Source of the DNA: Wohlfahrtiimonas sp. G9077
Lineage (GTDB): Bacteria; Pseudomonadota; Gammaproteobacteria; Cardiobacteriales; Wohlfahrtiimonadaceae
NCBI RefSeq assembly: GCF_002252155.1
Contig: NZ_NEFD01000001.1
Span: forward strand, 372,001-436,000
DNA: 64,000 bases
Direction of reading: 5' to 3'
Shown here: piece by piece, positions 1 to 64,000 of the stretch
Layout: the number at the start of each line of letters is the position of its first letter
Position numbering within the stretch: the first letter of the stretch is position 1
The notes under the pieces: generated by a model
Seen by the model: only the letters and a program-made list of their open reading frames with translations
Told to the model about the DNA's origin: nothing
Database searches by the model: none
Made by a program: the position numbers and the translations under genes

Positions 1-415
1 ATGCATCGGCTGCATAGAACATGGATTTTAAACCTTCAGCAATGCTTAAGAATAAGCCGTGCAACATACCGCCTTCGTTACGGATAAAAGGCACAAGCGC
101 CATTTCATAAGAAACCGTTGCCGTTCTTGGGATGGCAAAAAATGGACCGATGGTCAGATAAATGGCCACCATGAAAACCACAGAGAAAATCACGCCAATG
201 CGTTTTGTTTCTGTGATGAAACCTTCTTCAGAAAAGGAACCAGCGATGATGCCAAGCAGCGGTAAACCCACGCCTGTAATGACAAAACCGATAATTGCAG
301 GAAAAAAGTTGCCACCACTGAGCCAACCTGCATTTGGTGGGAAGATCAAGTTACCAGCGCCAAAGAAAATGGCGAACAACATAAACCCAATGGCTGTGAT
401 TTTTCGAACCGTCAT
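1..415 (-). CDS. brnQ: Branched-chain amino acid transporter BrnQ, N-terminal part
   Basis: Reading the minus strand from an ATG at 415 gives an open frame that runs off the window start, so only about 138 N-terminal residues are visible. The protein opens MTVRKITAIGFMLFAIFFGA and continues GNLIFPPNAGW, the signature of the LIVCS/BrnQ family of sodium- or proton-coupled leucine, isoleucine and valine importers of the inner membrane. Hydrophobic segments lie near residues 8-25, 38-58 and 70-90. An AGAGAG stretch just upstream can serve as ribosome binding site. It follows pyrD in the same direction after a gap of about 157 bases, so it may have its own promoter. Family assignment is firm; the exact substrate is inferred. 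Confidence 0.87.
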   Translation of the reverse strand, partial: MTVRKITAIGFMLFAIFFGAGNLIFPPNAGWLSGGNFFPAIIGFVITGVGLPLLGIIAGSFSEEGFITETKRIGVIFSVVFMVAIYLTIGPFFAIPRTATVSYEMALVPFIRNEGGMLHGLFLSIAEGLKSMFYAADA

Positions 416-472
416 AATACTCTCTAAATTTTCATCAATATATTTTGTAAGATCGTCTTGGATAAAGACACT

Positions 473-489
473 GTTTACGCACAGTAAAC
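473..489. promoter_or_regulatory. Inverted repeat in the brnQ leader
   Basis: GTTTAC and GTAAAC face each other around GCACA in the gap between pyrD and brnQ, about 60 bases before the brnQ start. The perfect six-base arms could be a small operator or a leader hairpin. No regulator is known from the sequence. I looked for a T-box or riboswitch fold in this gap and saw none. Confidence 0.25.
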
Positions 490-572
490 GCAATGGGGGA
501 AACCTTTTGGGTTCCTTCAATAGATAGCATGAAAATTTAGAGTACTCAAGTGGCGGGCGTCATAAAGTCAAA

Positions 573-1589
573 TTATGACTGATAATCACTCAATTTTTGT
601 TGAATATCCGCCACCAAGCCCGTACCACCATAAATAAAGCCTGAGTAAATTTGCACCAATTTTGCGCCCGATTTGATTTTATCAAGGGCATCTTCGCCCG
701 TCATGATGCCACCTGCAGCAATCACCGGAATCGATTCAGACAGATGCGTTGTGAGAATTTTCACAACTTCTGTGGCTTTCTCCGTCAATGGCCCACCGCT
801 TAAACCACCCGCTTCATTGGCATTGATGCAACCTTCAACCGCTTCACGGCTTAACGTTGTGTTGGTGGCAATCACGCCATCTAATGCCACTTCTTTAATC
901 ACTTCAATGGATTCAAGCAATTCTTCTTCACTCATATCGGGCGCTAATTTGACCACAAGCGGCGTATATTTTTTCGTTTCACTGAACAATCTGCCCTGCT
1001 CTGCTTTAAGGGTTGAGAGCAGTTGCATCAGATGATCTTTACCTTGAAGAGAACGTAAATTTTTAGTGTTCGGGGATGAAATATTGATGGTGATGTAATC
1101 GGCAAGCGCATAAGCTTTTTGTAAACAAATCAGATAATCATCGGTGGCGCGCTCAATGGGCGTGACTGCATTTTTACCAATGTTCACGCCGATCAATGGA
1201 CCATTTGCCCCATGATTTAAGCGATATTCTGCTAAGTTTTTCAATAAATGATCGATCCCTTTATTATTAAAACCCATGCGATTGATGATGGCTTGTTTTT
1301 CTGGAATGCGAAACATGCGCGGCTTTGGATTACCCGGTTGTGGGCGCGGTGTGACGGTACCAATTTCCACAAAACCAAAGCCCATTTTTGCCCATGCAGA
1401 CAATGCCGCCCCATTTTTATCTAAACCTGCCGCTAAGCCTAAACGATTGGGAAACGTTAAGCCCATGATGGTGACCGGGTCGCGCGTCATTTCTGTGGCG
1501 ATGGGTAAAAGTGGCAATGTGGCAATGGCGATGTCATGCGCCATTTCAGCCGGTAATGTTAATAAAAAGCGGCGCGCAAAATCCATCAT
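573..1589 (-). CDS. pyrD: Dihydroorotate dehydrogenase (quinone), class 2
   Basis: Oxidises dihydroorotate to orotate with FMN and passes electrons to membrane quinone, the fourth step of pyrimidine synthesis. From the chosen start the protein has 338 residues, the usual length. Visible family marks are the N-terminal amphipathic helix, GLAAGLDKNG near residue 51, NISSPNTKNLR near 169 with the catalytic serine, and the phosphate-binding AAGGIMTGEDA and YSGFIYGGTG stretches near the C terminus. The frame is open 21 codons further upstream, but the ATG at 1589 is preceded by AAGGAG at proper spacing and fits homologues. It overlaps the recO stop as ATGA, so the two are translationally coupled. 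A 7-bp inverted repeat (559-579) spans the stop codon. Confidence 0.95.
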   Translation of the reverse strand: MMDFARRFLLTLPAEMAHDIAIATLPLLPIATEMTRDPVTIMGLTFPNRLGLAAGLDKNGAALSAWAKMGFGFVEIGTVTPRPQPGNPKPRMFRIPEKQAIINRMGFNNKGIDHLLKNLAEYRLNHGANGPLIGVNIGKNAVTPIERATDDYLICLQKAYALADYITINISSPNTKNLRSLQGKDHLMQLLSTLKAEQGRLFSETKKYTPLVVKLAPDMSEEELLESIEVIKEVALDGVIATNTTLSREAVEGCINANEAGGLSGGPLTEKATEVVKILTTHLSESIPVIAAGGIMTGEDALDKIKSGAKLVQIYSGFIYGGTGLVADIQQKLSDYQS

Positions 1590-2335
1590 AAGGAGCTCCT
1601 TGTGTCTGATAATGGGGTTGATTGTTGTTTGGCATGTAAGGATTGTAGCCACAGTCGAGATTGCAAAGGTGTGTTGCCAAGCAGTGGCTGCAATAAAAAG
1701 CGCATCATGCGCTTATAATATTGTAAAAATGGGCGATCAAGCCGCTCATATTGATGGGTTTGCTCGATCATCTGTAAAGTGAGAATGTGCGCCCCTGGCA
1801 TCACCGGCGTTGACATTTTAAAAGGATGTTTGCTGAGCCCTGCTTCAATGCCCACATAATAGTTGAGATTGGCCTCGATCTCATCGCCATCGCTGTCTGT
1901 CGTTAAATCAGGCATTGCACCCAATGTTTCTAACAAGGCTTTCTCAAAGGCGCGCAGCATCCACTCTTGCAGCTCAGCATCGGCATGTTCTAAGGCAGCC
2001 AATGCACGCCAATAATGGGTAAACAGTGCAGCATCGGGATGATGTGCGCTCATTAAACGCATCAACAACTCATTTAAATAGTAACCGGACCACACATTGA
2101 GCCCCTTAATGAAGGCATGCTGTACGCTGTCATAATCCTCGGCAAAGTAGAACACCTTGCCCGCCTTCAATTGCCAATGGCCAAGCTCAAAAATTTGATC
2201 GCTGTAACGAGCTTTGCGACTTCGTCTTGCCAGCACTTTAATTTTGCCATACTGCTCAGTAAAAAGATCGAGCAAAACCCGATCTTCTTGATAAGCACTT
2301 TTTTTAAGGACAACGCCGAGCGTTTCTATCACCAC
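1586..2335 (-). CDS. recO: DNA repair protein RecO
   Basis: RecO anneals single strands and, with RecR, loads RecA in the RecFOR gap-repair pathway. The 249-residue protein has the N-terminal OB fold (GVVLKKSAYQEDRVLLDLFTE) and the family's helical centre with YLNELLMRLMSAHHPDAALF. Length is normal. The start is GTG at 2335 (a second GTG follows directly), only two bases after the mlaD stop and without a clear Shine-Dalgarno, suggesting coupling to mlaD. No zinc cysteines are seen, as usual for gammaproteobacterial forms. Confidence 0.92.
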   Translation of the reverse strand: MVIETLGVVLKKSAYQEDRVLLDLFTEQYGKIKVLARRSRKARYSDQIFELGHWQLKAGKVFYFAEDYDSVQHAFIKGLNVWSGYYLNELLMRLMSAHHPDAALFTHYWRALAALEHADAELQEWMLRAFEKALLETLGAMPDLTTDSDGDEIEANLNYYVGIEAGLSKHPFKMSTPVMPGAHILTLQMIEQTHQYERLDRPFLQYYKRMMRFLLQPLLGNTPLQSRLWLQSLHAKQQSTPLSDTRSSL

Positions 2336-2337
2336 GA

Positions 2338-2793
2338 TTAATCTTTATTCCCCATAGAGGTGAGGAACTGACCAATTAAGCGCTCGATGACAATGGCTGA
2401 TTGTGTCATCTTAATTTGGCTGTCATTTTCCAATGGAATGGGTGAACCGCCGGGATCTAATGCAATGTACTGCTCGCCCACTAAACCTGCGGTGTAGATC
2501 ATGGCGGAAGTGTCATTAGGGATCTCAAATTGATCATCTAATTTCATGGTGACAACGGCACGAAAATCATCCGGATCCAGCGCAATGTTAGACACGCGAC
2601 CAACGCGTACACCGCCGATCATCACAGGTGCTTTGACTTTTAAAGAGCCCACATTATCAAAATGTGCAGACACCGAGATCTGTTTACCAAAACGGCCATC
2701 GGTTGTGCTTGCGCTCAATGCGAGCCAAACCAAAGCCACAACGCCTAGAATCATAAATAAGCCGACTGAAAAATTCACTGCTCGTGTATTCAT
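2338..2793 (-). CDS. mlaD: Phospholipid transport MCE-domain protein MlaD
   Basis: MlaD is the periplasmic lipid-binding hexamer of the MlaFEDB importer that moves mislocalised phospholipids between membranes. The 151-residue protein begins MNTRAVNFSVGLFMILGVVA, a single signal anchor (residues 7-28), followed by one MCE domain with GSLKVKAPVMIGGVRVGRV and the closing GLVGEQYIALDPGG. It is somewhat shorter than the E. coli protein (183). Unusually, it sits between rnhB and recO without mlaF, mlaE, mlaC or mlaB, which must lie elsewhere if the pathway is complete. Confidence 0.9.
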   Translation of the reverse strand: MNTRAVNFSVGLFMILGVVALVWLALSASTTDGRFGKQISVSAHFDNVGSLKVKAPVMIGGVRVGRVSNIALDPDDFRAVVTMKLDDQFEIPNDTSAMIYTAGLVGEQYIALDPGGSPIPLENDSQIKMTQSAIVIERLIGQFLTSMGNKD

Positions 2794-2821
2794 ACTGCTC
2801 TCACTCTTAATAAAATTTGCT

Positions 2822-3469
2822 TCATTCTACTATGTTTTTATCTTTTGTGCATGCCAGCACTTTTTGTATTGGGGCAAAGCTTCTGCGATGCGTTGGCAAT
2901 GGGCCGTGTGTTGCCAGCGCTGCTAAATGCATCGCTGTGCCATAGCCTTTATGTTGTTTAAAACCATATTCAGGGTGGATTTCATCTAAGGCAATCATGG
3001 AAAGGTCACGCGCCGTTTTCGCTAATATGCTCGCTGCGCTGATCTCTTCATGCAACAAATCCCCTTTGATCACCGTTTCACAAGCAATGTACGCTGGAAA
3101 CTTCGGATTTTGATTGCCATCAACGCGCACCAAATTTGGCGTGACATTCAAACCAGCCACAGCGCGGCGCATGGCCAATAATGTGGCCTGTAGAATATTG
3201 AGCGTGTCAATCTCCTCCACTGAAGCCGATGCAATGCACCAAGCTTTGGCCTTCTCTTTGATCTCTTTGGCGATGAGGTAACGTTTTTTTTCAGAGATTT
3301 TTTTGGAATCCGTCAAACCTTCAATGCCATGATCCGCATCTAAAATCACCGCAGCGGCAAAGACATCGCCGCATAAAGGGCCGCGTCCTGCTTCATCAAC
3401 ACCGGCAATTAAAAATGGTTGATCATCATTTTCACTGATTTCAGCAAACAAAGAGAGTTGTGTATTCAT
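2822..3469 (-). CDS. rnhB: Ribonuclease HII
   Basis: Cuts RNA in RNA/DNA hybrids and starts removal of ribonucleotides misincorporated into DNA. The 215-residue protein carries the catalytic [12 protein letters not shown] near residues 23-34, the second acidic site VRVDGNQNP, and SILAKTARD with [14 protein letters not shown], the standard RNase HII blocks. The start ATG overlaps the lpxB stop (TAATG). In E. coli rnhB also follows lpxB, which supports the call. Confidence 0.96.
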
Positions 3470-4632
3470 TAGATGGAATTGACCAATTTATCAATGATGG
3501 CTTTTGCAGCCGCGCGATCCGCATTTAAACGCAGTGATTCATGCACTTTTAAAAATTCAGCATCGAGCACATGGGCATCGGCTTTCTCAAAAGCCTCTTC
3601 CACTAGCGGCTTTAAGCGCTCTGGCGTCACATCGGCTTGGAAAACTTCTGGCACCAAAGGTTGGCCCGATAAAATGTTCGGCAAAGAGAAATATGGCGTG
3701 CGCACCACTTTTTTAGCAATGTAGGCTGTCAATGATGAAAACTTATAGGCCACCACCATCGGCTTTTTAAGCAGCAATGCTTCAAGGGTTGCCGTGCCTG
3801 AGGCCAGCAAAACAACGTCAGAAGCTTGCATCGCTAAACGAGAATCCCCTTTTAACACCACCATGTGCGATCGTGTTTCAGGACTGAGTTTAGCCACCGT
3901 GCTGTCAATCACCTCGTAAAGATGATCGGTTGCAGCCGGAATCAAGACTTTTAACTCAGGATGCTCATCCATCAATAAAACGGTCGTTTGCATGAAAATG
4001 TCTAATAAACGGGAGACTTCACTGACGCGGCTACCAGGCAATAATGCCAGCACTTTGCCATGTTCAGGCAAATTGAGGGTTTGACGAGCATAGGCTACAT
4101 CAGGTTGCAACGGAATTTCATCGGCCAAGCGATGACCGACGCACGCGGCATCCATTTTATGTTTTTGATACAGTGCCACTTCAAATGGAAAGAGACACAA
4201 AACCTTATCCACCGATTTTTTGATGGTAAAGACACGTTTTTCACGCCACACCCAAATCGATGGGGAGACGTAATGAAAGGTGGTGATGCCTATCTGTTTG
4301 ACAGAGGCTGCCACTTTCAAATTAAAATCTGGGGCATCGATGCCAATGAAGGCAATCGGCATGCGATCTTCGGCAGCTTTGACCAATTGTGCTTTTAAAC
4401 GCAGCAACTTTGGCAAATGCACCAAGACTTCAAAGAGCCCCATCACCGATAATGTTTCAATCGGCGCTAAGCTCTCTAAGCCTTCTGCAATCATTAATGG
4501 GCCGCCCACACCAAAAAATTCAGCGTGAGGGAACTCCACTTTCAATGCTCGGATTAAACCTGCACCTAAAATATCACCCGATAATTCACCGGCAACAATC
4601 ATAAAAGTGGGCGAGGATGATATCTCTTTCAC
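3469..4632 (-). CDS. lpxB: Lipid-A-disaccharide synthase
   Basis: Peripheral inner-membrane glycosyltransferase (GT19) that joins UDP-diacylglucosamine and lipid X into the tetra-acyl disaccharide of lipid A. At 387 residues it has normal length. Marks include [18 protein letters not shown] near residue 13, [12 protein letters not shown], the [11 protein letters not shown] loop and [20 protein letters not shown] near the C terminus, which bind the nucleotide sugar. Translation starts at GTG (4632) with AAGAAGG eight bases before it. It follows lpxA by 20 bases and overlaps rnhB by one base. Confidence 0.96.
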
Positions 4633-4652
4633 AGGTTTAACCTTCTTTTGAT

Positions 4653-5441
4653 TTAACGCACAATGCCACGTTGAGTGGGCACTTCTAAAAAGTCCACCAT
4701 TTGTTGCAAATGTGGGAACTCTTTGGCAAGTTCTTTGATCTCATCGATGGCATCTTGTAGCATCAAGTTTTGACGATACAAAATCTTATACGCGCGTTTT
4801 GTGGCTAAAATGGCATCACTTGAGTAGTTGTGACGGCGCAGACCCTCTGAATTAATGCCCGCAGGTTCTGCACGGTAACCGGCTGCCGTAATGAATGGTG
4901 GCACATCACGATGAATCCCGGATGAGAAACCTGTGATGGCGCCGGTGCCCACACGACAACGCTGATACACCATAGAATAGCCGCCTAAAATCACATCATC
5001 TTCAATGGTGACGTGGCCAGCTAATGATGCACCATTGGCAAAAATGGTGCGCGAACCGACGATGCAGTCATGGGCAATGTGGCACGTTGCCATGATCCAG
5101 TTGTCATCACCAATTTTGGTGAGACTCGCATCTTGCACCGTACCGCGATTGATCGACACATATTCACGAAACGTATTGCGATCACCAATGTGCAACTCTG
5201 TAAAATCGTCCGCTTTGAACTTTTTATCCTGCGGCACTTCACCGATGGAAGCAAATTGATAAAACGTATTGTCTTCCCCGATGATGGTGTTTGCACCAAT
5301 GACCACATGGGAGATGAGTTTTGTCCCTCTGCCAATGCGACTGTTTTCACCCACGATGCAAAATGGGCCAATGCTCACATCGTCCGCAATGGTTGCCGTT
5401 TCATGAATGATGGCGGTAGGATGGATTAAATTTTCTGGCAT
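4653..5441 (-). CDS. lpxA: UDP-N-acetylglucosamine acyltransferase
   Basis: Transfers the first 3-hydroxyacyl chain from ACP to UDP-GlcNAc, the first step of lipid A synthesis. The 262-residue left-handed beta-helix starts MPENLIHPTAIIHETA and shows repeated hexapeptide coils; CHIAHDCIVG carries the histidine that acts as catalytic base in E. coli LpxA. The frame is open 16 codons upstream, but the ATG at 5441 has a near-perfect AAAGGAGGT before it and matches homologues. The longer frame would overlap fabZ. It is followed by lpxB. Confidence 0.96.
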   Translation of the reverse strand: MPENLIHPTAIIHETATIADDVSIGPFCIVGENSRIGRGTKLISHVVIGANTIIGEDNTFYQFASIGEVPQDKKFKADDFTELHIGDRNTFREYVSINRGTVQDASLTKIGDDNWIMATCHIAHDCIVGSRTIFANGASLAGHVTIEDDVILGGYSMVYQRCRVGTGAITGFSSGIHRDVPPFITAAGYRAEPAGINSEGLRRHNYSSDAILATKRAYKILYRQNLMLQDAIDEIKELAKEFPHLQQMVDFLEVPTQRGIVR

Positions 5442-5464
5442 GATGAATACCTCCTTTAACAGAG

Positions 5465-5920
5465 TTAAAATGCCTCCTGACGCATACACATGACTTCTGC
5501 TTCACACACCACAGTGCCATCAACGCGTGCAACGCCAGAGAATGACCAAATACCACGACGTGCTTTTAAGAATTTCACTTCAATTTCCATGGTATCACCT
5601 GGTTCAACAGGTTTTCTAAAACGCGCCTTATCAATACCAACAAAATAGTAAATGGAGTTTGGCGTGGCATCTTGTCCTGCCGTTTTATACGCTAAAATGC
5701 CCGTTGCCTGCGCAATGGCTTCTAAAATCAATACGCCTGGCATGATCGGTTTCACAGGAAAGTGACCTGTAAAGTAAGGCTCATTGTATGTCACGTTTTT
5801 GCGCGCTAACAATGTTTCACCTTCTACATAATCCAAAACGCGATCGATCATCAAAAATGGATAGCGATGGGGTAAAAACTTCATAATTTCGTTGATGTCA
5901 ATCATTTTAGAATCAGACAC
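5465..5920 (-). CDS. fabZ: 3-hydroxyacyl-ACP dehydratase FabZ
   Basis: Hot-dog-fold dehydratase that removes water from 3-hydroxyacyl-ACP in fatty-acid elongation and competes with lpxA and lpxD for substrate. The 151-residue protein has [14 protein letters not shown] near residue 15 and [20 protein letters not shown] with the catalytic histidine and glutamate. The first start is GTG at 5920, preceded by AAGGAAAGGTGAG; an ATG five codons later is possible. The 14-base gap from lpxD indicates one operon. Confidence 0.96.
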
Positions 5921-5934
5921 TGTCTCACCTTTCC

Positions 5935-6969
5935 TTATTCTTCAAAGTCTATTTTCTTCTCTAAAGCCTTCACACGGCGATAGAGTTTATCAATGTTTTG
6001 TAACTGAACCACATTTTTGCGCCAGCTACGATTATCTGTCACAGGCATTCCGGATGAATACACGCCAGGCTCAATCAACGAATGAGTGACCATTGTATCC
6101 CCCGTCACCATGACACCGTCATGCAACTTGATGTGCCCGTTGATACCCACACCACCACCAATGACGACGCGATTACCGATCGTCGCAGAGCCGGCAATGC
6201 CCGTAAATCCTGAAATAACGGTGTGTTCACCCACGATGCCATTGTGCCCTAATTGCACATGGTTATCGATCTTTGTGCCTTTGCCAATCACGGTATCTTC
6301 AATTGCACCGCGATCAATACAGCTGTTTGCACCAATGTCCACATCATCCGATAAAATGACGCGACCCACTTGTGCAATCTTCACATATCCTGTGGGCCCC
6401 GGCGCAAAGCCAAAGCCTTCAGCCCCAATCACAACGCCTGAATGGAGCGTCACACGATCCCCTAAAATACAACCATAACAGATGGTGACATTTGGGTATA
6501 AAAAGCAGCCCTGACCCAGCACCACATTCTCTTCAATCACGCTGCCTGCTTTGATGATCGAATCATCACCAATCGTTACGCCGGCCTCAATCACTACATT
6601 GGCACCAATGTAGACATTGTCGCCGATTGTTGCCGTCTCATCAATCACCGCAGTTGGATGAATGGTGCGCACTAAATTTGTTTTACGTGTATCAAATAGA
6701 TGGGAAACATATGCCCACGCTAAATAAGGATTTTTAGTCACCAAGGCATTGCCTTGATAATGTTCGGCTAAATCCGGTGCTAAAATCACTACAGATGCCG
6801 CAGTCGTTTCTAAAAACTGACGATATTTCACGTTATTGATAAAAGCGATCTCGCCCTGTTTGGCATTTTGGATGGTGGCTAAACCGGTGATCTGACAATT
6901 TTGATCACCTTTCAATTCCAAATCATTGATGTGGCGTGCCACATCAGCATAAATTTCTGACAATAACAT
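5935..6969 (-). CDS. lpxD: UDP-3-O-acyl-glucosamine N-acyltransferase
   Basis: Adds the N-linked 3-hydroxyacyl chain in lipid A synthesis (third step). The 344-residue protein has an N-terminal uridine-binding domain (about 1-100), a hexapeptide-repeat beta-helix from [19 protein letters not shown] near residue 104, the conserved [12 protein letters not shown] block and [13 protein letters not shown] with the catalytic histidine, then a C-terminal helix ending in KALEKK that would contact ACP. Starts two bases after the skp stop. Confidence 0.97.
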
Positions 6970-6970
6970 G

Positions 6971-7480
6971 TTATTTCTCTAGTTTTTCTCTTAATTTATT
7001 TAAGATGGCATCAGTCACTTGTAAGCGATCGGCGGAAAAGATCATGCCCGATTCCATGATGAGATCATACTGATTATCCTCAGCATATTCTAAAATGGTG
7101 TCGGTGATCTCTTTATGCATTTTATACAGCTCTTCATTGCGGCGCAGATTGTAATCTTGACGAAACTCTGAAGCTAAACGTGCATATTCGCGCTCTAAAT
7201 TGAGCAAGCTGCGCTCATTCTCTTTGCGCTCTGAATCATCTAAAGCGGAGGTCACAATCGAATCTTGTGAACTTTTCATCTCAAGGCTTAAGTTTCTGAG
7301 CATTTCATCTTTTTGTGCAAATTCATCTTGCAGGCTTTTTTGTACACCTTTAATTTGCGAATACTCTTCCACTAAACGTGGCATGTCCACAACGCCCACT
7401 TTCAGTGATTGCGCTGTGGCAGCATTGAAAGCCAAATTGCATGAGATGAGCAAAATGGCTTTAAGTATCCAGCGTTTCAT
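6971..7480 (-). CDS. skp: Periplasmic chaperone Skp/OmpH
   Basis: Trimeric chaperone that holds unfolded outer-membrane proteins on their way to the BAM complex. The 169-residue product has a Sec signal peptide (about residues 1-23, ending NAATAQS), then [14 protein letters not shown] and a long charged coiled coil (about 40-120) typical of the jellyfish-like Skp arms. Its ATG overlaps the bamA stop (TAATG). The bamA-skp-lpxD order is conserved in gammaproteobacteria. Confidence 0.94.
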
Positions 7481-9870
7481 TAGAAAGGAATACCAATGGA
7501 GAACTGGAATTTTTGTGTGCGGTCATAAGATTCTGACTTAATTGGCTTAGCGTATGAGAACACCAATGGACCAATCGGAGAGAACCATGCCACACTCACA
7601 CCCGCTGAATAACGCAAGCTTGATGTTTTAAAGCTTTTGTATTTGTCGTTATTGTGCACGTTTTCACGTAAGTTATCGCCTAAACCATACACTTGACCGG
7701 CATCAAAGAACACAGACCATCTTAAGTTGTTGCTCTCTGCAAAGCCTGGCACGCGCATGATGAGTTCAGCCGTGGCGTTCATTTGTAAATCACCACCAGC
7801 AGCTTGATCATTCACATAACGCGGGCCTAATGTACCTGAACGATAACCACGCACTGTTCTTAAACCACCTGAGTAATAACGCTCATAAAATGGTAAGCCG
7901 GAAGTTTTGCCGTAGCCATAACCTTTGGCAATGTCGCCACGCAAGTTCAACACCACATCATCACCATCAAACAATGGATAAAAACTGCTGTGTTTAAAGG
8001 CCACTTTGTAGAATTCATCCGTGGAACCTGGTAATGTACCTGACAGCGTCAATGAGTTGAGTGAACCTTCTGTGGCAAACACAGTGCGATCACGCGTATC
8101 GCGAGAGATACCGGTACTGAAACGAATTAAGTTTTTCTGCTTCGTCACACGATTCCAAGTGCCGCCATTGTAACCTTCACAATACCCTGTATTGCCGTAC
8201 TCTTTACACTCAGTGCCGGTCAAATCTTTAACGATTTCCATCGGCGTTTCACGAGTGGTTTTGATGTTCAAACGGTCATACCCCACACTTGCACCCACGG
8301 ATGTAAACTCAGTCAATGGATAGCCAAAGTTAAAGCTTAAACCATAACCATCCATCAAATAGTCAGCGGTGTAATCGTTTTTATTTTTCTGTTTGGTATA
8401 GTGTGCTGAAACACCTGCACTTACACCGCTGTCCGTAAAGTATGGATTGGTGTAAGAGATGTTAAAGGATTGCGTTTCATCATCCGTTTCTGCAGAAACA
8501 TACAATTGATTGCCCGTTCCCATAAAGTTTGGCTGATCAAAGCTGATGTTAAAACCAAATTTAGATTCCATGCCATAGCTTAAACCAAACGTGATGCTAC
8601 CTGCACTACGCTCTTTGACTTTATAGGTCAAATCCACAAGATCTGAATCCACTTGGCGCGTCACCACATCCACATCTTCAACATACGGCAAGCGCTGTAA
8701 ACGCACTTTAGAGCGCTCAACGTCACTGGACATGAATTGTCCGCCTTCCATCTGACGAATCTCACGACGGAACACATTGTCTTGTGTGCGCTCATTGCCT
8801 TCAATGTTCACGCGGCGCACATAGATTTTCTCACCATTGTCCACAGAGAAAATCATTTTAACGGTTTTGTTCTCTTCATCAATGTCCGGAATGGCATTGA
8901 CGCGGGCAAGCGCATAACCATCATCCCCAAGGCGATCTTGAATCGCTTTAACGGCAGCATCGACTTTAGATTTTTTGTAATATTTGCCTTTATCAATGTC
9001 TACAAGTGCGGTCAATTCTTCTAACGGCACATGCGTATTGCCCACCACTTCAAAATCTGTAATGCGATAGCGATTGCCTTCATGCACATCAACATCCACA
9101 AACAGACGCTCTTGATCCGGTGAGACAGATGCCAGTGACGAATTCACTTCCGCTTTCATAAAGCCGCGTTCTTGATAGAACTTTTCAATGGATTCCACAT
9201 CTTCACCCACGATGCGCGGGCTATAACGATCTGACTTGGTCAACAGCGTCATAAAACCAGATTCTTTGGTCTTCATTTGCTTTTTAAGTTTGCCATCACC
9301 GTAGTTTTCATTGCCAGTAAATGAGATTTCTGCCAATTCAGCGGTTTTACCTTCAGAGACCGCCAATTCAACATTCACACGATTACGGGGCAATTCAATG
9401 ACATTGACATCAATTTTTGTGGTGTATTTGCCACGCTCTTCATAAGCTTTGAGCAAATCATTTTTGATCGATGCCATTTTAGAGGCGCTGTAGGTTTTCC
9501 CTTCAGACAAACCGGCCATTTTAAGCATCTCTTTAAACTGCTTAGAACCCACATCTTTATTACCAGTGATTGTGACGCGGTCAATGACGGGGCGTTCCAC
9601 AACATTAATGACCAAAACACCATTTTGTTGATAAACACGCACATCATCAAAGAGTTCTGTGGCATATAAGCGACCAATTGTATCTTGGATGTTACCTTTT
9701 TTAAGTGTCGCTGTATCACCACCTAATTGTGAAAAGACTGTACCGGCATTGAGTCTTTGCAGACCTTCAACGCGAACATCTCGCACAGAATAGTTTTGTG
9801 CATAAACGAGAGGCATTGCTAATAACAAAGCCGTTGCGAGTATCGATTTTTGACAATTCTTGAGGACCAT
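7480..9870 (-). CDS. bamA: Outer membrane protein assembly factor BamA
   Basis: Core of the BAM machine that inserts beta-barrel proteins, including the autotransporter found further along this window. The 796-residue protein has a signal peptide (1-24, ending VYAQ), five POTRA domains (about 25-420) and a 16-stranded barrel. The essential loop-6 motif is present as VRGYRSGTLGPRY, and the chain ends QFSIGIPF with a terminal aromatic residue as expected. Length fits the family. It is preceded by an 89-base gap after rseP in which I see only weak promoter-like matches. Confidence 0.97.
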   Translation of the reverse strand: MVLKNCQKSILATALLLAMPLVYAQNYSVRDVRVEGLQRLNAGTVFSQLGGDTATLKKGNIQDTIGRLYATELFDDVRVYQQNGVLVINVVERPVIDRVTITGNKDVGSKQFKEMLKMAGLSEGKTYSASKMASIKNDLLKAYEERGKYTTKIDVNVIELPRNRVNVELAVSEGKTAELAEISFTGNENYGDGKLKKQMKTKESGFMTLLTKSDRYSPRIVGEDVESIEKFYQERGFMKAEVNSSLASVSPDQERLFVDVDVHEGNRYRITDFEVVGNTHVPLEELTALVDIDKGKYYKKSKVDAAVKAIQDRLGDDGYALARVNAIPDIDEENKTVKMIFSVDNGEKIYVRRVNIEGNERTQDNVFRREIRQMEGGQFMSSDVERSKVRLQRLPYVEDVDVVTRQVDSDLVDLTYKVKERSAGSITFGLSYGMESKFGFNISFDQPNFMGTGNQLYVSAETDDETQSFNISYTNPYFTDSGVSAGVSAHYTKQKNKNDYTADYLMDGYGLSFNFGYPLTEFTSVGASVGYDRLNIKTTRETPMEIVKDLTGTECKEYGNTGYCEGYNGGTWNRVTKQKNLIRFSTGISRDTRDRTVFATEGSLNSLTLSGTLPGSTDEFYKVAFKHSSFYPLFDGDDVVLNLRGDIAKGYGYGKTSGLPFYERYYSGGLRTVRGYRSGTLGPRYVNDQAAGGDLQMNATAELIMRVPGFAESNNLRWSVFFDAGQVYGLGDNLRENVHNNDKYKSFKTSSLRYSAGVSVAWFSPIGPLVFSYAKPIKSESYDRTQKFQFSIGIPF

Positions 9871-9959
9871 TATTATTCTCTAACACTATAAAATCTGAAG
9901 GTAAACTAGGCGACAATATACAGAATTTGAGGCGTAATTACCACTCATTTAATAGACAG

Positions 9960-11309
9960 CTAAAACCACTTAGCCACATCATAACTGATGACCACCGCCA
10001 TAAAAATAAACATGGCAAGTGCACCTAATTGCAAAACTTTGACCTTAATACTATCAGGGAATTGATGTTTGCCCATGATTTTTTCAATGCCAAGGCCCAC
10101 CAAGCGCCCACCATCTAGCACTGGAATGGGCAATAAGTTCAGCAGCCCAATGTTAATGCTAAAGAGCGCCGCAAGCTGCACAAAGTAAACAAGCCCTGAA
10201 GCCAGTGCTTGACCGGCAATATTGGCAATGCTCACCGGCCCTGCCATTGTATTGATGTGAAAATCTCCGGTGATCATGCGGCCTAAGAATTTAAACACCA
10301 TCAAACCATCGCTCACTGTTTTATGCACAGCAGCACTCAAAGCATCAATCGGGCCTAAGCGATCTTTGGTCACTAAATTTTTATACACAGAGGCATCAAT
10401 CATCACACCTAAACGCACGCGACCATCGGCATCAGCTTGTGGCATCAAAGTTTTGGTCTCTGTTTGTCCATGTCGCTCAATGATCACATCCACCGCTTGT
10501 CCTGCTTTTAAACCGGCAACCACCGTTAACACATCTTGCCATTCAGGCGTTTTTTGTCCTGCAATTTCAACAATGTTATCGCCTTTGCTTAAACCAGCCG
10601 TTGCAGCTGCACTGCCGGCAACCACATCCGAGACAATCGGTTTTAAGGCCGGGAAATATAGATTCACGCCAAGCTCTTTGTATAAATCTGTTTTGGCATC
10701 TAATTTTAACGACTCACCAATGTCGAGCGTGGTATAACGTACTTTGCCATTGCGTTCATAGACAATCTCTGCTTTGCCATCGTCTAAATATTCAATGAGC
10801 TTTTGCATCATGTCCGTAAAGCTGTCCACTTGTTCGCCATCGATGGTGCGAATCAGATCGCCACTTTCAAGCCCCGCTTGTGCAAAGGGCTGCTCTGCCG
10901 TCACTTCAACATACGGTTTATACGCGGGCACGCCATACATGAATAAACCCCAAAGCAGCGCAATGGCCAATACAATGTTGGCCAATGGCCCTGCGGCCAC
11001 CACAAAAGCACGTTTCCAAATGGGTGCTTCTTTAAACTTCATCCCTTCACTGAAGGACTCTGTGTGCCCTTCATCATCCACAAATGCGACATAACCCCCA
11101 AGCGGAATGAGGCCAATGGCATATTCAATGCCATCTTTACCTTTACGGGACCAAATGTTTTTCCCAAAGCCAATGCTGAACTTTGAAACAGCAAAACCCA
11201 GTTTACGCGCCACATAAAAATGACCAAATTCATGAATGGTGACCAAAAGCCCCATCAAAATAATGAATCCACCCACAGAGCGGAAAAAGGTTTCTAACCA
11301 TTCAAACAT
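9960..11309 (-). CDS. rseP: Site-2 protease RseP
   Basis: Intramembrane zinc metalloprotease that completes cleavage of anti-sigma factor RseA and removes signal-peptide remnants. The 449-residue protein has the zinc motif HEFGH at residues 26-30 in the first membrane helix, two tandem PDZ domains (about 115-190 and 205-290) and NLLPIPVLDGGRLV near residue 390 supplying the third zinc ligand. Start at 11309 has AAGGA nine bases upstream, inside the end of dxr. The position before bamA is the conserved one. Confidence 0.96.
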   Translation of the reverse strand: MFEWLETFFRSVGGFIILMGLLVTIHEFGHFYVARKLGFAVSKFSIGFGKNIWSRKGKDGIEYAIGLIPLGGYVAFVDDEGHTESFSEGMKFKEAPIWKRAFVVAAGPLANIVLAIALLWGLFMYGVPAYKPYVEVTAEQPFAQAGLESGDLIRTIDGEQVDSFTDMMQKLIEYLDDGKAEIVYERNGKVRYTTLDIGESLKLDAKTDLYKELGVNLYFPALKPIVSDVVAGSAAATAGLSKGDNIVEIAGQKTPEWQDVLTVVAGLKAGQAVDVIIERHGQTETKTLMPQADADGRVRLGVMIDASVYKNLVTKDRLGPIDALSAAVHKTVSDGLMVFKFLGRMITGDFHINTMAGPVSIANIAGQALASGLVYFVQLAALFSINIGLLNLLPIPVLDGGRLVGLGIEKIMGKHQFPDSIKVKVLQLGALAMFIFMAVVISYDVAKWF

Positions 11310-11312
11310 CGC

Positions 11313-12488
11313 TTACACATCCTTTAAGGCAAGTTTGGTGCGCGCACGAATGATGCGATCATATTCAATGATCTCGTCAAACGACGTGAGCGGCCCATCG
11401 GTCAATTGATCTAAAAAGGCTTCGAGTTTTCTTGGAATGTCCAAATAGCTGATTTTATCTGCCAAGAAGGCTTCCACCAACAACTCATTGATGGCATTCA
11501 TCGCCACTAAATGGGTATTGCCTTTACGCAAGCACTCTTTGGCAATGCGAAGACAAGCAAAACGTTCTAAGTCCGGTTTTTCAAACGTTAGATCCATCAT
11601 TTGCGTCATATCAACAGGTTTTTTACCAGAAAAAATGCGATCCGGATAACCAAGTGCATGCGCAATGGGAATCGTCATGTCCGGTTCACCTAATTGCGCA
11701 AGCAATGAGCCATCTTGATACGCCACCAATGAATGAATGATGCTTTGCGGATGAATCACCACATCAATGCGATCTGGGTCCATATCAAACAAAAAATGCG
11801 CTTCAATGAACTCAAGTCCTTTGTTCATCAATGTCGATGAATCAATTGTCACTTTTGCACCCATGTCCCAACGCGGATGTTTGAGTGCATCTTCCTTACG
11901 GATCAATGCCATTTGCTCTAAAGTGAAAGTGCGAAAAGGGCCGCCCGATGCCGTTAATACCAATTGGTCAACGCCTGATAATGTGCTCTGCCCTTGTGAA
12001 TTTTTCGGCAAACACTGAAACAATGCATTGTGCTCACTGTCAATGGGTAAAAGCGTTGCGCGATGGGTTTTCACCGCATCCATAAAGAGCGCACCGCCCA
12101 TCACCAAGCTCTCTTTATTGGCAAGCAAAATGGTTTTGCCTGCTTTAACTGCAGAGAGGGAAGACAAAAAGCCTTTTGCCCCCACAATGGCAGCCACCAC
12201 AACATCAATCTCATCCATCTTCACTAAATCGCTGATGGCCGCTTCACCGCGCCATACCGTGATGTGCATTTGATGCTGTACAAACAACGCTTCAAGCTCA
12301 GCTGCGGCAACTTCATTGGCCATCACCACATATTGCGGTGAAAACTCTTGGCAAATGGCGAACATTTTCACAACACTGCGATCGGCCACTAATGAGTGCA
12401 CCTGATACAACTTAGGATTATTGCGAATGACCGTTAATGTCGAAGTGCCGATGGAGCCTGTGGCCCCTAAGATGGAAACGCGTTTCAT
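11313..12488 (-). CDS. dxr: 1-deoxy-D-xylulose 5-phosphate reductoisomerase
   Basis: Second enzyme of the MEP isoprenoid pathway (also ispC): converts DXP to MEP with NADPH and a divalent metal; target of fosmidomycin. The 391-residue protein opens MKRVSILGATGSIGTST, the dinucleotide fold, and contains LLPIDSEHNALFQCL and the substrate-loop TASGGPFR followed by HPRWDMGAKVTIDSSTLMNKG. Normal length. Starts inside the cdsA stop (ATGA overlap). It supplies precursors for uppS two genes upstream. Confidence 0.97.
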   Translation of the reverse strand: MKRVSILGATGSIGTSTLTVIRNNPKLYQVHSLVADRSVVKMFAICQEFSPQYVVMANEVAAAELEALFVQHQMHITVWRGEAAISDLVKMDEIDVVVAAIVGAKGFLSSLSAVKAGKTILLANKESLVMGGALFMDAVKTHRATLLPIDSEHNALFQCLPKNSQGQSTLSGVDQLVLTASGGPFRTFTLEQMALIRKEDALKHPRWDMGAKVTIDSSTLMNKGLEFIEAHFLFDMDPDRIDVVIHPQSIIHSLVAYQDGSLLAQLGEPDMTIPIAHALGYPDRIFSGKKPVDMTQMMDLTFEKPDLERFACLRIAKECLRKGNTHLVAMNAINELLVEAFLADKISYLDIPRKLEAFLDQLTDGPLTSFDEIIEYDRIIRARTKLALKDV

Positions 12489-13324
12489 AATGTGCTGACA
12501 TTCATATTAAAAAGATAAAAACCAAAAGCAAAGAAGGTCGCACCGGCAATTAAGCCATCGATGCGATCGAGCACCCCACCATGTCCCGGAAAGAGATTGC
12601 CGCTGTCTTTATAACCGGCATGGCGCTTAATTAAGCTCTCATATAAATCACCGCTGACAGAGAGCATCGCGGCAATCATAGAAATTAAGATAAAGCCAAA
12701 TTTTTGGCCGCCCGTAAAGCTCTCCGGCAATGAGATGGCCACTAAAATGGCAAACACTGTTGAAAAGATTAAACCACCGAGCGCCCCTTCAATCGTTTTG
12801 CCTGGGCTAATGCTTGGGGCCAATTTATTGACGCCCATTTTGCGCCCAACAAAGTAAGCGCCGCTGTCAGCCAATGCCACCAAAGCAATGACATACAGCA
12901 CCAAACCAAAACCATAACCGCCCGGCAATTGATGGAGCATGCCAATGGAGACAAAAAAGCCCATCAACATCAACGATGAACAAAAGGCTGTTAAGCGTGT
13001 GGAAACAATCCAATCACGCGGATATTTGACTTGTAAATACAATACCACCGGCACCGTGAGCCACAGATAAGTGGCAAACGCATTGACGGTTAATAATAAA
13101 TCGTGAGAATGCGTCACTAAAAAAATGTACGCAATGACCAATAACAATGTATTGATGAGCAAATATGGCAAACGCACATCTTCATGCAGCATTCGTGCCC
13201 ATTCCACCACACCAATGATCACAACGACAAGCAACGCCAATTGAAACAACCAAGAGGGTAAAAAGCGAATGGCAAATAAAGCCACCAGCGCCATGATGAT
13301 TCCTGTAACAACGCGTTCTTTCAT
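12485..13324 (-). CDS. cdsA: Phosphatidate cytidylyltransferase
   Basis: Makes CDP-diacylglycerol from phosphatidate and CTP, the branch point of phospholipid synthesis. The 279-residue polytopic protein has about eight hydrophobic helices and the C-terminal family signature SLIKRHAGYKDSGNLFPGHG followed by GVLDRIDG with the catalytic aspartates. Its stop overlaps dxr by four bases, and it lies ten bases after uppS. Confidence 0.95.
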   Translation of the reverse strand: MKERVVTGIIMALVALFAIRFLPSWLFQLALLVVVIIGVVEWARMLHEDVRLPYLLINTLLLVIAYIFLVTHSHDLLLTVNAFATYLWLTVPVVLYLQVKYPRDWIVSTRLTAFCSSLMLMGFFVSIGMLHQLPGGYGFGLVLYVIALVALADSGAYFVGRKMGVNKLAPSISPGKTIEGALGGLIFSTVFAILVAISLPESFTGGQKFGFILISMIAAMLSVSGDLYESLIKRHAGYKDSGNLFPGHGGVLDRIDGLIAGATFFAFGFYLFNMNVSTL

Positions 13325-13334
13325 ATCATTATTC

Positions 13335-14054
13335 TCATTTCGTTACCGCACCAAAACGGCGTTCGCGCTCTGCAAACGACATCAGTGCTTTGTTAAACTC
13401 ATTCTCATTGAAATCAGGCCACAGACACTCTGTGAAATAAAATTCGGCATATGCTAGCTGCCACAACAAAAAATTACTCAAACGCTGCTCACCGCTCGTG
13501 CGAATCAATAAATCCACTGGCGGAAAATCATGCAATGCTAAACGCTGACTGACCATCACCTCATCGACTTCATCTAAGCTGATGAATTTATTTTGCACAT
13601 CTTGAGCAATCGCTTTACATGCAGAAACAATCTCCGCACGTGAGCCATAATTGAGTGCAATGATCAAATCTAATTGTTGATTGTTGCGCGTCAGCTCCAC
13701 CGCTTGATGCAACTTTTGTTGCAGCAACAGTGGGAATTTATGGGTGTCCCCAATGAAATGAATGGCCACCCCTGCCTCATTCAATGACTGTAATTCTCGA
13801 TCAAGGGTTTTGATGAAGAGCTTGACTAAAAAGCTCACCTCTTCATCGGGCCTTGACCAATTTTCCGTTGAAAACGCATACAGCGTTAGGGCTTCAACGC
13901 GATGCTCAATGGCAGCCTTCACAACCCGTTTCACTGACTTAACGCCAGCATTGTGCCCCATAGTGCGCGGCAAAAAACGTTTTTTAGCCCAGCGACCGTT
14001 GCCATCCATGATGATGGCAACGTGACGACAAGCATTCGATTCTGATGCTGCCAT
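13335..14054 (-). CDS. uppS: Undecaprenyl diphosphate synthase
   Basis: Cytosolic cis-prenyltransferase that extends farnesyl diphosphate to the C55 carrier used for peptidoglycan and O-antigen. The roughly 239-residue protein shows HVAIIMDGNGRWAKKR with the catalytic aspartate, LTLYAFSTENWSRP, and the C-terminal DLLIRTSGEQRLSNFLLWQ with AYAEFYFTECLWPDF. The ATG at 14054 is twelve bases after a GGAG; a TTG two codons upstream (14060) has better spacing to the same GGAG and could be the real start. It directly follows frr. Confidence 0.95.
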   Translation of the reverse strand: MAASESNACRHVAIIMDGNGRWAKKRFLPRTMGHNAGVKSVKRVVKAAIEHRVEALTLYAFSTENWSRPDEEVSFLVKLFIKTLDRELQSLNEAGVAIHFIGDTHKFPLLLQQKLHQAVELTRNNQQLDLIIALNYGSRAEIVSACKAIAQDVQNKFISLDEVDEVMVSQRLALHDFPPVDLLIRTSGEQRLSNFLLWQLAYAEFYFTECLWPDFNENEFNKALMSFAERERRFGAVTK

Positions 14055-14060
14055 GTGCAA

Positions 14061-14606
14061 TTAGATCTCCATCAACTCTTTTTCTTTTGATGCCAATACC
14101 GCATCGACTTCAGAGATCATCGCATCCGTTAATTTTTGGATGGCATCTTCACCACGACGCACGTCATCTTCAGAGATTTCTGCATCTTTCAATTTTTGAT
14201 TCGCATCACGGCGGATGTTACGAATGGCCACTTTTGCGCCCTCGCCTTCACCTTTTACCACTTTAACCATATCGCGACGACGCTCTTCTGTTAATGGTGG
14301 CAATGGAATGCGGATCAAAGTTCCTGTGGTGGATGGGTTTAAGCCTAAATCGCTCATGATGATGGCCTTTTCAATTGGGCCCACCATGTTTTTATCCCAA
14401 GGCGTTACGCCCAATGTACGTGCATCTAAAACACTGACATTCGCCGCTTGACTCAAAGGCGTTGGCGTTCCGTAAAACTCCACTTCAATGTGGTCTAACA
14501 AGCTTGTGTGTGCACGGCCTGTTCTTAACTTTTGCAATGCATTTTTCAAGCTTTCAATGGAGAGACTCATGCGATGCTCAGCATCTTTTTTAATGTCATT
14601 GATCAT
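14061..14606 (-). CDS. frr: Ribosome recycling factor
   Basis: With EF-G, splits post-termination ribosomes. The 181-residue two-domain protein has the expected [20 protein letters not shown] near residue 29 and the C-terminal helix with [17 protein letters not shown]. It is a few residues shorter than E. coli RRF (185). AAGGAAG lies seven bases before the ATG. The gap to pyrH is about 50 bases, and the pyrH-frr-uppS order is the conserved one. Confidence 0.96.
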
Positions 14607-14655
14607 ATTTTGCTTCCTTATTGACGCAATAGATTAAATACTCAAATGGATTGAA

Positions 14656-15375
14656 TTATTCTGTCACCAATGTACCGATGTCTTCGCCGCACACAGTGCG
14701 CACTAAGTCACCTGGATTGAAGATATTAAAGACGCGAATCGGTAATTTATTCTCGCGGCACATCACAAGGGCTGTGGCATCCATGACGCCTAAATCTTTA
14801 GCCAATGCTTCTTTATAGCTCACTTGGTCATAACGCACAGCATCTGGATCTTTATTTGGATCAGCAGAATATACGCCATCGACTTTTGTGGCTTTAAGCA
14901 TGATGTCAGCATTCACTTCAATCGCACGAAGGGCCGCGGCAGAATCCGTGGTGAAAAATGGATTGCCGGTACCGGCTGCAAAAATCGTCACACGTTTTTT
15001 CTCTAAGTGACGCACCGCACGGCGACGAATGTACTCTTCACACACTTCATTGATGCGAATTGCACTCATCACACGCACGTATACATTGCGTTTTTCCAAT
15101 GCATCTTGTAAAGCCAATGAGTTCATCACTGTGGCAAGCATGCCCATGTGATCACCCGTCACGCGATCCATCCCTTTGCTCGCTAAACCTGCGCCGCGGA
15201 AAATGTTGCCACCACCAATCACCACGCCCACTTCGACGCCGATTGAGTTAAGCGATTGAATCTCGTCTGCAATTCGACCGATTGTTTCAGGTTCAATACC
15301 ATAATTCCCTGATCCCATTAACGCTTCACCGCTTAACTTAAGTAAAATACGTTTATACTTAGGGGGCTTATTCAT
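14656..15375 (-). CDS. pyrH: UMP kinase
   Basis: Hexameric bacterial UMP kinase of the amino-acid-kinase fold, unrelated to eukaryotic UMP/CMP kinase; makes UDP from UMP, and so feeds both nucleic acids and the UDP-sugars used by the lpx genes nearby. The 239-residue protein has [14 protein letters not shown] at the N terminus, [25 protein letters not shown] and [26 protein letters not shown] precedes the ATG. The usual partners rpsB and tsf are absent; rnr lies upstream instead. Confidence 0.96.
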
Positions 15376-15462
15376 AATCCTTAATCCTTACACTAGTTGA
15401 TGACACAAAATAACTCGGCATTTTAAAACATTTCATTGTGAATTAATAGCAATGACTCAATA

Positions 15463-17886
15463 TTAAGACGACTTCTTCGCTTTTCTGCGAGTGCCGCGCT
15501 TTTTGAGTTGACCGGGCTTGGCAACCTTAACGGCGGTGACCTTCTTTTTACCGCCTTTGCGTTTCTCTTCACGTTTTGGCTTAGACGATTGCTTGCGATT
15601 CGCGCGATCCGATTGTTTTGCGGCCGCAATCTCTGTAAAGATCTTTTCACGCTCTTTTTTGGTGAGTTTTGGATTTTTTGGCAATGAGATCAAGTCAAAA
15701 TCAATGAATTTGGTTTCAGGATTAGCATCTAACACGCGCACCACCACTTCATCATTGAGTTTGAGCACTGTGCCGGTTTTCTCGCCGATTAAACGATAAC
15801 GCACATCATCAAAATGGAAGTAATCACCCGGTAATTTAGACATGTGCACCAAGCCTTCAATGAAGATTTCCGCAAGCTCCACAAACACGCCAAACTTCGT
15901 CACGCCAGAGATGCGACCATTTAACACTTTGCCAATGAACTGCTGCATGTATTCACATTTAAGCCAAGAGACCACATCTGCCACTGCATCATCCGCACGA
16001 CGTTCCATTTCCGATAAGCTTTCACCCAATCCTGTCATGATTTTTTCATTGTATGGATATTTCACGCCTTCACCTTGCGCTTTGTGGATCAAATATTTAA
16101 TGCCACGATGCACAATTAAATCGGGATAACGGCGAATCGGTGAGGTAAAGTGCGCATAATGGGTCAAAGATAGACCAAAGTGACCTTCATTGGCTGGTTG
16201 ATACACCGCCTGGGCCATCGAGCGTAACATCATGGTTTGAATGATGTCAAACTCAGGCAAATCGGCCGCTTCAGCCAATGTACGGGCAAAATCACGCGGT
16301 TCAGGCGCATCGCCACCTTCGACGCCTAAATTGTATTCCACCAAAAAGCGGCGCAATTTTGTCAAACGCTCTTCAGGGGGTTTAGCATGCACACGATACA
16401 AGGTCGGAATTTCATTGCCTTCTAAGAAAGTCGCCGCCGCAATGTTCGCCGCAATCATGCACTCTTCAATGATCATGTGGGCTTCGTTGCGCACACGGAA
16501 TTCGATCTTATCAATCAAGCCTTCATCATTATAGAGAATCTCAGTTTCTTTGGTTTCAAAGTCAATGGAGCCACGTTGATCACGCGCTTTACGCAACACT
16601 TTATACAATTGATAAAGATTTAAGATGTGCGGCATGATTTGCGCATAGTCATCTTGAATCGGGCTGTCTTCCCCGATCAATTCTGCCACCAACTCATATG
16701 TTAAACGTGCATGAGAGCGCATCACGCCTTCAAAAAATTCAAAGCTGATCATCTCACCGGTTGGCGAGATCAACAATTCACACACCATGCACAAACGATC
16801 CACATCCGGATTTAATGAACACAAACCGTTGGATAATTTTTCAGGCAACATCGGAATCACGCGATCCGGAAAGTAAACCGAAGTCCCACGCGTAATGGCA
16901 TCGCTGTCAATGGCATTGCCTAAACGCACATAATGGGCAACATCGGCGATCGCAACATACAATTTAAAGTTACCATCTGCCACTTTTTCAGCATAAACGG
17001 CATCATCAAAGTCACGAGCGGTAATGCCATCGATGGTGACCAATGGTAAATGGCGATAATCTTTACGCCCCACTTTATCTTCTTCTTTAACCTCATCGGC
17101 GATCGTTTGTAAAAGCGCATCAGTGGCTTTTGAAAACTCATGGGGCAATTGATGCTCCATAATCGCTTGAATAATGGCGATGTCTTTGGTCATTTTACGG
17201 CCAAACACTTCTGTCACTTTTGCAGCAAAATTACCTTGATCAAGCCCTTTTTGATCAATTTCAATTTTCACAAGGTCATGATTTTTTGCACCTTTTAATT
17301 GATCCTCTAACACCAAAAAGTGTTGGGTGATCTTACGGTTTTCAGGAATGGCAAGGGCTGAACCATCGTATAAAGAGATGCGGGCTATGATCTCATGTAA
17401 ATGGCGTTGAATGACGCGAATCACGCGACCTTGACGCATGGATTTAGAGCGAAAAATACCTGTGACTTGCACTTCCACTTCATCGTGATGCATCACATTG
17501 CGGCAATCTTTGGGTGAGACATAAATGGTATCTTCACCTTTGACTGTGACATAACCATGGCCTTCCACTGAGCCTTCAAACGTGCCAATGACTGTTGTCG
17601 TGCCCGTCACCGGTAAAAACTCTTGACGATGATTACAATGGAGCTGCCCTGCTCGCTGCATGATGAACAAACGATTGCTCAAGGCTTCTAACTGCCAATT
17701 CTCGGTTAAATTAAAGAGTGCTGCGATTTCATCAAATGTCACCTTTTCTGCCGCAGTCAATAACGCTTGAATGAATGCACGACTGGGAATGGCATGGGTG
17801 TATTTTTCTTGTTCTTGTTTAAAATTCGCATCATTTTGTACGTAATCGCCAAAATATGCGCGTTGTTCTTGTGTTAATTTAGACAT
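15463..17886 (-). CDS. rnr: Ribonuclease R
   Basis: Processive 3'-5' exoribonuclease with intrinsic helicase activity that degrades structured RNA. The roughly 807-residue protein has an N-terminal winged-helix region, cold-shock domains (about 80-230), the RNB catalytic domain with TIDGITARDFDDAVYAE carrying the metal-binding aspartates, an S1 domain near residues 640-725 (GRISGVTKFGVFVEL) and a lysine/arginine-rich C-terminal tail. The frame is open 11 codons further upstream, but the ATG at 17886 has AAAGGAG at good spacing and gives the standard MSKLTQEQ start. It overlaps the lpxK end by eight bases. Confidence 0.96.
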   Translation of the reverse strand: MSKLTQEQRAYFGDYVQNDANFKQEQEKYTHAIPSRAFIQALLTAAEKVTFDEIAALFNLTENWQLEALSNRLFIMQRAGQLHCNHRQEFLPVTGTTTVIGTFEGSVEGHGYVTVKGEDTIYVSPKDCRNVMHHDEVEVQVTGIFRSKSMRQGRVIRVIQRHLHEIIARISLYDGSALAIPENRKITQHFLVLEDQLKGAKNHDLVKIEIDQKGLDQGNFAAKVTEVFGRKMTKDIAIIQAIMEHQLPHEFSKATDALLQTIADEVKEEDKVGRKDYRHLPLVTIDGITARDFDDAVYAEKVADGNFKLYVAIADVAHYVRLGNAIDSDAITRGTSVYFPDRVIPMLPEKLSNGLCSLNPDVDRLCMVCELLISPTGEMISFEFFEGVMRSHARLTYELVAELIGEDSPIQDDYAQIMPHILNLYQLYKVLRKARDQRGSIDFETKETEILYNDEGLIDKIEFRVRNEAHMIIEECMIAANIAAATFLEGNEIPTLYRVHAKPPEERLTKLRRFLVEYNLGVEGGDAPEPRDFARTLAEAADLPEFDIIQTMMLRSMAQAVYQPANEGHFGLSLTHYAHFTSPIRRYPDLIVHRGIKYLIHKAQGEGVKYPYNEKIMTGLGESLSEMERRADDAVADVVSWLKCEYMQQFIGKVLNGRISGVTKFGVFVELAEIFIEGLVHMSKLPGDYFHFDDVRYRLIGEKTGTVLKLNDEVVVRVLDANPETKFIDFDLISLPKNPKLTKKEREKIFTEIAAAKQSDRANRKQSSKPKREEKRKGGKKKVTAVKVAKPGQLKKRGTRRKAKKSS

Positions 17887-18889
17887 TGAGTCTCCTTTCT
17901 TTAAGGCTGACTGAGTCAACCTCTTTTTGAATACAGTGTGTGATGTGTGTGATCAGCGCTTCCGGCAGTGTCGTCTCTAACGGCACCACAAAGACCGCAC
18001 GATCTTTTAAAATGTGTGTGCATTTAACGGCATCTTTTTCCGTCATCACAATCGGATCACGCATCATGGCAAAATCTTGTGCACAAAATGCATGATGATC
18101 ATTGAAGGGATACGGGGTGATGTGAACACCTTGAGCCTTTAAAGCACGAAAGAAATTATCGGGGTGCGCAATGCCAGCCACCGCGCTTGCATGGGTTAAA
18201 TTGCACCAGTTTGTTGTTATTGTGGGCTGATGTAATGGATATGGCAAACCTAAGGTTTGTTTTAGATCATAACATCGATCAATATAGGGGGTTAAGTCAT
18301 CACATGGCACTTTTGAGACAATCGCTGAAACCGAAGCTAAACGATGGACCGGTTCACGAAGCGGGCCTGCCGGCATCACATAACCATTACCAACACCTTG
18401 TTCGCCAATGACGGCAATCTCAAAATCTCGGGCAAGTGCATAATGCTGTAAACCATCATCACTGATGATGACATCGACATTCGGATGGGCTGTCAATAAT
18501 GCAAGACCTGCTTGATGACGATCGGCACACACCGCCACCGCCACACCTGTTTTTTCACGGATCAAATAGGGTTCATCACCCATCATATGAGGTGATGATG
18601 CGGCATCTGCAACGATGCATCCTTCACTCGTTCGACCATAGCCACGTGAAATCAAGCCGACACAATACCCTTTTTTTTGCAAAGCTGCAATTAAAGCAAT
18701 CGTCACAGGCGTTTTTCCGGTGCCGCCAACATTGATATTTCCCACCACAATGACTGGCACGGGCAAGCGTTTGACAGCTGCCAATTTTTTATGCATCACG
18801 CGGCGCGCCACCGTTTGATACAACCAAGAGAGCGGTAAAAAAAGATGCGCCAATAAACCTTTGTGTTGCCAAAATTTGGGCGCTTGCAT
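17879..18889 (-). CDS. lpxK: Tetraacyldisaccharide 4'-kinase
   Basis: Phosphorylates the 4' position of the lipid A disaccharide made by LpxB; membrane-associated P-loop kinase. The 336-residue protein has an N-terminal hydrophobic helix, Walker A within VVGNINVGGTGKTPVT near residues 49-64, and VIISDDGLQHYALARDFEI. Normal length. The usual partner msbA is absent here. Start overlaps the recX stop (TAATG). Confidence 0.95.
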   Translation of the reverse strand: MQAPKFWQHKGLLAHLFLPLSWLYQTVARRVMHKKLAAVKRLPVPVIVVGNINVGGTGKTPVTIALIAALQKKGYCVGLISRGYGRTSEGCIVADAASSPHMMGDEPYLIREKTGVAVAVCADRHQAGLALLTAHPNVDVIISDDGLQHYALARDFEIAVIGEQGVGNGYVMPAGPLREPVHRLASVSAIVSKVPCDDLTPYIDRCYDLKQTLGLPYPLHQPTITTNWCNLTHASAVAGIAHPDNFFRALKAQGVHITPYPFNDHHAFCAQDFAMMRDPIVMTEKDAVKCTHILKDRAVFVVPLETTLPEALITHITHCIQKEVDSVSLKERRLNV

Positions 18890-19290
18890 TAAAAACCTCG
18901 GCGATAGAGCGCCGCCTTCACTTTCAGTTCAGGTTTTGCCCCAATTTTACGAAGTGCAATGGCTTTAGCTGCTTTAAAATCAGCAGCCTCTAATGCAATG
19001 TTGATTAAGTCGCTTGGCACTTGATGTTGCTTCAATTGCATGGTGATGCGATGCGGGCCATAGCCCAAATTGGCTTGGTTGCGAGCAAACATCTCAGCAA
19101 AGCGCTCAAGGCTCACGTAATTGTGCTCATGACAAAAAGCGAGCACCTTTGGCAATACATCCTCAGGGCAGCCTTTGGTGGTGAGTTTTTGTGTCAACTC
19201 CACAATGCTGTGTTCACGGCGCATCAATAAATTTAAGGCGCGTTCTTGCCAGTAACGCAGCACTTTTACAGGATCATCATGTTCTGTCAT
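18889..19290 (-). CDS. recX: Regulatory protein RecX
   Basis: Binds RecA filaments and limits recombination and the SOS response. The 133-residue all-helical protein has the family pattern: LNLLMRREHSIVELTQKLT, then RFAEMFARNQANLGYGPHRI followed by TMQLKQHQVPSDLI, and KVKAALYRRGF at the end. recX is usually next to recA; here it lies in a lpxK-rnr context and its ATG overlaps the upstream DUF721 gene. Confidence 0.85.
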   Translation of the reverse strand: MTEHDDPVKVLRYWQERALNLLMRREHSIVELTQKLTTKGCPEDVLPKVLAFCHEHNYVSLERFAEMFARNQANLGYGPHRITMQLKQHQVPSDLINIALEAADFKAAKAIALRKIGAKPELKVKAALYRRGF

Positions 19291-19862
19291 GGTTTGGTGT
19301 ACTTCTCTGCATTTTTCATCATGCTCGCTAAAATTTCTTCAATGGAGCGATTTTGAATGCTTGGCTTGGTTAATAAAGTTTTGTTTGAACGCACCGGCAA
19401 TTGCGGCACCGGCTCATCACGGATGGGCGTCATCTCTTCGATGCCGCTCTTTTTAGGCATCACTTGCACATAAAACTCAGGCAATTTCCAAGCTTTTGTG
19501 GAGATGGTATTTAAGTGATTCTCAAGGGTTTGACGCACCTCTTTTTGATGATAAAGCTTAAAATGATTCATGGACAATGGATCAAGCGCCCCGATGATCC
19601 AAAAACGTTTGCCTAACGAGGCCACAAACAATCGCCCCTTTAATTTTTTGGGTAAAAACTCCTGAAACCACGGCTCAACATAGGCCAACTGACGGGCTCT
19701 TCGCAATTGTATTTTCAAATCCTGATCATTTAAATCATTTGAATAAATGAGCTTAGCCACAGCTCTGTCTGCACTATATCTATGATTACTAAAAGGAATG
19801 CTCGGAATGGATTGATAGTCCCATTCATTCTCGGGTGCCGCCTTTTTACTCTTTGACAACAT
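19287..19862 (-). CDS. DUF721 / DciA-like protein
   Basis: A 191-residue basic protein. The middle (about 45-130) fits DUF721: an ARQLAYVEPWFQEFLPKKLK helix, then two strands (GRLFVASLGKRFWIIGALDP), a helix and a strand ending FYVQVMPKK. DUF721 includes DciA, the loader or operator of the DnaB helicase in bacteria that lack DnaC. The C-terminal 50 residues look disordered. It heads the recX-lpxK-rnr run. Assignment is by pattern only; a helicase-loader role is inferred. Confidence 0.5.
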   Translation of the reverse strand: MLSKSKKAAPENEWDYQSIPSIPFSNHRYSADRAVAKLIYSNDLNDQDLKIQLRRARQLAYVEPWFQEFLPKKLKGRLFVASLGKRFWIIGALDPLSMNHFKLYHQKEVRQTLENHLNTISTKAWKLPEFYVQVMPKKSGIEEMTPIRDEPVPQLPVRSNKTLLTKPSIQNRSIEEILASMMKNAEKYTKP

Positions 19863-19877
19863 TTTAACTACAAATCC

Positions 19878-19906
19878 TTATAATTTAAAACAATTTAGCG
19901 TATGAT
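19878..19906 (+). promoter_or_regulatory. Possible promoter of the FMN glutamate-synthase-like gene
   Basis: In the divergent gap, TTATAA (19878) and TATGAT (19901) are 17 bases apart on the plus strand. The -10 match is good and the -35 match weak. The same AT-rich stretch likely also serves the divergent minus-strand gene. Confidence 0.33.
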
Positions 19907-19954
19907 AGCGCCCATCATTCTAAGCCATTATCACCATTTATCAAAGGAGATATC

Positions 19955-21580
19955 ATGACCGCCGTTGCATACATTGGGCGCTATTCCCTCTTCATACTTG
20001 CAATTGTCGTTGCCTTCGTTTCTATCATCTTCCATTTCCCACTGGGTAAAGTGGTTTTTGGGGTTGCCCTCGTGCTGATTTTCATCGGCATTTTGGACAT
20101 CTCGCAAAAGACTTATGCGGTGCGCCGCAACTACCCGATTTTGGGCAACTTGCGTTATCTTCTTAAACATTTTCGTCCTGAGATTCGTCAATACTTCATT
20201 GAATCTGACTCTGAAGCGGTGCCATTTACCCACGGACAGCGTGAATTGGTATACAACCGTTCAAAAAATCACAACTCAAATCGCGCCTTTGGGACGATTC
20301 AAAATGTATATGAAAAAGGCTTTCAATTCATCAACCATTCCATGGCGCCTGTACCAATGCCTGATCCAAATGGCTTTCGCGTCACCATTGGTGGCAGTGA
20401 GTGTAAACAGCCTTACAGCGCTTCGATCTTTAACATCTCAGCCATGAGCTTTGGTGCATTGAGTGCCAATGCAGTGCTGGCGTTAAATGGCGGCGCAAAA
20501 TTGGGTAACTTTGCCCACGATACCGGCGAAGGCAGCATCAGCCCTTACCACTTAGAAAATGGTGGCGATTTGATTTGGGAATTGGGCAGCGGTTACTTTG
20601 GCTGTCGCACTGAAGATGGCCATTTTGACCCTGAAAAATTCCGTGAAAAAGCCCGTTTGCCACAAGTGAAAATGATTGAAGTCAAAATCAGCCAAGGCGC
20701 TAAACCTGGCCACGGCGGCGTTTTACCGAAAGATAAAATCACCAAAGAGATCGCCGAAACACGCGGCGTGCCGATGGATCGCGATTGTATTTCACCGGCC
20801 ACGCACTCTGCTTTCTCAACGCCCATTGAGTTATTGGAATTCATTCAACAACTGCGTGAACTGAGCGATGGCAAACCCGTTGGCTTTAAATTGTGCATTG
20901 GACATGCTTGGGAGTTTGCGGCCATTGTTAAAGCGATGCTCAAAACCGGCATTTTACCTGATTTTATCGTGGTTGATGGGAAAGAAGGCGGCACAGGCTC
21001 TGCCCCGATTGAATTTGCCGATCACATTGGCTCACCGCTGCGTGAAGGCTTACTGTTTGTACACAATACATTGGTGGGCGCGAACTTACGTGATCAAATC
21101 AAGATTGGTGCAAGCGGTAAAATCATCAGCGCCTTTGACATTGCCCGCACCATCGCCATTGGCGCAGACTGGGTGAACTCCGCACGTGGCTTTATGTTTG
21201 CCTTAGGTTGCATTCAATCATTGAGCTGCCATACAAACAACTGCCCAACAGGCATTGCCACGCAAGATTTGATGCGTCAAAAAGGCCTCGATGTCACCAA
21301 TAAGAAAAACCGCGTGTATAACTATCATCGCAATACACTCCATGCGCTTGCTGAAATGTTGAGTTCTGCCGGTATTTCCAATGTTCATGAGTTAGAACCG
21401 CATCATTTGGTATTGAGAACCACAGACAATGAGGTGCGCCTCTTCTCTAACACTTATTATTACTTAGAACCCGGCGCGTTACTCAAAGATGAAATTGCCA
21501 GCCAATACTACTCAACTGTGTGGAATGAAGCACAAGCTGAAAGCTTCGCTCCCACTAAAAAATGTGTGGGCTGCTGTTAA
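19955..21580 (+). CDS. FMN-binding glutamate synthase family protein
   Basis: A 541-residue membrane-attached relative of the GltB FMN domain. Two N-terminal hydrophobic helices (about residues 8-48) precede the TIM-barrel with GFRVTIGGSECKQPY, the FMN-binding NISAMSFGALS, PGHGGVLPKDK, VVDGKEGGTGSAP and ARGFMFALGCIQSLSCHTNN followed by CPTGIATQD, where the cysteines would hold the 3Fe-4S cluster as in glutamate synthase. It lacks the amidotransferase domain, so it is not a complete GOGAT; the substrate is unknown. A strong AAAGGAGAT precedes the ATG, and the C terminus has an extra CVGCC. Confidence 0.88.
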   Translation: MTAVAYIGRYSLFILAIVVAFVSIIFHFPLGKVVFGVALVLIFIGILDISQKTYAVRRNYPILGNLRYLLKHFRPEIRQYFIESDSEAVPFTHGQRELVYNRSKNHNSNRAFGTIQNVYEKGFQFINHSMAPVPMPDPNGFRVTIGGSECKQPYSASIFNISAMSFGALSANAVLALNGGAKLGNFAHDTGEGSISPYHLENGGDLIWELGSGYFGCRTEDGHFDPEKFREKARLPQVKMIEVKISQGAKPGHGGVLPKDKITKEIAETRGVPMDRDCISPATHSAFSTPIELLEFIQQLRELSDGKPVGFKLCIGHAWEFAAIVKAMLKTGILPDFIVVDGKEGGTGSAPIEFADHIGSPLREGLLFVHNTLVGANLRDQIKIGASGKIISAFDIARTIAIGADWVNSARGFMFALGCIQSLSCHTNNCPTGIATQDLMRQKGLDVTNKKNRVYNYHRNTLHALAEMLSSAGISNVHELEPHHLVLRTTDNEVRLFSNTYYYLEPGALLKDEIASQYYSTVWNEAQAESFAPTKKCVGCC

Positions 21581-21606
21581 GACTCTATCTTTTTAACGCC
21601 ATTAAA

Positions 21607-21645
21607 AAAGCCTCGTTTGAATAGACAAACGAGGCTTTTATTTTA
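21607..21645. terminator. Bidirectional intrinsic terminator
   Basis: A perfect 13-bp stem AAAGCCTCGTTTG / CAAACGAGGCTTT with a six-base loop, with A-rich sequence on one side and TTTTATTTT on the other. It lies between two convergent genes and can end both. Confidence 0.92.
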
Positions 21646-21652
21646 AGCTGAA

Positions 21653-24547
21653 TTACGCCAGTGCACGACGCAATACGCTCACAGGATGCAATGCATTGAC
21701 GCCTGAGAAACGTTCAACTTGTGTCCGACATGAAAAACCGGTCGCCATGATGTGATCTTTCGCCTCAATGCCATCGATCTTCACGCGCCAAGATTGATCA
21801 TAAATCTTCTCAGACAACGCAGCTTGTGCGCTTAAATGGCCAAATGCGCCGCTCATACCGCAGCAACCTGTGGCCACCACTTCGACCGTTAAGCCTAAAC
21901 CTTTAAACACTTGCTGCCACAATGTGGGCGCATTCGGCACAGAGGTTTTTTCCATACAGTGACTCATCAAATAATAGGTCGCTGCTGTGGCTTTCGGTAA
22001 GGATTCAACATTTGCCAAGTATTCTGCCAAAAACTCTTGCACAAGGCGCACATTGGTATCCGCACCAAAGAGCTGCTTATAATCTTTGCGATACATCACA
22101 GTGATCGGCGGCTCAATGCCCACCATCGGCACACCCAATTTTGACAATTGCATCAACATCTTATATTGCTGCTGTGCTGAACGCTTAAACTGATCTCGCA
22201 TGCCGAGCACATGATACGCTTTACCAGAATTCTGATACGGCGCCAAAAAGACTTTAAGCCCCAATTGATGCAACACTTCAATGCAATCTTTGAGCACATG
22301 GCCATCAAAATATTCCGTCAATGCATCTGGCACGATGATCACGCTGTGCTTAAGGTCGAATTGTGCAGGTGTTAAGCGCTCAACATCGGCAATGGTCCAT
22401 TGCGTCACTTTTCCTGATTTCACCAATGCCGCCACACCATTGTCTTGGGGCATTGTGGCATCCACCAAGCCGATTTTTTGCATGATGCTTTTGGTCATCG
22501 GCAATTTAAAAAGCGGGTTGGTGAGGTTTCGCATCTGATACAACATCGGCGCACGCTCTTCAGACTGCGCTAAAATCGTGTGCACCAATGGTCGTTTACG
22601 GGTTTGATAATACACTTCCATAAACTGTGAGCGGGCATTGGGAATATTGATCATCACCGGGCATTCAGAGGTACAAGAGCCGCAACTTAAACAAGTTTCT
22701 AAAGCTTTGAAAATCTCTTCTTCAAATTCCGGTGTATTTTTATCGGTACAACGACGGCGCTCCCACTCTTTAATGAGCATCGCGCGCCCTTTAGGCGATT
22801 GCACACGATCACGCGTTGCTTTATAACTTGGGCACATCGGCGAATGGACATCATAGTTAAAACAAGCGCCATTACCATTACAGAAGTTAATGCGACGATA
22901 CTCATTCCACATCTCTTCGGTGATCAATGCATCAAACTCACCGCGCATTGGGGTTGAGTCAATTTTTTTAAGGGTGGCATCCGTCATCTCTAACGGCGCA
23001 GCAATTTTCCCAGGATTCATCTGATTGTGCGGGTCAAAGGCAGATTTAATGGCGCGAATCACGGGATAAAAATCCCCAAAGAACGGTTCGCAATATTCAG
23101 AACGCACCCCTTTACCGTGTTCACCCCACAATACGCCTTTATATTTTACGCACAAATCATACACTTGATCACTCACCAAGCGAATCATCGCGCGATCTTC
23201 CGGCGTTTTTAAATCAAGCGCCGGGCGCACATGCAATACGCCAGCATCCACATGACCAAACATACCGTACATGAGGTTTTGTGCATCTAACACGGCTTTA
23301 AATTCTGTGATGAAATCTGCCAATGCTTCTGGCGGCACTGCGCAATCTTCCACAAATGCCATGGTTCTGCGCTCACCTTTAATATTGCCAAGTAAACCAA
23401 CAGCGCGTTTTCTTAAACCATACACATCTTTGATCGCCGCTTCCCCTTGAATCACATTCGAGGAGAGCAATGCACCGTATTGACTCTCTTGCATATAGGT
23501 TGCAAATTTTGCCACAGAATCTGCCAATTCAGCTTCATCATCACTGTTAAATTCCACCAATAAAATGGCTTTTAAACGATCAAAATCCACGCCTTTAAAA
23601 TGGTGCTGATTCACCTCCCAAACATAATCGTTTTGGGCGCGTTCCACCACGCGATCATCCAACACTTCAATGGAAGTGGGCGTTACGGGTGCATTCATCA
23701 AATAACTGGAATGTCTTAAAGCGGCGATGAAATCATCATAGCTTAAAATCACGAGCGTGCGATATTTTGGGATCGGCAAAACATTGAGCGTTGCTTCTGT
23801 CAAAATGCCCAATGTGCCTTCTGCGCCACACAAAAGATGTTTTAAATTGTGGGTGTCATCTTCATAAAAATGTTTGGCATCATATCCTGTCATAGAGCGA
23901 TTGAGCTCAGGGAAATGCGCATTCATGCTCTCCACATTTGGGGCAATGAGATTGGCGACCGTCTCACTCAATGGGTTATTTTGAGTTGTGTCAATCGGCG
24001 TACCATTTGGCAAAAAGCCTTTTAAGGCAATCACATGATGGCGCGTTTTCCCATACGTGAAACTCCCTTGCCCCGATGCATCTGTATTGATCATCCCGCC
24101 GATCGTTGCGCGGTTTGATGTGGATAATTCAGGGGCAAAGAAAAAACCATGGGGTTTTAAAAAGGCATTGAGCTGATCTTTCACCACGCCTGTTTGTACC
24201 GTCACTTGATGCTTTTCAGCATCAAAACTTAAGATCTGATTCATGTGACGAGAGAGATCTAAAATGATCCCCGTATTCAGAGATTGTCCATTGGTGCCTG
24301 TGCCGCCACCTTTTGCCGTGATGTTCACATCTTTGTGTTCAGGCTTTGCCAACAGCGCGGTCACAATCGCCACATCTTCACTGTTTTTGGGATACAGTAC
24401 AGCAGCGGGCTTGACCTCATAAATGGAGTTATCCACCGAATGCACCAAGCGCGATGCTTCGCTGACTTCTATTTCCCCTTGAAATGGCGTTTGACGCAAC
24501 GCGTGAATGTACTGCTCTATGGTTTGTTCAGAAATAGAAGGACTCAT
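21653..24547 (-). CDS. ydiJ: YdiJ-type FAD/Fe-S D-2-hydroxyacid dehydrogenase
   Basis: A 964-residue two-part oxidoreductase. Residues 30-230 form a PCMH-type FAD domain (AKGGGTGTNGQSLNTGIILD, then PELSTSNRATIGGMINTDAS); 240-530 are the FAD-oxidase C domain; near 620 comes the ferredoxin motif CLSCGSCTSECPV; the rest is a CCG-type domain with TGCCGMSGAFGH. This order matches E. coli YdiJ, reported as a D-2-hydroxyglutarate dehydrogenase, and related D-lactate dehydrogenases. Electrons probably go to the respiratory chain. GGGAGAA precedes the ATG. It is the last gene of the proC-yggT-tadA-zapE run, 11 bases after zapE. Confidence 0.87.
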   Translation of the reverse strand: MSPSISEQTIEQYIHALRQTPFQGEIEVSEASRLVHSVDNSIYEVKPAAVLYPKNSEDVAIVTALLAKPEHKDVNITAKGGGTGTNGQSLNTGIILDLSRHMNQILSFDAEKHQVTVQTGVVKDQLNAFLKPHGFFFAPELSTSNRATIGGMINTDASGQGSFTYGKTRHHVIALKGFLPNGTPIDTTQNNPLSETVANLIAPNVESMNAHFPELNRSMTGYDAKHFYEDDTHNLKHLLCGAEGTLGILTEATLNVLPIPKYRTLVILSYDDFIAALRHSSYLMNAPVTPTSIEVLDDRVVERAQNDYVWEVNQHHFKGVDFDRLKAILLVEFNSDDEAELADSVAKFATYMQESQYGALLSSNVIQGEAAIKDVYGLRKRAVGLLGNIKGERRTMAFVEDCAVPPEALADFITEFKAVLDAQNLMYGMFGHVDAGVLHVRPALDLKTPEDRAMIRLVSDQVYDLCVKYKGVLWGEHGKGVRSEYCEPFFGDFYPVIRAIKSAFDPHNQMNPGKIAAPLEMTDATLKKIDSTPMRGEFDALITEEMWNEYRRINFCNGNGACFNYDVHSPMCPSYKATRDRVQSPKGRAMLIKEWERRRCTDKNTPEFEEEIFKALETCLSCGSCTSECPVMINIPNARSQFMEVYYQTRKRPLVHTILAQSEERAPMLYQMRNLTNPLFKLPMTKSIMQKIGLVDATMPQDNGVAALVKSGKVTQWTIADVERLTPAQFDLKHSVIIVPDALTEYFDGHVLKDCIEVLHQLGLKVFLAPYQNSGKAYHVLGMRDQFKRSAQQQYKMLMQLSKLGVPMVGIEPPITVMYRKDYKQLFGADTNVRLVQEFLAEYLANVESLPKATAATYYLMSHCMEKTSVPNAPTLWQQVFKGLGLTVEVVATGCCGMSGAFGHLSAQAALSEKIYDQSWRVKIDGIEAKDHIMATGFSCRTQVERFSGVNALHPVSVLRRALA

Positions 24548-24558
24548 CTTTTTCTCCC

Positions 24559-25683
24559 TTATGCCTGGCGTTTCGGTTGATGTAAATAGGTTTCTGACTG
24601 CATTTCAATGAGGCGACTGACGGTGCGATCAAACTCAAAATCTAAAGCATTGGTGCCTTTGGTTTCATAAAGCTCTGCAAGATTCGTCTCAGCGCCGATG
24701 ATGATTTTAACACCTTGATCATAAAACTCATCGATCATAATCACAAATCGGCGCGCCTCATTTTGACGATCCCGATTTAAAATCGGCACGCCACTTAAAA
24801 ATACGGTGTTGTAATCAGCGGCCAATTGAATGAAATCTTGTGAGGCACGCGGCTTTGCACACGCCTCTTTAAACGTGAACCATGTGGCATCATTGCCTAC
24901 TTTAAGCATCTCAAAGGCATGACCATTGACATCGCGGGTGATCGGCCCTTGACTGTGGCCGGCAAGCTCATCAAAGGCTTGTTCAAAATGCGCAATCTGT
25001 GCATCCACAGAGCCTGTGAACCACACATCCGCCGATTCTAAATGGCGCATGCGATAATCTTTATCACTGTCTAAAGGCACAGACACCAAACGTTTTTTAA
25101 TGATCTCAATGGCTGGCAAGAATTTATCGCGCTGCAAACCATTTTTGTACAATTCATCTGGTTCACGGTTTGAGGTTGTGATGAAGAAAATACCTTCATC
25201 CAATAAAGATTCTAATAAGCGATACAAAATCATGGCATCGGTGATGTCAATCACGTGGAATTCATCAATGCACAGCACTTTACATTTTTCAGCATAGCGC
25301 TTGGCCACCAATTTTAATGGATCACTCTCCCCTTGAAAGCTTCTGAGCTCATTGTGCACATCTTGCATGAAATGGTAATAGTGATTGCGAATTTTTGGCA
25401 CATTGATGTTGTGATAAAACAGATCCATCAAAAATGTTTTGCCGCGCCCTACGCGCCCATAAATATAAATACCGCGCGGATCTGTATATTGCTTGGCTTG
25501 ATCGGGTACTTTTTTGGTGAGTTTTTGGAAAAATGATAATTTGCGTTGATCCACAACCGGTGCATCGTTCTCAATTTTCGCTTTTAAGCGATCGTACTCT
25601 TCGGCCACGCGCAATTGAATCGGATCGACATTATAGCCGCGTGTTTCTATCTCCTTAAGATAGGCTTCCTTGATGGTTGACAT
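24559..25683 (-). CDS. zapE: Cell division ATPase ZapE (AFG1 family)
   Basis: AAA+ ATPase that acts at the Z-ring in E. coli and is related to mitochondrial AFG1. The 374-residue protein has Walker A in IYGRVGRGKTFLMDLFY near residue 73, Walker B in VLCIDEFHVIDITDAM, and the sensor region FFITTSNREPDELYKNGLQR. Normal length. Starts one base after tadA ends, so the genes are coupled. Confidence 0.93.
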   Translation of the reverse strand: MSTIKEAYLKEIETRGYNVDPIQLRVAEEYDRLKAKIENDAPVVDQRKLSFFQKLTKKVPDQAKQYTDPRGIYIYGRVGRGKTFLMDLFYHNINVPKIRNHYYHFMQDVHNELRSFQGESDPLKLVAKRYAEKCKVLCIDEFHVIDITDAMILYRLLESLLDEGIFFITTSNREPDELYKNGLQRDKFLPAIEIIKKRLVSVPLDSDKDYRMRHLESADVWFTGSVDAQIAHFEQAFDELAGHSQGPITRDVNGHAFEMLKVGNDATWFTFKEACAKPRASQDFIQLAADYNTVFLSGVPILNRDRQNEARRFVIMIDEFYDQGVKIIIGAETNLAELYETKGTNALDFEFDRTVSRLIEMQSETYLHQPKRQA

Positions 25684-26177
25684 TACTCCCTCCTACTGCT
25701 TTTTTGTTGTTGTCGTCTCTCTTTGAAAAACGACTGTATTAATGAGCGACACTCTTCGGCCAAAACCGCTTGCGTTATCATAACGCGGTGATTAAAAGAA
25801 GCAAAGGCATTGACGTTCAATTGTGTACCAAGCGCACCATGGCGAGAATCCCCTGCCCCAAAGATGATGCGTTTTAAGCGACTGTGCACAAAGCTACCAG
25901 CGCACATCATGCAAGGCTCTAATGTCACATAAAGTTCACAATCAATGAGCCGATAATTATTTAAAGCTTGCCCTGCTCTACGAATGGCGACGATTTCAGC
26001 ATGTGCCGTTGGATCATTGGTGGTGATCGATTCATTAAAGCCGCGGGCGATGATTTGCCCATCTTTGACAATCACAGCGCCAATGGGAATCTCACCAATG
26101 GCGGCGGCCTTTGCCGCTTCCACCAACGCTTCACGCATGAATGCTTCATCCTGCGGCTGCATTTTTTCTGCCATCAT
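25683..26177 (-). CDS. tadA: tRNA-specific adenosine deaminase
   Basis: Converts A34 to inosine in tRNA-Arg(ACG); essential. The 164-residue protein has the zinc deaminase signatures TAHAEIVAIR (H and catalytic E) near residue 57 and EPCMMCAGS near residue 87, plus GAVIVKDGQIIARGFN. Starts at MMAEKM immediately after the yggT stop; the ATG five codons in is an alternative. The C-terminal tail is rich in R, Q and S. Confidence 0.95.
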   Translation of the reverse strand: MMAEKMQPQDEAFMREALVEAAKAAAIGEIPIGAVIVKDGQIIARGFNESITTNDPTAHAEIVAIRRAGQALNNYRLIDCELYVTLEPCMMCAGSFVHSRLKRIIFGAGDSRHGALGTQLNVNAFASFNHRVMITQAVLAEECRSLIQSFFKERRQQQKSSRRE

Positions 26178-26738
26178 CTACAAACCCCAATTGAGCAAAA
26201 AGGATTTAACGATGTATAAGCCAGATTGCACCAACATGATGGCCAATAACACCGCCAATGGCTTAAAATCGATGTTGCGATAACGCAATGTGAAATTAAA
26301 TAGACGCATCAACGGCGCCGTTAAACGGCCCAACACATCGAGCACAATGCGGGCATTTGGCGATTCTCTAAACCAGCTGCACAGCGACACACCAATGATG
26401 GCATAAAAGTAGATGGTTAAAATATCTTGAAGAATTTCAATTAAAATGAGCCCAAGCACAATCAAAGGCGAGAGCGCAAGACGCATCAACAGCATGATGA
26501 GCACATATTTAATGATGCCTGCCAACACAACCACCAGCATGCAAGACCAATCCCAACTGCTAAAAACCGGCGTGATTCTACGAACCGGCAATACAATTGG
26601 GTTGGTGACACGCACCAATACTTGAATCATCGGGTGAAAGAAGTTGACCTTCACACATTGCAATAAAAAACGCAGCAACACCAAAAAGCTGATGCAGTTA
26701 AACACCAACTTAATGATAAATTCTAATAATCCTGTCAT
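26178..26738 (-). CDS. yggT: YggT family membrane protein
   Basis: A 186-residue integral membrane protein made of two repeated YGGT units: LLRFLLQCVKVNFFHPMIQV near residue 20 and YAIIGVSLCSWFRESP near 112, each followed by a proline-rich turn and hydrophobic helices. Family members are linked to osmotic-shock tolerance and membrane protein quality, but the mechanism is unclear. Like in E. coli, it directly follows proC. Confidence 0.88.
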   Translation of the reverse strand: MTGLLEFIIKLVFNCISFLVLLRFLLQCVKVNFFHPMIQVLVRVTNPIVLPVRRITPVFSSWDWSCMLVVVLAGIIKYVLIMLLMRLALSPLIVLGLILIEILQDILTIYFYAIIGVSLCSWFRESPNARIVLDVLGRLTAPLMRLFNFTLRYRNIDFKPLAVLLAIMLVQSGLYIVKSFLLNWGL

Positions 26739-27574
26739 CAGTGTTCCTCACCTTTAATGGTTGTTTCTAAAGCTTGAGCAAGTGCTTCACTGCGTGCAAC
26801 GGTTGCCGTCATGGCAGCGGTCACCACCTTGAATAATGCATCATTGTCTTTAAAGACGGCCATCGCTTGCTCTGTGGTGCCTTTTGGTGAACAAATGCTT
26901 TGAATTAAATCAGGTAAAGAGACATCACCTTGAGCGGCCAATTTGGCGCTGCCGAGCATCGTTTCAATGGCCATGTGCGTGGCTTCTTCTGGATTTAAAC
27001 CCATTTGTGCACCCACTTGCCCGATGATTTGTGCAAAATAGAAAAAATATGCAGGGCTTGAACCGGCAACTGCAATCACCGCGTTGATTAAGGATTCTTC
27101 CTTCACCCATGTTGCCATGCCGCATCCTTCGAACATCTCTGTGACACAGTTAATGCGATCAGCCGTCATGTAAGCATTGGCATATAAGCCCGTCACGCCA
27201 TGGCCAACCTTTGCTGCCATGTTTGGCATCGCGCGCACAATGGGTAATTCATCGATCGGCAATAATTGTGTAATGGACGACACTGTGACGCCGGCGGCAA
27301 TTGAGATCACCACTTGATGCGGCTGAATGTGCCCCGCCATCTCTGGCAATAAGGCTGCAAAGCCTTGGGGTTTAATGGCAAGGACAATGTAATCCACTTC
27401 TGATAAAAAATAGCGGTAATGCTCAAATGTGTTGATGCCATATGTCGATGAAAGATGCATTTGACGATCAACACTCGGATCGGCCACAAAAATGGATGCG
27501 GGCAAAAATCCCTTCACTAAGCCTGCAATGATGCCTTCAGCCATATTGCCACCACCGATGAATCCTATTTTCAT
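26738..27574 (-). CDS. proC: Pyrroline-5-carboxylate reductase
   Basis: Last step of proline synthesis, reducing P5C with NAD(P)H. The 278-residue protein starts MKIGFIGGGNMAEGIIAGLV, the Rossmann fold, has VRAMPNMAAKVGHGVTGLY in the centre and AGSSPAYFFYFAQIIG with the substrate site; the helical C terminus forms the dimer. First gene of the minus-strand run; its upstream gap also holds the tRNA promoter on the other strand. Confidence 0.95.
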   Translation of the reverse strand: MKIGFIGGGNMAEGIIAGLVKGFLPASIFVADPSVDRQMHLSSTYGINTFEHYRYFLSEVDYIVLAIKPQGFAALLPEMAGHIQPHQVVISIAAGVTVSSITQLLPIDELPIVRAMPNMAAKVGHGVTGLYANAYMTADRINCVTEMFEGCGMATWVKEESLINAVIAVAGSSPAYFFYFAQIIGQVGAQMGLNPEEATHMAIETMLGSAKLAAQGDVSLPDLIQSICSPKGTTEQAMAVFKDNDALFKVVTAAMTATVARSEALAQALETTIKGEEH

Positions 27575-27695
27575 GCCTTGTCCTCTAATAAATGAATGTG
27601 GGGTTTGATTTTACAAGAGAGCGCGTAAAGTTGGTAGTTGGCAATCAAAAATGGTGCATAAATCAAAAAAAATTACACTTTGCGCAATCTTTGAG

Positions 27696-27723
27696 CAGAC
27701 AAGGCCTGAAAAAGTTGTATAAT
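27696..27723 (+). promoter_or_regulatory. Probable promoter of the tRNA-Gly genes
   Basis: TATAAT at 27718 with CAGACA 16 bases upstream, followed by a start point a few bases before the first tRNA. The perfect -10 and the position support it; the -35 is only partial. Confidence 0.55.
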
Positions 27724-27736
27724 GCACACCTCTTCT

Positions 27737-27812
<76 letters not shown>

Positions 27813-27877
27813 AATTAAATCCTTAGAAATAAGGTGATGTGATGAAGACCAAATCATCATTATCCACAACGCTTTTT

Positions 27878-27953
<76 letters not shown>

Positions 27954-27959
27954 ATTTTT

Positions 27960-27988
27960 AAGCCCTTCTTTACGAAGGGCTTTTTTAT
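27960..27988 (+). terminator. Terminator of the tRNA-Gly operon
   Basis: AAGCCCTTC / GAAGGGCTT stem with loop TTTAC and a six-T run, directly after the second tRNA. A copy identical over AGCCCTTC-TTTAC-GAAGGGCTTTTT follows the autotransporter at 32164. Confidence 0.92.
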
Positions 27989-28151
27989 TGCCTAAAATTT
28001 CTCATTCCATTCTTTCCTTATCTATATTTCTTTACATTCATCATCATTGTTTTGAGTAAAAAACATTTATTTTGCGCATTTATTATACAAGAAAAAATTA
28101 TATTTTGTTTATTTTCATATAGATATAAAAAATACGATAATTCAATACGAT

Positions 28152-28183
28152 TTGACACAGATCATTATTTACATTTCTATACT
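28152..28183 (+). promoter_or_regulatory. Possible promoter / FNR-like box before the autotransporter
   Basis: The 260-base AT-rich gap before the autotransporter contains TTGACACAGATCAT at 28152, which matches eight of ten fixed positions of an FNR-type box, and TATACT at 28178. The spacing between TTGACA and TATACT is 20 bases, too long for a good sigma-70 promoter, so regulation by an activator is possible. Nothing else is seen in this gap. Confidence 0.25.
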
Positions 28184-28250
28184 AATCTAGCTATGGAGCC
28201 GATTTAACTTAAAATTAATTAACAATATTTGGATAAATGTAAACTACAGT

Positions 28251-31200
28251 ATGAATAAAGTATTTAAAATTGTGTGGAGCATGGCACTCAATCAATGGGT
28301 GGTGACTTCCGAATTGGGCAAATCACACCAAAAATCTAAATCAACCACTGTGAAGGCGGCTGTTGCTGGCGTTGTGGCATTGATGGGTGCAAATGCATTC
28401 GCAGAAACTAAAGGCATCAATGGTTTTGAAGGCTTTAAACCTGCACCTCAAAAAGGTGATTTGGTGATTTTAAACAATAACCAAACCCAGGATGTGCCTT
28501 CTGAACATTACAAACCTGCCAGTGGCGTTCGTTATGATGAAAAAATCAGTGGCGATAAAAATGTATACTTTGGCGCGACAGACATTCAATATAAGCCCAT
28601 TTTAGGCGCTAAAGATCCCAGTTATGATCCATATGCAGATCACTCAGGTGAACCTAAATATGATCATAATGGTTATTTGAGCCCATTCAGTAAAGGCGAT
28701 CGTTATGGTCGTGACATCCATTTAGTGTCTAACAATGGTGCAGAAAATGATTTTAAAGGCGACATTTATGTGACGCCAGGCGTGAATCTCTACATCGGGG
28801 ATCATCAAACTGCCTCTACAAATCTGTTAGGTCAAAACAATGACATGATCGTTGAAGGCTATACCCTTGTCACCATTGACAACTCAACGGAAACCTTAAA
28901 GAACTTAACATTTAAAAATAATGATTCTGCCAAGCGCATTGAGAACACACGTTGTGAAGGCACCAATACACCAGCAAGCTGTGACAACTCATACAATGGT
29001 TCAAATGGTGATGCATTAGGCTATGACATTAATCATGCTTATAACAATGGCATGCGTCCACATGATCCGATTTATGATGAAGGCGGCGGTGCTTTTTATA
29101 TCCGTGACAAGGCTAATTTAACGGTGACGAACAATGTTGAATTTTCTGGTTCAACACCAGGGGCTGGCGCTGACTTTAATGCCAGCAGCAGTCGTTTTAC
29201 CTTTCAAAAAGAGACCAACTTTACCAATGGTTCACGTTTATTTGCCAGTCGTTCAAAAGGTACATTAGAAGGTGCAGCCAACTTTAATGGTCATGGTGCA
29301 GGTTTACATGCCAATGATGAATCAAACATTCACATCACCAAAGAGACTTGGAAAGGTGGATCTGACTCATCTAAAGATAAAGGCTATAACACTGTTTCCA
29401 CAGGCAGCACGATCAGCGCAGATCACGGCATTGAGTTCCATAATCAAAGCATCACCATCAATGATGGCTTAAGCTTTGTACAAGAATACATTGGTACAGA
29501 TCCTGAGACCGGTGAATACTTATATAAAATCAATACAAGTTTCCCCCAGCGCTCTGAAGGTTATGCAAAAAAAAGCACACTCAATGTGGGCACAACAAAT
29601 CATAAAGCCGATTTCACCCTTGCAAGTGGTGATAACATTTTCAATGTCATCAACAGTGATGTGAATGTGCATGGTAATTTTACTGCAAAAGATAATGACA
29701 ACTTAAGTTTCTCCATGATCCATGGTGCACTCAATGTAAAGGACACTATTTCATTGTCCGCAAATGATGCAGAATTGGTCATCATCAACAGCACCATTCA
29801 GGCGAATGATTTCATTGTTGACAATGCAAATAAAAACGAAAAAAGCGCATTCTTAGGCAATACTTTGGACATTGCAGGTGATTTCACATTGACAAATCAC
29901 GCCCAAATTTATGATGCCAGCTATTTTGATGGCTCAAATGATGATCGTAAATTCAATGCACCTGGCCTTAAATCGCCTGAAAAATATGAGCTCACCTATG
30001 ATCAATTAATCAACTTTTTAAAAGATGATGCCGCCGCTGCCATTGATGTTGATGCCGCTGCATCTTTAACAGCCAACAATGTCAATATGCGCAATGCAGC
30101 CATTTATAAAACAGCTGGCGATGTTACAGTCAAAAGCACTATGAACGTGCTGGATCAAGCAGAATTTACCGCAACAAAAGGTGACATCAACATCGGTGAA
30201 CAACTCGCTGTTACCAAAGGCGCTAAATTAGCCACGATTGATGGCAACATCACTTTAAGTGATGCCAAAGGCTCACAAGTAGATGGCACGCTTGGCATTG
30301 CTGAAGGTAAACAATTTGATTTGACTGCCGGAAACCTCATCATTGATGGTCAGCAGTATGAATTTTTAGGCACATTGAATGTCGCTGATGGCGCAACGTT
30401 ACAATTCAATGGCGCCGCTGATTTAACCAAAGAGAGTGCTCGTTTTAATAACAAAGGTACGATCACTGCCCTTTCCGGTGCAAAATTGGGACAAACGTTG
30501 AACGATGGCAGCATCCATGCTTACGCTAACAGCGAATTTGGTCATGTCACCAACAATGGCATCATTCAACTTGCTGGCGCGAACGACAATGGCACTGCTG
30601 ACCGTGGTAAAGTGACGTTTAATGGCAATTACATTGGTAATGGCGGTACATTGGTATTTGGCGCAGTCAATGCAGATAACATCAAGCGCAATACGACAAC
30701 TGATGGCGCTGAGGTTAATCCTTTTGATACAACGCATAAAGATTTATTGATCATCACAGGTGATGCATCTGGCAATACGAATGTGATCGTACAAAAAATT
30801 GAAGGTCAATTTACAGATCAAGGAATTTTACTCATCAATGTCCAAGGCACCAGTGAAGCAACCGCTTTCCAATTAGACCCCAGCCGCCGTGTACGTTCTG
30901 GCGTGACTGACTTTACAGCATTGGAAAAACGTGGCAATGATTGGTATTTAGTGGGCAGCACTGAGTTTAAGCCTTCCATTCCATGGACACCATTAGAACC
31001 TGCAAATCCAATCGAGAAACCTGAAGAACCAAGTAAGCCGGTTGACCCGCAGCCTGAAGAGCCGAGCAAGCCAGTTGATCCACAGCCTGAAGAACCAAGT
31101 AAGCCGGTTGATCCTTGTGATACTCGTTCAAGTGCGGATACTTGTGCAGCACCTGCACCCACCCCTGAAGAAGATGAACCTCAGCAGGATGAAACGCCTG

Positions 31201-32147
31201 TTGCCCCAACGCAACCTAATGATGCACAACCAAAACCTGAGCCCATTTATAGCCCAGAAACGGTTGCTTATTTGTCACAACATGCAACCGCTAACCACAT
31301 GTTTAACTTAAAATTCCATGATCGTCTCTATTTACCGGGTGAAAATGGCGTTTGGGTTCATGCACAAGCAGGTTTTAATAAAATGCGTTCAAGTTTAACG
31401 CAAGATATTTCTGCCAAAATGGATTACTACACCATTCATATTGGTAAAGATTTGGTGGAAAACGAATTGTATCAATTTGGTGTAATGGCAGCTTATGGTC
31501 ATGCATCGGGGACAAGCCGCAATCATCGTCATGGCATCAAAGCAGATATGGATAGCAATGGTTTTGCCGTGGGTGTTTATGGTTCATACACGCCAACAGA
31601 ACATCGCTATGTTGATGCATGGGTACAATATGCTTATTTACGCAACAAAGTGACAGGAGAGAAATCTTCCTCAGAGAAATATAATTCAAAAGGTTTATTG
31701 GCCTCGATTGAAGCAGGTTATGCCTTTAATATTTCTGAAAACTCTTACTTCCAACCACAAGTGCAATTGACTTATATGGGCGTGAAGTCAGATCGCCATG
31801 AAGAAGCAAATGGCAATATTGTGACCAGTAATAGTGGTAATGTACAAATTCGTGTGGGTGCGCGTGTTTATGGAGATAAAACGCTCTTCAATGGCTCAAC
31901 AACGCCATATATGGAGCTCAACTATTTCCACAATACCAAACCATTTAAAGTGAATGTACAAAATGGCAATGGCATGACCACCATTAGCCAACAGAATGCA
32001 CGCGATATTTATCAAATTGAAGTGGGCTTTACCAGTCAATTGAATAAAGATCTTCGTTTAACGGGTGGCGTTTCTTATGCGCAAGGTAAAAAGAGACAAG
32101 ACTACCGTGATACAAAAGTGCGTTTAGATTTACGTTATAATTTCTAA
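28251..32147 (+). CDS. Autotransporter (type Va) with ESPR signal peptide
   Basis: A 1298-residue secreted or surface adhesin-like protein. The extended signal region MNKVFKIVWSMALNQWVVTS is followed by the classical hydrophobic core ending ANAFA (about residue 51). Residues 52-900 form a glycine-, asparagine- and threonine-rich passenger with repeated strand-turn patterns, likely a beta-helix. Three 11-residue proline-rich repeats (about 924-956) lead to a C-terminal beta-barrel (about 1005-1298, from YSPETVAYLSQH to the final RYNF). Four cysteines occur as two close pairs, RCEGTNTPASC and CDTRSSADTC, unusual for a passenger. No serine-protease motif is seen. It depends on BamA for insertion. 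Confidence 0.9.
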   Translation: MNKVFKIVWSMALNQWVVTSELGKSHQKSKSTTVKAAVAGVVALMGANAFAETKGINGFEGFKPAPQKGDLVILNNNQTQDVPSEHYKPASGVRYDEKISGDKNVYFGATDIQYKPILGAKDPSYDPYADHSGEPKYDHNGYLSPFSKGDRYGRDIHLVSNNGAENDFKGDIYVTPGVNLYIGDHQTASTNLLGQNNDMIVEGYTLVTIDNSTETLKNLTFKNNDSAKRIENTRCEGTNTPASCDNSYNGSNGDALGYDINHAYNNGMRPHDPIYDEGGGAFYIRDKANLTVTNNVEFSGSTPGAGADFNASSSRFTFQKETNFTNGSRLFASRSKGTLEGAANFNGHGAGLHANDESNIHITKETWKGGSDSSKDKGYNTVSTGSTISADHGIEFHNQSITINDGLSFVQEYIGTDPETGEYLYKINTSFPQRSEGYAKKSTLNVGTTNHKADFTLASGDNIFNVINSDVNVHGNFTAKDNDNLSFSMIHGALNVKDTISLSANDAELVIINSTIQANDFIVDNANKNEKSAFLGNTLDIAGDFTLTNHAQIYDASYFDGSNDDRKFNAPGLKSPEKYELTYDQLINFLKDDAAAAIDVDAAASLTANNVNMRNAAIYKTAGDVTVKSTMNVLDQAEFTATKGDINIGEQLAVTKGAKLATIDGNITLSDAKGSQVDGTLGIAEGKQFDLTAGNLIIDGQQYEFLGTLNVADGATLQFNGAADLTKESARFNNKGTITALSGAKLGQTLNDGSIHAYANSEFGHVTNNGIIQLAGANDNGTADRGKVTFNGNYIGNGGTLVFGAVNADNIKRNTTTDGAEVNPFDTTHKDLLIITGDASGNTNVIVQKIEGQFTDQGILLINVQGTSEATAFQLDPSRRVRSGVTDFTALEKRGNDWYLVGSTEFKPSIPWTPLEPANPIEKPEEPSKPVDPQPEEPSKPVDPQPEEPSKPVDPCDTRSSADTCAAPAPTPEEDEPQQDETPVAPTQPNDAQPKPEPIYSPETVAYLSQHATANHMFNLKFHDRLYLPGENGVWVHAQAGFNKMRSSLTQDISAKMDYYTIHIGKDLVENELYQFGVMAAYGHASGTSRNHRHGIKADMDSNGFAVGVYGSYTPTEHRYVDAWVQYAYLRNKVTGEKSSSEKYNSKGLLASIEAGYAFNISENSYFQPQVQLTYMGVKSDRHEEANGNIVTSNSGNVQIRVGARVYGDKTLFNGSTTPYMELNYFHNTKPFKVNVQNGNGMTTISQQNARDIYQIEVGFTSQLNKDLRLTGGVSYAQGKKRQDYRDTKVRLDLRYNF
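31020..31118 (+). repeat. Three 33-bp tandem repeats encoding PEEPSKPVDPQ
   Basis: Three in-frame copies (31020-31052, 31053-31085, 31086-31118) encode PEEPSKPVDP plus Q, Q and C. Copies 1 and 3 are nearly identical, and copy 2 differs at synonymous sites. The block links passenger and barrel and is likely to vary in copy number between strains. Confidence 0.9.
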
Positions 32148-32163
32148 ATTCCTGAAAACACAC

Positions 32164-32188
32164 AGCCCTTCTTTACGAAGGGCTTTTT
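32164..32188 (+). terminator. Terminator of the autotransporter gene
   Basis: AGCCCTTC / GAAGGGCT stem, loop TTTAC, five Ts; identical to the terminator after the tRNA-Gly genes. Confidence 0.92.
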
Positions 32189-32228
32189 ATTCTCTATCAT
32201 CTGAGCTTTCCATTGTAAGGATCAAACC

Positions 32229-32678
32229 ATGACCATTTGGGTGGATGCCGATGCGTGTCCAAAAGTGATCAAAGAGATTTTATACCGTGCGGCTAAACGC
32301 ACCTCAACCATGCTCTATTTAGTGGCGAACCAAAACTTATCCGTGCCCGCTTCCCCGTTCATCCGCTCTTTGACGGTGCCTCAAGGCTTTGATGTGGCTG
32401 ACCATGAAATTGTCGCACGCATCAATGCTGGTGAATTGCTCATCACGGCAGACATTCCACTTGCCGCCGATGCCATTGCAAAAGGTGCTTTGGTGATCAC
32501 ACCACGTGGCGAACCTTTAACGAAAGAGACGATTGGTTCACGTTTAAGTTTACGCAACTTTATGGATGAATTACGCTCAAGCGGCGTACAAACTTCAGGC
32601 CCACCGCCTTTATCACAAAAAGAGCGTCAACAATTTGCCAACGCGCTTGATCAATGGCTACAAATGCAACAGTCTTAA
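32229..32678 (+). CDS. yaiI: UPF0178 protein YaiI
   Basis: A 149-residue cytosolic protein of the YaiI/YqxD (DUF188) family, related to PIN-like or NYN folds. It opens [20 protein letters not shown], and has [20 protein letters not shown] with conserved acidic residues, [20 protein letters not shown] and the [10 protein letters not shown] tail. A nuclease-like activity is suspected for the fold, but no function is established. Its end overlaps the convergent next gene by four bases. Confidence 0.9.
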
Positions 32679-33148
32679 CTGCCACTTGTCCCAAAATATT
32701 CATTATTCACCCAGCCGCGTTTATACAACTGACCACTGAATAAACGCCCAAGCACATAACCACAATAATGTTTAAATGTGTCTGAGATTTCATTTTTATT
32801 TTCAATTTCTGCATTTACCCCGATGTCCATCACGCCATTATCGTACATATCGATGGACATCTTAATGTTCACAGAATTGTTCCATTGTGTGCTACCGCCT
32901 GTATTGCTATTGGCATCGACAAAAACGGGCAATGACGTAATGAATGAATTCTCAACACACACAAACGTGGTACCAACACTTTTTAAAAAATGACCGATGA
33001 TCATTTTAACGCTTTTGGTAATGTCATTGAGTGCAGATTTATCATATTGCTGACCAATGGTGTGCGTCGCCATTCTTGTCCATTCTTGTGATGCTGTAAT
33101 CTCAGCAATTAAGCCATCGAGATCTTCATTATTCAAATGCATATGCAT
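32675..33148 (-). CDS. Unknown 157-residue protein beside the CRISPR array
   Basis: I do not recognise this protein. It starts [18 protein letters not shown], is predicted soluble and mixed alpha/beta, has a serine/asparagine-rich middle ([15 protein letters not shown]) and no signal peptide. The frame is open seven codons further up, but AAGGAG sits at correct spacing before the ATG at 33148. It converges on yaiI, and lies on the trailer side of the CRISPR array, with no cas-like features. Confidence 0.65.
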
Positions 33149-33278
33149 AATATTCTCCTTAGTATTCATACGTTAAGTTATTTGATATCGTTATGACGAT
33201 TATTAGCACATTATATTTTTATGCTTATCTTTCATCTAATCGTGCAAACTATAACATTTATCAATTTTTCTGCAATTT

Positions 33279-34087
33279 TTTCTAAGCTGCCTATGCGGCA
33301 GTGAACGATCATGTGTTAGCTTTGTCTTGTTGTGCTTTTTTCTAAGCTGCCTATGCGGCAGTGAACAAATAGGCGCTGCATACTCAAAGATAATGAAGTT
33401 TCTAAGCTGCCTATGCGGCAGTGAACTGAATGAGATAGTGCTGCCCGTCGCGCTTCTCTTTCTAAGCTGCCTATGCGGCAGTGAACTGAAGTCTACGGCG
33501 TCAATTGCAATGTGGGTTTTTCTAAGCTGCCTATGCGGCAGTGAACGTGGTAGCCGTCCACTGCATCGACAAACATCATTTCTAAGCTGCCTATGCGGCA
33601 GTGAACACTTGCAGCAAGTCAAATTGATATTTTAGGCCTTTCTAAGCTGCCTGTGCGGCAGTGAACACTTGCAGCAAGTCAAATTGATATTTTAGGCCTT
33701 TCTAAGCTGCCTGTGCGGCAGTGAACTTTGCGTAATAAATCAGCGTTCCAATCGTAATTTTCTAAGCTGCCTGTGCGGCAGTGAACAAGCACGACGAATC
33801 AGAAATGCCAATGCGTTGTTTCTAAGCTGCCTGTGCGGCAGTGAACACCCTCTGCAATCACCTTGCAGAGACCAGCCGATTTCTAAGCTGCCTGTGCGGC
33901 AGTGAACAGACGCGTCTACGATTCTCAACCATGCTTGATTTTCTAAGCTGCCTGTGCGGCAGTGAACCGCCAAATTTAAACGAAACTACCTAGAGATTAT
34001 TTCTAAGCTGCCTGTGCGGCAGTGAACAAGGACGAAATAGCCCGTAAAATCTTTGCTGATTTCTAAGCTGCCTGTGCGGGAGCTAAT
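33279..34087 (-). CRISPR. Type I-F CRISPR array, 13 repeats plus one decayed repeat
   Basis: Thirteen 28-bp repeats start every 60 bases from 33279 (61 once), with 32-nt spacers and one of 33 (33847-33879). In crRNA orientation (minus strand) each repeat begins GTTCACTGCCGCATAGGCAG and ends CTTAGAAA, the I-F hallmark with a CTGCC/GGCAG stem cut by Cas6f. The six repeats from 33279 to 33606 have A at the fifth loop position where those from 33639 on have G (plus strand CTATGCGG versus CTGTGCGG). Spacers 33607-33638 and 33667-33698 are identical. The fourteenth repeat (34060-34087) matches over 20 bases and then has four changes in the last eight. By I-F orientation the leader should lie beyond 34087, where an integrase is found. 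The 130 bases before 33279 are AT-rich, with nothing recognisable. No cas gene lies in the window. Confidence 0.97.
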
Positions 34088-34220
34088 ACCCGTTTCCGCT
34101 CGTTTCCTAACGACTTTCACCAATTGATATACCGTTATTCTTAATATAACATTGTTTCCTTACATTTCTATCAATGTGTATAAATCACTAATTTTAGAGG
34201 GTATTCAAAAGGGTATAAAA

Positions 34221-35425
34221 ATGGCTAGAATTTCAAAACCATTAACCAATACACAAATTGCAAATGCAAAACCTAAAAACAAGTTATATCGCCTATATGA
34301 TGGCTATGGACTATGCTTAAAAGTTACTCCATCAGGCACAAAAATTTTTGAATATAGATACGTTAACCCAGATACAGGTAAAGAAGATACATTCATTATT
34401 GGACAATATCCACTCATCTCTTTAGCTGAAGCACGTACAAAACATAATGAACTCAGAAAATTAGTTGTTATTGAGAAGATAAATCCTAAAAACACAAATA
34501 ACAATGATTCATTTGAGCATATCTATAACGAATTCCATAAAATTTGGAGCCAATCCGTTATAAAAAAAATGCCAAGCAACAATATAACCTCATGTATACC
34601 TATTGTATGAAATATTTGGGTCATTTAAGCGTAAAAGATATTAAACCCCTTCATATCGTCAATGCATTGAAAGCTATTGAAGCTGCTGGATCTACAAGCC
34701 AAATTAAACGTGCAAAAACTGCCATCAGCAAAACATTCAAACATGCCGCAGGAAAAGGGCTCTGTAATAATAATCCAGTTGCTCTAATTAGTTTAGAATC
34801 TTTTAAACAGCATGTTGAACAACAACATCGAACCTTAAATCCTAAAGATATTTATAAATTACGAGAATTTATAAGTCATTCTAAAGCATCTTTAACAACA
34901 CGTATGGCCACAGAATTTACCCTAAGAACATGCTGCCGCATCCAAAACGTTGTGCAATTAAAATGGAGCTATATAGATACTCAAAAAAATATCATTAGTA
35001 TTCCAGCATCAATTATGAAGACCAGAGAACCACATCACATCCCTATTACCCCACAAATTCAAAATATTTTAGATATACAAAAAAATCAAAGTGAATATGT
35101 TTTTGCGTCTCATCAATCACATTTACGATCTACAACGCCAATCATGGCACTAAATACGAATAAGATTGAGACTTCTATTCATGGTTTAAGGCATCTAGCA
35201 TCAACCATCCTCAATGAAACAAAGAGATTTGATAAGGATATTATAGAGTCCATTCTAGCTCATACTGATAGCGATAAGATCAGAGAAACCTATAACAATG
35301 CCCAATACCTACATCTTAAAAGAGATGCCCTGCAATTCTGGAATGATTTCATTGATAAATGTATTGATGCAGAAAGTAACTTAAAAGCCCTAGAGGACGA
35401 AAACATCATCATTATTGATAGGTAG
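34221..35425 (+). pseudogene. int: P4-type tyrosine integrase, split by a -1 frameshift
   Basis: Two overlapping frames together make a full integrase of about 400 residues. Frame one (34221-34610) starts MARISKPLTNTQIANAKPKN, the DUF4102 arm-binding domain. Frame two (open to 35425) carries the SAM-like core-binding domain and the catalytic domain with FTLRTCCRIQNVVQLKW, HGLRHLASTI and RETYNNAQY, giving the arginine, HxxR and tyrosine residues. The shift is at eight As (34562-34569), readable as A AAA AAA; slipping back one base restores the frame exactly. It is either decayed, a sequencing indel, or translated by slippage. SD-like AAAGGG precedes the ATG. It is the left end of the prophage, directly beside the CRISPR array. 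Confidence 0.87.
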
Positions 35426-35439
35426 CCTATAAATGAATA

Positions 35440-35469
35440 AACCCGCCATAGTTTTCACTATGACGGGTT
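35440..35469. terminator. Hairpin between convergent genes
   Basis: A 13-bp stem AACCCGCCATAGT / ACTATGACGGGTT with one mismatch and loop TTTC, between the integrase stop and the convergent unknown gene. The T-run is poor on both sides, so it may be a weak or assisted terminator. Confidence 0.5.
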
Positions 35470-35489
35470 CCAGTTACCTATTGTATATA

Positions 35490-35966
35490 TCATAAACACT
35501 CATTTAAAATTAGTTCGCTTAAATCTAAAACCTTAAATATTGAAACAACTAGTTCTAGCTTTAATGTTAATGGTAAATTTTCATCATCACAGACTACCAA
35601 CACTTGAGCCTCATGCCGTAAGAAATTTATCCCCCGCTGTATAACAACTGGAGCTAATTTATGTTCACCTTCTAAATTCCCAATAGCCCAAAAAATTGCG
35701 TTATGCTTTTCTTCAACATTTTGAGAACAAGCAAAAATAACATTAAACCAAGATTCAAAAATATATTTCACATCATTGGGCTCAATATCTTCAGCTTTAT
35801 TGGTTAATCGTTCACTCCAATATTCCTTGTAATACTTCTCTACTAAATCTTTCGTAACCCCCTGTATACACTGATGTATTAAACAAATCTTTTTAATGTC
35901 TGGCTCTAACAGATCCGAAAAAATCTGTAGGCTTTCTATATTATTTTTTATTCCTGTAGCGATCAT
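35490..35966 (-). CDS. Unknown 158-residue protein next to the integrase
   Basis: Not recognised. A soluble, largely helical acidic protein with MIATGIKNNIESLQIFSDLL at the N terminus, a tryptophan-rich centre (EYWSERLTN, ESWFNVIFACSQNVEEKHN) and VLVVCDDENLPLTLKLELV near the end. A GTG four codons upstream (35978) is an alternative start; neither has a strong ribosome site. It is a single gene transcribed towards int, typical of prophage cargo. No function is inferred. Confidence 0.6.
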   Translation of the reverse strand: MIATGIKNNIESLQIFSDLLEPDIKKICLIHQCIQGVTKDLVEKYYKEYWSERLTNKAEDIEPNDVKYIFESWFNVIFACSQNVEEKHNAIFWAIGNLEGEHKLAPVVIQRGINFLRHEAQVLVVCDDENLPLTLKLELVVSIFKVLDLSELILNECL

Positions 35967-36141
35967 AATTCTATCCACTTCTTAAATAAATATAATTACA
36001 TTCTGTATAAAAGATAGCCATTTTGTAGCTGGGGCGTATTTTAATACAAAAATATTTTTTTACTAGCTTTCATCTATTTAAGAAATGTTCTGTAAATTTA
36101 AGATAAACACAAAATATGCAAACTTTTCATACAATAAAAAA

Positions 36142-36155
36142 TTGATTTATATCAA
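36142..36155. promoter_or_regulatory. FNR-type palindrome
   Basis: TTGATTTATATCAA is a perfect TTGAT-N4-ATCAA box, the FNR consensus, in the 240-base AT-rich gap before the unknown gene at 35490-35966. If used, that gene would respond to oxygen. In AT-rich DNA a chance match is possible. Nothing else is seen in this gap. Confidence 0.35.
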
Positions 36156-36216
36156 AAATTATACTTAAAGCACGGTGTTCATTTTTTATTCACTTGATTC
36201 AAAAAATCTTCATCAT

Positions 36217-36975
36217 CTACTGAAAAAGTAATACAACTTGAGTATAAATAGCTCCCAAACCAAAGACATCAAAAAATGCATGAGCCAACATAAATGGCAC
36301 TAATAAATTTGTTCTACGACGTATGAGAAGAAATACAACACCTAAAAGGGTGATGGCGATTGCACTATTTATGCCTTGATATGTATGAAAACTAAAACGA
36401 ATCACCAAACTATAAAGATACATCCAGCCAAAATATTGACGAGGAATACAAAATAATAAGCCTAAAAAGAAGATCTCTTCATAAAAGCCATTAAGCAAAG
36501 AAAACACTATTAAATTGGGCGTAATATGATTGTGTAATACATCACTACTAGCGGCATTTTCTACTGATTGTGCCAATAGATCAGGAGCATTCCATAAATG
36601 TACGCCCCAATCATAAAAGTATGTCGCCATATCTGAAGCACAGGCAAATAAAATTGCTAGTGGCACAGTGTAATAATTGACACGAAAATTTAGCTGTTTA
36701 AAGTCGAATCGCCGCACTAGCAAATATATACCTGCGATTGATAAACTCATCAATTCAAGTGCTATATCCCAATAGTGATTGGATTGAATGAAAGATAAAT
36801 CAAGCCCCGTTTGATCACCTACATTAGATAGATCTAAAAAGCTGATAGTGGATTGGATGATCGCTTGGCCAAAGAAAATAACCGTTAATACTAAAATATC
36901 CCAAATATTCAAATATGCATTTGTGAAGTATTTAGAACCATTCATTGAATCAATTCGCTTAGAGTTTACAACCAT
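36217..36975 (-). CDS. CPBP (Abi) family membrane protease-like protein
   Basis: A 252-residue membrane protein with about six to seven hydrophobic helices. The CPBP glutamate motif appears as FYEEIFFLGLL near residue 165, with histidine motifs RFSFHTYQG and MLAHAFFDVFG following, the order of CAAX-prenyl protease/bacteriocin-processing (Rce1-like) enzymes. The arginine usual in EExxxR is replaced by leucine here. Members in bacteria work in immunity to bacteriocins or unknown membrane proteolysis. It lies alone between the unknown gene and the STAND cassette, in prophage cargo. Start chosen as the first codon; the ATG ten codons in is possible. Confidence 0.75.
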   Translation of the reverse strand: MVVNSKRIDSMNGSKYFTNAYLNIWDILVLTVIFFGQAIIQSTISFLDLSNVGDQTGLDLSFIQSNHYWDIALELMSLSIAGIYLLVRRFDFKQLNFRVNYYTVPLAILFACASDMATYFYDWGVHLWNAPDLLAQSVENAASSDVLHNHITPNLIVFSLLNGFYEEIFFLGLLFCIPRQYFGWMYLYSLVIRFSFHTYQGINSAIAITLLGVVFLLIRRRTNLLVPFMLAHAFFDVFGLGAIYTQVVLLFQ

Positions 36976-37041
36976 CTAAATACATACCCATAAATCTTAG
37001 ACTTATAACTGATAACCATAAGAGATTTCAAGATATTGAAT

Positions 37042-37260
37042 CTAATTTGGCTGCAATATATAAACAAATAGTTTATATGCCAATGCTTGAATTTCTTCTT
37101 TATGTTGCTGAATAACACGCTTAATGTTAATCCATCCCCTTTTTCTAAACTCGGAAGGCAGTTATGTCAACACCTACCCTTTTAGCTAAATCAGCATAAG
37201 TGATGTTTATATCTGGCGGAAGCGGATGGAGTATTACACCGCCACAAAACGATCAATAAT
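37042..37260 (-). pseudogene. Remnant of a small DNA-binding-like gene
   Basis: The 384-base gap before the STAND gene holds two pieces of coding-like sequence in different frames on the minus strand. The first reads PPDINITYADLAKRVGVDIT, helix-turn-helix-like; the second continues LPSEFRKRGWINIKRVIQQH and EEIQALAYKLF up to a stop at 37042. Together they resemble a small phage regulator broken by a frameshift, with no start codon visible. The rest of the gap (37261-37359) shows nothing. Confidence 0.35.
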
Positions 37261-37359
37261 TGCTTTATTCTTTGTTTATCAAAAACATACTAAATTACCC
37301 TAAAACATAAAACTTTATGTGGTTGGATCTCTTTTGGTACAAAATGACCCTTTAAAATA

Positions 37360-40300
37360 CTATGGTAATGAAATTCTAATATCATATTTTTCATCTTTAA
37401 CATTTGGTGATACAAAGCCAAAAAAGTCAGCTAAGTAATTTAGCAATAAACTCTTTAAATTTTCATCATCAGTAATTTCCACATTTTCTAAACAAAAATG
37501 CTTTCGTAAACCATAAATAGACTGATGAATAAGGTAAAGAAACTCCTTTCCTTCCATATTCTTTTCAAATTCATATTGATTGTTAATTAGTATTATATCT
37601 GGAGTGCCAATCTCCTTCTTCTCCATATGAATAGATGAAACCTTTTCAAAAGAAAGTGCTATATATAAAATGGGAATCTGCTCCTTACAATATTCTTGCA
37701 ATTGTGGAGAATATAAAAAAAATTGTATTGGGCAAGAAATATTTGAAAAAATAAGTTTAGTCGTAATAAAGTCTGATATTTCATTAATAAAAAGAATCAA
37801 AGCAATCGCTAGTTTTTGACATATCAATTCATCTTCATAGACTGTTATTTGTAAATTAATTTTTTCAGATATTACTGTGGTGAGTATCACTGCTTCATCT
37901 ATTGTTCGATACGAAAAGAAACTCAATTTTTGAGATAATTCTTCATAAATAATATCAAGCTCATCTTGCCCTAACAGCTCCCTGGACTGTTCGATTATAA
38001 TCCCCAATAAACTATAAGAATACTTTATACCGCCAACTTTATTTATCATTAACTGTACAATTTCTAAGAAAAACTCTTTTCCTGCTTTGCTTTCTACTCT
38101 ATTGCAATAATTTACTAACTGAGATATCGCATCAACTGCATTTTGCTCACTAATGCCTTCTTGAGAAAGATATCTTGTAAATAAATTAACAGTATATTCT
38201 CTGATGGATACTTCCTCTGCATAAGAAATAATTATTTCCATGCAGTATGAAACATCTAAATTAATCCTCTCACAAAAAATCAATTGATTATTTATAAGAT
38301 CTTTTACTTTAACTTGATCATTTTCTGTATGATAAATCTTAATAGCCTCTGAAATCATTTTTTGATATGCATGTGCAAACATATCTATCTCAGCGTAATG
38401 AGTTGCGCTCATAATAAAACTTTCTGCAGAATCTTTTGATCTTCCTAACAATAATAAGGTTTCTGCTTTATGTTCTAAAGCTTTTGCCATTCCATAACGA
38501 AATTCTGACTCCTGACATTTTTTGTATGATTTATCAGAAAATTCTAAGCTTAGTGCATAATCACCTTCCAATCTTTTCTCAGCCGATAGAATCCAATATA
38601 TTCGTCCAACCTCTTTTAGTAAATTAGCCTCTAAAGCTTTACTAAGAGCTTCTTCATATATGTTTATAGCTTTTTCTTTATCACCAGAATCTCTAATTAT
38701 ATTTCCATAATTAATTAAATTAAGTACAACCTTGTCGCTTAACCCATATTTCTGACAGAATGCTATTGCTTGCTCACTGAACATTCTAGCTTTATCAAAA
38801 TCTTCTTTCTCTCTATATATATGCGCTAAAGTACTTAATGTTACTGTTCTAACGAGCAAAACATTTGGTGATTTATCTAGATACTCTAATAGTTTTAATC
38901 CATACTCTTCTGCTAAATCTAATTTCCCCTTTATTTGAGATAGACAGGAAACAAAGTTTGAACAACTCATAATTATGCCTTGTTGTTCACCCAGTTCTAC
39001 AAATAATTCATAAGCCTTTTTAGCTGTCTCTGCTCCTTTACGAAATTCTGAAAGATCCGTATATATTTTAGATATATTGCTCAGAACAAGAGGTTTTATC
39101 TCTTTAGAATATGTATCTAAATCATCAAAAATACGATCAACTATTTTTAATGCCTCTGAAATACAACCTATTTCTACATAATTAATTGCTTTGAATGTTA
39201 GAGCTGATACATATAGCTCGTGGTTCTCATGATTTAATAAATCTAGTGCCTTATCTACAAATTGTGTAGATTCATTTTTATTTCCTAGCAAATGGTGAAT
39301 ATGAAAAAAACAATAATATAAGTATCCCTCTTCAAAACTTGATTCAGCATACTCTTTTTTAATTTCCAAAAGCTCTAATGCAAATAATAAATCTCCAGAC
39401 TCTACTAAGTAAGGAACAACTGCAAAGGCATATTTTTCAATTTTCTCAGGCTGGTTCTTTCTTAACAGATAAGTAGCATGAATTATTTTTTTTTCTGATA
39501 AATAGTATTCTCCTAACTGCTTTTGATAGACCGATAGAATTCCATTCTTTTCTAACTTCTCATGAATGAACTCTTCAAGTGAAGGATGAAATATCTCTAA
39601 ATGCCCATCATTGTTTTTAACCAACTGATGAATTTCCTGAAGATCTTTTGCAACCTGTATTGGAGTTCTACCAGAGATTTGAATCAATTCTTTTATATTC
39701 ACATAAGAATATGAAATAGCAATAAATATTAATTTTTCTTGCTGAATCTCCGACAAATTATTCCAAATTTCATTTTGAAATGCTTGCAAATCTGGCGGAA
39801 TAGAATCTCTATTAAAATGAGAGTAATAAAAGAGATATAATGGATTCCCTTGAGATGAACTTATTAAATTATTTAAATCTAATTCACCAATAAAAATATC
39901 GTGACTCAATAAATATTGCCTAATTTCATCTTTTGTAAAAGAATTACAAGCATAAGAAGTAATTGGAAGATGCTCAAATAACTTATTATTTCTTACTAAA
40001 AAAAGGAAACTATTTTGGCCTTTTTCAAAACACATCAATTTCTCTGCTAACTCTTTACTTTGGTCACAATCATCAATAATAAAATGAATTTTAGACTGAA
40101 TTTCAAGCAAACAAACTTGCATCCATTCAAGTGCTTCCTCCAAATTTGTGATTTCTAATAAACTATCATTATTAATACCTCTAACTTTATTAATCAAATA
40201 CAATAAAACACTCAGAGATGATTTATTCTTTAAAGAGATATAAATAACTTTATCTGTAGTATTAGAAATTTGATATGCCAATGTACTTTTACCAATACCT

Positions 40301-40557
40301 GGTTCTCCATATAAAATCACTTGACCACTTTCTTCTAAAAACCTATTAATATCCTCTACTAGGCTTTCTCTAGTGATTAGCTTTTTAGCATCAAAATCAG
40401 ATACAAGCATTCTGAAATAATCTAATGAATTACGTTCTGCCAATTCTTTCTGTTTCTCAATTCTTAAGAATTCTTGAACCTCAGAAGAGTCCTGAAGATA
40501 GAGATTTCCATTTACATTATAAATTTTTTCAGCATGCTGACTTTGAATTTCAACCAC
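37360..40557 (-). CDS. STAND-type NTPase with TPR repeats (defence-like)
   Basis: A 1065-residue protein in three parts. Residues 1-25 carry IQSQHAEKIYNVNGNLYL, nearly the same as the tail of the upstream 146-residue protein. Residues 60-350 form a P-loop NTPase: Walker A in VILYGEPGIGKSTLAYQI near 80, Walker B in KIHFIIDDCDQ near 155, then winged-helix-like helices. Residues 370-760 are tandem TPRs. The last 300 residues are unrecognised and show no TIR, nuclease or protease motif. STAND proteins act as sensors in phage defence and cell death; that role is inferred. GTG start at 40557 with AAAGGA upstream, three bases after the previous stop. Strongly AT-rich. Confidence 0.82.
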   Translation of the reverse strand: MVEIQSQHAEKIYNVNGNLYLQDSSEVQEFLRIEKQKELAERNSLDYFRMLVSDFDAKKLITRESLVEDINRFLEESGQVILYGEPGIGKSTLAYQISNTTDKVIYISLKNKSSLSVLLYLINKVRGINNDSLLEITNLEEALEWMQVCLLEIQSKIHFIIDDCDQSKELAEKLMCFEKGQNSFLFLVRNNKLFEHLPITSYACNSFTKDEIRQYLLSHDIFIGELDLNNLISSSQGNPLYLFYYSHFNRDSIPPDLQAFQNEIWNNLSEIQQEKLIFIAISYSYVNIKELIQISGRTPIQVAKDLQEIHQLVKNNDGHLEIFHPSLEEFIHEKLEKNGILSVYQKQLGEYYLSEKKIIHATYLLRKNQPEKIEKYAFAVVPYLVESGDLLFALELLEIKKEYAESSFEEGYLYYCFFHIHHLLGNKNESTQFVDKALDLLNHENHELYVSALTFKAINYVEIGCISEALKIVDRIFDDLDTYSKEIKPLVLSNISKIYTDLSEFRKGAETAKKAYELFVELGEQQGIIMSCSNFVSCLSQIKGKLDLAEEYGLKLLEYLDKSPNVLLVRTVTLSTLAHIYREKEDFDKARMFSEQAIAFCQKYGLSDKVVLNLINYGNIIRDSGDKEKAINIYEEALSKALEANLLKEVGRIYWILSAEKRLEGDYALSLEFSDKSYKKCQESEFRYGMAKALEHKAETLLLLGRSKDSAESFIMSATHYAEIDMFAHAYQKMISEAIKIYHTENDQVKVKDLINNQLIFCERINLDVSYCMEIIISYAEEVSIREYTVNLFTRYLSQEGISEQNAVDAISQLVNYCNRVESKAGKEFFLEIVQLMINKVGGIKYSYSLLGIIIEQSRELLGQDELDIIYEELSQKLSFFSYRTIDEAVILTTVISEKINLQITVYEDELICQKLAIALILFINEISDFITTKLIFSNISCPIQFFLYSPQLQEYCKEQIPILYIALSFEKVSSIHMEKKEIGTPDIILINNQYEFEKNMEGKEFLYLIHQSIYGLRKHFCLENVEITDDENLKSLLLNYLADFFGFVSPNVKDEKYDIRISLP

Positions 40558-40560
40558 AAA

Positions 40561-41001
40561 TTAGTCCTTTTTTGATTTGTAAAAATCACCTTGAACATTA
40601 ATAATATCTTGGCCAGCATGTTGCTGGCCAATATTAAAACCTTTAGTATTTGTAAATGTCATTTGGGACGCAGTTATTATCTGTTGAGAATGCTCTTGAA
40701 CCCAGTCTTTTATTGTAAAAAACAATTCATCATCATAGCTATTACCTGTTAGTTCTTCATAATGATCCTCAATATCCCTAAAAGGTTTTGTAGGATTAAC
40801 AGATGGTTTTGTACATAGATCTTCAATATATCTATTCGCCTCCTCATCTGAATTAAAAAACCTTTTTACTTTCTTACCTAATGATGACAAATCAATAGCC
40901 TTCTTTAACCCATCATAGGTTGCACTAGCAATTACACCTGTAACGACATTTCCAGATTCTGCTAATATTACCCCACACAATGCTGCAAAAATTGTTGTCA
41001 T
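40561..41001 (-). CDS. 146-residue partner protein with shared C-terminal motif
   Basis: Not a family I can name. The N terminus MTTIFAALCGVILAESGNVV is hydrophobic up to about residue 32 and could insert in or lie on the membrane. The middle is charged and helical (EEANRYIEDLCTKP, ELFFTIKDWVQEHS). The tail FNIGQQHAGQDIINVQGDFY aligns with the first residues of the downstream STAND protein, suggesting a common interface. DNA for the motif contains a perfect inverted repeat TTGGCCAGCA-TGT-TGCTGGCCAA at 40609-40631. Three bases separate it from the STAND gene, so they are one operon. It may be the effector or adaptor; this is inference. Confidence 0.68.
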   Translation of the reverse strand: MTTIFAALCGVILAESGNVVTGVIASATYDGLKKAIDLSSLGKKVKRFFNSDEEANRYIEDLCTKPSVNPTKPFRDIEDHYEELTGNSYDDELFFTIKDWVQEHSQQIITASQMTFTNTKGFNIGQQHAGQDIINVQGDFYKSKKD

Positions 41002-41020
41002 ATAAATAATTCCTTATAAA

Positions 41021-42019
41021 TTAATTTTTCAAATAATCTTCTAAAACTTTTTGGTCGTTGCTAATTTGCTCTTTAATTTTCTCTATAGTATAAAAATCAT
41101 CATCAGGATAGTAACTAACAAATGACTCATATGTGGATACCAAATATTGCAATCTATTAATTTCACTGATTAAAAATGAGCTATCAGAAGTACAATCTTT
41201 TTTCATTCGTTCTTCAACTGTTAAGTTACAAATTGCTTGTTTAATCAATATTTCGTCATACGTCCCAATTAACTCATCTACTAAGCTAGATAGCCATAAA
41301 TTTTGTATTTTATGAAAGGTTATAGGCATCAGTGTTCTTAGTTCACTTATTCTTCTTTCAGATATTTGTTCTTTAGAATATCTAGGAAGCATTTTTTTCT
41401 TGTCTACTTTGGTATCTTTCATCCCATAAGTTATTACATTAGAATCCTGAGGTATTTCACCTTCTTTAACAAAACTAAATACTTTCTTCTTAAAAAAATC
41501 TTTTCCCCAATTCCCTTCCAGATTCGGGTCTCCAACAACAGATCGAATAACAATCTCTTCAGTATTTTTAATATTTTCTTTGAAATTAATATAATTATCA
41601 CTTTGTACTGTCATATGCTTAAAATACGTATTCACATAGACTAATGGATTAATTTTTTTTAACAAATCTCTAGGAACTATTCTTTCTATTAATCTATTTA
41701 GCTCAGGACCAATAGAAAATCCATAAGAACCATCTTTCTTCTCTATAAAAGTAAGGTCAACAGCATCTCCATCATCATTTGATCTAGAAACCCAATCCAT
41801 AAATGTAGCCATAACTTTATCAGCTGGCTCTTTATTCTTGAATTGAAATACTATCTGTACAGGACGAATATTATCATTTATTTGCTCAAATACATAAGCC
41901 AACCCCAGACATTCGGCTTGTTTGAATAATTCTGAAAACTTAATATCTCCGACAACCATAAAGTTGGGTTTAATACCAAAATCAAATCCTATCATTTGAT
42001 TATCCTGTTTTGTAATCAT
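41021..42019 (-). CDS. Unknown 332-residue protein of the STAND cassette
   Basis: No recognised family. A soluble protein with an alternating strand/helix N-terminal half (PNFMVVGDIKFSELF, PVQIVFQFKNKEPADKVMAT, DAVDLTFIEKKDGSYGFSIG) and a helical C-terminal half with many charged residues. No nuclease, TIR, SIR2 or protease motif is visible. GAAGAAAT precedes the ATG. It lies 15 bases after the 80-residue gene and 19 before the 146-residue gene, all on the minus strand, so the four genes look like one operon. Confidence 0.68.
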   Translation of the reverse strand: MITKQDNQMIGFDFGIKPNFMVVGDIKFSELFKQAECLGLAYVFEQINDNIRPVQIVFQFKNKEPADKVMATFMDWVSRSNDDGDAVDLTFIEKKDGSYGFSIGPELNRLIERIVPRDLLKKINPLVYVNTYFKHMTVQSDNYINFKENIKNTEEIVIRSVVGDPNLEGNWGKDFFKKKVFSFVKEGEIPQDSNVITYGMKDTKVDKKKMLPRYSKEQISERRISELRTLMPITFHKIQNLWLSSLVDELIGTYDEILIKQAICNLTVEERMKKDCTSDSSFLISEINRLQYLVSTYESFVSYYPDDDFYTIEKIKEQISNDQKVLEDYLKN

Positions 42020-42034
42020 ATTTCTTCACCCAAA

Positions 42035-42277
42035 TTAAATTAATAAACTAATATTCCCACCAATCTTATCCTTAATCATCGCAGCAGTAGCTTTTGAAGC
42101 AGCATACTGACCACCTGACAATTCGCCCAATCGGCTTTTAATAACGTCAATCATAGTATCAATAACTGCTTCACTTTTCTTTGCATCCAATCCTGAGTTT
42201 TTAGCCAAGTTAATGAGATGTACACACTTAACTTTATAAGCCTCACCTTCTATATCCATTTGGTGATAACCATTCAA
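42035..42277 (-). CDS. Small 80-residue protein heading the STAND cassette
   Basis: An 80-residue helical protein, MNGYHQMDIEGEAYKVKCVH at the start, then LGELSGGQYAASKATAAMIK and a hydrophobic end NISLLI. Not recognised. GAGAG lies a few bases before the ATG at 42277; the ATG six codons in is an alternative. First gene of the cassette; the 65-base gap to the endonuclease gene upstream could hold the promoter. Confidence 0.6.
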   Translation of the reverse strand: MNGYHQMDIEGEAYKVKCVHLINLAKNSGLDAKKSEAVIDTMIDVIKSRLGELSGGQYAASKATAAMIKDKIGGNISLLI

Positions 42278-42342
42278 CTCTCAAGATTAAGTCATAAAGA
42301 TGTTCACCACTTTCAGATGCCTATTAGTTGAAAAAGTTAAAG

Positions 42343-43248
42343 TTACTTACATTTATTCAGATCAATATCGGAAATATAGTTATTCCCCCATCCCATAACA
42401 CATGCTGTTCTTTGGTTACGTTCTTTTTCCCATTCTGTTACTGGATACATCTTATTCCACGCATTAAATAGCTGCTGATCTTGCTTTGACAATCTCATGC
42501 CATAGCGATCATACATATAGAGAGTAATACGCGCTACGATGCCACGTATTTCTTCTCTAGGCATCATTTTACGAGCCTTAAAATCAATCACGGTTTGACA
42601 TGATCCATATTGATGGGGCGATTCATTTAACATGCCATACATAAAATCTGATCGATCACCATTAACTTCACCAATCACAGGTAAAAAGTTATGAAGATCT
42701 GCTTCGGCTTTATTAAACTCTTCTGAAACCTTTTGGCAGTTTTTTCGACCACCATTTTTCCAACACTGATACTGTTTGCCTACGATAGAAATAGGTAAAA
42801 CATGTTCCCACTCTACTCGATTTGCTCTCGTAGCATTTTTTCTGACTTTATAGCCACAACTTGCGATATCAATCACCCCACTACCTTTGTTTCCCTGCCA
42901 TGTAATAGGACAATCGCAATATAGTTCTTTTGATGTATCAAAATAAATACTTTTGACTGCTGCCGCTTTAGCTTTGCGGAAATTTTCAGGTGGTTTAATA
43001 GATACTAATTGTACATCAGTGACCCTTTTTACCTCAAAATTATTAGATGGTTCTATTTGTTGTATCGGATCAACTCTCCCCGCAACTCCACCATGTCCAG
43101 AGCAAGTACCTCTACCCACTGATGTAGAATACATACCATCTCTACAAAGAGATTTTACATTTGGATCAGAAGCATCAGATGTAACATAGGCATTAGCGCC
43201 CGAAATCCATCCAAGTACCATTAGCATATAAGCAAATAGTTTTTTCAT
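42343..43248 (-). CDS. Secreted endonuclease I with N-terminal DUF3761-like domain
   Basis: A 301-residue exported nuclease. Signal peptide 1-20 (ends SGANA). Residues 25-57 hold LCRDGMYSTSVGRGTCSGHG, a cysteine/histidine module like DUF3761. From about 95 comes the endonuclease I (EndA/Dns) domain: ELYCDCPITW, VEWEHVLPISIVGKQYQCW with the catalytic histidine, EADLHNFLPVIGEVNGDRSD, and an RYGMRLSKQDQQLFNAW end. Periplasmic or secreted DNases of this family degrade double-stranded DNA. GGGGGAGGA precedes the ATG. It lies in prophage cargo between the STAND cassette and the tail fibre genes, and may be a lysogenic-conversion gene. Confidence 0.88.
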   Translation of the reverse strand: MKKLFAYMLMVLGWISGANAYVTSDASDPNVKSLCRDGMYSTSVGRGTCSGHGGVAGRVDPIQQIEPSNNFEVKRVTDVQLVSIKPPENFRKAKAAAVKSIYFDTSKELYCDCPITWQGNKGSGVIDIASCGYKVRKNATRANRVEWEHVLPISIVGKQYQCWKNGGRKNCQKVSEEFNKAEADLHNFLPVIGEVNGDRSDFMYGMLNESPHQYGSCQTVIDFKARKMMPREEIRGIVARITLYMYDRYGMRLSKQDQQLFNAWNKMYPVTEWEKERNQRTACVMGWGNNYISDIDLNKCK

Positions 43249-43350
43249 TATCCTCCCCCACCTATAAAATCCAGAATTCTGTCCCTATATGCTATACCAA
43301 AAAATTAGACAATAAAAAAAGTGCGCTAATTAAAGCGAAGCGCACCTATC

Positions 43351-43611
43351 TTAATTTGATTTAATACCTGATGGGCTAGATTCATGTGTAAGCTTAGATG
43401 TGATCCCACTCGCTTCTCCTTCATCAAATGTTGGTTTACCTCTACGAATAAAACTATTGTTTTCGGCACATGGTTTATTTCCAGCAATAATCACAAATAA
43501 ACCATCTGAGCATGTTGATTGTTCAGAGCCATTTGATTGTGTCTTAGCATTTACAATGCCTGAACATATAAAAGAAAAGAATAAAATATAAAAAACTATT
43601 TTTTTCATCAT
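43351..43611 (-). CDS. Small secreted cysteine-containing protein
   Basis: An 86-residue product with a clear signal peptide (MMKKIVFYILFFSFICSGIV, cut near NAK). The mature part has STCSDGLFVIIAGNKPCAEN, reminiscent of the C-x-DG...C module in the neighbouring nuclease, then a hydrophilic tail. AGGAG lies right before the double ATG; the second ATG (43608) has better spacing. Probably a short paralogue of the nuclease's N-terminal module. Function unknown. Confidence 0.6.
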   Translation of the reverse strand: MMKKIVFYILFFSFICSGIVNAKTQSNGSEQSTCSDGLFVIIAGNKPCAENNSFIRRGKPTFDEGEASGITSKLTHESSPSGIKSN

Positions 43612-43648
43612 TTCTCCTACGACTACATCGGATATAAAATTTTAAGTT

Positions 43649-44026
43649 TTAATAAAAACCATAAGACACCTCATAAGGGTTTTCATATTGTAATGTTTTA
43701 ATCTGTAATTTTACAGATTTGAGTTGTCTCGCAATCTCAGCAGCTTCAATCTGCTCGTCTAAAAGTAAATGCATATTCATTGTCGTTTGTAATTCATGAT
43801 GTTTTACCTGCAAATCATGTAGCATTTGTTCTTTTTCATATGCCTTTAATTCTTCTTTAGTTGGCAATGGTATTGCAGGATCATCAACCCATGTGTTAGT
43901 GGAAAGATCATAAGTTTTAGCACCGCCCACAAAGCCATTTGGCACTTCAACTGCTATTGTTTCCCATACAACATCAGGCGTATAAGAATATGACCTCATA
44001 TCAGCCTTATTAACATAAATAATCAT
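43649..44026 (-). CDS. Phage tail fibre assembly-like protein
   Basis: A 125-residue protein at the distal end of the tail operon: MIIYVNKADMRSYSYTPDVV, a KTYDLSTNTWVDDP turn typical of tail-fibre-assembly (Tfa-like) N termini, then a helical tail (KEELKAYEKEQMLHDLQVKH). It overlaps the fibre gene by four bases (ATGA), so it probably works with that fibre. Confidence 0.6.
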   Translation of the reverse strand: MIIYVNKADMRSYSYTPDVVWETIAVEVPNGFVGGAKTYDLSTNTWVDDPAIPLPTKEELKAYEKEQMLHDLQVKHHELQTTMNMHLLLDEQIEAAEIARQLKSVKLQIKTLQYENPYEVSYGFY

Positions 44027-44802
44027 TTAGAACCCCCTATTTTCCATACATGCATACGCACTGGAGCCATACCAGGATTATCAGGTACAAAAACACCGCC
44101 GGATACGGCGGGATTGTTCACACCTACAGTACCTGCACCTGTCTGAACGTAAATCCCTTCACCTAAAATCATACCGCCTGTAACGAAACCACCACCCGCA
44201 CCTTCCCCGGTTCTCCCCCACTTATCAAGCTTCTCAGAGTAGATTTCCACTACAGTTAAAACAGGGACGTTATCACCAAATGGGTTAGGTAGAACTTTAC
44301 GTTCATTACGCATCATCGTGCCAAAATCAACTAATGTGTAATCTGCATTAATATTATTACTGGCCTCGATATCTAACTTAGCACTAATATTTCTTTCAAT
44401 CTCTTTACATGATGCCAAAATAGCCTGGCCCTTAGATCTAGCATCCTCAATCATAGATTGTAAGTTAGATTCAATGTTTTGAAAGATATTTGAAAGATCG
44501 CTATTAAGAGTAGTGGGCTTATTATAAAGCCATTCTTCAAATGTATTAGTAGGACTATCTTGTTTCATCTCAAATAATCGCCCTCCTAGTAATGGAAAAA
44601 CATTTCCATCAGCACCAGTACTGATACTAACCTGATAAGATCCAATGGGTAACTCAAAAGAATATTGCCCTTGAGCATCAGTTTTAGTCGTCACCTTTCT
44701 GATGCCATCTTGCGAAAAATAAAGAAACGTATTAATTAAGGGCTCAACAATTTGTGAGCCCTTTTGATTATTTTTAGTAATTTTAAGAATACCCGTTTGC
44801 AT
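44023..44802 (-). CDS. Phage tail fibre / receptor-binding protein
   Basis: A 259-residue protein. The N-terminal 95 residues form a carboxypeptidase-regulatory-like beta domain (VTTKTDAQGQYSFELPIGSY) as in lambda-type side tail fibres that attach to gpJ. A central helix (about 100-150) likely makes a trimeric stalk. The C-terminal glycine-rich part (GAGGGFVTGGMILGEGIYVQ) would be the tip. It is short for a fibre, and may be the receptor-binding tip of this phage. Confidence 0.65.
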   Translation of the reverse strand: MQTGILKITKNNQKGSQIVEPLINTFLYFSQDGIRKVTTKTDAQGQYSFELPIGSYQVSISTGADGNVFPLLGGRLFEMKQDSPTNTFEEWLYNKPTTLNSDLSNIFQNIESNLQSMIEDARSKGQAILASCKEIERNISAKLDIEASNNINADYTLVDFGTMMRNERKVLPNPFGDNVPVLTVVEIYSEKLDKWGRTGEGAGGGFVTGGMILGEGIYVQTGAGTVGVNNPAVSGGVFVPDNPGMAPVRMHVWKIGGSK

Positions 44803-44812
44803 ACTTCAAACC

Positions 44813-45490
44813 TCATAAATCACTAATATCTAAGATAAACCATAAAATATCATAATTAGAGCGCCAATAATTATTGGACTCGCTTCTGTCAGGTGGTGCT
44901 AAAAATACATTGGGCCTAACAGATACATGAGTCCCTACACACTCTATAACCGATGCTTTGCTATACTCAAAAGCTCCTGCAACATGCCTACGAGATAAAT
45001 CATTTCCGACTTGTACAAAAGCTAATTTTGTCACCTGATTAATTGATCTATACCACACAGGCTGCGGATTGAATTTACTAATATATCCAATCACTTTTGC
45101 TGTCTTTAGTGATGAGTTGTAAATTAATTTTTGTTGTGAATTATAAATATTAACGCCATACATATCTTTATTCGCATCGCCGTCGTATGGTTTAAAAAGA
45201 TGCGCTTTTGCAGGCTTAGAAATATCTAAAGTTGCTATGCGTAATAAGCTAGTATTAGCATCTCTATGGTTCCATGAAATGATACTACCCTCTTCAATTG
45301 CAACCACTGAATTTTTCAATATAGCCCTTGGGATATGATACTCTGTCAACACGGATTTATGCATACCTGGAGCATTCGTGCCATATCTAACCCATGTATA
45401 TTTTAATGGCACTTTATAATATTCAAAAACCACACCACCATCATTTAATGTTCTTAAACCATTTTCTCTACTAAATTGAACGCCATACAT
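44813..45490 (-). CDS. Phage tail protein of unknown role (DUF6453-like)
   Basis: A 225-residue beta-rich protein between J and the fibre gene. The start MYGVQFSRENGLRTLNDGGV fits small tail-tip proteins of lambda-like phages in which a variable residue run follows a YG.Q motif. It shares one base with the previous stop. Family name is tentative. Confidence 0.5.
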   Translation of the reverse strand: MYGVQFSRENGLRTLNDGGVVFEYYKVPLKYTWVRYGTNAPGMHKSVLTEYHIPRAILKNSVVAIEEGSIISWNHRDANTSLLRIATLDISKPAKAHLFKPYDGDANKDMYGVNIYNSQQKLIYNSSLKTAKVIGYISKFNPQPVWYRSINQVTKLAFVQVGNDLSRRHVAGAFEYSKASVIECVGTHVSVRPNVFLAPPDRSESNNYWRSNYDILWFILDISDL

Positions 45491-45753
45491 TAGAAACTCC
45501 CCTTCATTACAGTTAAATGATCGGAAACAGCTGTAATTGTTACAAGGCTACCATTAACGGACACTCGCTCCTTCCAAAAGTCTGATGCGCCAACGTCTCT
45601 CACTGAAGTAAAGACAAACTCTCCCTTTTCAACGCTAATATCTATACCCATGCTTTGACCTTTTTTAAGTTCAATTGCTTTATTAAAAGTAACAACATCA
45701 CCAATTTTATTAATGACTTGGCCACTTTTATTTTTTATTTGAATATCAAACAT
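45490..45753 (-). CDS. Small phage tail protein
   Basis: An 87-residue beta-rich protein from MFDIQIKNKSGQVINKIGDV. GGTGGA precedes the ATG at 45753, preferred over the TTG/GTG four codons upstream. It lies right after J, in the position of small tail-tip accessory genes. No specific function recognised. Confidence 0.55.
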   Translation of the reverse strand: MFDIQIKNKSGQVINKIGDVVTFNKAIELKKGQSMGIDISVEKGEFVFTSVRDVGASDFWKERVSVNGSLVTITAVSDHLTVMKGSF

Positions 45754-45779
45754 GTTATCCACCAATCTTCATCATTTTA

Positions 45780-48700
45780 TTAATTTAATTTTCCAATTCT
45801 AATTCTTTCAATACCATTATCATCGTATACAAGAATATGATCACTCGTAATTCTTAAACCAACGTTTTGATTTGGATTACTACTAATCGTGACATTTCCA
45901 TCACTAGATACTATGAATTTTTTATTAATGTTTAATGTCCCTCCTTCTATCACGGGTGCTTTCAATTTTGCACCTGCAACCAGTGACTCACCTTTAATTG
46001 TTCCGCTTGCAATTAAGTCACCATCTAGGGCTAACTTGTTTTCCCATAAAACAAATGGCATTTTAGATGTCCCATTCGTTGGATTTACTATGGCAAATTT
46101 ATTCGCTTGTATAATAAACTCTGACGTTTTCCCATCATTCAAACTCGTAAAGCCAGAAATCACTTTTTTACCGCCACTCATAGCGACTGTTCTTAAAGTA
46201 TATTGCGATTTAACTTTTCCATCTACATAGGCTATTGTTTGCTCCACATTTTCAATTGAGGCATTTATATTTTGATCAATTTCTGTCTTTAGCGTTTTAA
46301 TCGATTCAGCCTGCGCTTCTAATTGAGTTGTTGAAGTTTTCTGAATCTCATCGATTGATGCCTTAATACTATTATCAACTTCTGATTTTAAACTCTCAAT
46401 GATCAGCGACTGTGCTGATAACTGATCAGTTGTGGTCTTTTTAAAAGTATTAATTTCTGCCTGATTAGCCTCAACGATAGAACGATTAATCGTAGTTTCC
46501 GCAAGAATGGCCTGACTCTCTGTCGCTTTAGAAAACTCTAACAGCTTAGCTTCAGCCAAGGCTTGATCAGCCTTTTTCTGAATTGCTTTCATTACTGTTG
46601 ATTGATCAATCAATGTTTGCATGTCTTGACGTGCTTCTTTTAAAGCATCTTCAATGATATGTGTTGCAACATCATCAGATAACTCTTTAAGCGTTACTTT
46701 CCCGCGAATCATCTCAATAATGCTCGTTGAGTCATTAGATGATTCAGCATAGAACGCACGCGTAAATTCACCTTGATTACCATCTAAATCGACTAAGCGA
46801 AACCAGAAATAACGGCCATCTTTAATCCCTAGATTACTAACTGTATAAGTATTCTGTGGATATGGCATTTTGGCCGCTAAAGTTGCTTTACTTCTATCTT
46901 CACTTTGTGACCACCATATTTCTGTATATGCTTCTGTTGTTAAAAGCGATGGCACTTCCCAATATAGATTTAAGCCAAAAACGATGGGCAAATATCTTAA
47001 ACCTGTTATTTCATAAGTGGTGCTAAATGAAATAGATAATTCTGCACTGTATTGGCCATATTCATTAAGCGCTCGAATACGTGCTGTATAGTTGCCCTGA
47101 GGAAGATTTGTGAGTTTAGTGAACGTTTCAAATGTTTCAAGACGACGCAGTAATTTTTTACCATCATACAGATGGATAATATACTTAACTTTCCCGCCTA
47201 ATGTTTCAATGCTATCCCAACGTAGTACAAGGCTTTTACCCTCATTTTCTACAATGCCATTACTCAAATGCGGAATAGTATTTAGTGATGAATGATGACC
47301 TTGTATGTATGAGGCACCACGATCAACAATCGCTTCTTTTTGTGGATTGTGTTTAATGGCCGTTACTGTATATGTATTCGTCTCTCGATCTTCTTCAATG
47401 TGTATGCATCTAAATAATCTAGGCTGTAATTTCCCAACAATCGCCGCAAATTGTACATGTTCAACTGCATTCACTGGTGCATCAAGTTTATATTGAGTTG
47501 CACTAATCGCTCGTTTAACCTTGAAGGTTTTCACCTTACCTTCAACATTAATCAAGAAAGATGTCACTCCTTTGATATCACGATCAATAGTGATCACATC
47601 ATTAGCAATATCCACAATACGACCGCCAACTTGTTGCCCAGCATAATTACTATCTGCTATCCCTACAATATCGTGTTGCTCATGTCGAATACCCGCAGCA
47701 CCTAACTTAAACTGAACATGTTCATTTTCTGTTAAAGAGGTAATCAAATTCCACTTTGCACAACGTAGTGCTTGTGATCGTTTCGTACATCCAAAAGCTG
47801 TAATAGATGTGGATCTAAGACCATATCTAGCGATATTCTTCTCATCTGATACTTCATCTATTTTTGTACGATAACCGTCCTCTTGATCAATGTACTGTAC
47901 TTGAATTTGATTATAGAGCTCTGTTGCAGGCACAAATGAATAGTTAAATTCTCCATCAACTACGCTAGAATTTTCATATACTGCAATAACATCACTTTTA
48001 CTATCGAAATACACAGTAAAATAGTTATTAGCATCTGAATATGTGCCACGGAAAACTGAACATAAATTATCTAATACTGTTTTAGCATCCTCACCAAACA
48101 AAATGGCATTACAGACAAAACGAGGTTCTTTTCCACCATTGCCGTCATCTACCAACGCATCACAATACTTAGATAACTCATATAACTTATCAATATCTAT
48201 TTGATAGTCTGTAAACTTCTCACCAAAACACTCATCATTTGTTAGGACATCGTACAAAACCCATGCAGGATTGTTCGTATATGCTGGTTTAAACAATCGA
48301 TCCCACAATCCTGAATAAGTACGCGTTACAGGATCATAGTTAGATGGAACTTGTACAATACAGCCTTTGATGCCATATGTTCTCGTCGGATTGTTATTGC
48401 CAAATTGCTGAGAATCGATTTGTAAAAATGCTACGGCAGATCCTGGCATCCTTACTTTGACATCTATTGATTCCACATAGCTAAAGAAATACGTCTTATT
48501 TCTCAACATATCATCCTTAGAATCAGCAGTTAAACGAATACATTTGATATCAAATGGGGCTATGGGCAAGTCTGAGAACACATAATCAACGCGAAAAGGT
48601 TGATTGCCCTTCTCGTTTAAATGCATGTGTTGTGCGGCATGTACCTGACCATTTTTAATGATTTGAATACTCATATCAACAGACGTTGCTAGCTGATCTC

Positions 48701-49097
48701 CTTCTGTTGTAGAACGCATCAAAGCATCTACACCAACCGTTACACGCACACTGGTTACTTGTTTATTAGTTACCGTACGCGTAATAGGGTTTTTCTTTTC
48801 AACCTGAGCCCCCACAGTGTAAGAAGTATCTACAGACATGGCACTAGGCAAATAATCTTGTTCTAACGTTCCACGGTTAAATTCAAATTGAACATCGGCA
48901 TGGTTCATAGATCCATCAATATTCTGTACAGCTGTATCATTCAGATAAACAGACTTTAATGGATGATCATTACCATTAATAAAACCTGCGATTTCCCCGC
49001 TACTGATTAAATCTATGACTTTGAGTTTTTGCGCAGAATGTAATGTATTTTTTTCAATGCGTGGTGATCTTGCACCACCTCCTGATTTACCACCCAT
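45780..49097 (-). CDS. J: Tail tip / host specificity protein J
   Basis: A protein of about 1105 residues, equal in size and order to lambda gpJ, which forms the central tip and binds the receptor. Start MGGKSGGGARSPRIEKNTLH is typical; GGAG lies six bases before the ATG at 49097, which is inside a longer frame from 49109. The N-terminal half contains LISSGEIAGFINGND and the hub domains; near residues 600-800 are fibronectin-III-like repeats (NYTARIRALNEYGQYS); then coiled coil (800-960), and a C-terminal DUF1983-like beta region (VDGKVKSQYTLRTVAMSGGK). Host range is likely set here. Confidence 0.92.
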   Translation of the reverse strand: MGGKSGGGARSPRIEKNTLHSAQKLKVIDLISSGEIAGFINGNDHPLKSVYLNDTAVQNIDGSMNHADVQFEFNRGTLEQDYLPSAMSVDTSYTVGAQVEKKNPITRTVTNKQVTSVRVTVGVDALMRSTTEGDQLATSVDMSIQIIKNGQVHAAQHMHLNEKGNQPFRVDYVFSDLPIAPFDIKCIRLTADSKDDMLRNKTYFFSYVESIDVKVRMPGSAVAFLQIDSQQFGNNNPTRTYGIKGCIVQVPSNYDPVTRTYSGLWDRLFKPAYTNNPAWVLYDVLTNDECFGEKFTDYQIDIDKLYELSKYCDALVDDGNGGKEPRFVCNAILFGEDAKTVLDNLCSVFRGTYSDANNYFTVYFDSKSDVIAVYENSSVVDGEFNYSFVPATELYNQIQVQYIDQEDGYRTKIDEVSDEKNIARYGLRSTSITAFGCTKRSQALRCAKWNLITSLTENEHVQFKLGAAGIRHEQHDIVGIADSNYAGQQVGGRIVDIANDVITIDRDIKGVTSFLINVEGKVKTFKVKRAISATQYKLDAPVNAVEHVQFAAIVGKLQPRLFRCIHIEEDRETNTYTVTAIKHNPQKEAIVDRGASYIQGHHSSLNTIPHLSNGIVENEGKSLVLRWDSIETLGGKVKYIIHLYDGKKLLRRLETFETFTKLTNLPQGNYTARIRALNEYGQYSAELSISFSTTYEITGLRYLPIVFGLNLYWEVPSLLTTEAYTEIWWSQSEDRSKATLAAKMPYPQNTYTVSNLGIKDGRYFWFRLVDLDGNQGEFTRAFYAESSNDSTSIIEMIRGKVTLKELSDDVATHIIEDALKEARQDMQTLIDQSTVMKAIQKKADQALAEAKLLEFSKATESQAILAETTINRSIVEANQAEINTFKKTTTDQLSAQSLIIESLKSEVDNSIKASIDEIQKTSTTQLEAQAESIKTLKTEIDQNINASIENVEQTIAYVDGKVKSQYTLRTVAMSGGKKVISGFTSLNDGKTSEFIIQANKFAIVNPTNGTSKMPFVLWENKLALDGDLIASGTIKGESLVAGAKLKAPVIEGGTLNINKKFIVSSDGNVTISSNPNQNVGLRITSDHILVYDDNGIERIRIGKLN

Positions 49098-49099
49098 AT

Positions 49100-49816
49100 T
49101 TAACTCCACTGAACCCTAATGTTAATAGCAGCATTACGTACAGAATCACAATTTCTATCAATATTGTACGTTTTACCATTTGGATCTTGAGCTGCAATCA
49201 ACTCAACTGTTTGACGAGAATATTTAGCTGTTTGAACATTATTAATATCTATACTTGATTCAATACGTCGACTTGCTAAACCTTGTGAAATGACATAGCC
49301 ACCGACCAACATTTCACCATATACACGTAAGATCTGTTTGCCTTGACCCGCCATATTAGATAGATTGCTAAACGCTGAAGACTTTGAATCTTCTACACCT
49401 TTATAATCTTGATTGAATTTTGGCTGTTTAGTTAATAAAGCTGCTGCACCTGCTAACATCAATCCGACGCCCATTTGCAATAAAACTGTAGCAACCATTG
49501 CACCACCAACGCCCATAACACCCATTGCAGCGAATGCAGCTCCAGCAACGAGAGCCAATGGACCCGACCCTTTTACAATTGGGATCACTCTAATAATTAA
49601 CGGCTTACTGGCATTGATACCCGTTAAATATTCATCTTGACCAACATATCGCCGCCCTATTTTTAATGCGTACTGTTTATATTTAACGTGTTTTTTAAAC
49701 CCATCTAATTGAATACATAAAGAACGCATACACTCATTGACTGTATTGCCATATAAGCTAATTTCTTTGCCATACTTTCTTAATGCACCATAGAATTTAA
49801 ATGTAATTTTCTTCAT
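49100..49816 (-). CDS. I: Tail assembly protein I
   Basis: A 238-residue homologue of lambda gpI. N-terminal ubiquitin-like part (KITFKFYGALRKYGKEISLY), then PLIIRVIPIVKGSGPLALVA and a long glycine/alanine/methionine-rich hydrophobic segment (about residues 85-135), as in the family. AAGG lies nine bases before the ATG at 49816; a GTG two codons upstream is possible. It overlaps K at its start. Confidence 0.87.
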   Translation of the reverse strand: MKKITFKFYGALRKYGKEISLYGNTVNECMRSLCIQLDGFKKHVKYKQYALKIGRRYVGQDEYLTGINASKPLIIRVIPIVKGSGPLALVAGAAFAAMGVMGVGGAMVATVLLQMGVGLMLAGAAALLTKQPKFNQDYKGVEDSKSSAFSNLSNMAGQGKQILRVYGEMLVGGYVISQGLASRRIESSIDINNVQTAKYSRQTVELIAAQDPNGKTYNIDRNCDSVRNAAINIRVQWS

Positions 49817-50504
49817 ACTCACTTGCCTTTAAATCATAATGAATTGCTTCAAGCATGCGTGGCTGCCAATCCTTATGCCGCCAAATAGAATGAGTTCTTT
49901 TTCTGAATACCGATCCATATGCGACGACTCTTGAGTATTGCCCCTCTACATGATGCAATACCCTTTCACCATCTAAAATTAATCCTAAATGATTAGGATT
50001 GCCGCCCATACTAGTCACGATGACATCACCTGTTACAATGTCTGACACTTGATAAAAACCAAGCTTTGGTAATCTCTTAATAATCACGTTATTCGCTTCA
50101 TCAGCTTCCATGGTTTTACGTTGATAGTGATGAAGATTAATGCCACAAATTGCATAGGCATCTTCAATTAATGTGGCACAATCGAATTGACCATATTTAA
50201 ATTCTCGTCCGCGTAATAAATCAACGCATTTGTATTTATGGATTTGGTTATTGGCCACGATCCACCATGATTTTTGCGTTTGTATTTGAGATAAGCGATC
50301 TAAACTTGATAAAAATGGATGGTCACCTATATGACTATGAACAATGGCATCTATACGATCATAGTTATATTTATCAAGATTAAATTCGAAATGATTCACC
50401 TTATCTTTGGCAATGTTTTTGACTGCTATAAATTCATTATCAATAACAATTCCACCTCGTTCTTCATTGGCATCAGCACAATAAGACAAGATACTGTTTT
50501 CCAT
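49797..50504 (-). CDS. K: Tail tip peptidase K (JAB + NlpC/P60)
   Basis: A 235-residue lambda gpK-like protein with two enzymatic domains: an N-terminal JAB/MPN metalloprotease (EERGGIVI and HSHIGDHPFLSSLD, the zinc site) and an NlpC/P60 domain (FDCATLIEDAYAICG with the catalytic cysteine, GNPNHLGLILD with the histidine). It probably cuts peptidoglycan or processes the tip during infection. AAAGGA precedes the ATG. A candidate small RNA lies directly upstream on the opposite strand. Confidence 0.88.
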   Translation of the reverse strand: MENSILSYCADANEERGGIVIDNEFIAVKNIAKDKVNHFEFNLDKYNYDRIDAIVHSHIGDHPFLSSLDRLSQIQTQKSWWIVANNQIHKYKCVDLLRGREFKYGQFDCATLIEDAYAICGINLHHYQRKTMEADEANNVIIKRLPKLGFYQVSDIVTGDVIVTSMGGNPNHLGLILDGERVLHHVEGQYSRVVAYGSVFRKRTHSIWRHKDWQPRMLEAIHYDLKASEYEENYI

Positions 50505-50533
50505 AATAATCCTTTTCTAAAAGACAAAATAAA

Positions 50534-50549
50534 AGCCCAATAAAGGGCT
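50534..50549 (-). terminator. Hairpin terminator between L and K
   Basis: On the minus strand AGCCC-TTTATT-GGGCT is followed by TTTATTTT. It sits between the L and K genes and could reduce read-through of the late transcript or, read from the other side, insulate the opposite-strand RNA. Confidence 0.5.
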
Positions 50550-50557
50550 CAATGGAA

Positions 50558-50588
50558 TTGACAAAAATTAAAACGTTTATGCTAGAAT
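50558..50588 (+). promoter_or_regulatory. Plus-strand promoter of candidate RNA A
   Basis: Perfect TTGACA at 50558 and TAGAAT at 50583 with an extended TGC before the -10; the spacing of 19 is long, but the extended -10 may compensate. Confidence 0.45.
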
Positions 50589-50594
50589 TTAGTT

Positions 50595-50663
50595 CTACAT
50601 ATATTTTCCTGTAGATTTATTGATTGTAGGTTCTGTTTATACATATATTCAGAGCCTTTTTTT
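50595..50663 (+). ncRNA. Candidate phage small RNA A
   Basis: About 69 nt on the strand opposite to the late genes: hairpin TCTACA / TGTAGA (50594-50615), then terminator stem GGTTCTG / CAGAGCC (50629-50656, one G-U pair) and seven Ts. It fits exactly into the L-K gap, three bases short of the L stop. No open frame of note. Confidence 0.5.
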
Positions 50664-50665
50664 AT

Positions 50666-51382
50666 CTAGCTTGAAAATTTATCAGCAACAGGAAATCCAC
50701 CAAAAGGCAGCTGACCATTAACGCCAAATCGCGCAATACATCCACTAAGTCTCTTGCTGCATTTATCCTTATTCATTTCATGTGGTTCTAAAGCATGATC
50801 GTTTTCATCAGCAATAGCATGGCCATCATATCCACAATACTCACCTCGATATAAAAACGGACATACCGAAGCATAAATTGTGCGCTTAGGAAGCGTCGCC
50901 CCATCTGTTTCAGACGGCAAAGCTAATGTGAATTCAGCATATTGACTGTTATATTTTGCAGAATTGACAATATAGGATTGAGCTAAATACTCATCAGGAT
51001 TCGCTTTATCATTGCCATCATGAAAGTTTACAGCATCTAAGAATTGTGACGGCACTCGGTAACGTGTTATTTTTGCCCCAATCAATCCATCATATTGATG
51101 AATCGCCCCTGTCATATATCCATTTAAATTGGCAATGTTTAGCGTCGGTCTATTACTTGGTCCATTGCCTTTTCTTTCAACGCCATCAATTTGTATTGGT
51201 ATCGCTAAATATTTCTGACCACGCCAAACAACTTGCTCACCCTTTTCATTCAATTCATTACAGAAATAAAAATAATTAGAACCACCTGCATCATTAATAC
51301 GGCTAATATCTAGTACATATAAATCAATCCATGCTTGTTGTTCTAATTCATCTAGTTGAGCTTTCACTGAATCACTAATCAT
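50666..51382 (-). CDS. L: Minor tail protein L
   Basis: A 238-residue homologue of lambda gpL, a tail-tip protein that in lambda binds an iron-sulfur cluster. NRPTLNIANLNGYMTGAIHQ and the cysteines in SVCPFLYRGEYCGYDG and DKCSKRLSGCIARFG are the conserved elements. It overlaps M by four bases (ATGA). Confidence 0.9.
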   Translation of the reverse strand: MISDSVKAQLDELEQQAWIDLYVLDISRINDAGGSNYFYFCNELNEKGEQVVWRGQKYLAIPIQIDGVERKGNGPSNRPTLNIANLNGYMTGAIHQYDGLIGAKITRYRVPSQFLDAVNFHDGNDKANPDEYLAQSYIVNSAKYNSQYAEFTLALPSETDGATLPKRTIYASVCPFLYRGEYCGYDGHAIADENDHALEPHEMNKDKCSKRLSGCIARFGVNGQLPFGGFPVADKFSS

Positions 51383-51714
51383 TTCATGACCTCAACAAAT
51401 CTTACTGTTAATTCACAAATATCCTTACTTTTATGAACCAGCTTATAGGGTCCATCTTTTCTCACTAGATACTGTTTTCCTTGAAAGGAAAACCAAAATG
51501 GCTTTGTAATATGTAGCAGCAAAAAATCAGTGATCTCATTGATTTCTTCTTTCTTAGCAACAAACTTTAAGTCAGGAAATATAGTTCGGTGTAACCTCAA
51601 TCCCTTGAGCTGCCGCTGCTCTATGCCATCTCCGAATTGAATAATATTAAGCAATGGTTCAACTTCTTGTACCGCATCAATACGTGGACACCATCTAAAT
51701 ACTCTATAACCCAT
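51379..51714 (-). CDS. M: Minor tail protein M
   Basis: A 111-residue lambda gpM-like protein: the RQLKGLRLHRTIFPDLKF and PFWFSFQGKQYLVRKDGPYK stretches are family-typical. It forms the adaptor between the tail tube and the tip. Confidence 0.82.
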   Translation of the reverse strand: MGYRVFRWCPRIDAVQEVEPLLNIIQFGDGIEQRQLKGLRLHRTIFPDLKFVAKKEEINEITDFLLLHITKPFWFSFQGKQYLVRKDGPYKLVHKSKDICELTVRFVEVMK

Positions 51715-51810
51715 ATCAATAACCTAAATAAGAGAAATTTCAAATAAATGTTATCTTTCAATTCTATTTTAAAAAAATATTTTCTTGCATTTTATATAGA
51801 TTTCTAATGA

Positions 51811-51839
51811 TAGACATACAATTAAATTTTAAATATAAT
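51811..51839 (+). promoter_or_regulatory. Plus-strand promoter of candidate RNA B
   Basis: TAGACA (51811) and a consensus TATAAT (51834) exactly 17 bases apart. Confidence 0.62.
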
Positions 51840-51845
51840 TTTGTT

Positions 51846-51915
51846 GGGCACACCTTTCTTTAATTAGAATTGAGGTGTTTCAGCGTTGAGTTTTAATGAT
51901 TCAACGCTTTTTTTT
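51846..51915 (+). ncRNA. Candidate phage small RNA B
   Basis: About 70 nt beginning seven bases after a near-consensus promoter. First hairpin ACACCT...AGGTGT with inner pairing TTCT/AGAA (51850-51878), second hairpin AGCGTTGA / TCAACGCT (51882-51908) followed by eight Ts. It lies between M and the YecR-like gene, on the opposite strand to both. This is the clearest of the four candidate RNAs. Confidence 0.62.
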
Positions 51916-51930
51916 CATCTATTAGACATT

Positions 51931-51953
51931 AAAAAACCCCAATGAAGGGGCTT
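51931..51953 (-). terminator. Terminator of the YecR-like gene
   Basis: On the minus strand CCCC-TTCATT-GGGG and six Ts, 17 bases after the stop of the lipoprotein gene. Confidence 0.65.
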
Positions 51954-51969
51954 TATGAATCGATACATT

Positions 51970-52290
51970 TTATTTATTAGTACATTGATAATCCATAGAT
52001 ACTCTATATTGAGCACATCCACCCCAAGCACCTGGTCCATATACACAACTAGTCATTGCTGCATCAAAAGGTTCTGCTTTTTTATATCCCCATGCTGCAC
52101 AACGTTTCGTGGCAATCGTTTCTGCTTGTGTCATATCCACGATGGGCTTTTCCATCTCAGTATATTCATAAGCAAGTTTAACTGTGCCATCTGCTTTACT
52201 GCCACTCACAACGCCCCATTGTTTTTTAACTGCGGTAGCACAACCGACGACTACGGTCGCAATAGCAATCATATATAAGATCTTTTTCAT
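51970..52290 (-). CDS. YecR-like lipoprotein
   Basis: A 106-residue lipoprotein: MKKILYMIAIATVVVGCATA has a lipobox with the cysteine at residue 17. The mature part (KKQWGVVSGSKADGTVKLAY, then QAETIATKRCAAWGYKKAEP) matches the YecR family found in enterobacteria and often in prophages. GAGGAG precedes the ATG at 52290, which is preferred over the ATG four codons upstream. With its own terminator and divergent promoter region, it looks like a moron inserted in the tail operon, perhaps altering the lysogen's surface. Confidence 0.75.
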   Translation of the reverse strand: MKKILYMIAIATVVVGCATAVKKQWGVVSGSKADGTVKLAYEYTEMEKPIVDMTQAETIATKRCAAWGYKKAEPFDAAMTSCVYGPGAWGGCAQYRVSMDYQCTNK

Positions 52291-52386
52291 AGTTCTCCTC
52301 ATAAATTTTTTTTATTGTAGGGATCAGAATCTTATCATTAAAGATATTTACAAGCTACTCTTTGTAACCAACTCAACACTTAAAAT

Positions 52387-52414
52387 TTCACTCTGTAATC
52401 ACATCATATATACT
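52387..52414 (+). promoter_or_regulatory. Possible promoter of the secreted moron gene
   Basis: TTCACT (52387) and TATACT (52409) 16 bases apart, about 70 bases before the start of the plus-strand gene. Confidence 0.35.
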
Positions 52415-52486
52415 GATAATTAGTGCCTAAAAGTTTCATTAAATAGACACTTTAAAAGAATATTGAAACTAGAAAATGGGGTGTTC

Positions 52487-53065
52487 ATGAAAAAGTCATT
52501 ACTAGCAATTCCTCTTGTATTTTCTCTTTCCCATGCCTGTGATATGGACTATGTATCTATAGGAGGGATTAAAGTTAATTGCCCTATGGAGTTTCAAGAT
52601 ATAAATTTTACAAAATCAGAAACAGGATTCATTACAAAAGAAGTCGCATTCTTTGATACTGCCCATGTGACTTTAGTCAATGATAGAGTTGGAGCAATTA
52701 CATTTAAAAAACGTTATACACTCGATATATCTAAACAAGCAGAACAAAAACTAAATATCGCCCAAGACTTTATAGAGTTAGTTACAGCATTGGCAAAGAA
52801 ATGGCACCCTAGCACTATTAAAGGCAGTGATAGTGTCCTAGAAGCGATTATGACTAGTGGGCAATATAAAAGCCTAGAATATACATCCTTATTAATGCAG
52901 CCTGATGCAATTTTAGCTAGTATAGATATCTCATATAAATCATATGGACTTTTTGAAGACAAAGAAGCGATTAAAACAGTGCTAGGATTAGAATATAAAT
53001 CCGTTGATTACATCAATAATGAAACAGAAGAAAGTACTGCGCGTAAAGAATTTAGATCTTTTTAG
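52487..53065 (+). CDS. Secreted protein of unknown function (moron)
   Basis: A 192-residue protein from the ATG at 52487, the only plus-strand protein gene within the late region. Signal peptide MKKSLLAIPLVFSLSHACDM, cut near SHA. The mature part is mixed alpha/beta with two cysteines near the start (CDMDYVSIGGIKVNC) that could form a disulfide. Family not recognised. The frame opens eight codons earlier, but that start lacks the signal-peptide logic. A GGGG stretch upstream is a weak ribosome site. Opposite strand, own promoter and a terminator hairpin mark it as a moron. Confidence 0.7.
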   Translation: MKKSLLAIPLVFSLSHACDMDYVSIGGIKVNCPMEFQDINFTKSETGFITKEVAFFDTAHVTLVNDRVGAITFKKRYTLDISKQAEQKLNIAQDFIELVTALAKKWHPSTIKGSDSVLEAIMTSGQYKSLEYTSLLMQPDAILASIDISYKSYGLFEDKEAIKTVLGLEYKSVDYINNETEESTARKEFRSF

Positions 53066-53069
53066 ACGA

Positions 53070-53091
53070 GCCTTATACGTATGTATAAGGC
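53070..53091. terminator. Hairpin between convergent moron and tape measure genes
   Basis: Perfect nine-bp stem GCCTTATAC / GTATAAGGC with loop GTAT; no good T-run, so strength is uncertain. Confidence 0.5.
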
Positions 53092-53098
53092 CATATGT

Positions 53099-56029
53099 CT
53101 AAGCCAAAGATCCACCAATACGTTTCTCTCTAGCAATCACTTTATTTACAATCACTTCAATGTGTTTTTCCATTGCTTTACCTACACTTTTATCAATCAC
53201 TTCTGTAGATCCATCTTCAGCAACATTGACAATAATTGTGATCGGTTGAGGCTGGTGTACGTTTGCGTGTCCAATCATAGTTCGACCACCCACAATACCG
53301 CCATTGGCATAACCTCGTAGCCTCATTCTTTCAACTGCTGCTACCCCGCCAAATCGAGCAACATCTCGTTGTGAAAAGACTACTTCACCTTTGTGAACAA
53401 TGCCCGCGGGCTGATATTTTCCACCAGCGCCCGTATAGCCACCATTAGCATATTCTTTTACTCGCCCACCAACAACACCACCCTCAGAGAATCCACCAAA
53501 AGCCATTTGTACAGCATTTAATAAAGCCATCTGAATTAACATCTTCGAAATGTTTTGCAAAACTGAACGCGTCATATCAGAGAAACTTTGTTCAGCACCA
53601 GAGGCATACCCAGCAATGGCATCTGTCAAACCATTAAACATAGAATCTGTGGCTGATGTAAATTGCTCTCTAACTGTTTTCATAGAGTTGGTTGTTTTTG
53701 TAAAACTATCTTTAATGCCACCAGTAATATCATGATCATGATGCGACTGTCGATTCGCATATGCATCGCGTAACTCTCTAATTTTTTGAATTTCGGCCTC
53801 AAGATACGCAAGATTTTGTGGGCTCATGCCAATAGAAATTTCTTTAGCCCGATTCTCTAATTCTCGTTCAAATTTTAAACGCTCTACTTCTTCCTTCGTC
53901 TTACCAATCAACTCTAGTTCAAACTGTAGATCCTCAAAGCGTTTCGAATAATCAAGACTAAAGTTTAAAATTTCATTCATTTGCTTTTGGCTATCTAATG
54001 TCATTGCCTGATTCATCAATATTTGCTTTTGTGCTTCAGATACCTTTGATAACGCATTCGATTGATTAGCAAACTCTAATGTTAATTCTCTTGCTGAAGT
54101 ATAGAGGCTTTCACGTCCAAAAGTAGCAATCTCTACATTCAAAGCTTGTACTTTTGCTAATTCATCAGATAACGCTTTTAGCTTTTCACCAAAATGATCC
54201 GTACCTCCGCCACGTTTTACAGTACGCTTAGATGCATTATTTTGATCAATTTCATCTAACATTGCCTTTGCTCTTGCAAAATCAGCTAAAGATGCGCCCA
54301 TATCGACTAAATTAGCCAATGTCACTTGTGATGCTGTCATACCAAGCTGGCGATATCTCTCTTCAATCTCTTTGAGTGTTTCAGCTACGCCTATACCCGA
54401 TTTTTGCAGCTCATTCATTCCATTCGCTGATTCTTCAGAATAATTTTCAATTTTTAAAATACCCTCTGAAACCTTAACGATCGCATCTGCCAAATCCGAA
54501 GCTGCACCTTCCATTTTCTTAATCTTCTTCTTTTGCTCTTGAATATCAAATTTGGAAGCATTGCCGCCAAACCAGCCGCCACCTTGCATTGTCTTGAGCT
54601 TACGCTCTTCATGAGCAATATCGGTTTTCAAACGCCAAAGATCATTTTTCAAATTCTTTAGGTTATCCGTATACGAAATGACTAAAGCTTCTCTTTGTGA
54701 TTTATTCATTGATTTCAAACGTGTTTCTAACCCTTGAAGTTCAAGTTCTAAATCACCCACGCTTTTCTTAGCTTTATCTGAATTAGTCGCAAACAATAAT
54801 AAACCTGATGCAACAATACCAATTAAACCGGCTGGGCCACCAACCAATTGTAATGCTCGAGACATACCATTAACAGCCATTGCTCCTGCTGTAGATGCCG
54901 CCGCTAGTGTATTAGAAGCACCCGCAGCTTTAATTAAAGAAAATTGATATTTAGCAGCGGCAAAAGACGATTGCCCAAATGCAACACCTGACGATATAAC
55001 CGCACCTGTCATTTTTCCAATCATGACTGAAGCCAACAAAACAGCAGGGACAAAAACCACATGCAAATTATTTGCAACATATAACAGTGTCGATGATATA
55101 CCCTGTGTGATACCCGTTTGATTCAACATGTCTTGGCTAAATTGCATAATATTATTACGCACAACGGTCATTGATGATTCAATTGTGGCTGGCATTTCCG
55201 CTGCCTGTTTTTTCAGTTCATCATATGATTGAGAAATGGCATTAAATAGCAATTCAGCAGTTAATTTACCTTCAGAACCCAGTTTTTTCAGTTCACCACG
55301 CGCAACACCTGTATTTTTTGCTAAAATGTCTAAAAGAATGGGGGCAGCTTCAGCAATCGATCTAAACTCATCCCCCTGTAAAACACCTGATCCTAAAGCT
55401 TGTGATAACTGTAATAAGGCACTTGCCTGCTCTTGCGCACTAACACCACCCACACGCATTGCATTATTGATAGCTTCTGTAAATCTTAAAATTTCTGTTT
55501 GTGTTTTACCATAATCCTTCATTGCTCTTGCTGTACGTGTGTAGAGCGTTGCTGTTGCTTCCAAGCTCGCACGCGTGCTATTTGCTAAGCCCAATAAGCG
55601 TTTTTGTACAGCTTCTGCTTCTTGTTGACTGGCTGTAACAAATCTAATTTGTGAATTTAGGTTTGTCATTGTGTCAGCCAAACTCAGTACATGTGTTGCA
55701 GCTTGTACGGTTAATAAACCTGCCAATGCCTTGCTTAATAGATTCATTGGCACAATGGATTGTGATGCTGATGCCCCAATATTACGGATACCTGTTGAGG
55801 CTGTATCAGCATCTTGACGCATTCTACGCAATGAATTAGCCACACTATCATTTGATCTTGCAAATCGACCATTGGCTTCTCTCAATCGCCCCTGCTGATC
55901 AAAAAAGTAACCTAAGCTTTTTGCTTTATTTTCGAGTTGTTCAGCAGATCTAGACACACGATCAATATCACGAGATGCCTGATCCGCGCCATTTGCTCTG
56001 ATATCAATGAGCATTCCTAAATCAGCCAT
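53099..56029 (-). CDS. H: Tail tape measure protein
   Basis: About 976 residues, setting tail length. From [20 protein letters not shown] a coiled-coil N terminus leads to the conserved tape-measure domain ([20 protein letters not shown], then [20 protein letters not shown], about residues 180-270), hydrophobic helices around 310-430, long coiled coils, and a C terminus with [20 protein letters not shown] and [19 protein letters not shown], glycine-rich repeats typical of lambda-type tape measures. AAGG lies before the ATG at 56029; the frame opens six codons earlier. It is downstream of the G/GT genes, as expected. Confidence 0.92.
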
Positions 56030-56047
56030 AACCTTTTCCTCATCCAT

Positions 56048-56075
56048 AAAAAAGCCCTAAATTAATAAGGGCTTT
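56048..56075 (-). terminator. Hairpin upstream of the tape measure gene
   Basis: AAAGCCCT / AGGGCTTT eight-bp stem, nine-base loop, followed on the minus strand by six Ts. It stands between the GT pair and the tape measure, where partial termination would tune levels. Confidence 0.5.
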
Positions 56076-56111
56076 CTAATACAACCATATGCTTTTAAAG
56101 CATAATCCATC

Positions 56112-56139
56112 TTCACAAATTAATTTTTTGTACTAAAAT
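56112..56139 (+). promoter_or_regulatory. Plus-strand promoter of candidate RNA C
   Basis: TTCACA (56112) and TAAAAT (56134), five of six matches each, 16 bases apart. Confidence 0.42.
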
Positions 56140-56145
56140 ATAGAT

Positions 56146-56228
56146 ATTCATTGCAATAGTCTCCTTGAAAATTGCCATGAAGTTGCATAATTTAATTTTA
56201 GCCCTGTCAAAAAGCAGGGCTATTTTTT
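56146..56228 (+). ncRNA. Candidate phage small RNA C
   Basis: About 83 nt opposite to the late genes: hairpin GCAAT / ATTGC (56153-56175), then terminator stem TAGCCCTG / CAGGGCTA (56199-56222) and six Ts. It ends six bases before the stop of the T-like frame. Confidence 0.47.
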
Positions 56229-56233
56229 AAACT

Positions 56234-56494
56234 CTAAATATCGCGCATTTCATCTAGATAAATCGAATCAATGAGCCTTAAAGCCTCTACATCATCTCTA
56301 TCCATTTCAATTGACATTAATGATGAAAAAGCGGCGATTTCTGTATAACTGATGGGTGTCCTTCCCATAACCGTATTCCGTGTTTGATTTAATGATAGAA
56401 ACCAATCCCAAACGTGCTGATAATACTGAGTGATTAAAGGCGCTTGCTTCAACTCCTCTAACTCTCCTAAGTTTTCAGACATTTCTAACAACAT
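56234..56494 (-). CDS. T: Tail assembly chaperone T-like extension (made as GT fusion)
   Basis: The 86-residue open frame is the visible part of a T-like domain with WDWFLSLNQTRNTVMGRTPI and EIAAFSSLMSIEMDRDDVEA. The same frame is open back to the slippery site at 56575-56582, adding about 29 residues (start LSELEESARDCIRFYLKPEK). It is therefore most likely expressed only as a G-T fusion by a -1 frameshift, as in lambda. The fusion would span 56234-56967. Confidence 0.75.
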   Translation of the reverse strand: MLLEMSENLGELEELKQAPLITQYYQHVWDWFLSLNQTRNTVMGRTPISYTEIAAFSSLMSIEMDRDDVEALRLIDSIYLDEMRDI

Positions 56495-56565
56495 TTGGTG
56501 ACGTGTTTTACGAGAATTTTTCTCTGGCTTTAAATAAAAACGAATACAGTCCCGCGCACTTTCTT

Positions 56566-56967
56566 CTAATTCAGATAAAAAAAACTATCATCATTAGCTT
56601 GAGCGGCCACTTGTTGGCGTGCAAAATGGAAGTTTTCCATCAATAATCTAATATTCTCTTTAGTGGACACAATGCGATCACCATCCGTTTCAAAGCCAAA
56701 TACATTATCTGCCTCTTGAATGGTGAAACCTTCTATTGTTTCAATAATTGCACAACACATCTCAATGTCAGACTTAATCGCATAATCTAAACCTTTTGCC
56801 ACGGCTTGATTTGCTCTTTTGGCAATCGCATCTGTTTCGCGGATTACATCTTTTGATTTAAGTGATTTAATATAAATCTTCGCATCTGAAACACTGCCAT
56901 CAGGAAATACTAGGTTAAAAGGTTTTGCTTTGTCTAACTTTTGATTGCTAAAATCTGCCAAATTCAT
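56566..56967 (-). CDS. G: Tail assembly chaperone G-like
   Basis: A 133-residue protein with FNLVFPDGSVSDAKIYIKSL, then a helical part, placed between the tail tube and tape measure genes as lambda gpG, which coats the tape measure during tail assembly. Its end reads DDSFFYLN; the codons AGT TTT TTT TAT contain the slippery run of eight Ts. GAGGA precedes the ATG. Confidence 0.8.
   Translation of the reverse strand: MNLADFSNQKLDKAKPFNLVFPDGSVSDAKIYIKSLKSKDVIRETDAIAKRANQAVAKGLDYAIKSDIEMCCAIIETIEGFTIQEADNVFGFETDGDRIVSTKENIRLLMENFHFARQQVAAQANDDSFFYLN
56575..56582 (-). promoter_or_regulatory. Programmed -1 frameshift site of G/GT
   Basis: Eight Ts on the minus strand read as T TTT TTT in the G frame. 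A slip of one base back continues in the T frame without a stop. Frame arithmetic of both frames confirms a -1 shift. Confidence 0.75.
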
Positions 56968-56985
56968 ATGTCATCCTCTCAATAA

Positions 56986-57429
56986 TTAACCTGCGTTTGT
57001 TTTCTTAACTTTGCCACTGATCTTAAATGATACATTTGCGCTGATTGCCTCTTTAGTCTGCAATGCAATACTATGAGACGTGACGTTAGCAATAAATTCT
57101 TCTTTGCCACCATCAGGAAACACTAAACAAAAATATCGCTTCTCTGCACTTTCATGTGCCGCACGTACCGCGGTATATGCGCTATCGGCTTTAGAGCTAT
57201 AAAACATTGTTGCACTTGCTGTAGAATCACCAGGAAATGCGACTTCAGATTGCGGTGCATCATCGTCTAATGTTGTTGAGTCAATTGACGTAGACTCACC
57301 GACTTCAACAGAAAAAGAAGATGCATCACATGCAATATTAATTAATTCAATTTCTTCAGTTTTATCAGACAATTTGTCACACTTAGTTTTACTCATCTGA
57401 ATTTTTGATTTAGCGGATAATGTCGCCAT
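56986..57429 (-). CDS. Phage tail tube protein
   Basis: A 147-residue beta-rich protein in the position of lambda gpV: MATLSAKSKIQMSKTKCDKL, then ASSFSVEVGESTSID, TASATMFYSSKADSAYTAVR and RYFCLVFPDGGKEEFIANVT. Major tail tube subunits of siphophages have this length and fold. AGGAG precedes the ATG. Confidence 0.8.
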   Translation of the reverse strand: MATLSAKSKIQMSKTKCDKLSDKTEEIELINIACDASSFSVEVGESTSIDSTTLDDDAPQSEVAFPGDSTASATMFYSSKADSAYTAVRAAHESAEKRYFCLVFPDGGKEEFIANVTSHSIALQTKEAISANVSFKISGKVKKTNAG

Positions 57430-57437
57430 AAATACTC

Positions 57438-57830
57438 CTAAATAGCTTTAAAAAATTGTAGATAGATTGAAACAGCAATCATATATTTGCCCTCACTTTT
57501 AATGCCTTGTGACATTGAGTTTGGTTTATATACAATCGCGTGATCATTGATTGAATAACCAACTTCAAAAGGTTGAAGAAACTCCTCTATAAGAACATGT
57601 AAATTAACTGCACCCACTCCTTGATCAACATAAAAATTAACCTGAAAAATATACTGATAAGATGCGTGTTCAAACGTCGAAATAAATGGCGATATAGGCA
57701 AAAAGAAACACTCTAAATAATCGCCCTTGTTTTCCGTATGTGAGTTTTCAAAACTGCAATTCATTTTGTGACGTTCAGCAAAATTCATCACATAGGTTTC
57801 AAGCTCACGTTTAAGATCAACTAAACTCAT
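57438..57830 (-). CDS. Tail terminator, U-like
   Basis: A 130-residue protein upstream of the tube gene, with FAERHKMNCSFENSHTENKG and SYQYIFQVNFYVDQGVGAVN. Size and order fit lambda gpU, which caps the finished tail. It overlaps the previous gene by 14 bases. Assigned mainly from position. Confidence 0.6.
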   Translation of the reverse strand: MSLVDLKRELETYVMNFAERHKMNCSFENSHTENKGDYLECFFLPISPFISTFEHASYQYIFQVNFYVDQGVGAVNLHVLIEEFLQPFEVGYSINDHAIVYKPNSMSQGIKSEGKYMIAVSIYLQFFKAI

Positions 57831-58152
57831 TTTTGACCTCTTCTAATGAGATACGCACGAATCCCGTAGGCGCTTGAGTTGAATAGCCATTGATCGTTTT
57901 ACCGCTGCCTTTTTTGGGTGGATTAGGATATAAACCATATTCAAGAACATTAATATGCGGCAAAGGATTGGTGATCACATAATGTTGATCTGATTCTTTT
58001 GCGATTGCCCATGCTCGTCTAGTTTCTCCTGTATCAACGGGCGTTTTTGTCTGTATTTTTGTAAATGCCGTATATGCGGCGTTTCTAATATTTCCCTTAA
58101 TTTCCAAAAATAGCTCATTTTTTCTTTGAGCAATTTTATCTTTAATACTCAT
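57817..58152 (-). CDS. Minor tail protein, HK97 gp10 / Z-like
   Basis: A 111-residue protein with TKIQTKTPVDTGETRRAWAI followed by HINVLEYGLYPNPPKKGSGK, the hallmark 'PVDTG.....W' and 'LEYG' blocks of the HK97 gp10 family of head-tail joining proteins. Good match. Confidence 0.82.
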   Translation of the reverse strand: MSIKDKIAQRKNELFLEIKGNIRNAAYTAFTKIQTKTPVDTGETRRAWAIAKESDQHYVITNPLPHINVLEYGLYPNPPKKGSGKTINGYSTQAPTGFVRISLEEVKNEFS

Positions 58153-58206
58153 GATTTCACTCTAAGAAATAAAAGTATCATATTGATTAGAATCAATATT
58201 GTGATC

Positions 58207-58234
58207 TTGATTTTATTTTTACGATTAGTAGAAT
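58207..58234 (+). promoter_or_regulatory. Plus-strand promoter of candidate RNA D
   Basis: TTGATT (58207) and TAGAAT (58229), 16 bases apart. The predicted start is at the first hairpin. Confidence 0.42.
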
Positions 58235-58240
58235 ATTTTC

Positions 58241-58363
58241 ACCAACTGAAGTTGGTATATGCATAATCCCATTGCCTATAGGCATAAAACTTATACACTG
58301 AACCCAAGTACTGCCGAGAGGCAGAACAATATAAAGCCCTATGAAAATAGGGCTTAAACTTTT
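58241..58363 (+). ncRNA. Candidate structured RNA D with I-F-like hairpins
   Basis: About 120 nt: ACCAAC-TGAA-GTTGGT (58241-58256), TGCC-TATA-GGCA (58273-58284), CTGCC-GAGA-GGCAG (58311-58324, a GNRA-type tetraloop) and AAGCCCTA-TGAAAA-TAGGGCTT (58334-58355), with only a short T-run after it. GNRA loops form on the plus strand only, which favours plus-strand RNA. The CTGCC/GGCAG stem equals that of the I-F repeat at 33279-34087. A small minus-strand open frame across it (58239-58421) is probably chance. Confidence 0.45.
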
Positions 58364-58704
58364 CTGATATGTGCTTTATATAAAATTGTATGTTTGGCCA
58401 TCTTAATTGGATTAGGGGCAATCACTTGATATTTTTTGCCATCAATATGAACAACTGATCCCACTTGTAGATCTAGCGATGCCGTTGCTAATAACCACTG
58501 ATCCCCAACTTCTATCAAATTATTTTGCCCACTATATCTCATATCAATATTTGTGATGATTGCTTGTCCATTCGTGGTCTTTTCAGTGCCTGACAGCCCT
58601 GTCTTAGGATCATATTTACCCGCAATTCTAATTGTCGCTGTACATTCAATACCAAACTCGGGTAATAACTCATTAACAATATTTTGAATTTCCTGATAAT
58701 TCAT
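58354..58704 (-). CDS. Phage minor capsid / head-tail joining protein
   Basis: A 116-residue beta-rich protein: TATIRIAGKYDPKTGLSGTE and VVHIDGKKYQVIAPNPIKMA. Its place between connector and HK97 gp10-like genes suggests a head-tail stopper. Overlaps the upstream gene by four bases. Function is from position. Confidence 0.6.
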   Translation of the reverse strand: MNYQEIQNIVNELLPEFGIECTATIRIAGKYDPKTGLSGTEKTTNGQAIITNIDMRYSGQNNLIEVGDQWLLATASLDLQVGSVVHIDGKKYQVIAPNPIKMAKHTILYKAHIRKV

Positions 58705-59087
58705 CGTGATACTCTCATGAATAAACGTTGTTCAGGCATCAATAAGCCTTTCAGCATAATTTTAATACGATCAAATTCAATCTGATATGCGGATGAGTCA
58801 ATTTTGTACTCTACTTGAATCACATCAATTTTAATGCTGTTTTGTGTTCGTGATCGTGCAATGATCAATTCATCGGATACTGCAACTTCACAAATTGCTT
58901 TTTTGAGTTGCTCGGGTATTTCTACTTGTTTCCATATTTCATGCTGAAAACGAAAATTTGCCTCGATAAAATCAATGGCTGAAACTAAACGCTTAGCTTT
59001 TTCATCTTCTGAATACATATTCCATCGTTCAGCTGTCATACGTTTTGAGTGATAAGCATCCGCATACTGTGTTGTGACATATTCCAT
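58701..59087 (-). CDS. Head-tail connector (DnaT-like domain)
   Basis: A 128-residue helical protein, EYVTTQYADAYHSKRMTAER at the start and ALDFIEA-like RLVSAIDFIEANFRFQHEIW in the centre, the pattern of phage proteins annotated as DnaT-like or gp6-type connectors directly after the capsid gene. It likely forms the ring under the portal. Confidence 0.65.
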   Translation of the reverse strand: MEYVTTQYADAYHSKRMTAERWNMYSEDEKAKRLVSAIDFIEANFRFQHEIWKQVEIPEQLKKAICEVAVSDELIIARSRTQNSIKIDVIQVEYKIDSSAYQIEFDRIKIMLKGLLMPEQRLFMRVSR

Positions 59088-59099
59088 TTTTACTTCTCA

Positions 59100-59126
59100 A
59101 GAAAAAGGCGGCACAATCGCCGCCTT
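59100..59126 (-). terminator. Terminator after the capsid gene
   Basis: Eight-bp stem AAGGCGGC / GCCGCCTT, loop of six, then TTTTT on the minus strand, 12 bases after the capsid stop. It would keep capsid levels above those of the downstream connector and tail genes. Confidence 0.72.
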
Positions 59127-59137
59127 AGTTAATATGC

Positions 59138-60112
59138 TTAACCACCGATACCATCAGGTTTACTTTTTTCATCCTTACTGAGATTAATGAGTACACCCGC
59201 TGTTAATTTATTGCTGGCCACATATTTCTTCCAACTTGGCGCTGCTTTGAGTTTTTCAAGGTTTGGATTTTCGCCTTTTGTTTTATTGTATGAATAACCA
59301 AGAATATCAATATTAAATGCACCTTCAGCACGCGCACCCATTGCCATATTCTCTTCATCATTAATGTCATATAGGCGGAAACTTGGTAATTGTGACTCAC
59401 GAATTCGTACTGCACCACGTTGTAAACCAAATGACAATTTAGGATCAATCGTGTCCGTGACTAAAACTGGTTTACCAAGTGTTCCAGGGACACCACCGTA
59501 AATCACTACCCCACTTTCGGAGTAAATTTGATTCGTTAAAGCATCATCAATGATGTCAAAGTAGGTATCTGAGTTCATGACCCACAAAGCGACACGCGAA
59601 AATTTATCACCAAAAGTTCGCATTGCTCGCGTTAATGCTTTACGACCATCAACTGCAATATTGCCATTAACATTCATATCAGAATTGCTGAGAATCGCCC
59701 CTGTTAATGCACCTAAAGCATATTCTAAATGCCCCGCACTTGTTGCATCCGCTAAATCTTGGCCAATGAGATAGGCGAACTCTTCAGGACTACGAGCGCG
59801 GCGCTTAAATGCTTCTTCTGTAGAGGCATAAGGACCATACTTATATGGCACTTTCACACCCACTTGCTCACTCATTCCAATTTTATTGGCGGTGACTTTA
59901 TCGGTTGAGTTCACATCACGATGCTTCATTTCACCGCCCACCGTATAAAAAGCAGACTGTGAAAAATCACCTTGAATGATCTCATTTTCTAAGATAATTG
60001 CACCATTCGAAGAGTTGTTAAAGACATCGATATTATCTTGACGTCGCTCTAAGAATGAGGTCTGTGCTGTTTCATTATAGATAATCATATCTTTGTTGAC
60101 TGTTGTTGCCAT
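59138..60112 (-). CDS. Major capsid protein
   Basis: A 324-residue protein between scaffold and connector genes. Segments SAFYTVGGEMKHRDVNSTDK, GPYASTEEAFKRRARSPEEF and VALWVMNSDTYFDIIDDALT fit phage coat proteins with the HK97 fold (E-loop, P and A domains). No signal for proteolytic processing is seen, in line with a separate scaffold gene. Confidence 0.87.
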   Translation of the reverse strand: MATTVNKDMIIYNETAQTSFLERRQDNIDVFNNSSNGAIILENEIIQGDFSQSAFYTVGGEMKHRDVNSTDKVTANKIGMSEQVGVKVPYKYGPYASTEEAFKRRARSPEEFAYLIGQDLADATSAGHLEYALGALTGAILSNSDMNVNGNIAVDGRKALTRAMRTFGDKFSRVALWVMNSDTYFDIIDDALTNQIYSESGVVIYGGVPGTLGKPVLVTDTIDPKLSFGLQRGAVRIRESQLPSFRLYDINDEENMAMGARAEGAFNIDILGYSYNKTKGENPNLEKLKAAPSWKKYVASNKLTAGVLINLSKDEKSKPDGIGG

Positions 60113-60121
60113 AAACTACCT

Positions 60122-60880
60122 CTATTTTTGAAGTTTTAAATAATTTTCAGATCCGTGTTCTTGAATGTATTTGGCTCGCTCTAAAGGCGTCATATCTGAA
60201 CGTTTAATACCATTTGGAGCTTTACCCGTATTTGATGTATTAGAGCCCTGATTACCGTTACTTTTTAGGATCTTATCTTTGTATTGATACGCATTGATAA
60301 ACTTTGCTAATGCCTCATCAAAAGATGCTGGTTCACCCGCATTGGCTTCTGAATACACAATACTGTCAAGGTTTGAAGGATCATGTAATGCAATGACGTT
60401 GTTGCGTTCATCAACGGTAAAGTGCTTACCAAAGAATTCGCGTGCCATATCTGATGGAATATTCAGTTTGTCAGCAATAAATTGTGACTCACTAAACTTT
60501 TGTCCAATGATATATGACTGCATCTGTTGCTTATACTGTTCAGCTTTAGAAATCGCTTCATTCAACTGAGCATCATGTACTCGCTTCATCTCTGCTTTGA
60601 TTTCTTCAACCTTCCCCACATCAATGAGATCTTTTTCACTAAATGCCTTCACTTTCTCAAGGGCTTCACGCGCTTTGTTAGGATCAATACCCTCGAAGGC
60701 TTTTAACTGCTCTTTATAACCATTACCCTTTTGACGATGACTGATTGCTTCAGCTTTTAAACTTTCGATGTATTGCTTATTTGATTCCAAAGAGAAAGGC
60801 TCTTCCTTACCATCTGCTGTGATCACCACAGGATTACCATCCACTACAACTAAATTGCCGTTTTCATCTGTTTTCCACAT
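60122..60880 (-). CDS. Phage scaffolding protein
   Basis: A 252-residue acidic, coiled-coil protein (GNGYKEQLKAFEGIDPNKAR, HDAQLNEAISKAEQYKQQMQ) ending in a short lysine-bearing tail. Position directly upstream of the capsid gene, helical content and low complexity are those of internal scaffolds, lost before DNA packaging. Confidence 0.78.
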   Translation of the reverse strand: MWKTDENGNLVVVDGNPVVITADGKEEPFSLESNKQYIESLKAEAISHRQKGNGYKEQLKAFEGIDPNKAREALEKVKAFSEKDLIDVGKVEEIKAEMKRVHDAQLNEAISKAEQYKQQMQSYIIGQKFSESQFIADKLNIPSDMAREFFGKHFTVDERNNVIALHDPSNLDSIVYSEANAGEPASFDEALAKFINAYQYKDKILKSNGNQGSNTSNTGKAPNGIKRSDMTPLERAKYIQEHGSENYLKLQK

Positions 60881-60935
60881 AATTTGCTTCTCGCATCAAT
60901 GGAGCATCTCGCTCTGTTAATAAAATTTATCCAAT

Positions 60936-60959
60936 AAAAAAGCCCACTTGCGTGAGCTT
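60936..60959 (-). terminator. Terminator between head protein and scaffold genes
   Basis: AAGCTCAC-GCAA-GTGGGCTT stem (one G-U pair) with six Ts on the minus strand, right after the MuF-like gene. The scaffold-capsid pair may thus have its own promoter in the 85-base gap. Confidence 0.55.
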
Positions 60960-60965
60960 GTATAA

Positions 60966-61976
60966 CTATAAGTTATATATCTTTTTTAATTGCTTGATCG
61001 TTAAAGGTCGATCATTCTGATCAAGCATCATTCCAATCGTCAATTTCCCTTCTCTAAACCATTTTGCTTTTTGTTCCCCCAGTACTGATATTTGATACTC
61101 TTGAGTTTGAGTCTTTAGCCATGATGAATAATCTATGTGCTCATTCACCTGCCCAAATTGTGAAGCTCTTGTCGATGCCACCTGATCTTGTAATAAAAGC
61201 CGAATAATAGAGCGACATCTAAAATGCAATGGCGGCTTTCTAAATGGCATCTTATGGCCAATTGGGCGATTGTCTACTGTCCATTTTTTTAGATCTCGCG
61301 CCTTACACACATCGCTCGTATTACCATCTAATGTACTGATATGCTGCTTAGCAGAGATTAAATCTGTATTGTGGTCAATGAGACGTTCTAAAGCATCATT
61401 AGCAATCGCCGCATTCGCAGTTCTCACAATCGAATCAGCATGGCGTTTTACAATATTGATTTGATCACGAATCTGTCTAGATATGGCTTGTGGTGTTTCA
61501 GCCAATACATTGCCATTTCTAATGATTGATTCCACCTTGAATTTTAGGTCTTCAGACTGTTTGATCCACCAATCTTTGATATCTCTACCTTCAAACAAAG
61601 GCGCATATCGAATGGCATCTAATTTATAGTTAGGCAAATAACTAAAGACTTTCGCACCTAGCCATGTATTGTATATTTGCGCTTCAATATGATGAGACGC
61701 AATATAAAATTGCTGATTCGTTTCGGATAAATACACAAGAATACGTTCATATTCATCCGTAATGATCGTTTTAATATCTCTGACTAATCGTTGAATATCT
61801 CGCTTAGAGATAGATCCTAGATCATCAATCATCATACGAGTAATGAGATCTTTTTGAACCTGATCTAAATGCTTAAAAACGACTGAACGAACATAAGCAT
61901 CATAACGAAAAATATTGATATTAAACTCACACAGCATCATTGTGAGCTCTGAATAACTAAACTCTTTCATAATCAT
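60966..61976 (-). CDS. MuF-like minor head protein (SPP1 gp7 family)
   Basis: A 336-residue protein with an N-terminal helical portal-binding part and, near residues 210-260, the gp7/MuF core HISTLDGNTSDVCKARDLKK followed by FRKPPLHFRCRSIIRLLL. Members are packaged in the head in few copies and may be ejected with DNA. The start overlaps the portal stop (TAATG); an ATG two codons in is possible. No toxin extension follows the MuF domain. Confidence 0.85.
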   Translation of the reverse strand: MIMKEFSYSELTMMLCEFNINIFRYDAYVRSVVFKHLDQVQKDLITRMMIDDLGSISKRDIQRLVRDIKTIITDEYERILVYLSETNQQFYIASHHIEAQIYNTWLGAKVFSYLPNYKLDAIRYAPLFEGRDIKDWWIKQSEDLKFKVESIIRNGNVLAETPQAISRQIRDQINIVKRHADSIVRTANAAIANDALERLIDHNTDLISAKQHISTLDGNTSDVCKARDLKKWTVDNRPIGHKMPFRKPPLHFRCRSIIRLLLQDQVASTRASQFGQVNEHIDYSSWLKTQTQEYQISVLGEQKAKWFREGKLTIGMMLDQNDRPLTIKQLKKIYNL

Positions 61977-63328
61977 TAAGCCATTGGAGCGGCGATTTCA
62001 CTAATTTGTTCTAATGCAATCTGTTCTTGTTCTTCTTCAAAGGTACGATTATCTGTAATGGCATTCCACGCCACCATTGCTTCAAAGACTGACTTCTTAG
62101 AGATAATTGCATGATTCACAGATTGAATGAGCTCGCTAATAGATATTTCTGATTCAATCGTTTTCTGTAAGTTATCAGTGATATCTATCGAACCTGCATC
62201 GTCTAAACCTAGCCACAATCCAAATTTATCTAAGACATGATTCATAAAATCATTGAGCTTTAAGCTATATAACATCAACTCACTGACCTCTTTTTTACTT
62301 TCATTCTTAGTTTGGCTATCAGTCAATGCCATCTTGGTTCGCATGAGCAATTTTGAACCCGCAACAGCCATTTGCTCCTCTAGCTTATTCAATGCTTCTT
62401 GCCCCGCTTTAATCGCCGCACCTGAATGCTCAATGTAACTAGCATCGCCGCCTAATGGTAAAAATAGTGCGCCTGCAATAATGAGTTCATCCTCGGAGGT
62501 TGGCTGATCAACACCCACCATTTTCAAAATGGGCATTCTTGCTTTACTGAGAATATTGTCTTGCTCTGATTGTGATTGCCAATGTTTAATATTCAACTCT
62601 GCTAAGTTAGAAAGTGGTGGTTTCTTAGCAAGTTTCAGTTCTTCTACAAATACATGGTCATAAGCTTTATTACCCACTCTGATCTCGACATCTTTAACCA
62701 ATGTCCAATCATTACCAGAAAGCTTTCTATAAAATCTAGTGCGTGCTGGTGTCATGAGAACAATTTCATCCTGATACTTAATCTCAAAATCATTGGTCTG
62801 TTCTTCATCAATCACAGCATGAATGTACTTAAATAACACAATACCGCCATTAGATTTGCGAATATCTAACACTTGATCAGGACTGACTTTAAACGCATAT
62901 GGGCGCGCATTTAAATTCTTCTCTTCTTCACGTGTTTTCGCTTGTTCTGTCAATGTGTAATCAATCACTACATACGATCTAGAGTATCCCAATGACTCAA
63001 AAAAGACTGATTCAAAGATGCCACTCATACTTTTGCCAGAGCCATTAAAATCTTCTACAAATGCGCGCACATCATCATGAACATCATCTAATGCAAATTG
63101 CCGATAGAAGACACGTCCTGCCATAGATTTAATCGTATCTTCAAAATATGGTGTCAATGTTGCGACAGCTAATCTCGCATTATAATCTTGTGTTGTTTCC
63201 GACTTGAACTTTGGCAAATATGTTTGCTTAGCGGCTCTCATTGCTTCAGTACCGCCCAATAAAGCCTGAATCGGCTTAATTTTCTCATGAAACTCTTTCA
63301 TTTCATTGGAAATGCTATCTATTTTCAT
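61976..63328 (-). CDS. Phage portal protein (DUF4055-like)
   Basis: A 450-residue protein located between terminase and MuF genes: MKIDSISNEMKEFHEKIKPI, YNARLAVATLTPYFEDTIKS, RPYAFKVSPDQVLDIRKSNG-like sequence at about 165-185, and LYSLKLNDFMNHVLDKFGLW near the C terminus. The pattern fits the DUF4055 group of portals, the dodecamer through which DNA enters. GAGGTAGTA precedes the ATG. Confidence 0.85.
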   Translation of the reverse strand: MKIDSISNEMKEFHEKIKPIQALLGGTEAMRAAKQTYLPKFKSETTQDYNARLAVATLTPYFEDTIKSMAGRVFYRQFALDDVHDDVRAFVEDFNGSGKSMSGIFESVFFESLGYSRSYVVIDYTLTEQAKTREEEKNLNARPYAFKVSPDQVLDIRKSNGGIVLFKYIHAVIDEEQTNDFEIKYQDEIVLMTPARTRFYRKLSGNDWTLVKDVEIRVGNKAYDHVFVEELKLAKKPPLSNLAELNIKHWQSQSEQDNILSKARMPILKMVGVDQPTSEDELIIAGALFLPLGGDASYIEHSGAAIKAGQEALNKLEEQMAVAGSKLLMRTKMALTDSQTKNESKKEVSELMLYSLKLNDFMNHVLDKFGLWLGLDDAGSIDITDNLQKTIESEISISELIQSVNHAIISKKSVFEAMVAWNAITDNRTFEEEQEQIALEQISEIAAPMA

Positions 63329-63336
63329 TACTACCT

Positions 63337-64000
63337 CTAGAATGGCATTGAAGAGTGTCTTAATTGACGTTTAACAATAGGAAATAATTTGATGATTGGG
63401 TATGTACCTGCATCATTCACATGATCCACACCTGAGCTTTTATCAGGCTCTCCATACTTGTCATAGACTTGCTGTTCTAATCCTTCTGTAAATTTTGGAC
63501 ATCGATGTGTATTCACTAACAGGCGGCGTTTACCTTCACCATTCAATAACATTGCTTGCATCGCCATAATTCTGTCTTTGACCCTTGGGTTCGTCGTATC
63601 AACCACTAAAGTAAAACCCGCTTCTTTTAAAATGCTTAGATCAGAGTCACTGGCATTTTTAGAACTGGTGTTGTGGCCACTGGCATCAGGATAAATTCGA
63701 ATGGCGCGATTGGGATAACGCTCTTTAAGCAAATACGCCATCGTCGGTGTATCTCTAACTTCTGTTAATTCATCAATCGCTATTGGATTTCCATCACGTA
63801 TCACATATACAACCGCAGCCATTTGTAAAACGTTAAAGTCCATACCAATATGCAATGGCTCACCTGATTTTAACTCTGCATCAGAATGATTTAATTTACG
63901 GTCAAAATTGCTATAAATCGTGCCACTCGTTAGATTGACAAAGCGGCCATTTAAATAAGCTTCGATTAGCTGCTTTGGATATGACTCATAAAGCGATTCT
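63337..64000 (-). CDS. Terminase large subunit, C-terminal part
   Basis: The frame is open to the window end, so the N-terminal ATPase part lies outside. The visible 220 residues hold the RNase H-like nuclease domain: LNGRFVNLTSGTIYSNFDRK, then GEPLHIGMDFNVLQMAAVVY with the first metal aspartate, RAIRIYPDASGHNTSSKNAS with the second, and KSSGVDHVNDAGTYPI with the third near the end. It packages DNA into the head. An internal methionine at 63855 is not the start, as the same frame continues upstream with sensible sequence. Confidence 0.9.
   Translation of the reverse strand, partial: ESLYESYPKQLIEAYLNGRFVNLTSGTIYSNFDRKLNHSDAELKSGEPLHIGMDFNVLQMAAVVYVIRDGNPIAIDELTEVRDTPTMAYLLKERYPNRAIRIYPDASGHNTSSKNASDSDLSILKEAGFTLVVDTTNPRVKDRIMAMQAMLLNGEGKRRLLVNTHRCPKFTEGLEQQVYDKYGEPDKSSGVDHVNDAGTYPIIKLFPIVKRQLRHSSMPF

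Follow-up and report, generated by a model that had tools for sequence, protein, structure and literature searches.

The prophage that begins in this window very probably arose when a siphophage integrated into an internal repeat of a type I-F CRISPR array, the repeat having acted as attB; this reading is drawn from one instance, in which the core shared by the two prophage ends is short (9 bp). The window is the whole stretch of 64,000 nt that was analyzed (C1:372001-436000 of a 2.1-Mb draft genome in 14 contigs). As read at the sequence level, the anatomy of the insertion is almost certain, and we have very high confidence that site-specific recombination by a tyrosine integrase produced it. 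In the proposed mechanism a temperate siphophage would integrate by conservative site-specific recombination between attP and the palindrome at the core of an internal I-F repeat (attB), with the phage's own tyrosine integrase as the presumed catalyst of the crossover and TGTGC as the probable crossover overlap. The insertion split an array of 51 repeats and 50 spacers such that the 37 newer spacers are still attached to the leader, with the cas operon intact; the 13 older spacers beyond the prophage would lose leader-driven transcription and presumably fall silent.

The trailer-side part of the array lies at 33279..34059 on the minus strand and comprises the 13 oldest spacers of the array together with 13 perfect repeats. 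The perfect repeats (33279-34027) recur with a period of 60 and are separated by spacers of 32-33 nt; repeats 1-6 belong to the TATGC type and repeats 7-13 to the TGTGC type. A 14th copy is exact over 20 nt (34060-34079, TTTCTAAGCTGCCTGTGCGG) and then diverges sharply, so that the loss of identity after 20 bases reported in the preliminary description was seen again as an abrupt break. These 20 nt, the first of the split repeat on the plus strand, constitute attL (34060..34079, minus strand). On the chromosomal side the trailer is flanked by a yaiI/yqxD gene (+) and a hypothetical gene (-) at 32229..33169, both of which also adjoin the uninterrupted array of a relative. Because the repeat is read on the minus strand (GTTCACTGCCGCAYAGGCAGCTTAGAAA), the leader was expected to the right; the leader and cas genes do lie on that side, as had been predicted, but 51.5 kb further on.

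From 34080 the prophage fills the remainder of the window (34080..64000, its left 29.9 kb) and continues to C1:457605 (window-equivalent 85605), which places 51,526 bp between the cores. Inspection of the right prophage end beyond 64000 revealed the missing repeat half, the att core, the leader and the cas genes. The repeat part on the attR side occupies C1:457606-457622 (window-equivalent 85606-85622), and the 9-bp att core CCTGTGCGG, found at 34071..34079, occurs again at C1:457606-457614 (window-equivalent 85606-85614). The sequence just left of C1:457655 reads ...aaaactt-CCTGTGCGG-CAGTGAAC followed by a spacer, which supplies the missing part of the repeat. The left part TTTCTAAGCTG-CCTGTGCGG and the right part CCTGTGCGG-CAGTGAAC overlap in the core, and the joined halves give a perfect 28-bp repeat in the 60-bp phase with 32-nt spacers on either side. 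Since the other repeat half and the common 9-bp core are present at the far prophage end, the break in copy 14 is due neither to chance nor to decay. A genome-wide repeat search showed that the array resumes at C1:457655-459842 with 37 perfect repeats, to the right of which follow the leader and then cas6f, csy3, csy2, csy1, cas2/3 and cas1. All six cas genes scored above the NCBIfam cut-offs and the operon is intact; with repeats of 28 nt, spacers of 32 nt, six cas genes and a leader adjoining cas6f, the locus is of type I-F. Before the split the whole array thus comprised 51 repeats and 50 spacers, and the split repeat is the 14th from the trailer; 37 spacers (14 to 50 from the trailer) are joined to the leader and 13 of the 50 (1 to 13) are cut off.

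The prophage encodes head, tail, portal and terminase proteins within the window, and repressor, replication, RecT, SSB and AlpA/excisionase-type proteins beyond it. Its structural and regulatory set (portal, terminase, scaffold, major head, tape measure, tail tip, endolysin and an S24 repressor) makes the gene content the full set for a siphophage-type prophage. The AlpA/excisionase-type gene adjoins attR and the tyrosine integrase adjoins attL. The integrase (34221..35425, plus strand) matched PF13356 (Arm-DNA-bind_3), PF22022 (Phage_int_M) and PF00589 (Phage_integrase) above cut-off; with its ATG at 34221 it begins 134 bases after 34087, where an integrase had been described before, and the matches to PF13356 and PF00589 bear out that identification. 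Its coding sequence is distributed over two frames (34221-34610 and 34544-35425) with a -1 shift at an A8 run (~34562-34569), which may reflect an error in the assembly, a genuine mutation by which the prophage would be locked in, or programmed slippage. Because the frame is shifted, present activity of the integrase seems doubtful. A free attP was not found in IMG/VR, where the attP 17-mer gave two matches with unrelated flanks. The prophage also carries defence-like cargo, part of it at 36217-40557: a type III restriction-modification pair, a large NB-ARC/TPR ATPase of 1065 aa, a DNA methyltransferase and a CPBP-type protease. No named anti-CRISPR family was among the matches listed.

Tyrosine recombinases use symmetric half-sites around a short overlap. 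The palindrome of the I-F repeat is CTGCC-TGTGC-GGCAG, and the two prophage ends give CTTCC-TGTGC-GGGAG as attP; each of the four half-sites, two in attP and two in attB, conforms to CTNCC. When the whole 2.1-Mb genome was searched with the attP 15-mer, allowing at most two mismatches, we obtained attL and attR and, besides these, no sites other than eight further CRISPR repeats of the TGTGC type, all in one orientation. The TATGC-type repeats, which make up the majority in both arrays of the genome, fall outside this two-mismatch match, and no better vacant attB was present elsewhere in the 2.1-Mb genome within two mismatches. As the TGTGC-type CRISPR repeats are the sole two-mismatch matches to attP besides attL and attR, they are the best available attB in this genome, and the prophage occupies one of them. 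Copies of AGGGTAT near attP are candidate arm sites, though weak ones, since a terminator-like hairpin is formed by two of the four.

Whether the CRISPR repeat is the regular attB of the phage rather than a fallback site we consider an even call. If it is regular, the integrase would, with the same even chance, have I-F repeats as its cognate attB and thereby sites that are multi-copy, non-essential and found mainly in CRISPR-bearing hosts. The palindrome might then be read as recombinase half-sites, with the loop TGTGC, not TATGC, selecting the repeats, for which the chances are equally balanced. It is likewise a toss-up whether use of such sites cuts off part of the antiviral memory and leaves the CRISPR system able to act against competitors. 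Alternatively, and with a probability we place somewhat below even, the regular attB lies elsewhere, e.g. in the usual host, and the CRISPR repeat served as a secondary site when nothing better was present. The identical core of only 9 bp is consistent with such fallback integration, as is the single known instance, with no second insertion by a related integrase in the genomes and records searched. However, the half-site symmetry of attP and that of the repeat agree, and the genome offers no better vacant site, yet this second point does not discriminate if the host lacks the regular site.

A 9-bp direct repeat on either side of the element would also be left by transposition, if a mobile element that duplicates 9 bp of its target had happened to land in the repeat. 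However, the ends of the element, GAGCTAATACCC vs AAGTTTTGGTAT (the reverse complement of the right end), are not inverted repeats. The recombinase linked to its end belongs to the tyrosine integrases, an excisionase-type gene lies at the opposite end, and no more than nine sites in the genome match, of which the target is one. Transposition was rejected because the element has no terminal inverted repeats, and we regard it as highly improbable.

It is just as improbable that the join between array and prophage is false and was caused during assembly by the repeated CRISPR sequence. Such an artefact would be favored by the repetitive nature of CRISPR repeats and by the draft state of the genome (14 contigs), but the joins lie at the 9-bp core within the repeat, which is too short for an assembly overlap, and unique phage sequence follows. 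The same right junction is present in an IMG/VR record, although this may be the same assembly. Furthermore, the sequences that border the two array parts on their outer sides correspond to a single continuous locus in G001, a member of the same genus and the closest relative compared at this locus. There the order is autotransporter, yaiI, hypothetical gene, an array of 18 repeats, leader, cas6f and csy3, with no insertion; the yaiI protein is 100% identical and the leader clearly similar. Because G001 has the same flanks around an uninterrupted array, the two array parts belong to one array split by the prophage. The right prophage end is thus located in the same array and not in an unrelated gene, the leader is found where the I-F orientation predicts it and not elsewhere with the array reversed, and at this locus the array of G001 is continuous.

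The preliminary description had proposed in full a leader-proximal insertion that disarms the CRISPR system, and although the fragment in the window is in fact without its leader, this reading was rejected as the least probable of all, since 37 repeats, the leader and all cas genes are still joined on the other side. The prophage does lie in a repeat of the I-F array, as had been suggested, but this repeat is internal, the 14th of 51 from the trailer, and not leader-proximal. Severance from the leader and cas operon, also suggested there, holds for the 13-spacer fragment and not for the 37 spacers that remain leader-joined. With those spacers in place and cas1, cas2/3, csy1-3 and cas6f all intact, the claim that the phage disarms its host does not hold, and the outcome for the host is a partial loss of memory, not disarmament.

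For the hybrid repeats RNA folding gave hairpin energies of -6.3 kcal/mol (attL) and -3.1 kcal/mol (attR), compared to -8.6 kcal/mol for a normal repeat. As these hairpins are weaker, processing by Cas6f is probably impaired at both hybrid repeats. Between the leftward prophage genes and the integrase we found a terminator-like hairpin, and because it separates the two, we infer from the sequence that the 13 old spacers would be mostly silent in the lysogen. Comparison of the spacers with the prophage gave no full match, and comparison of the array fragments with phage records gave weak matches only. On the leader side, spacer 43 (C1:459363) has a perfect 16-nt seed-side match to the prophage at C1:443506, with GC, not the consensus CC, at the PAM position; the match is weak, but would be in line with an earlier encounter with a related phage.

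The search for further cases was directed at both the integrase and the repeat. No relative of the integrase within the family exceeds ~43% identity, with nothing stronger in the order or in 369 genomes of the class; against phage records identity was at most 33%, and a GTDB scan returned no close relative. IMG/VR contained one 100% match; its record shares the 37-repeat array and may come from this very genome. All queries of this screen were relatives of this integrase, so that unrelated integrases could be missed. Among 53 IMG/VR stretches with I-F repeats there was no other half-repeat beside an integrase; several of these stretches are natural trailers with degenerate repeats. A scan of IMG/VR for I-E repeats yielded 6 stretches. 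The attL-like pattern, searched for in the 369 class genomes, was restricted to this site and to ordinary repeat variants, and in the open-access literature searched we came across no prophage described as using a CRISPR repeat for its attB.

Comparable temperate phages have P4/lambda-type tyrosine integrases and integrate at tRNA genes, which serve as attB. The prophage described here resembles these phages in that its tyrosine integrase, which has an arm-binding domain, lies next to one att site and an excisionase-type gene is found at the other end, as well as in its conservative insertion at a short core within an inverted-repeat sequence. In contrast to a tRNA gene, its attB is a CRISPR repeat that exists in many near-identical copies, and the whole target is rebuilt on neither side, each side keeping a hybrid repeat. 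Type I-F CRISPR-associated Tn7-like transposons, which are guided by CRISPR RNA, likewise link mobile DNA with an I-F CRISPR system; however, in our case the phage lands in the DNA of the array, and the cas operon is part of the host locus. The attB of a prophage also lies within a repeated element in phiRv1 of Mycobacterium tuberculosis, which resides in the REP13E12 repeat (PMC9317374), although phiRv1 employs a serine recombinase and REP13E12 lies outside any immune locus. Insertion sequences interrupt CRISPR loci as well, for example in Xanthomonas citri (PMC6889575); there too a mobile element breaks the locus, but the process is driven by a transposase and not by phage site-specific recombination. 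The process in the CRISPR repeat is the familiar one of phage integration; what is unusual, and informative, is its site.

Integration into a repeat would let a phage both live with and edit the immune memory of its host. Older spacers would be cut off without mutation and could be restored if the prophage excises cleanly. The locus provides a concrete attP/attB pair that can be tested, and it leads to the prediction that palindromic CRISPR repeats can act as integrase sites, as tRNA stem-loops do. It also advises caution with orphan array fragments beside integrases, as these may be halves of split arrays.

Several further observations concern the arrays themselves. In the split array repeats 7-15 are of the TGTGC type, with TATGC in both the older and the newer repeats, and simple growth at the leader end does not explain this internal block of variant repeats. 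Two pairs of spacers in the same array are identical (6 = 7 and 17 = 25). A second I-F array of 23 repeats, all of the TATGC type, lies at C1:583001-584348, ~115 kb from the cas operon; its region (C1:581500-586500) gave no notable spacer match to the prophage region. Spacer 4 of the array in G001 and spacer 24 of the split array differ at 4 of 32 bases, as if they were derived from homologous phages. In four IMG/VR contigs the trailer ends of I-F arrays run into the same coding sequence (VKFLAYYTDNDDALQSA...), which is apparently a truncated gene. Finally, the 39-kb contig IMGVR_UViG_2795385460_000001 starts and stops within a single I-F repeat, and its two ends put together complete that repeat; a circular element with an array of its own would be expected to look like this.
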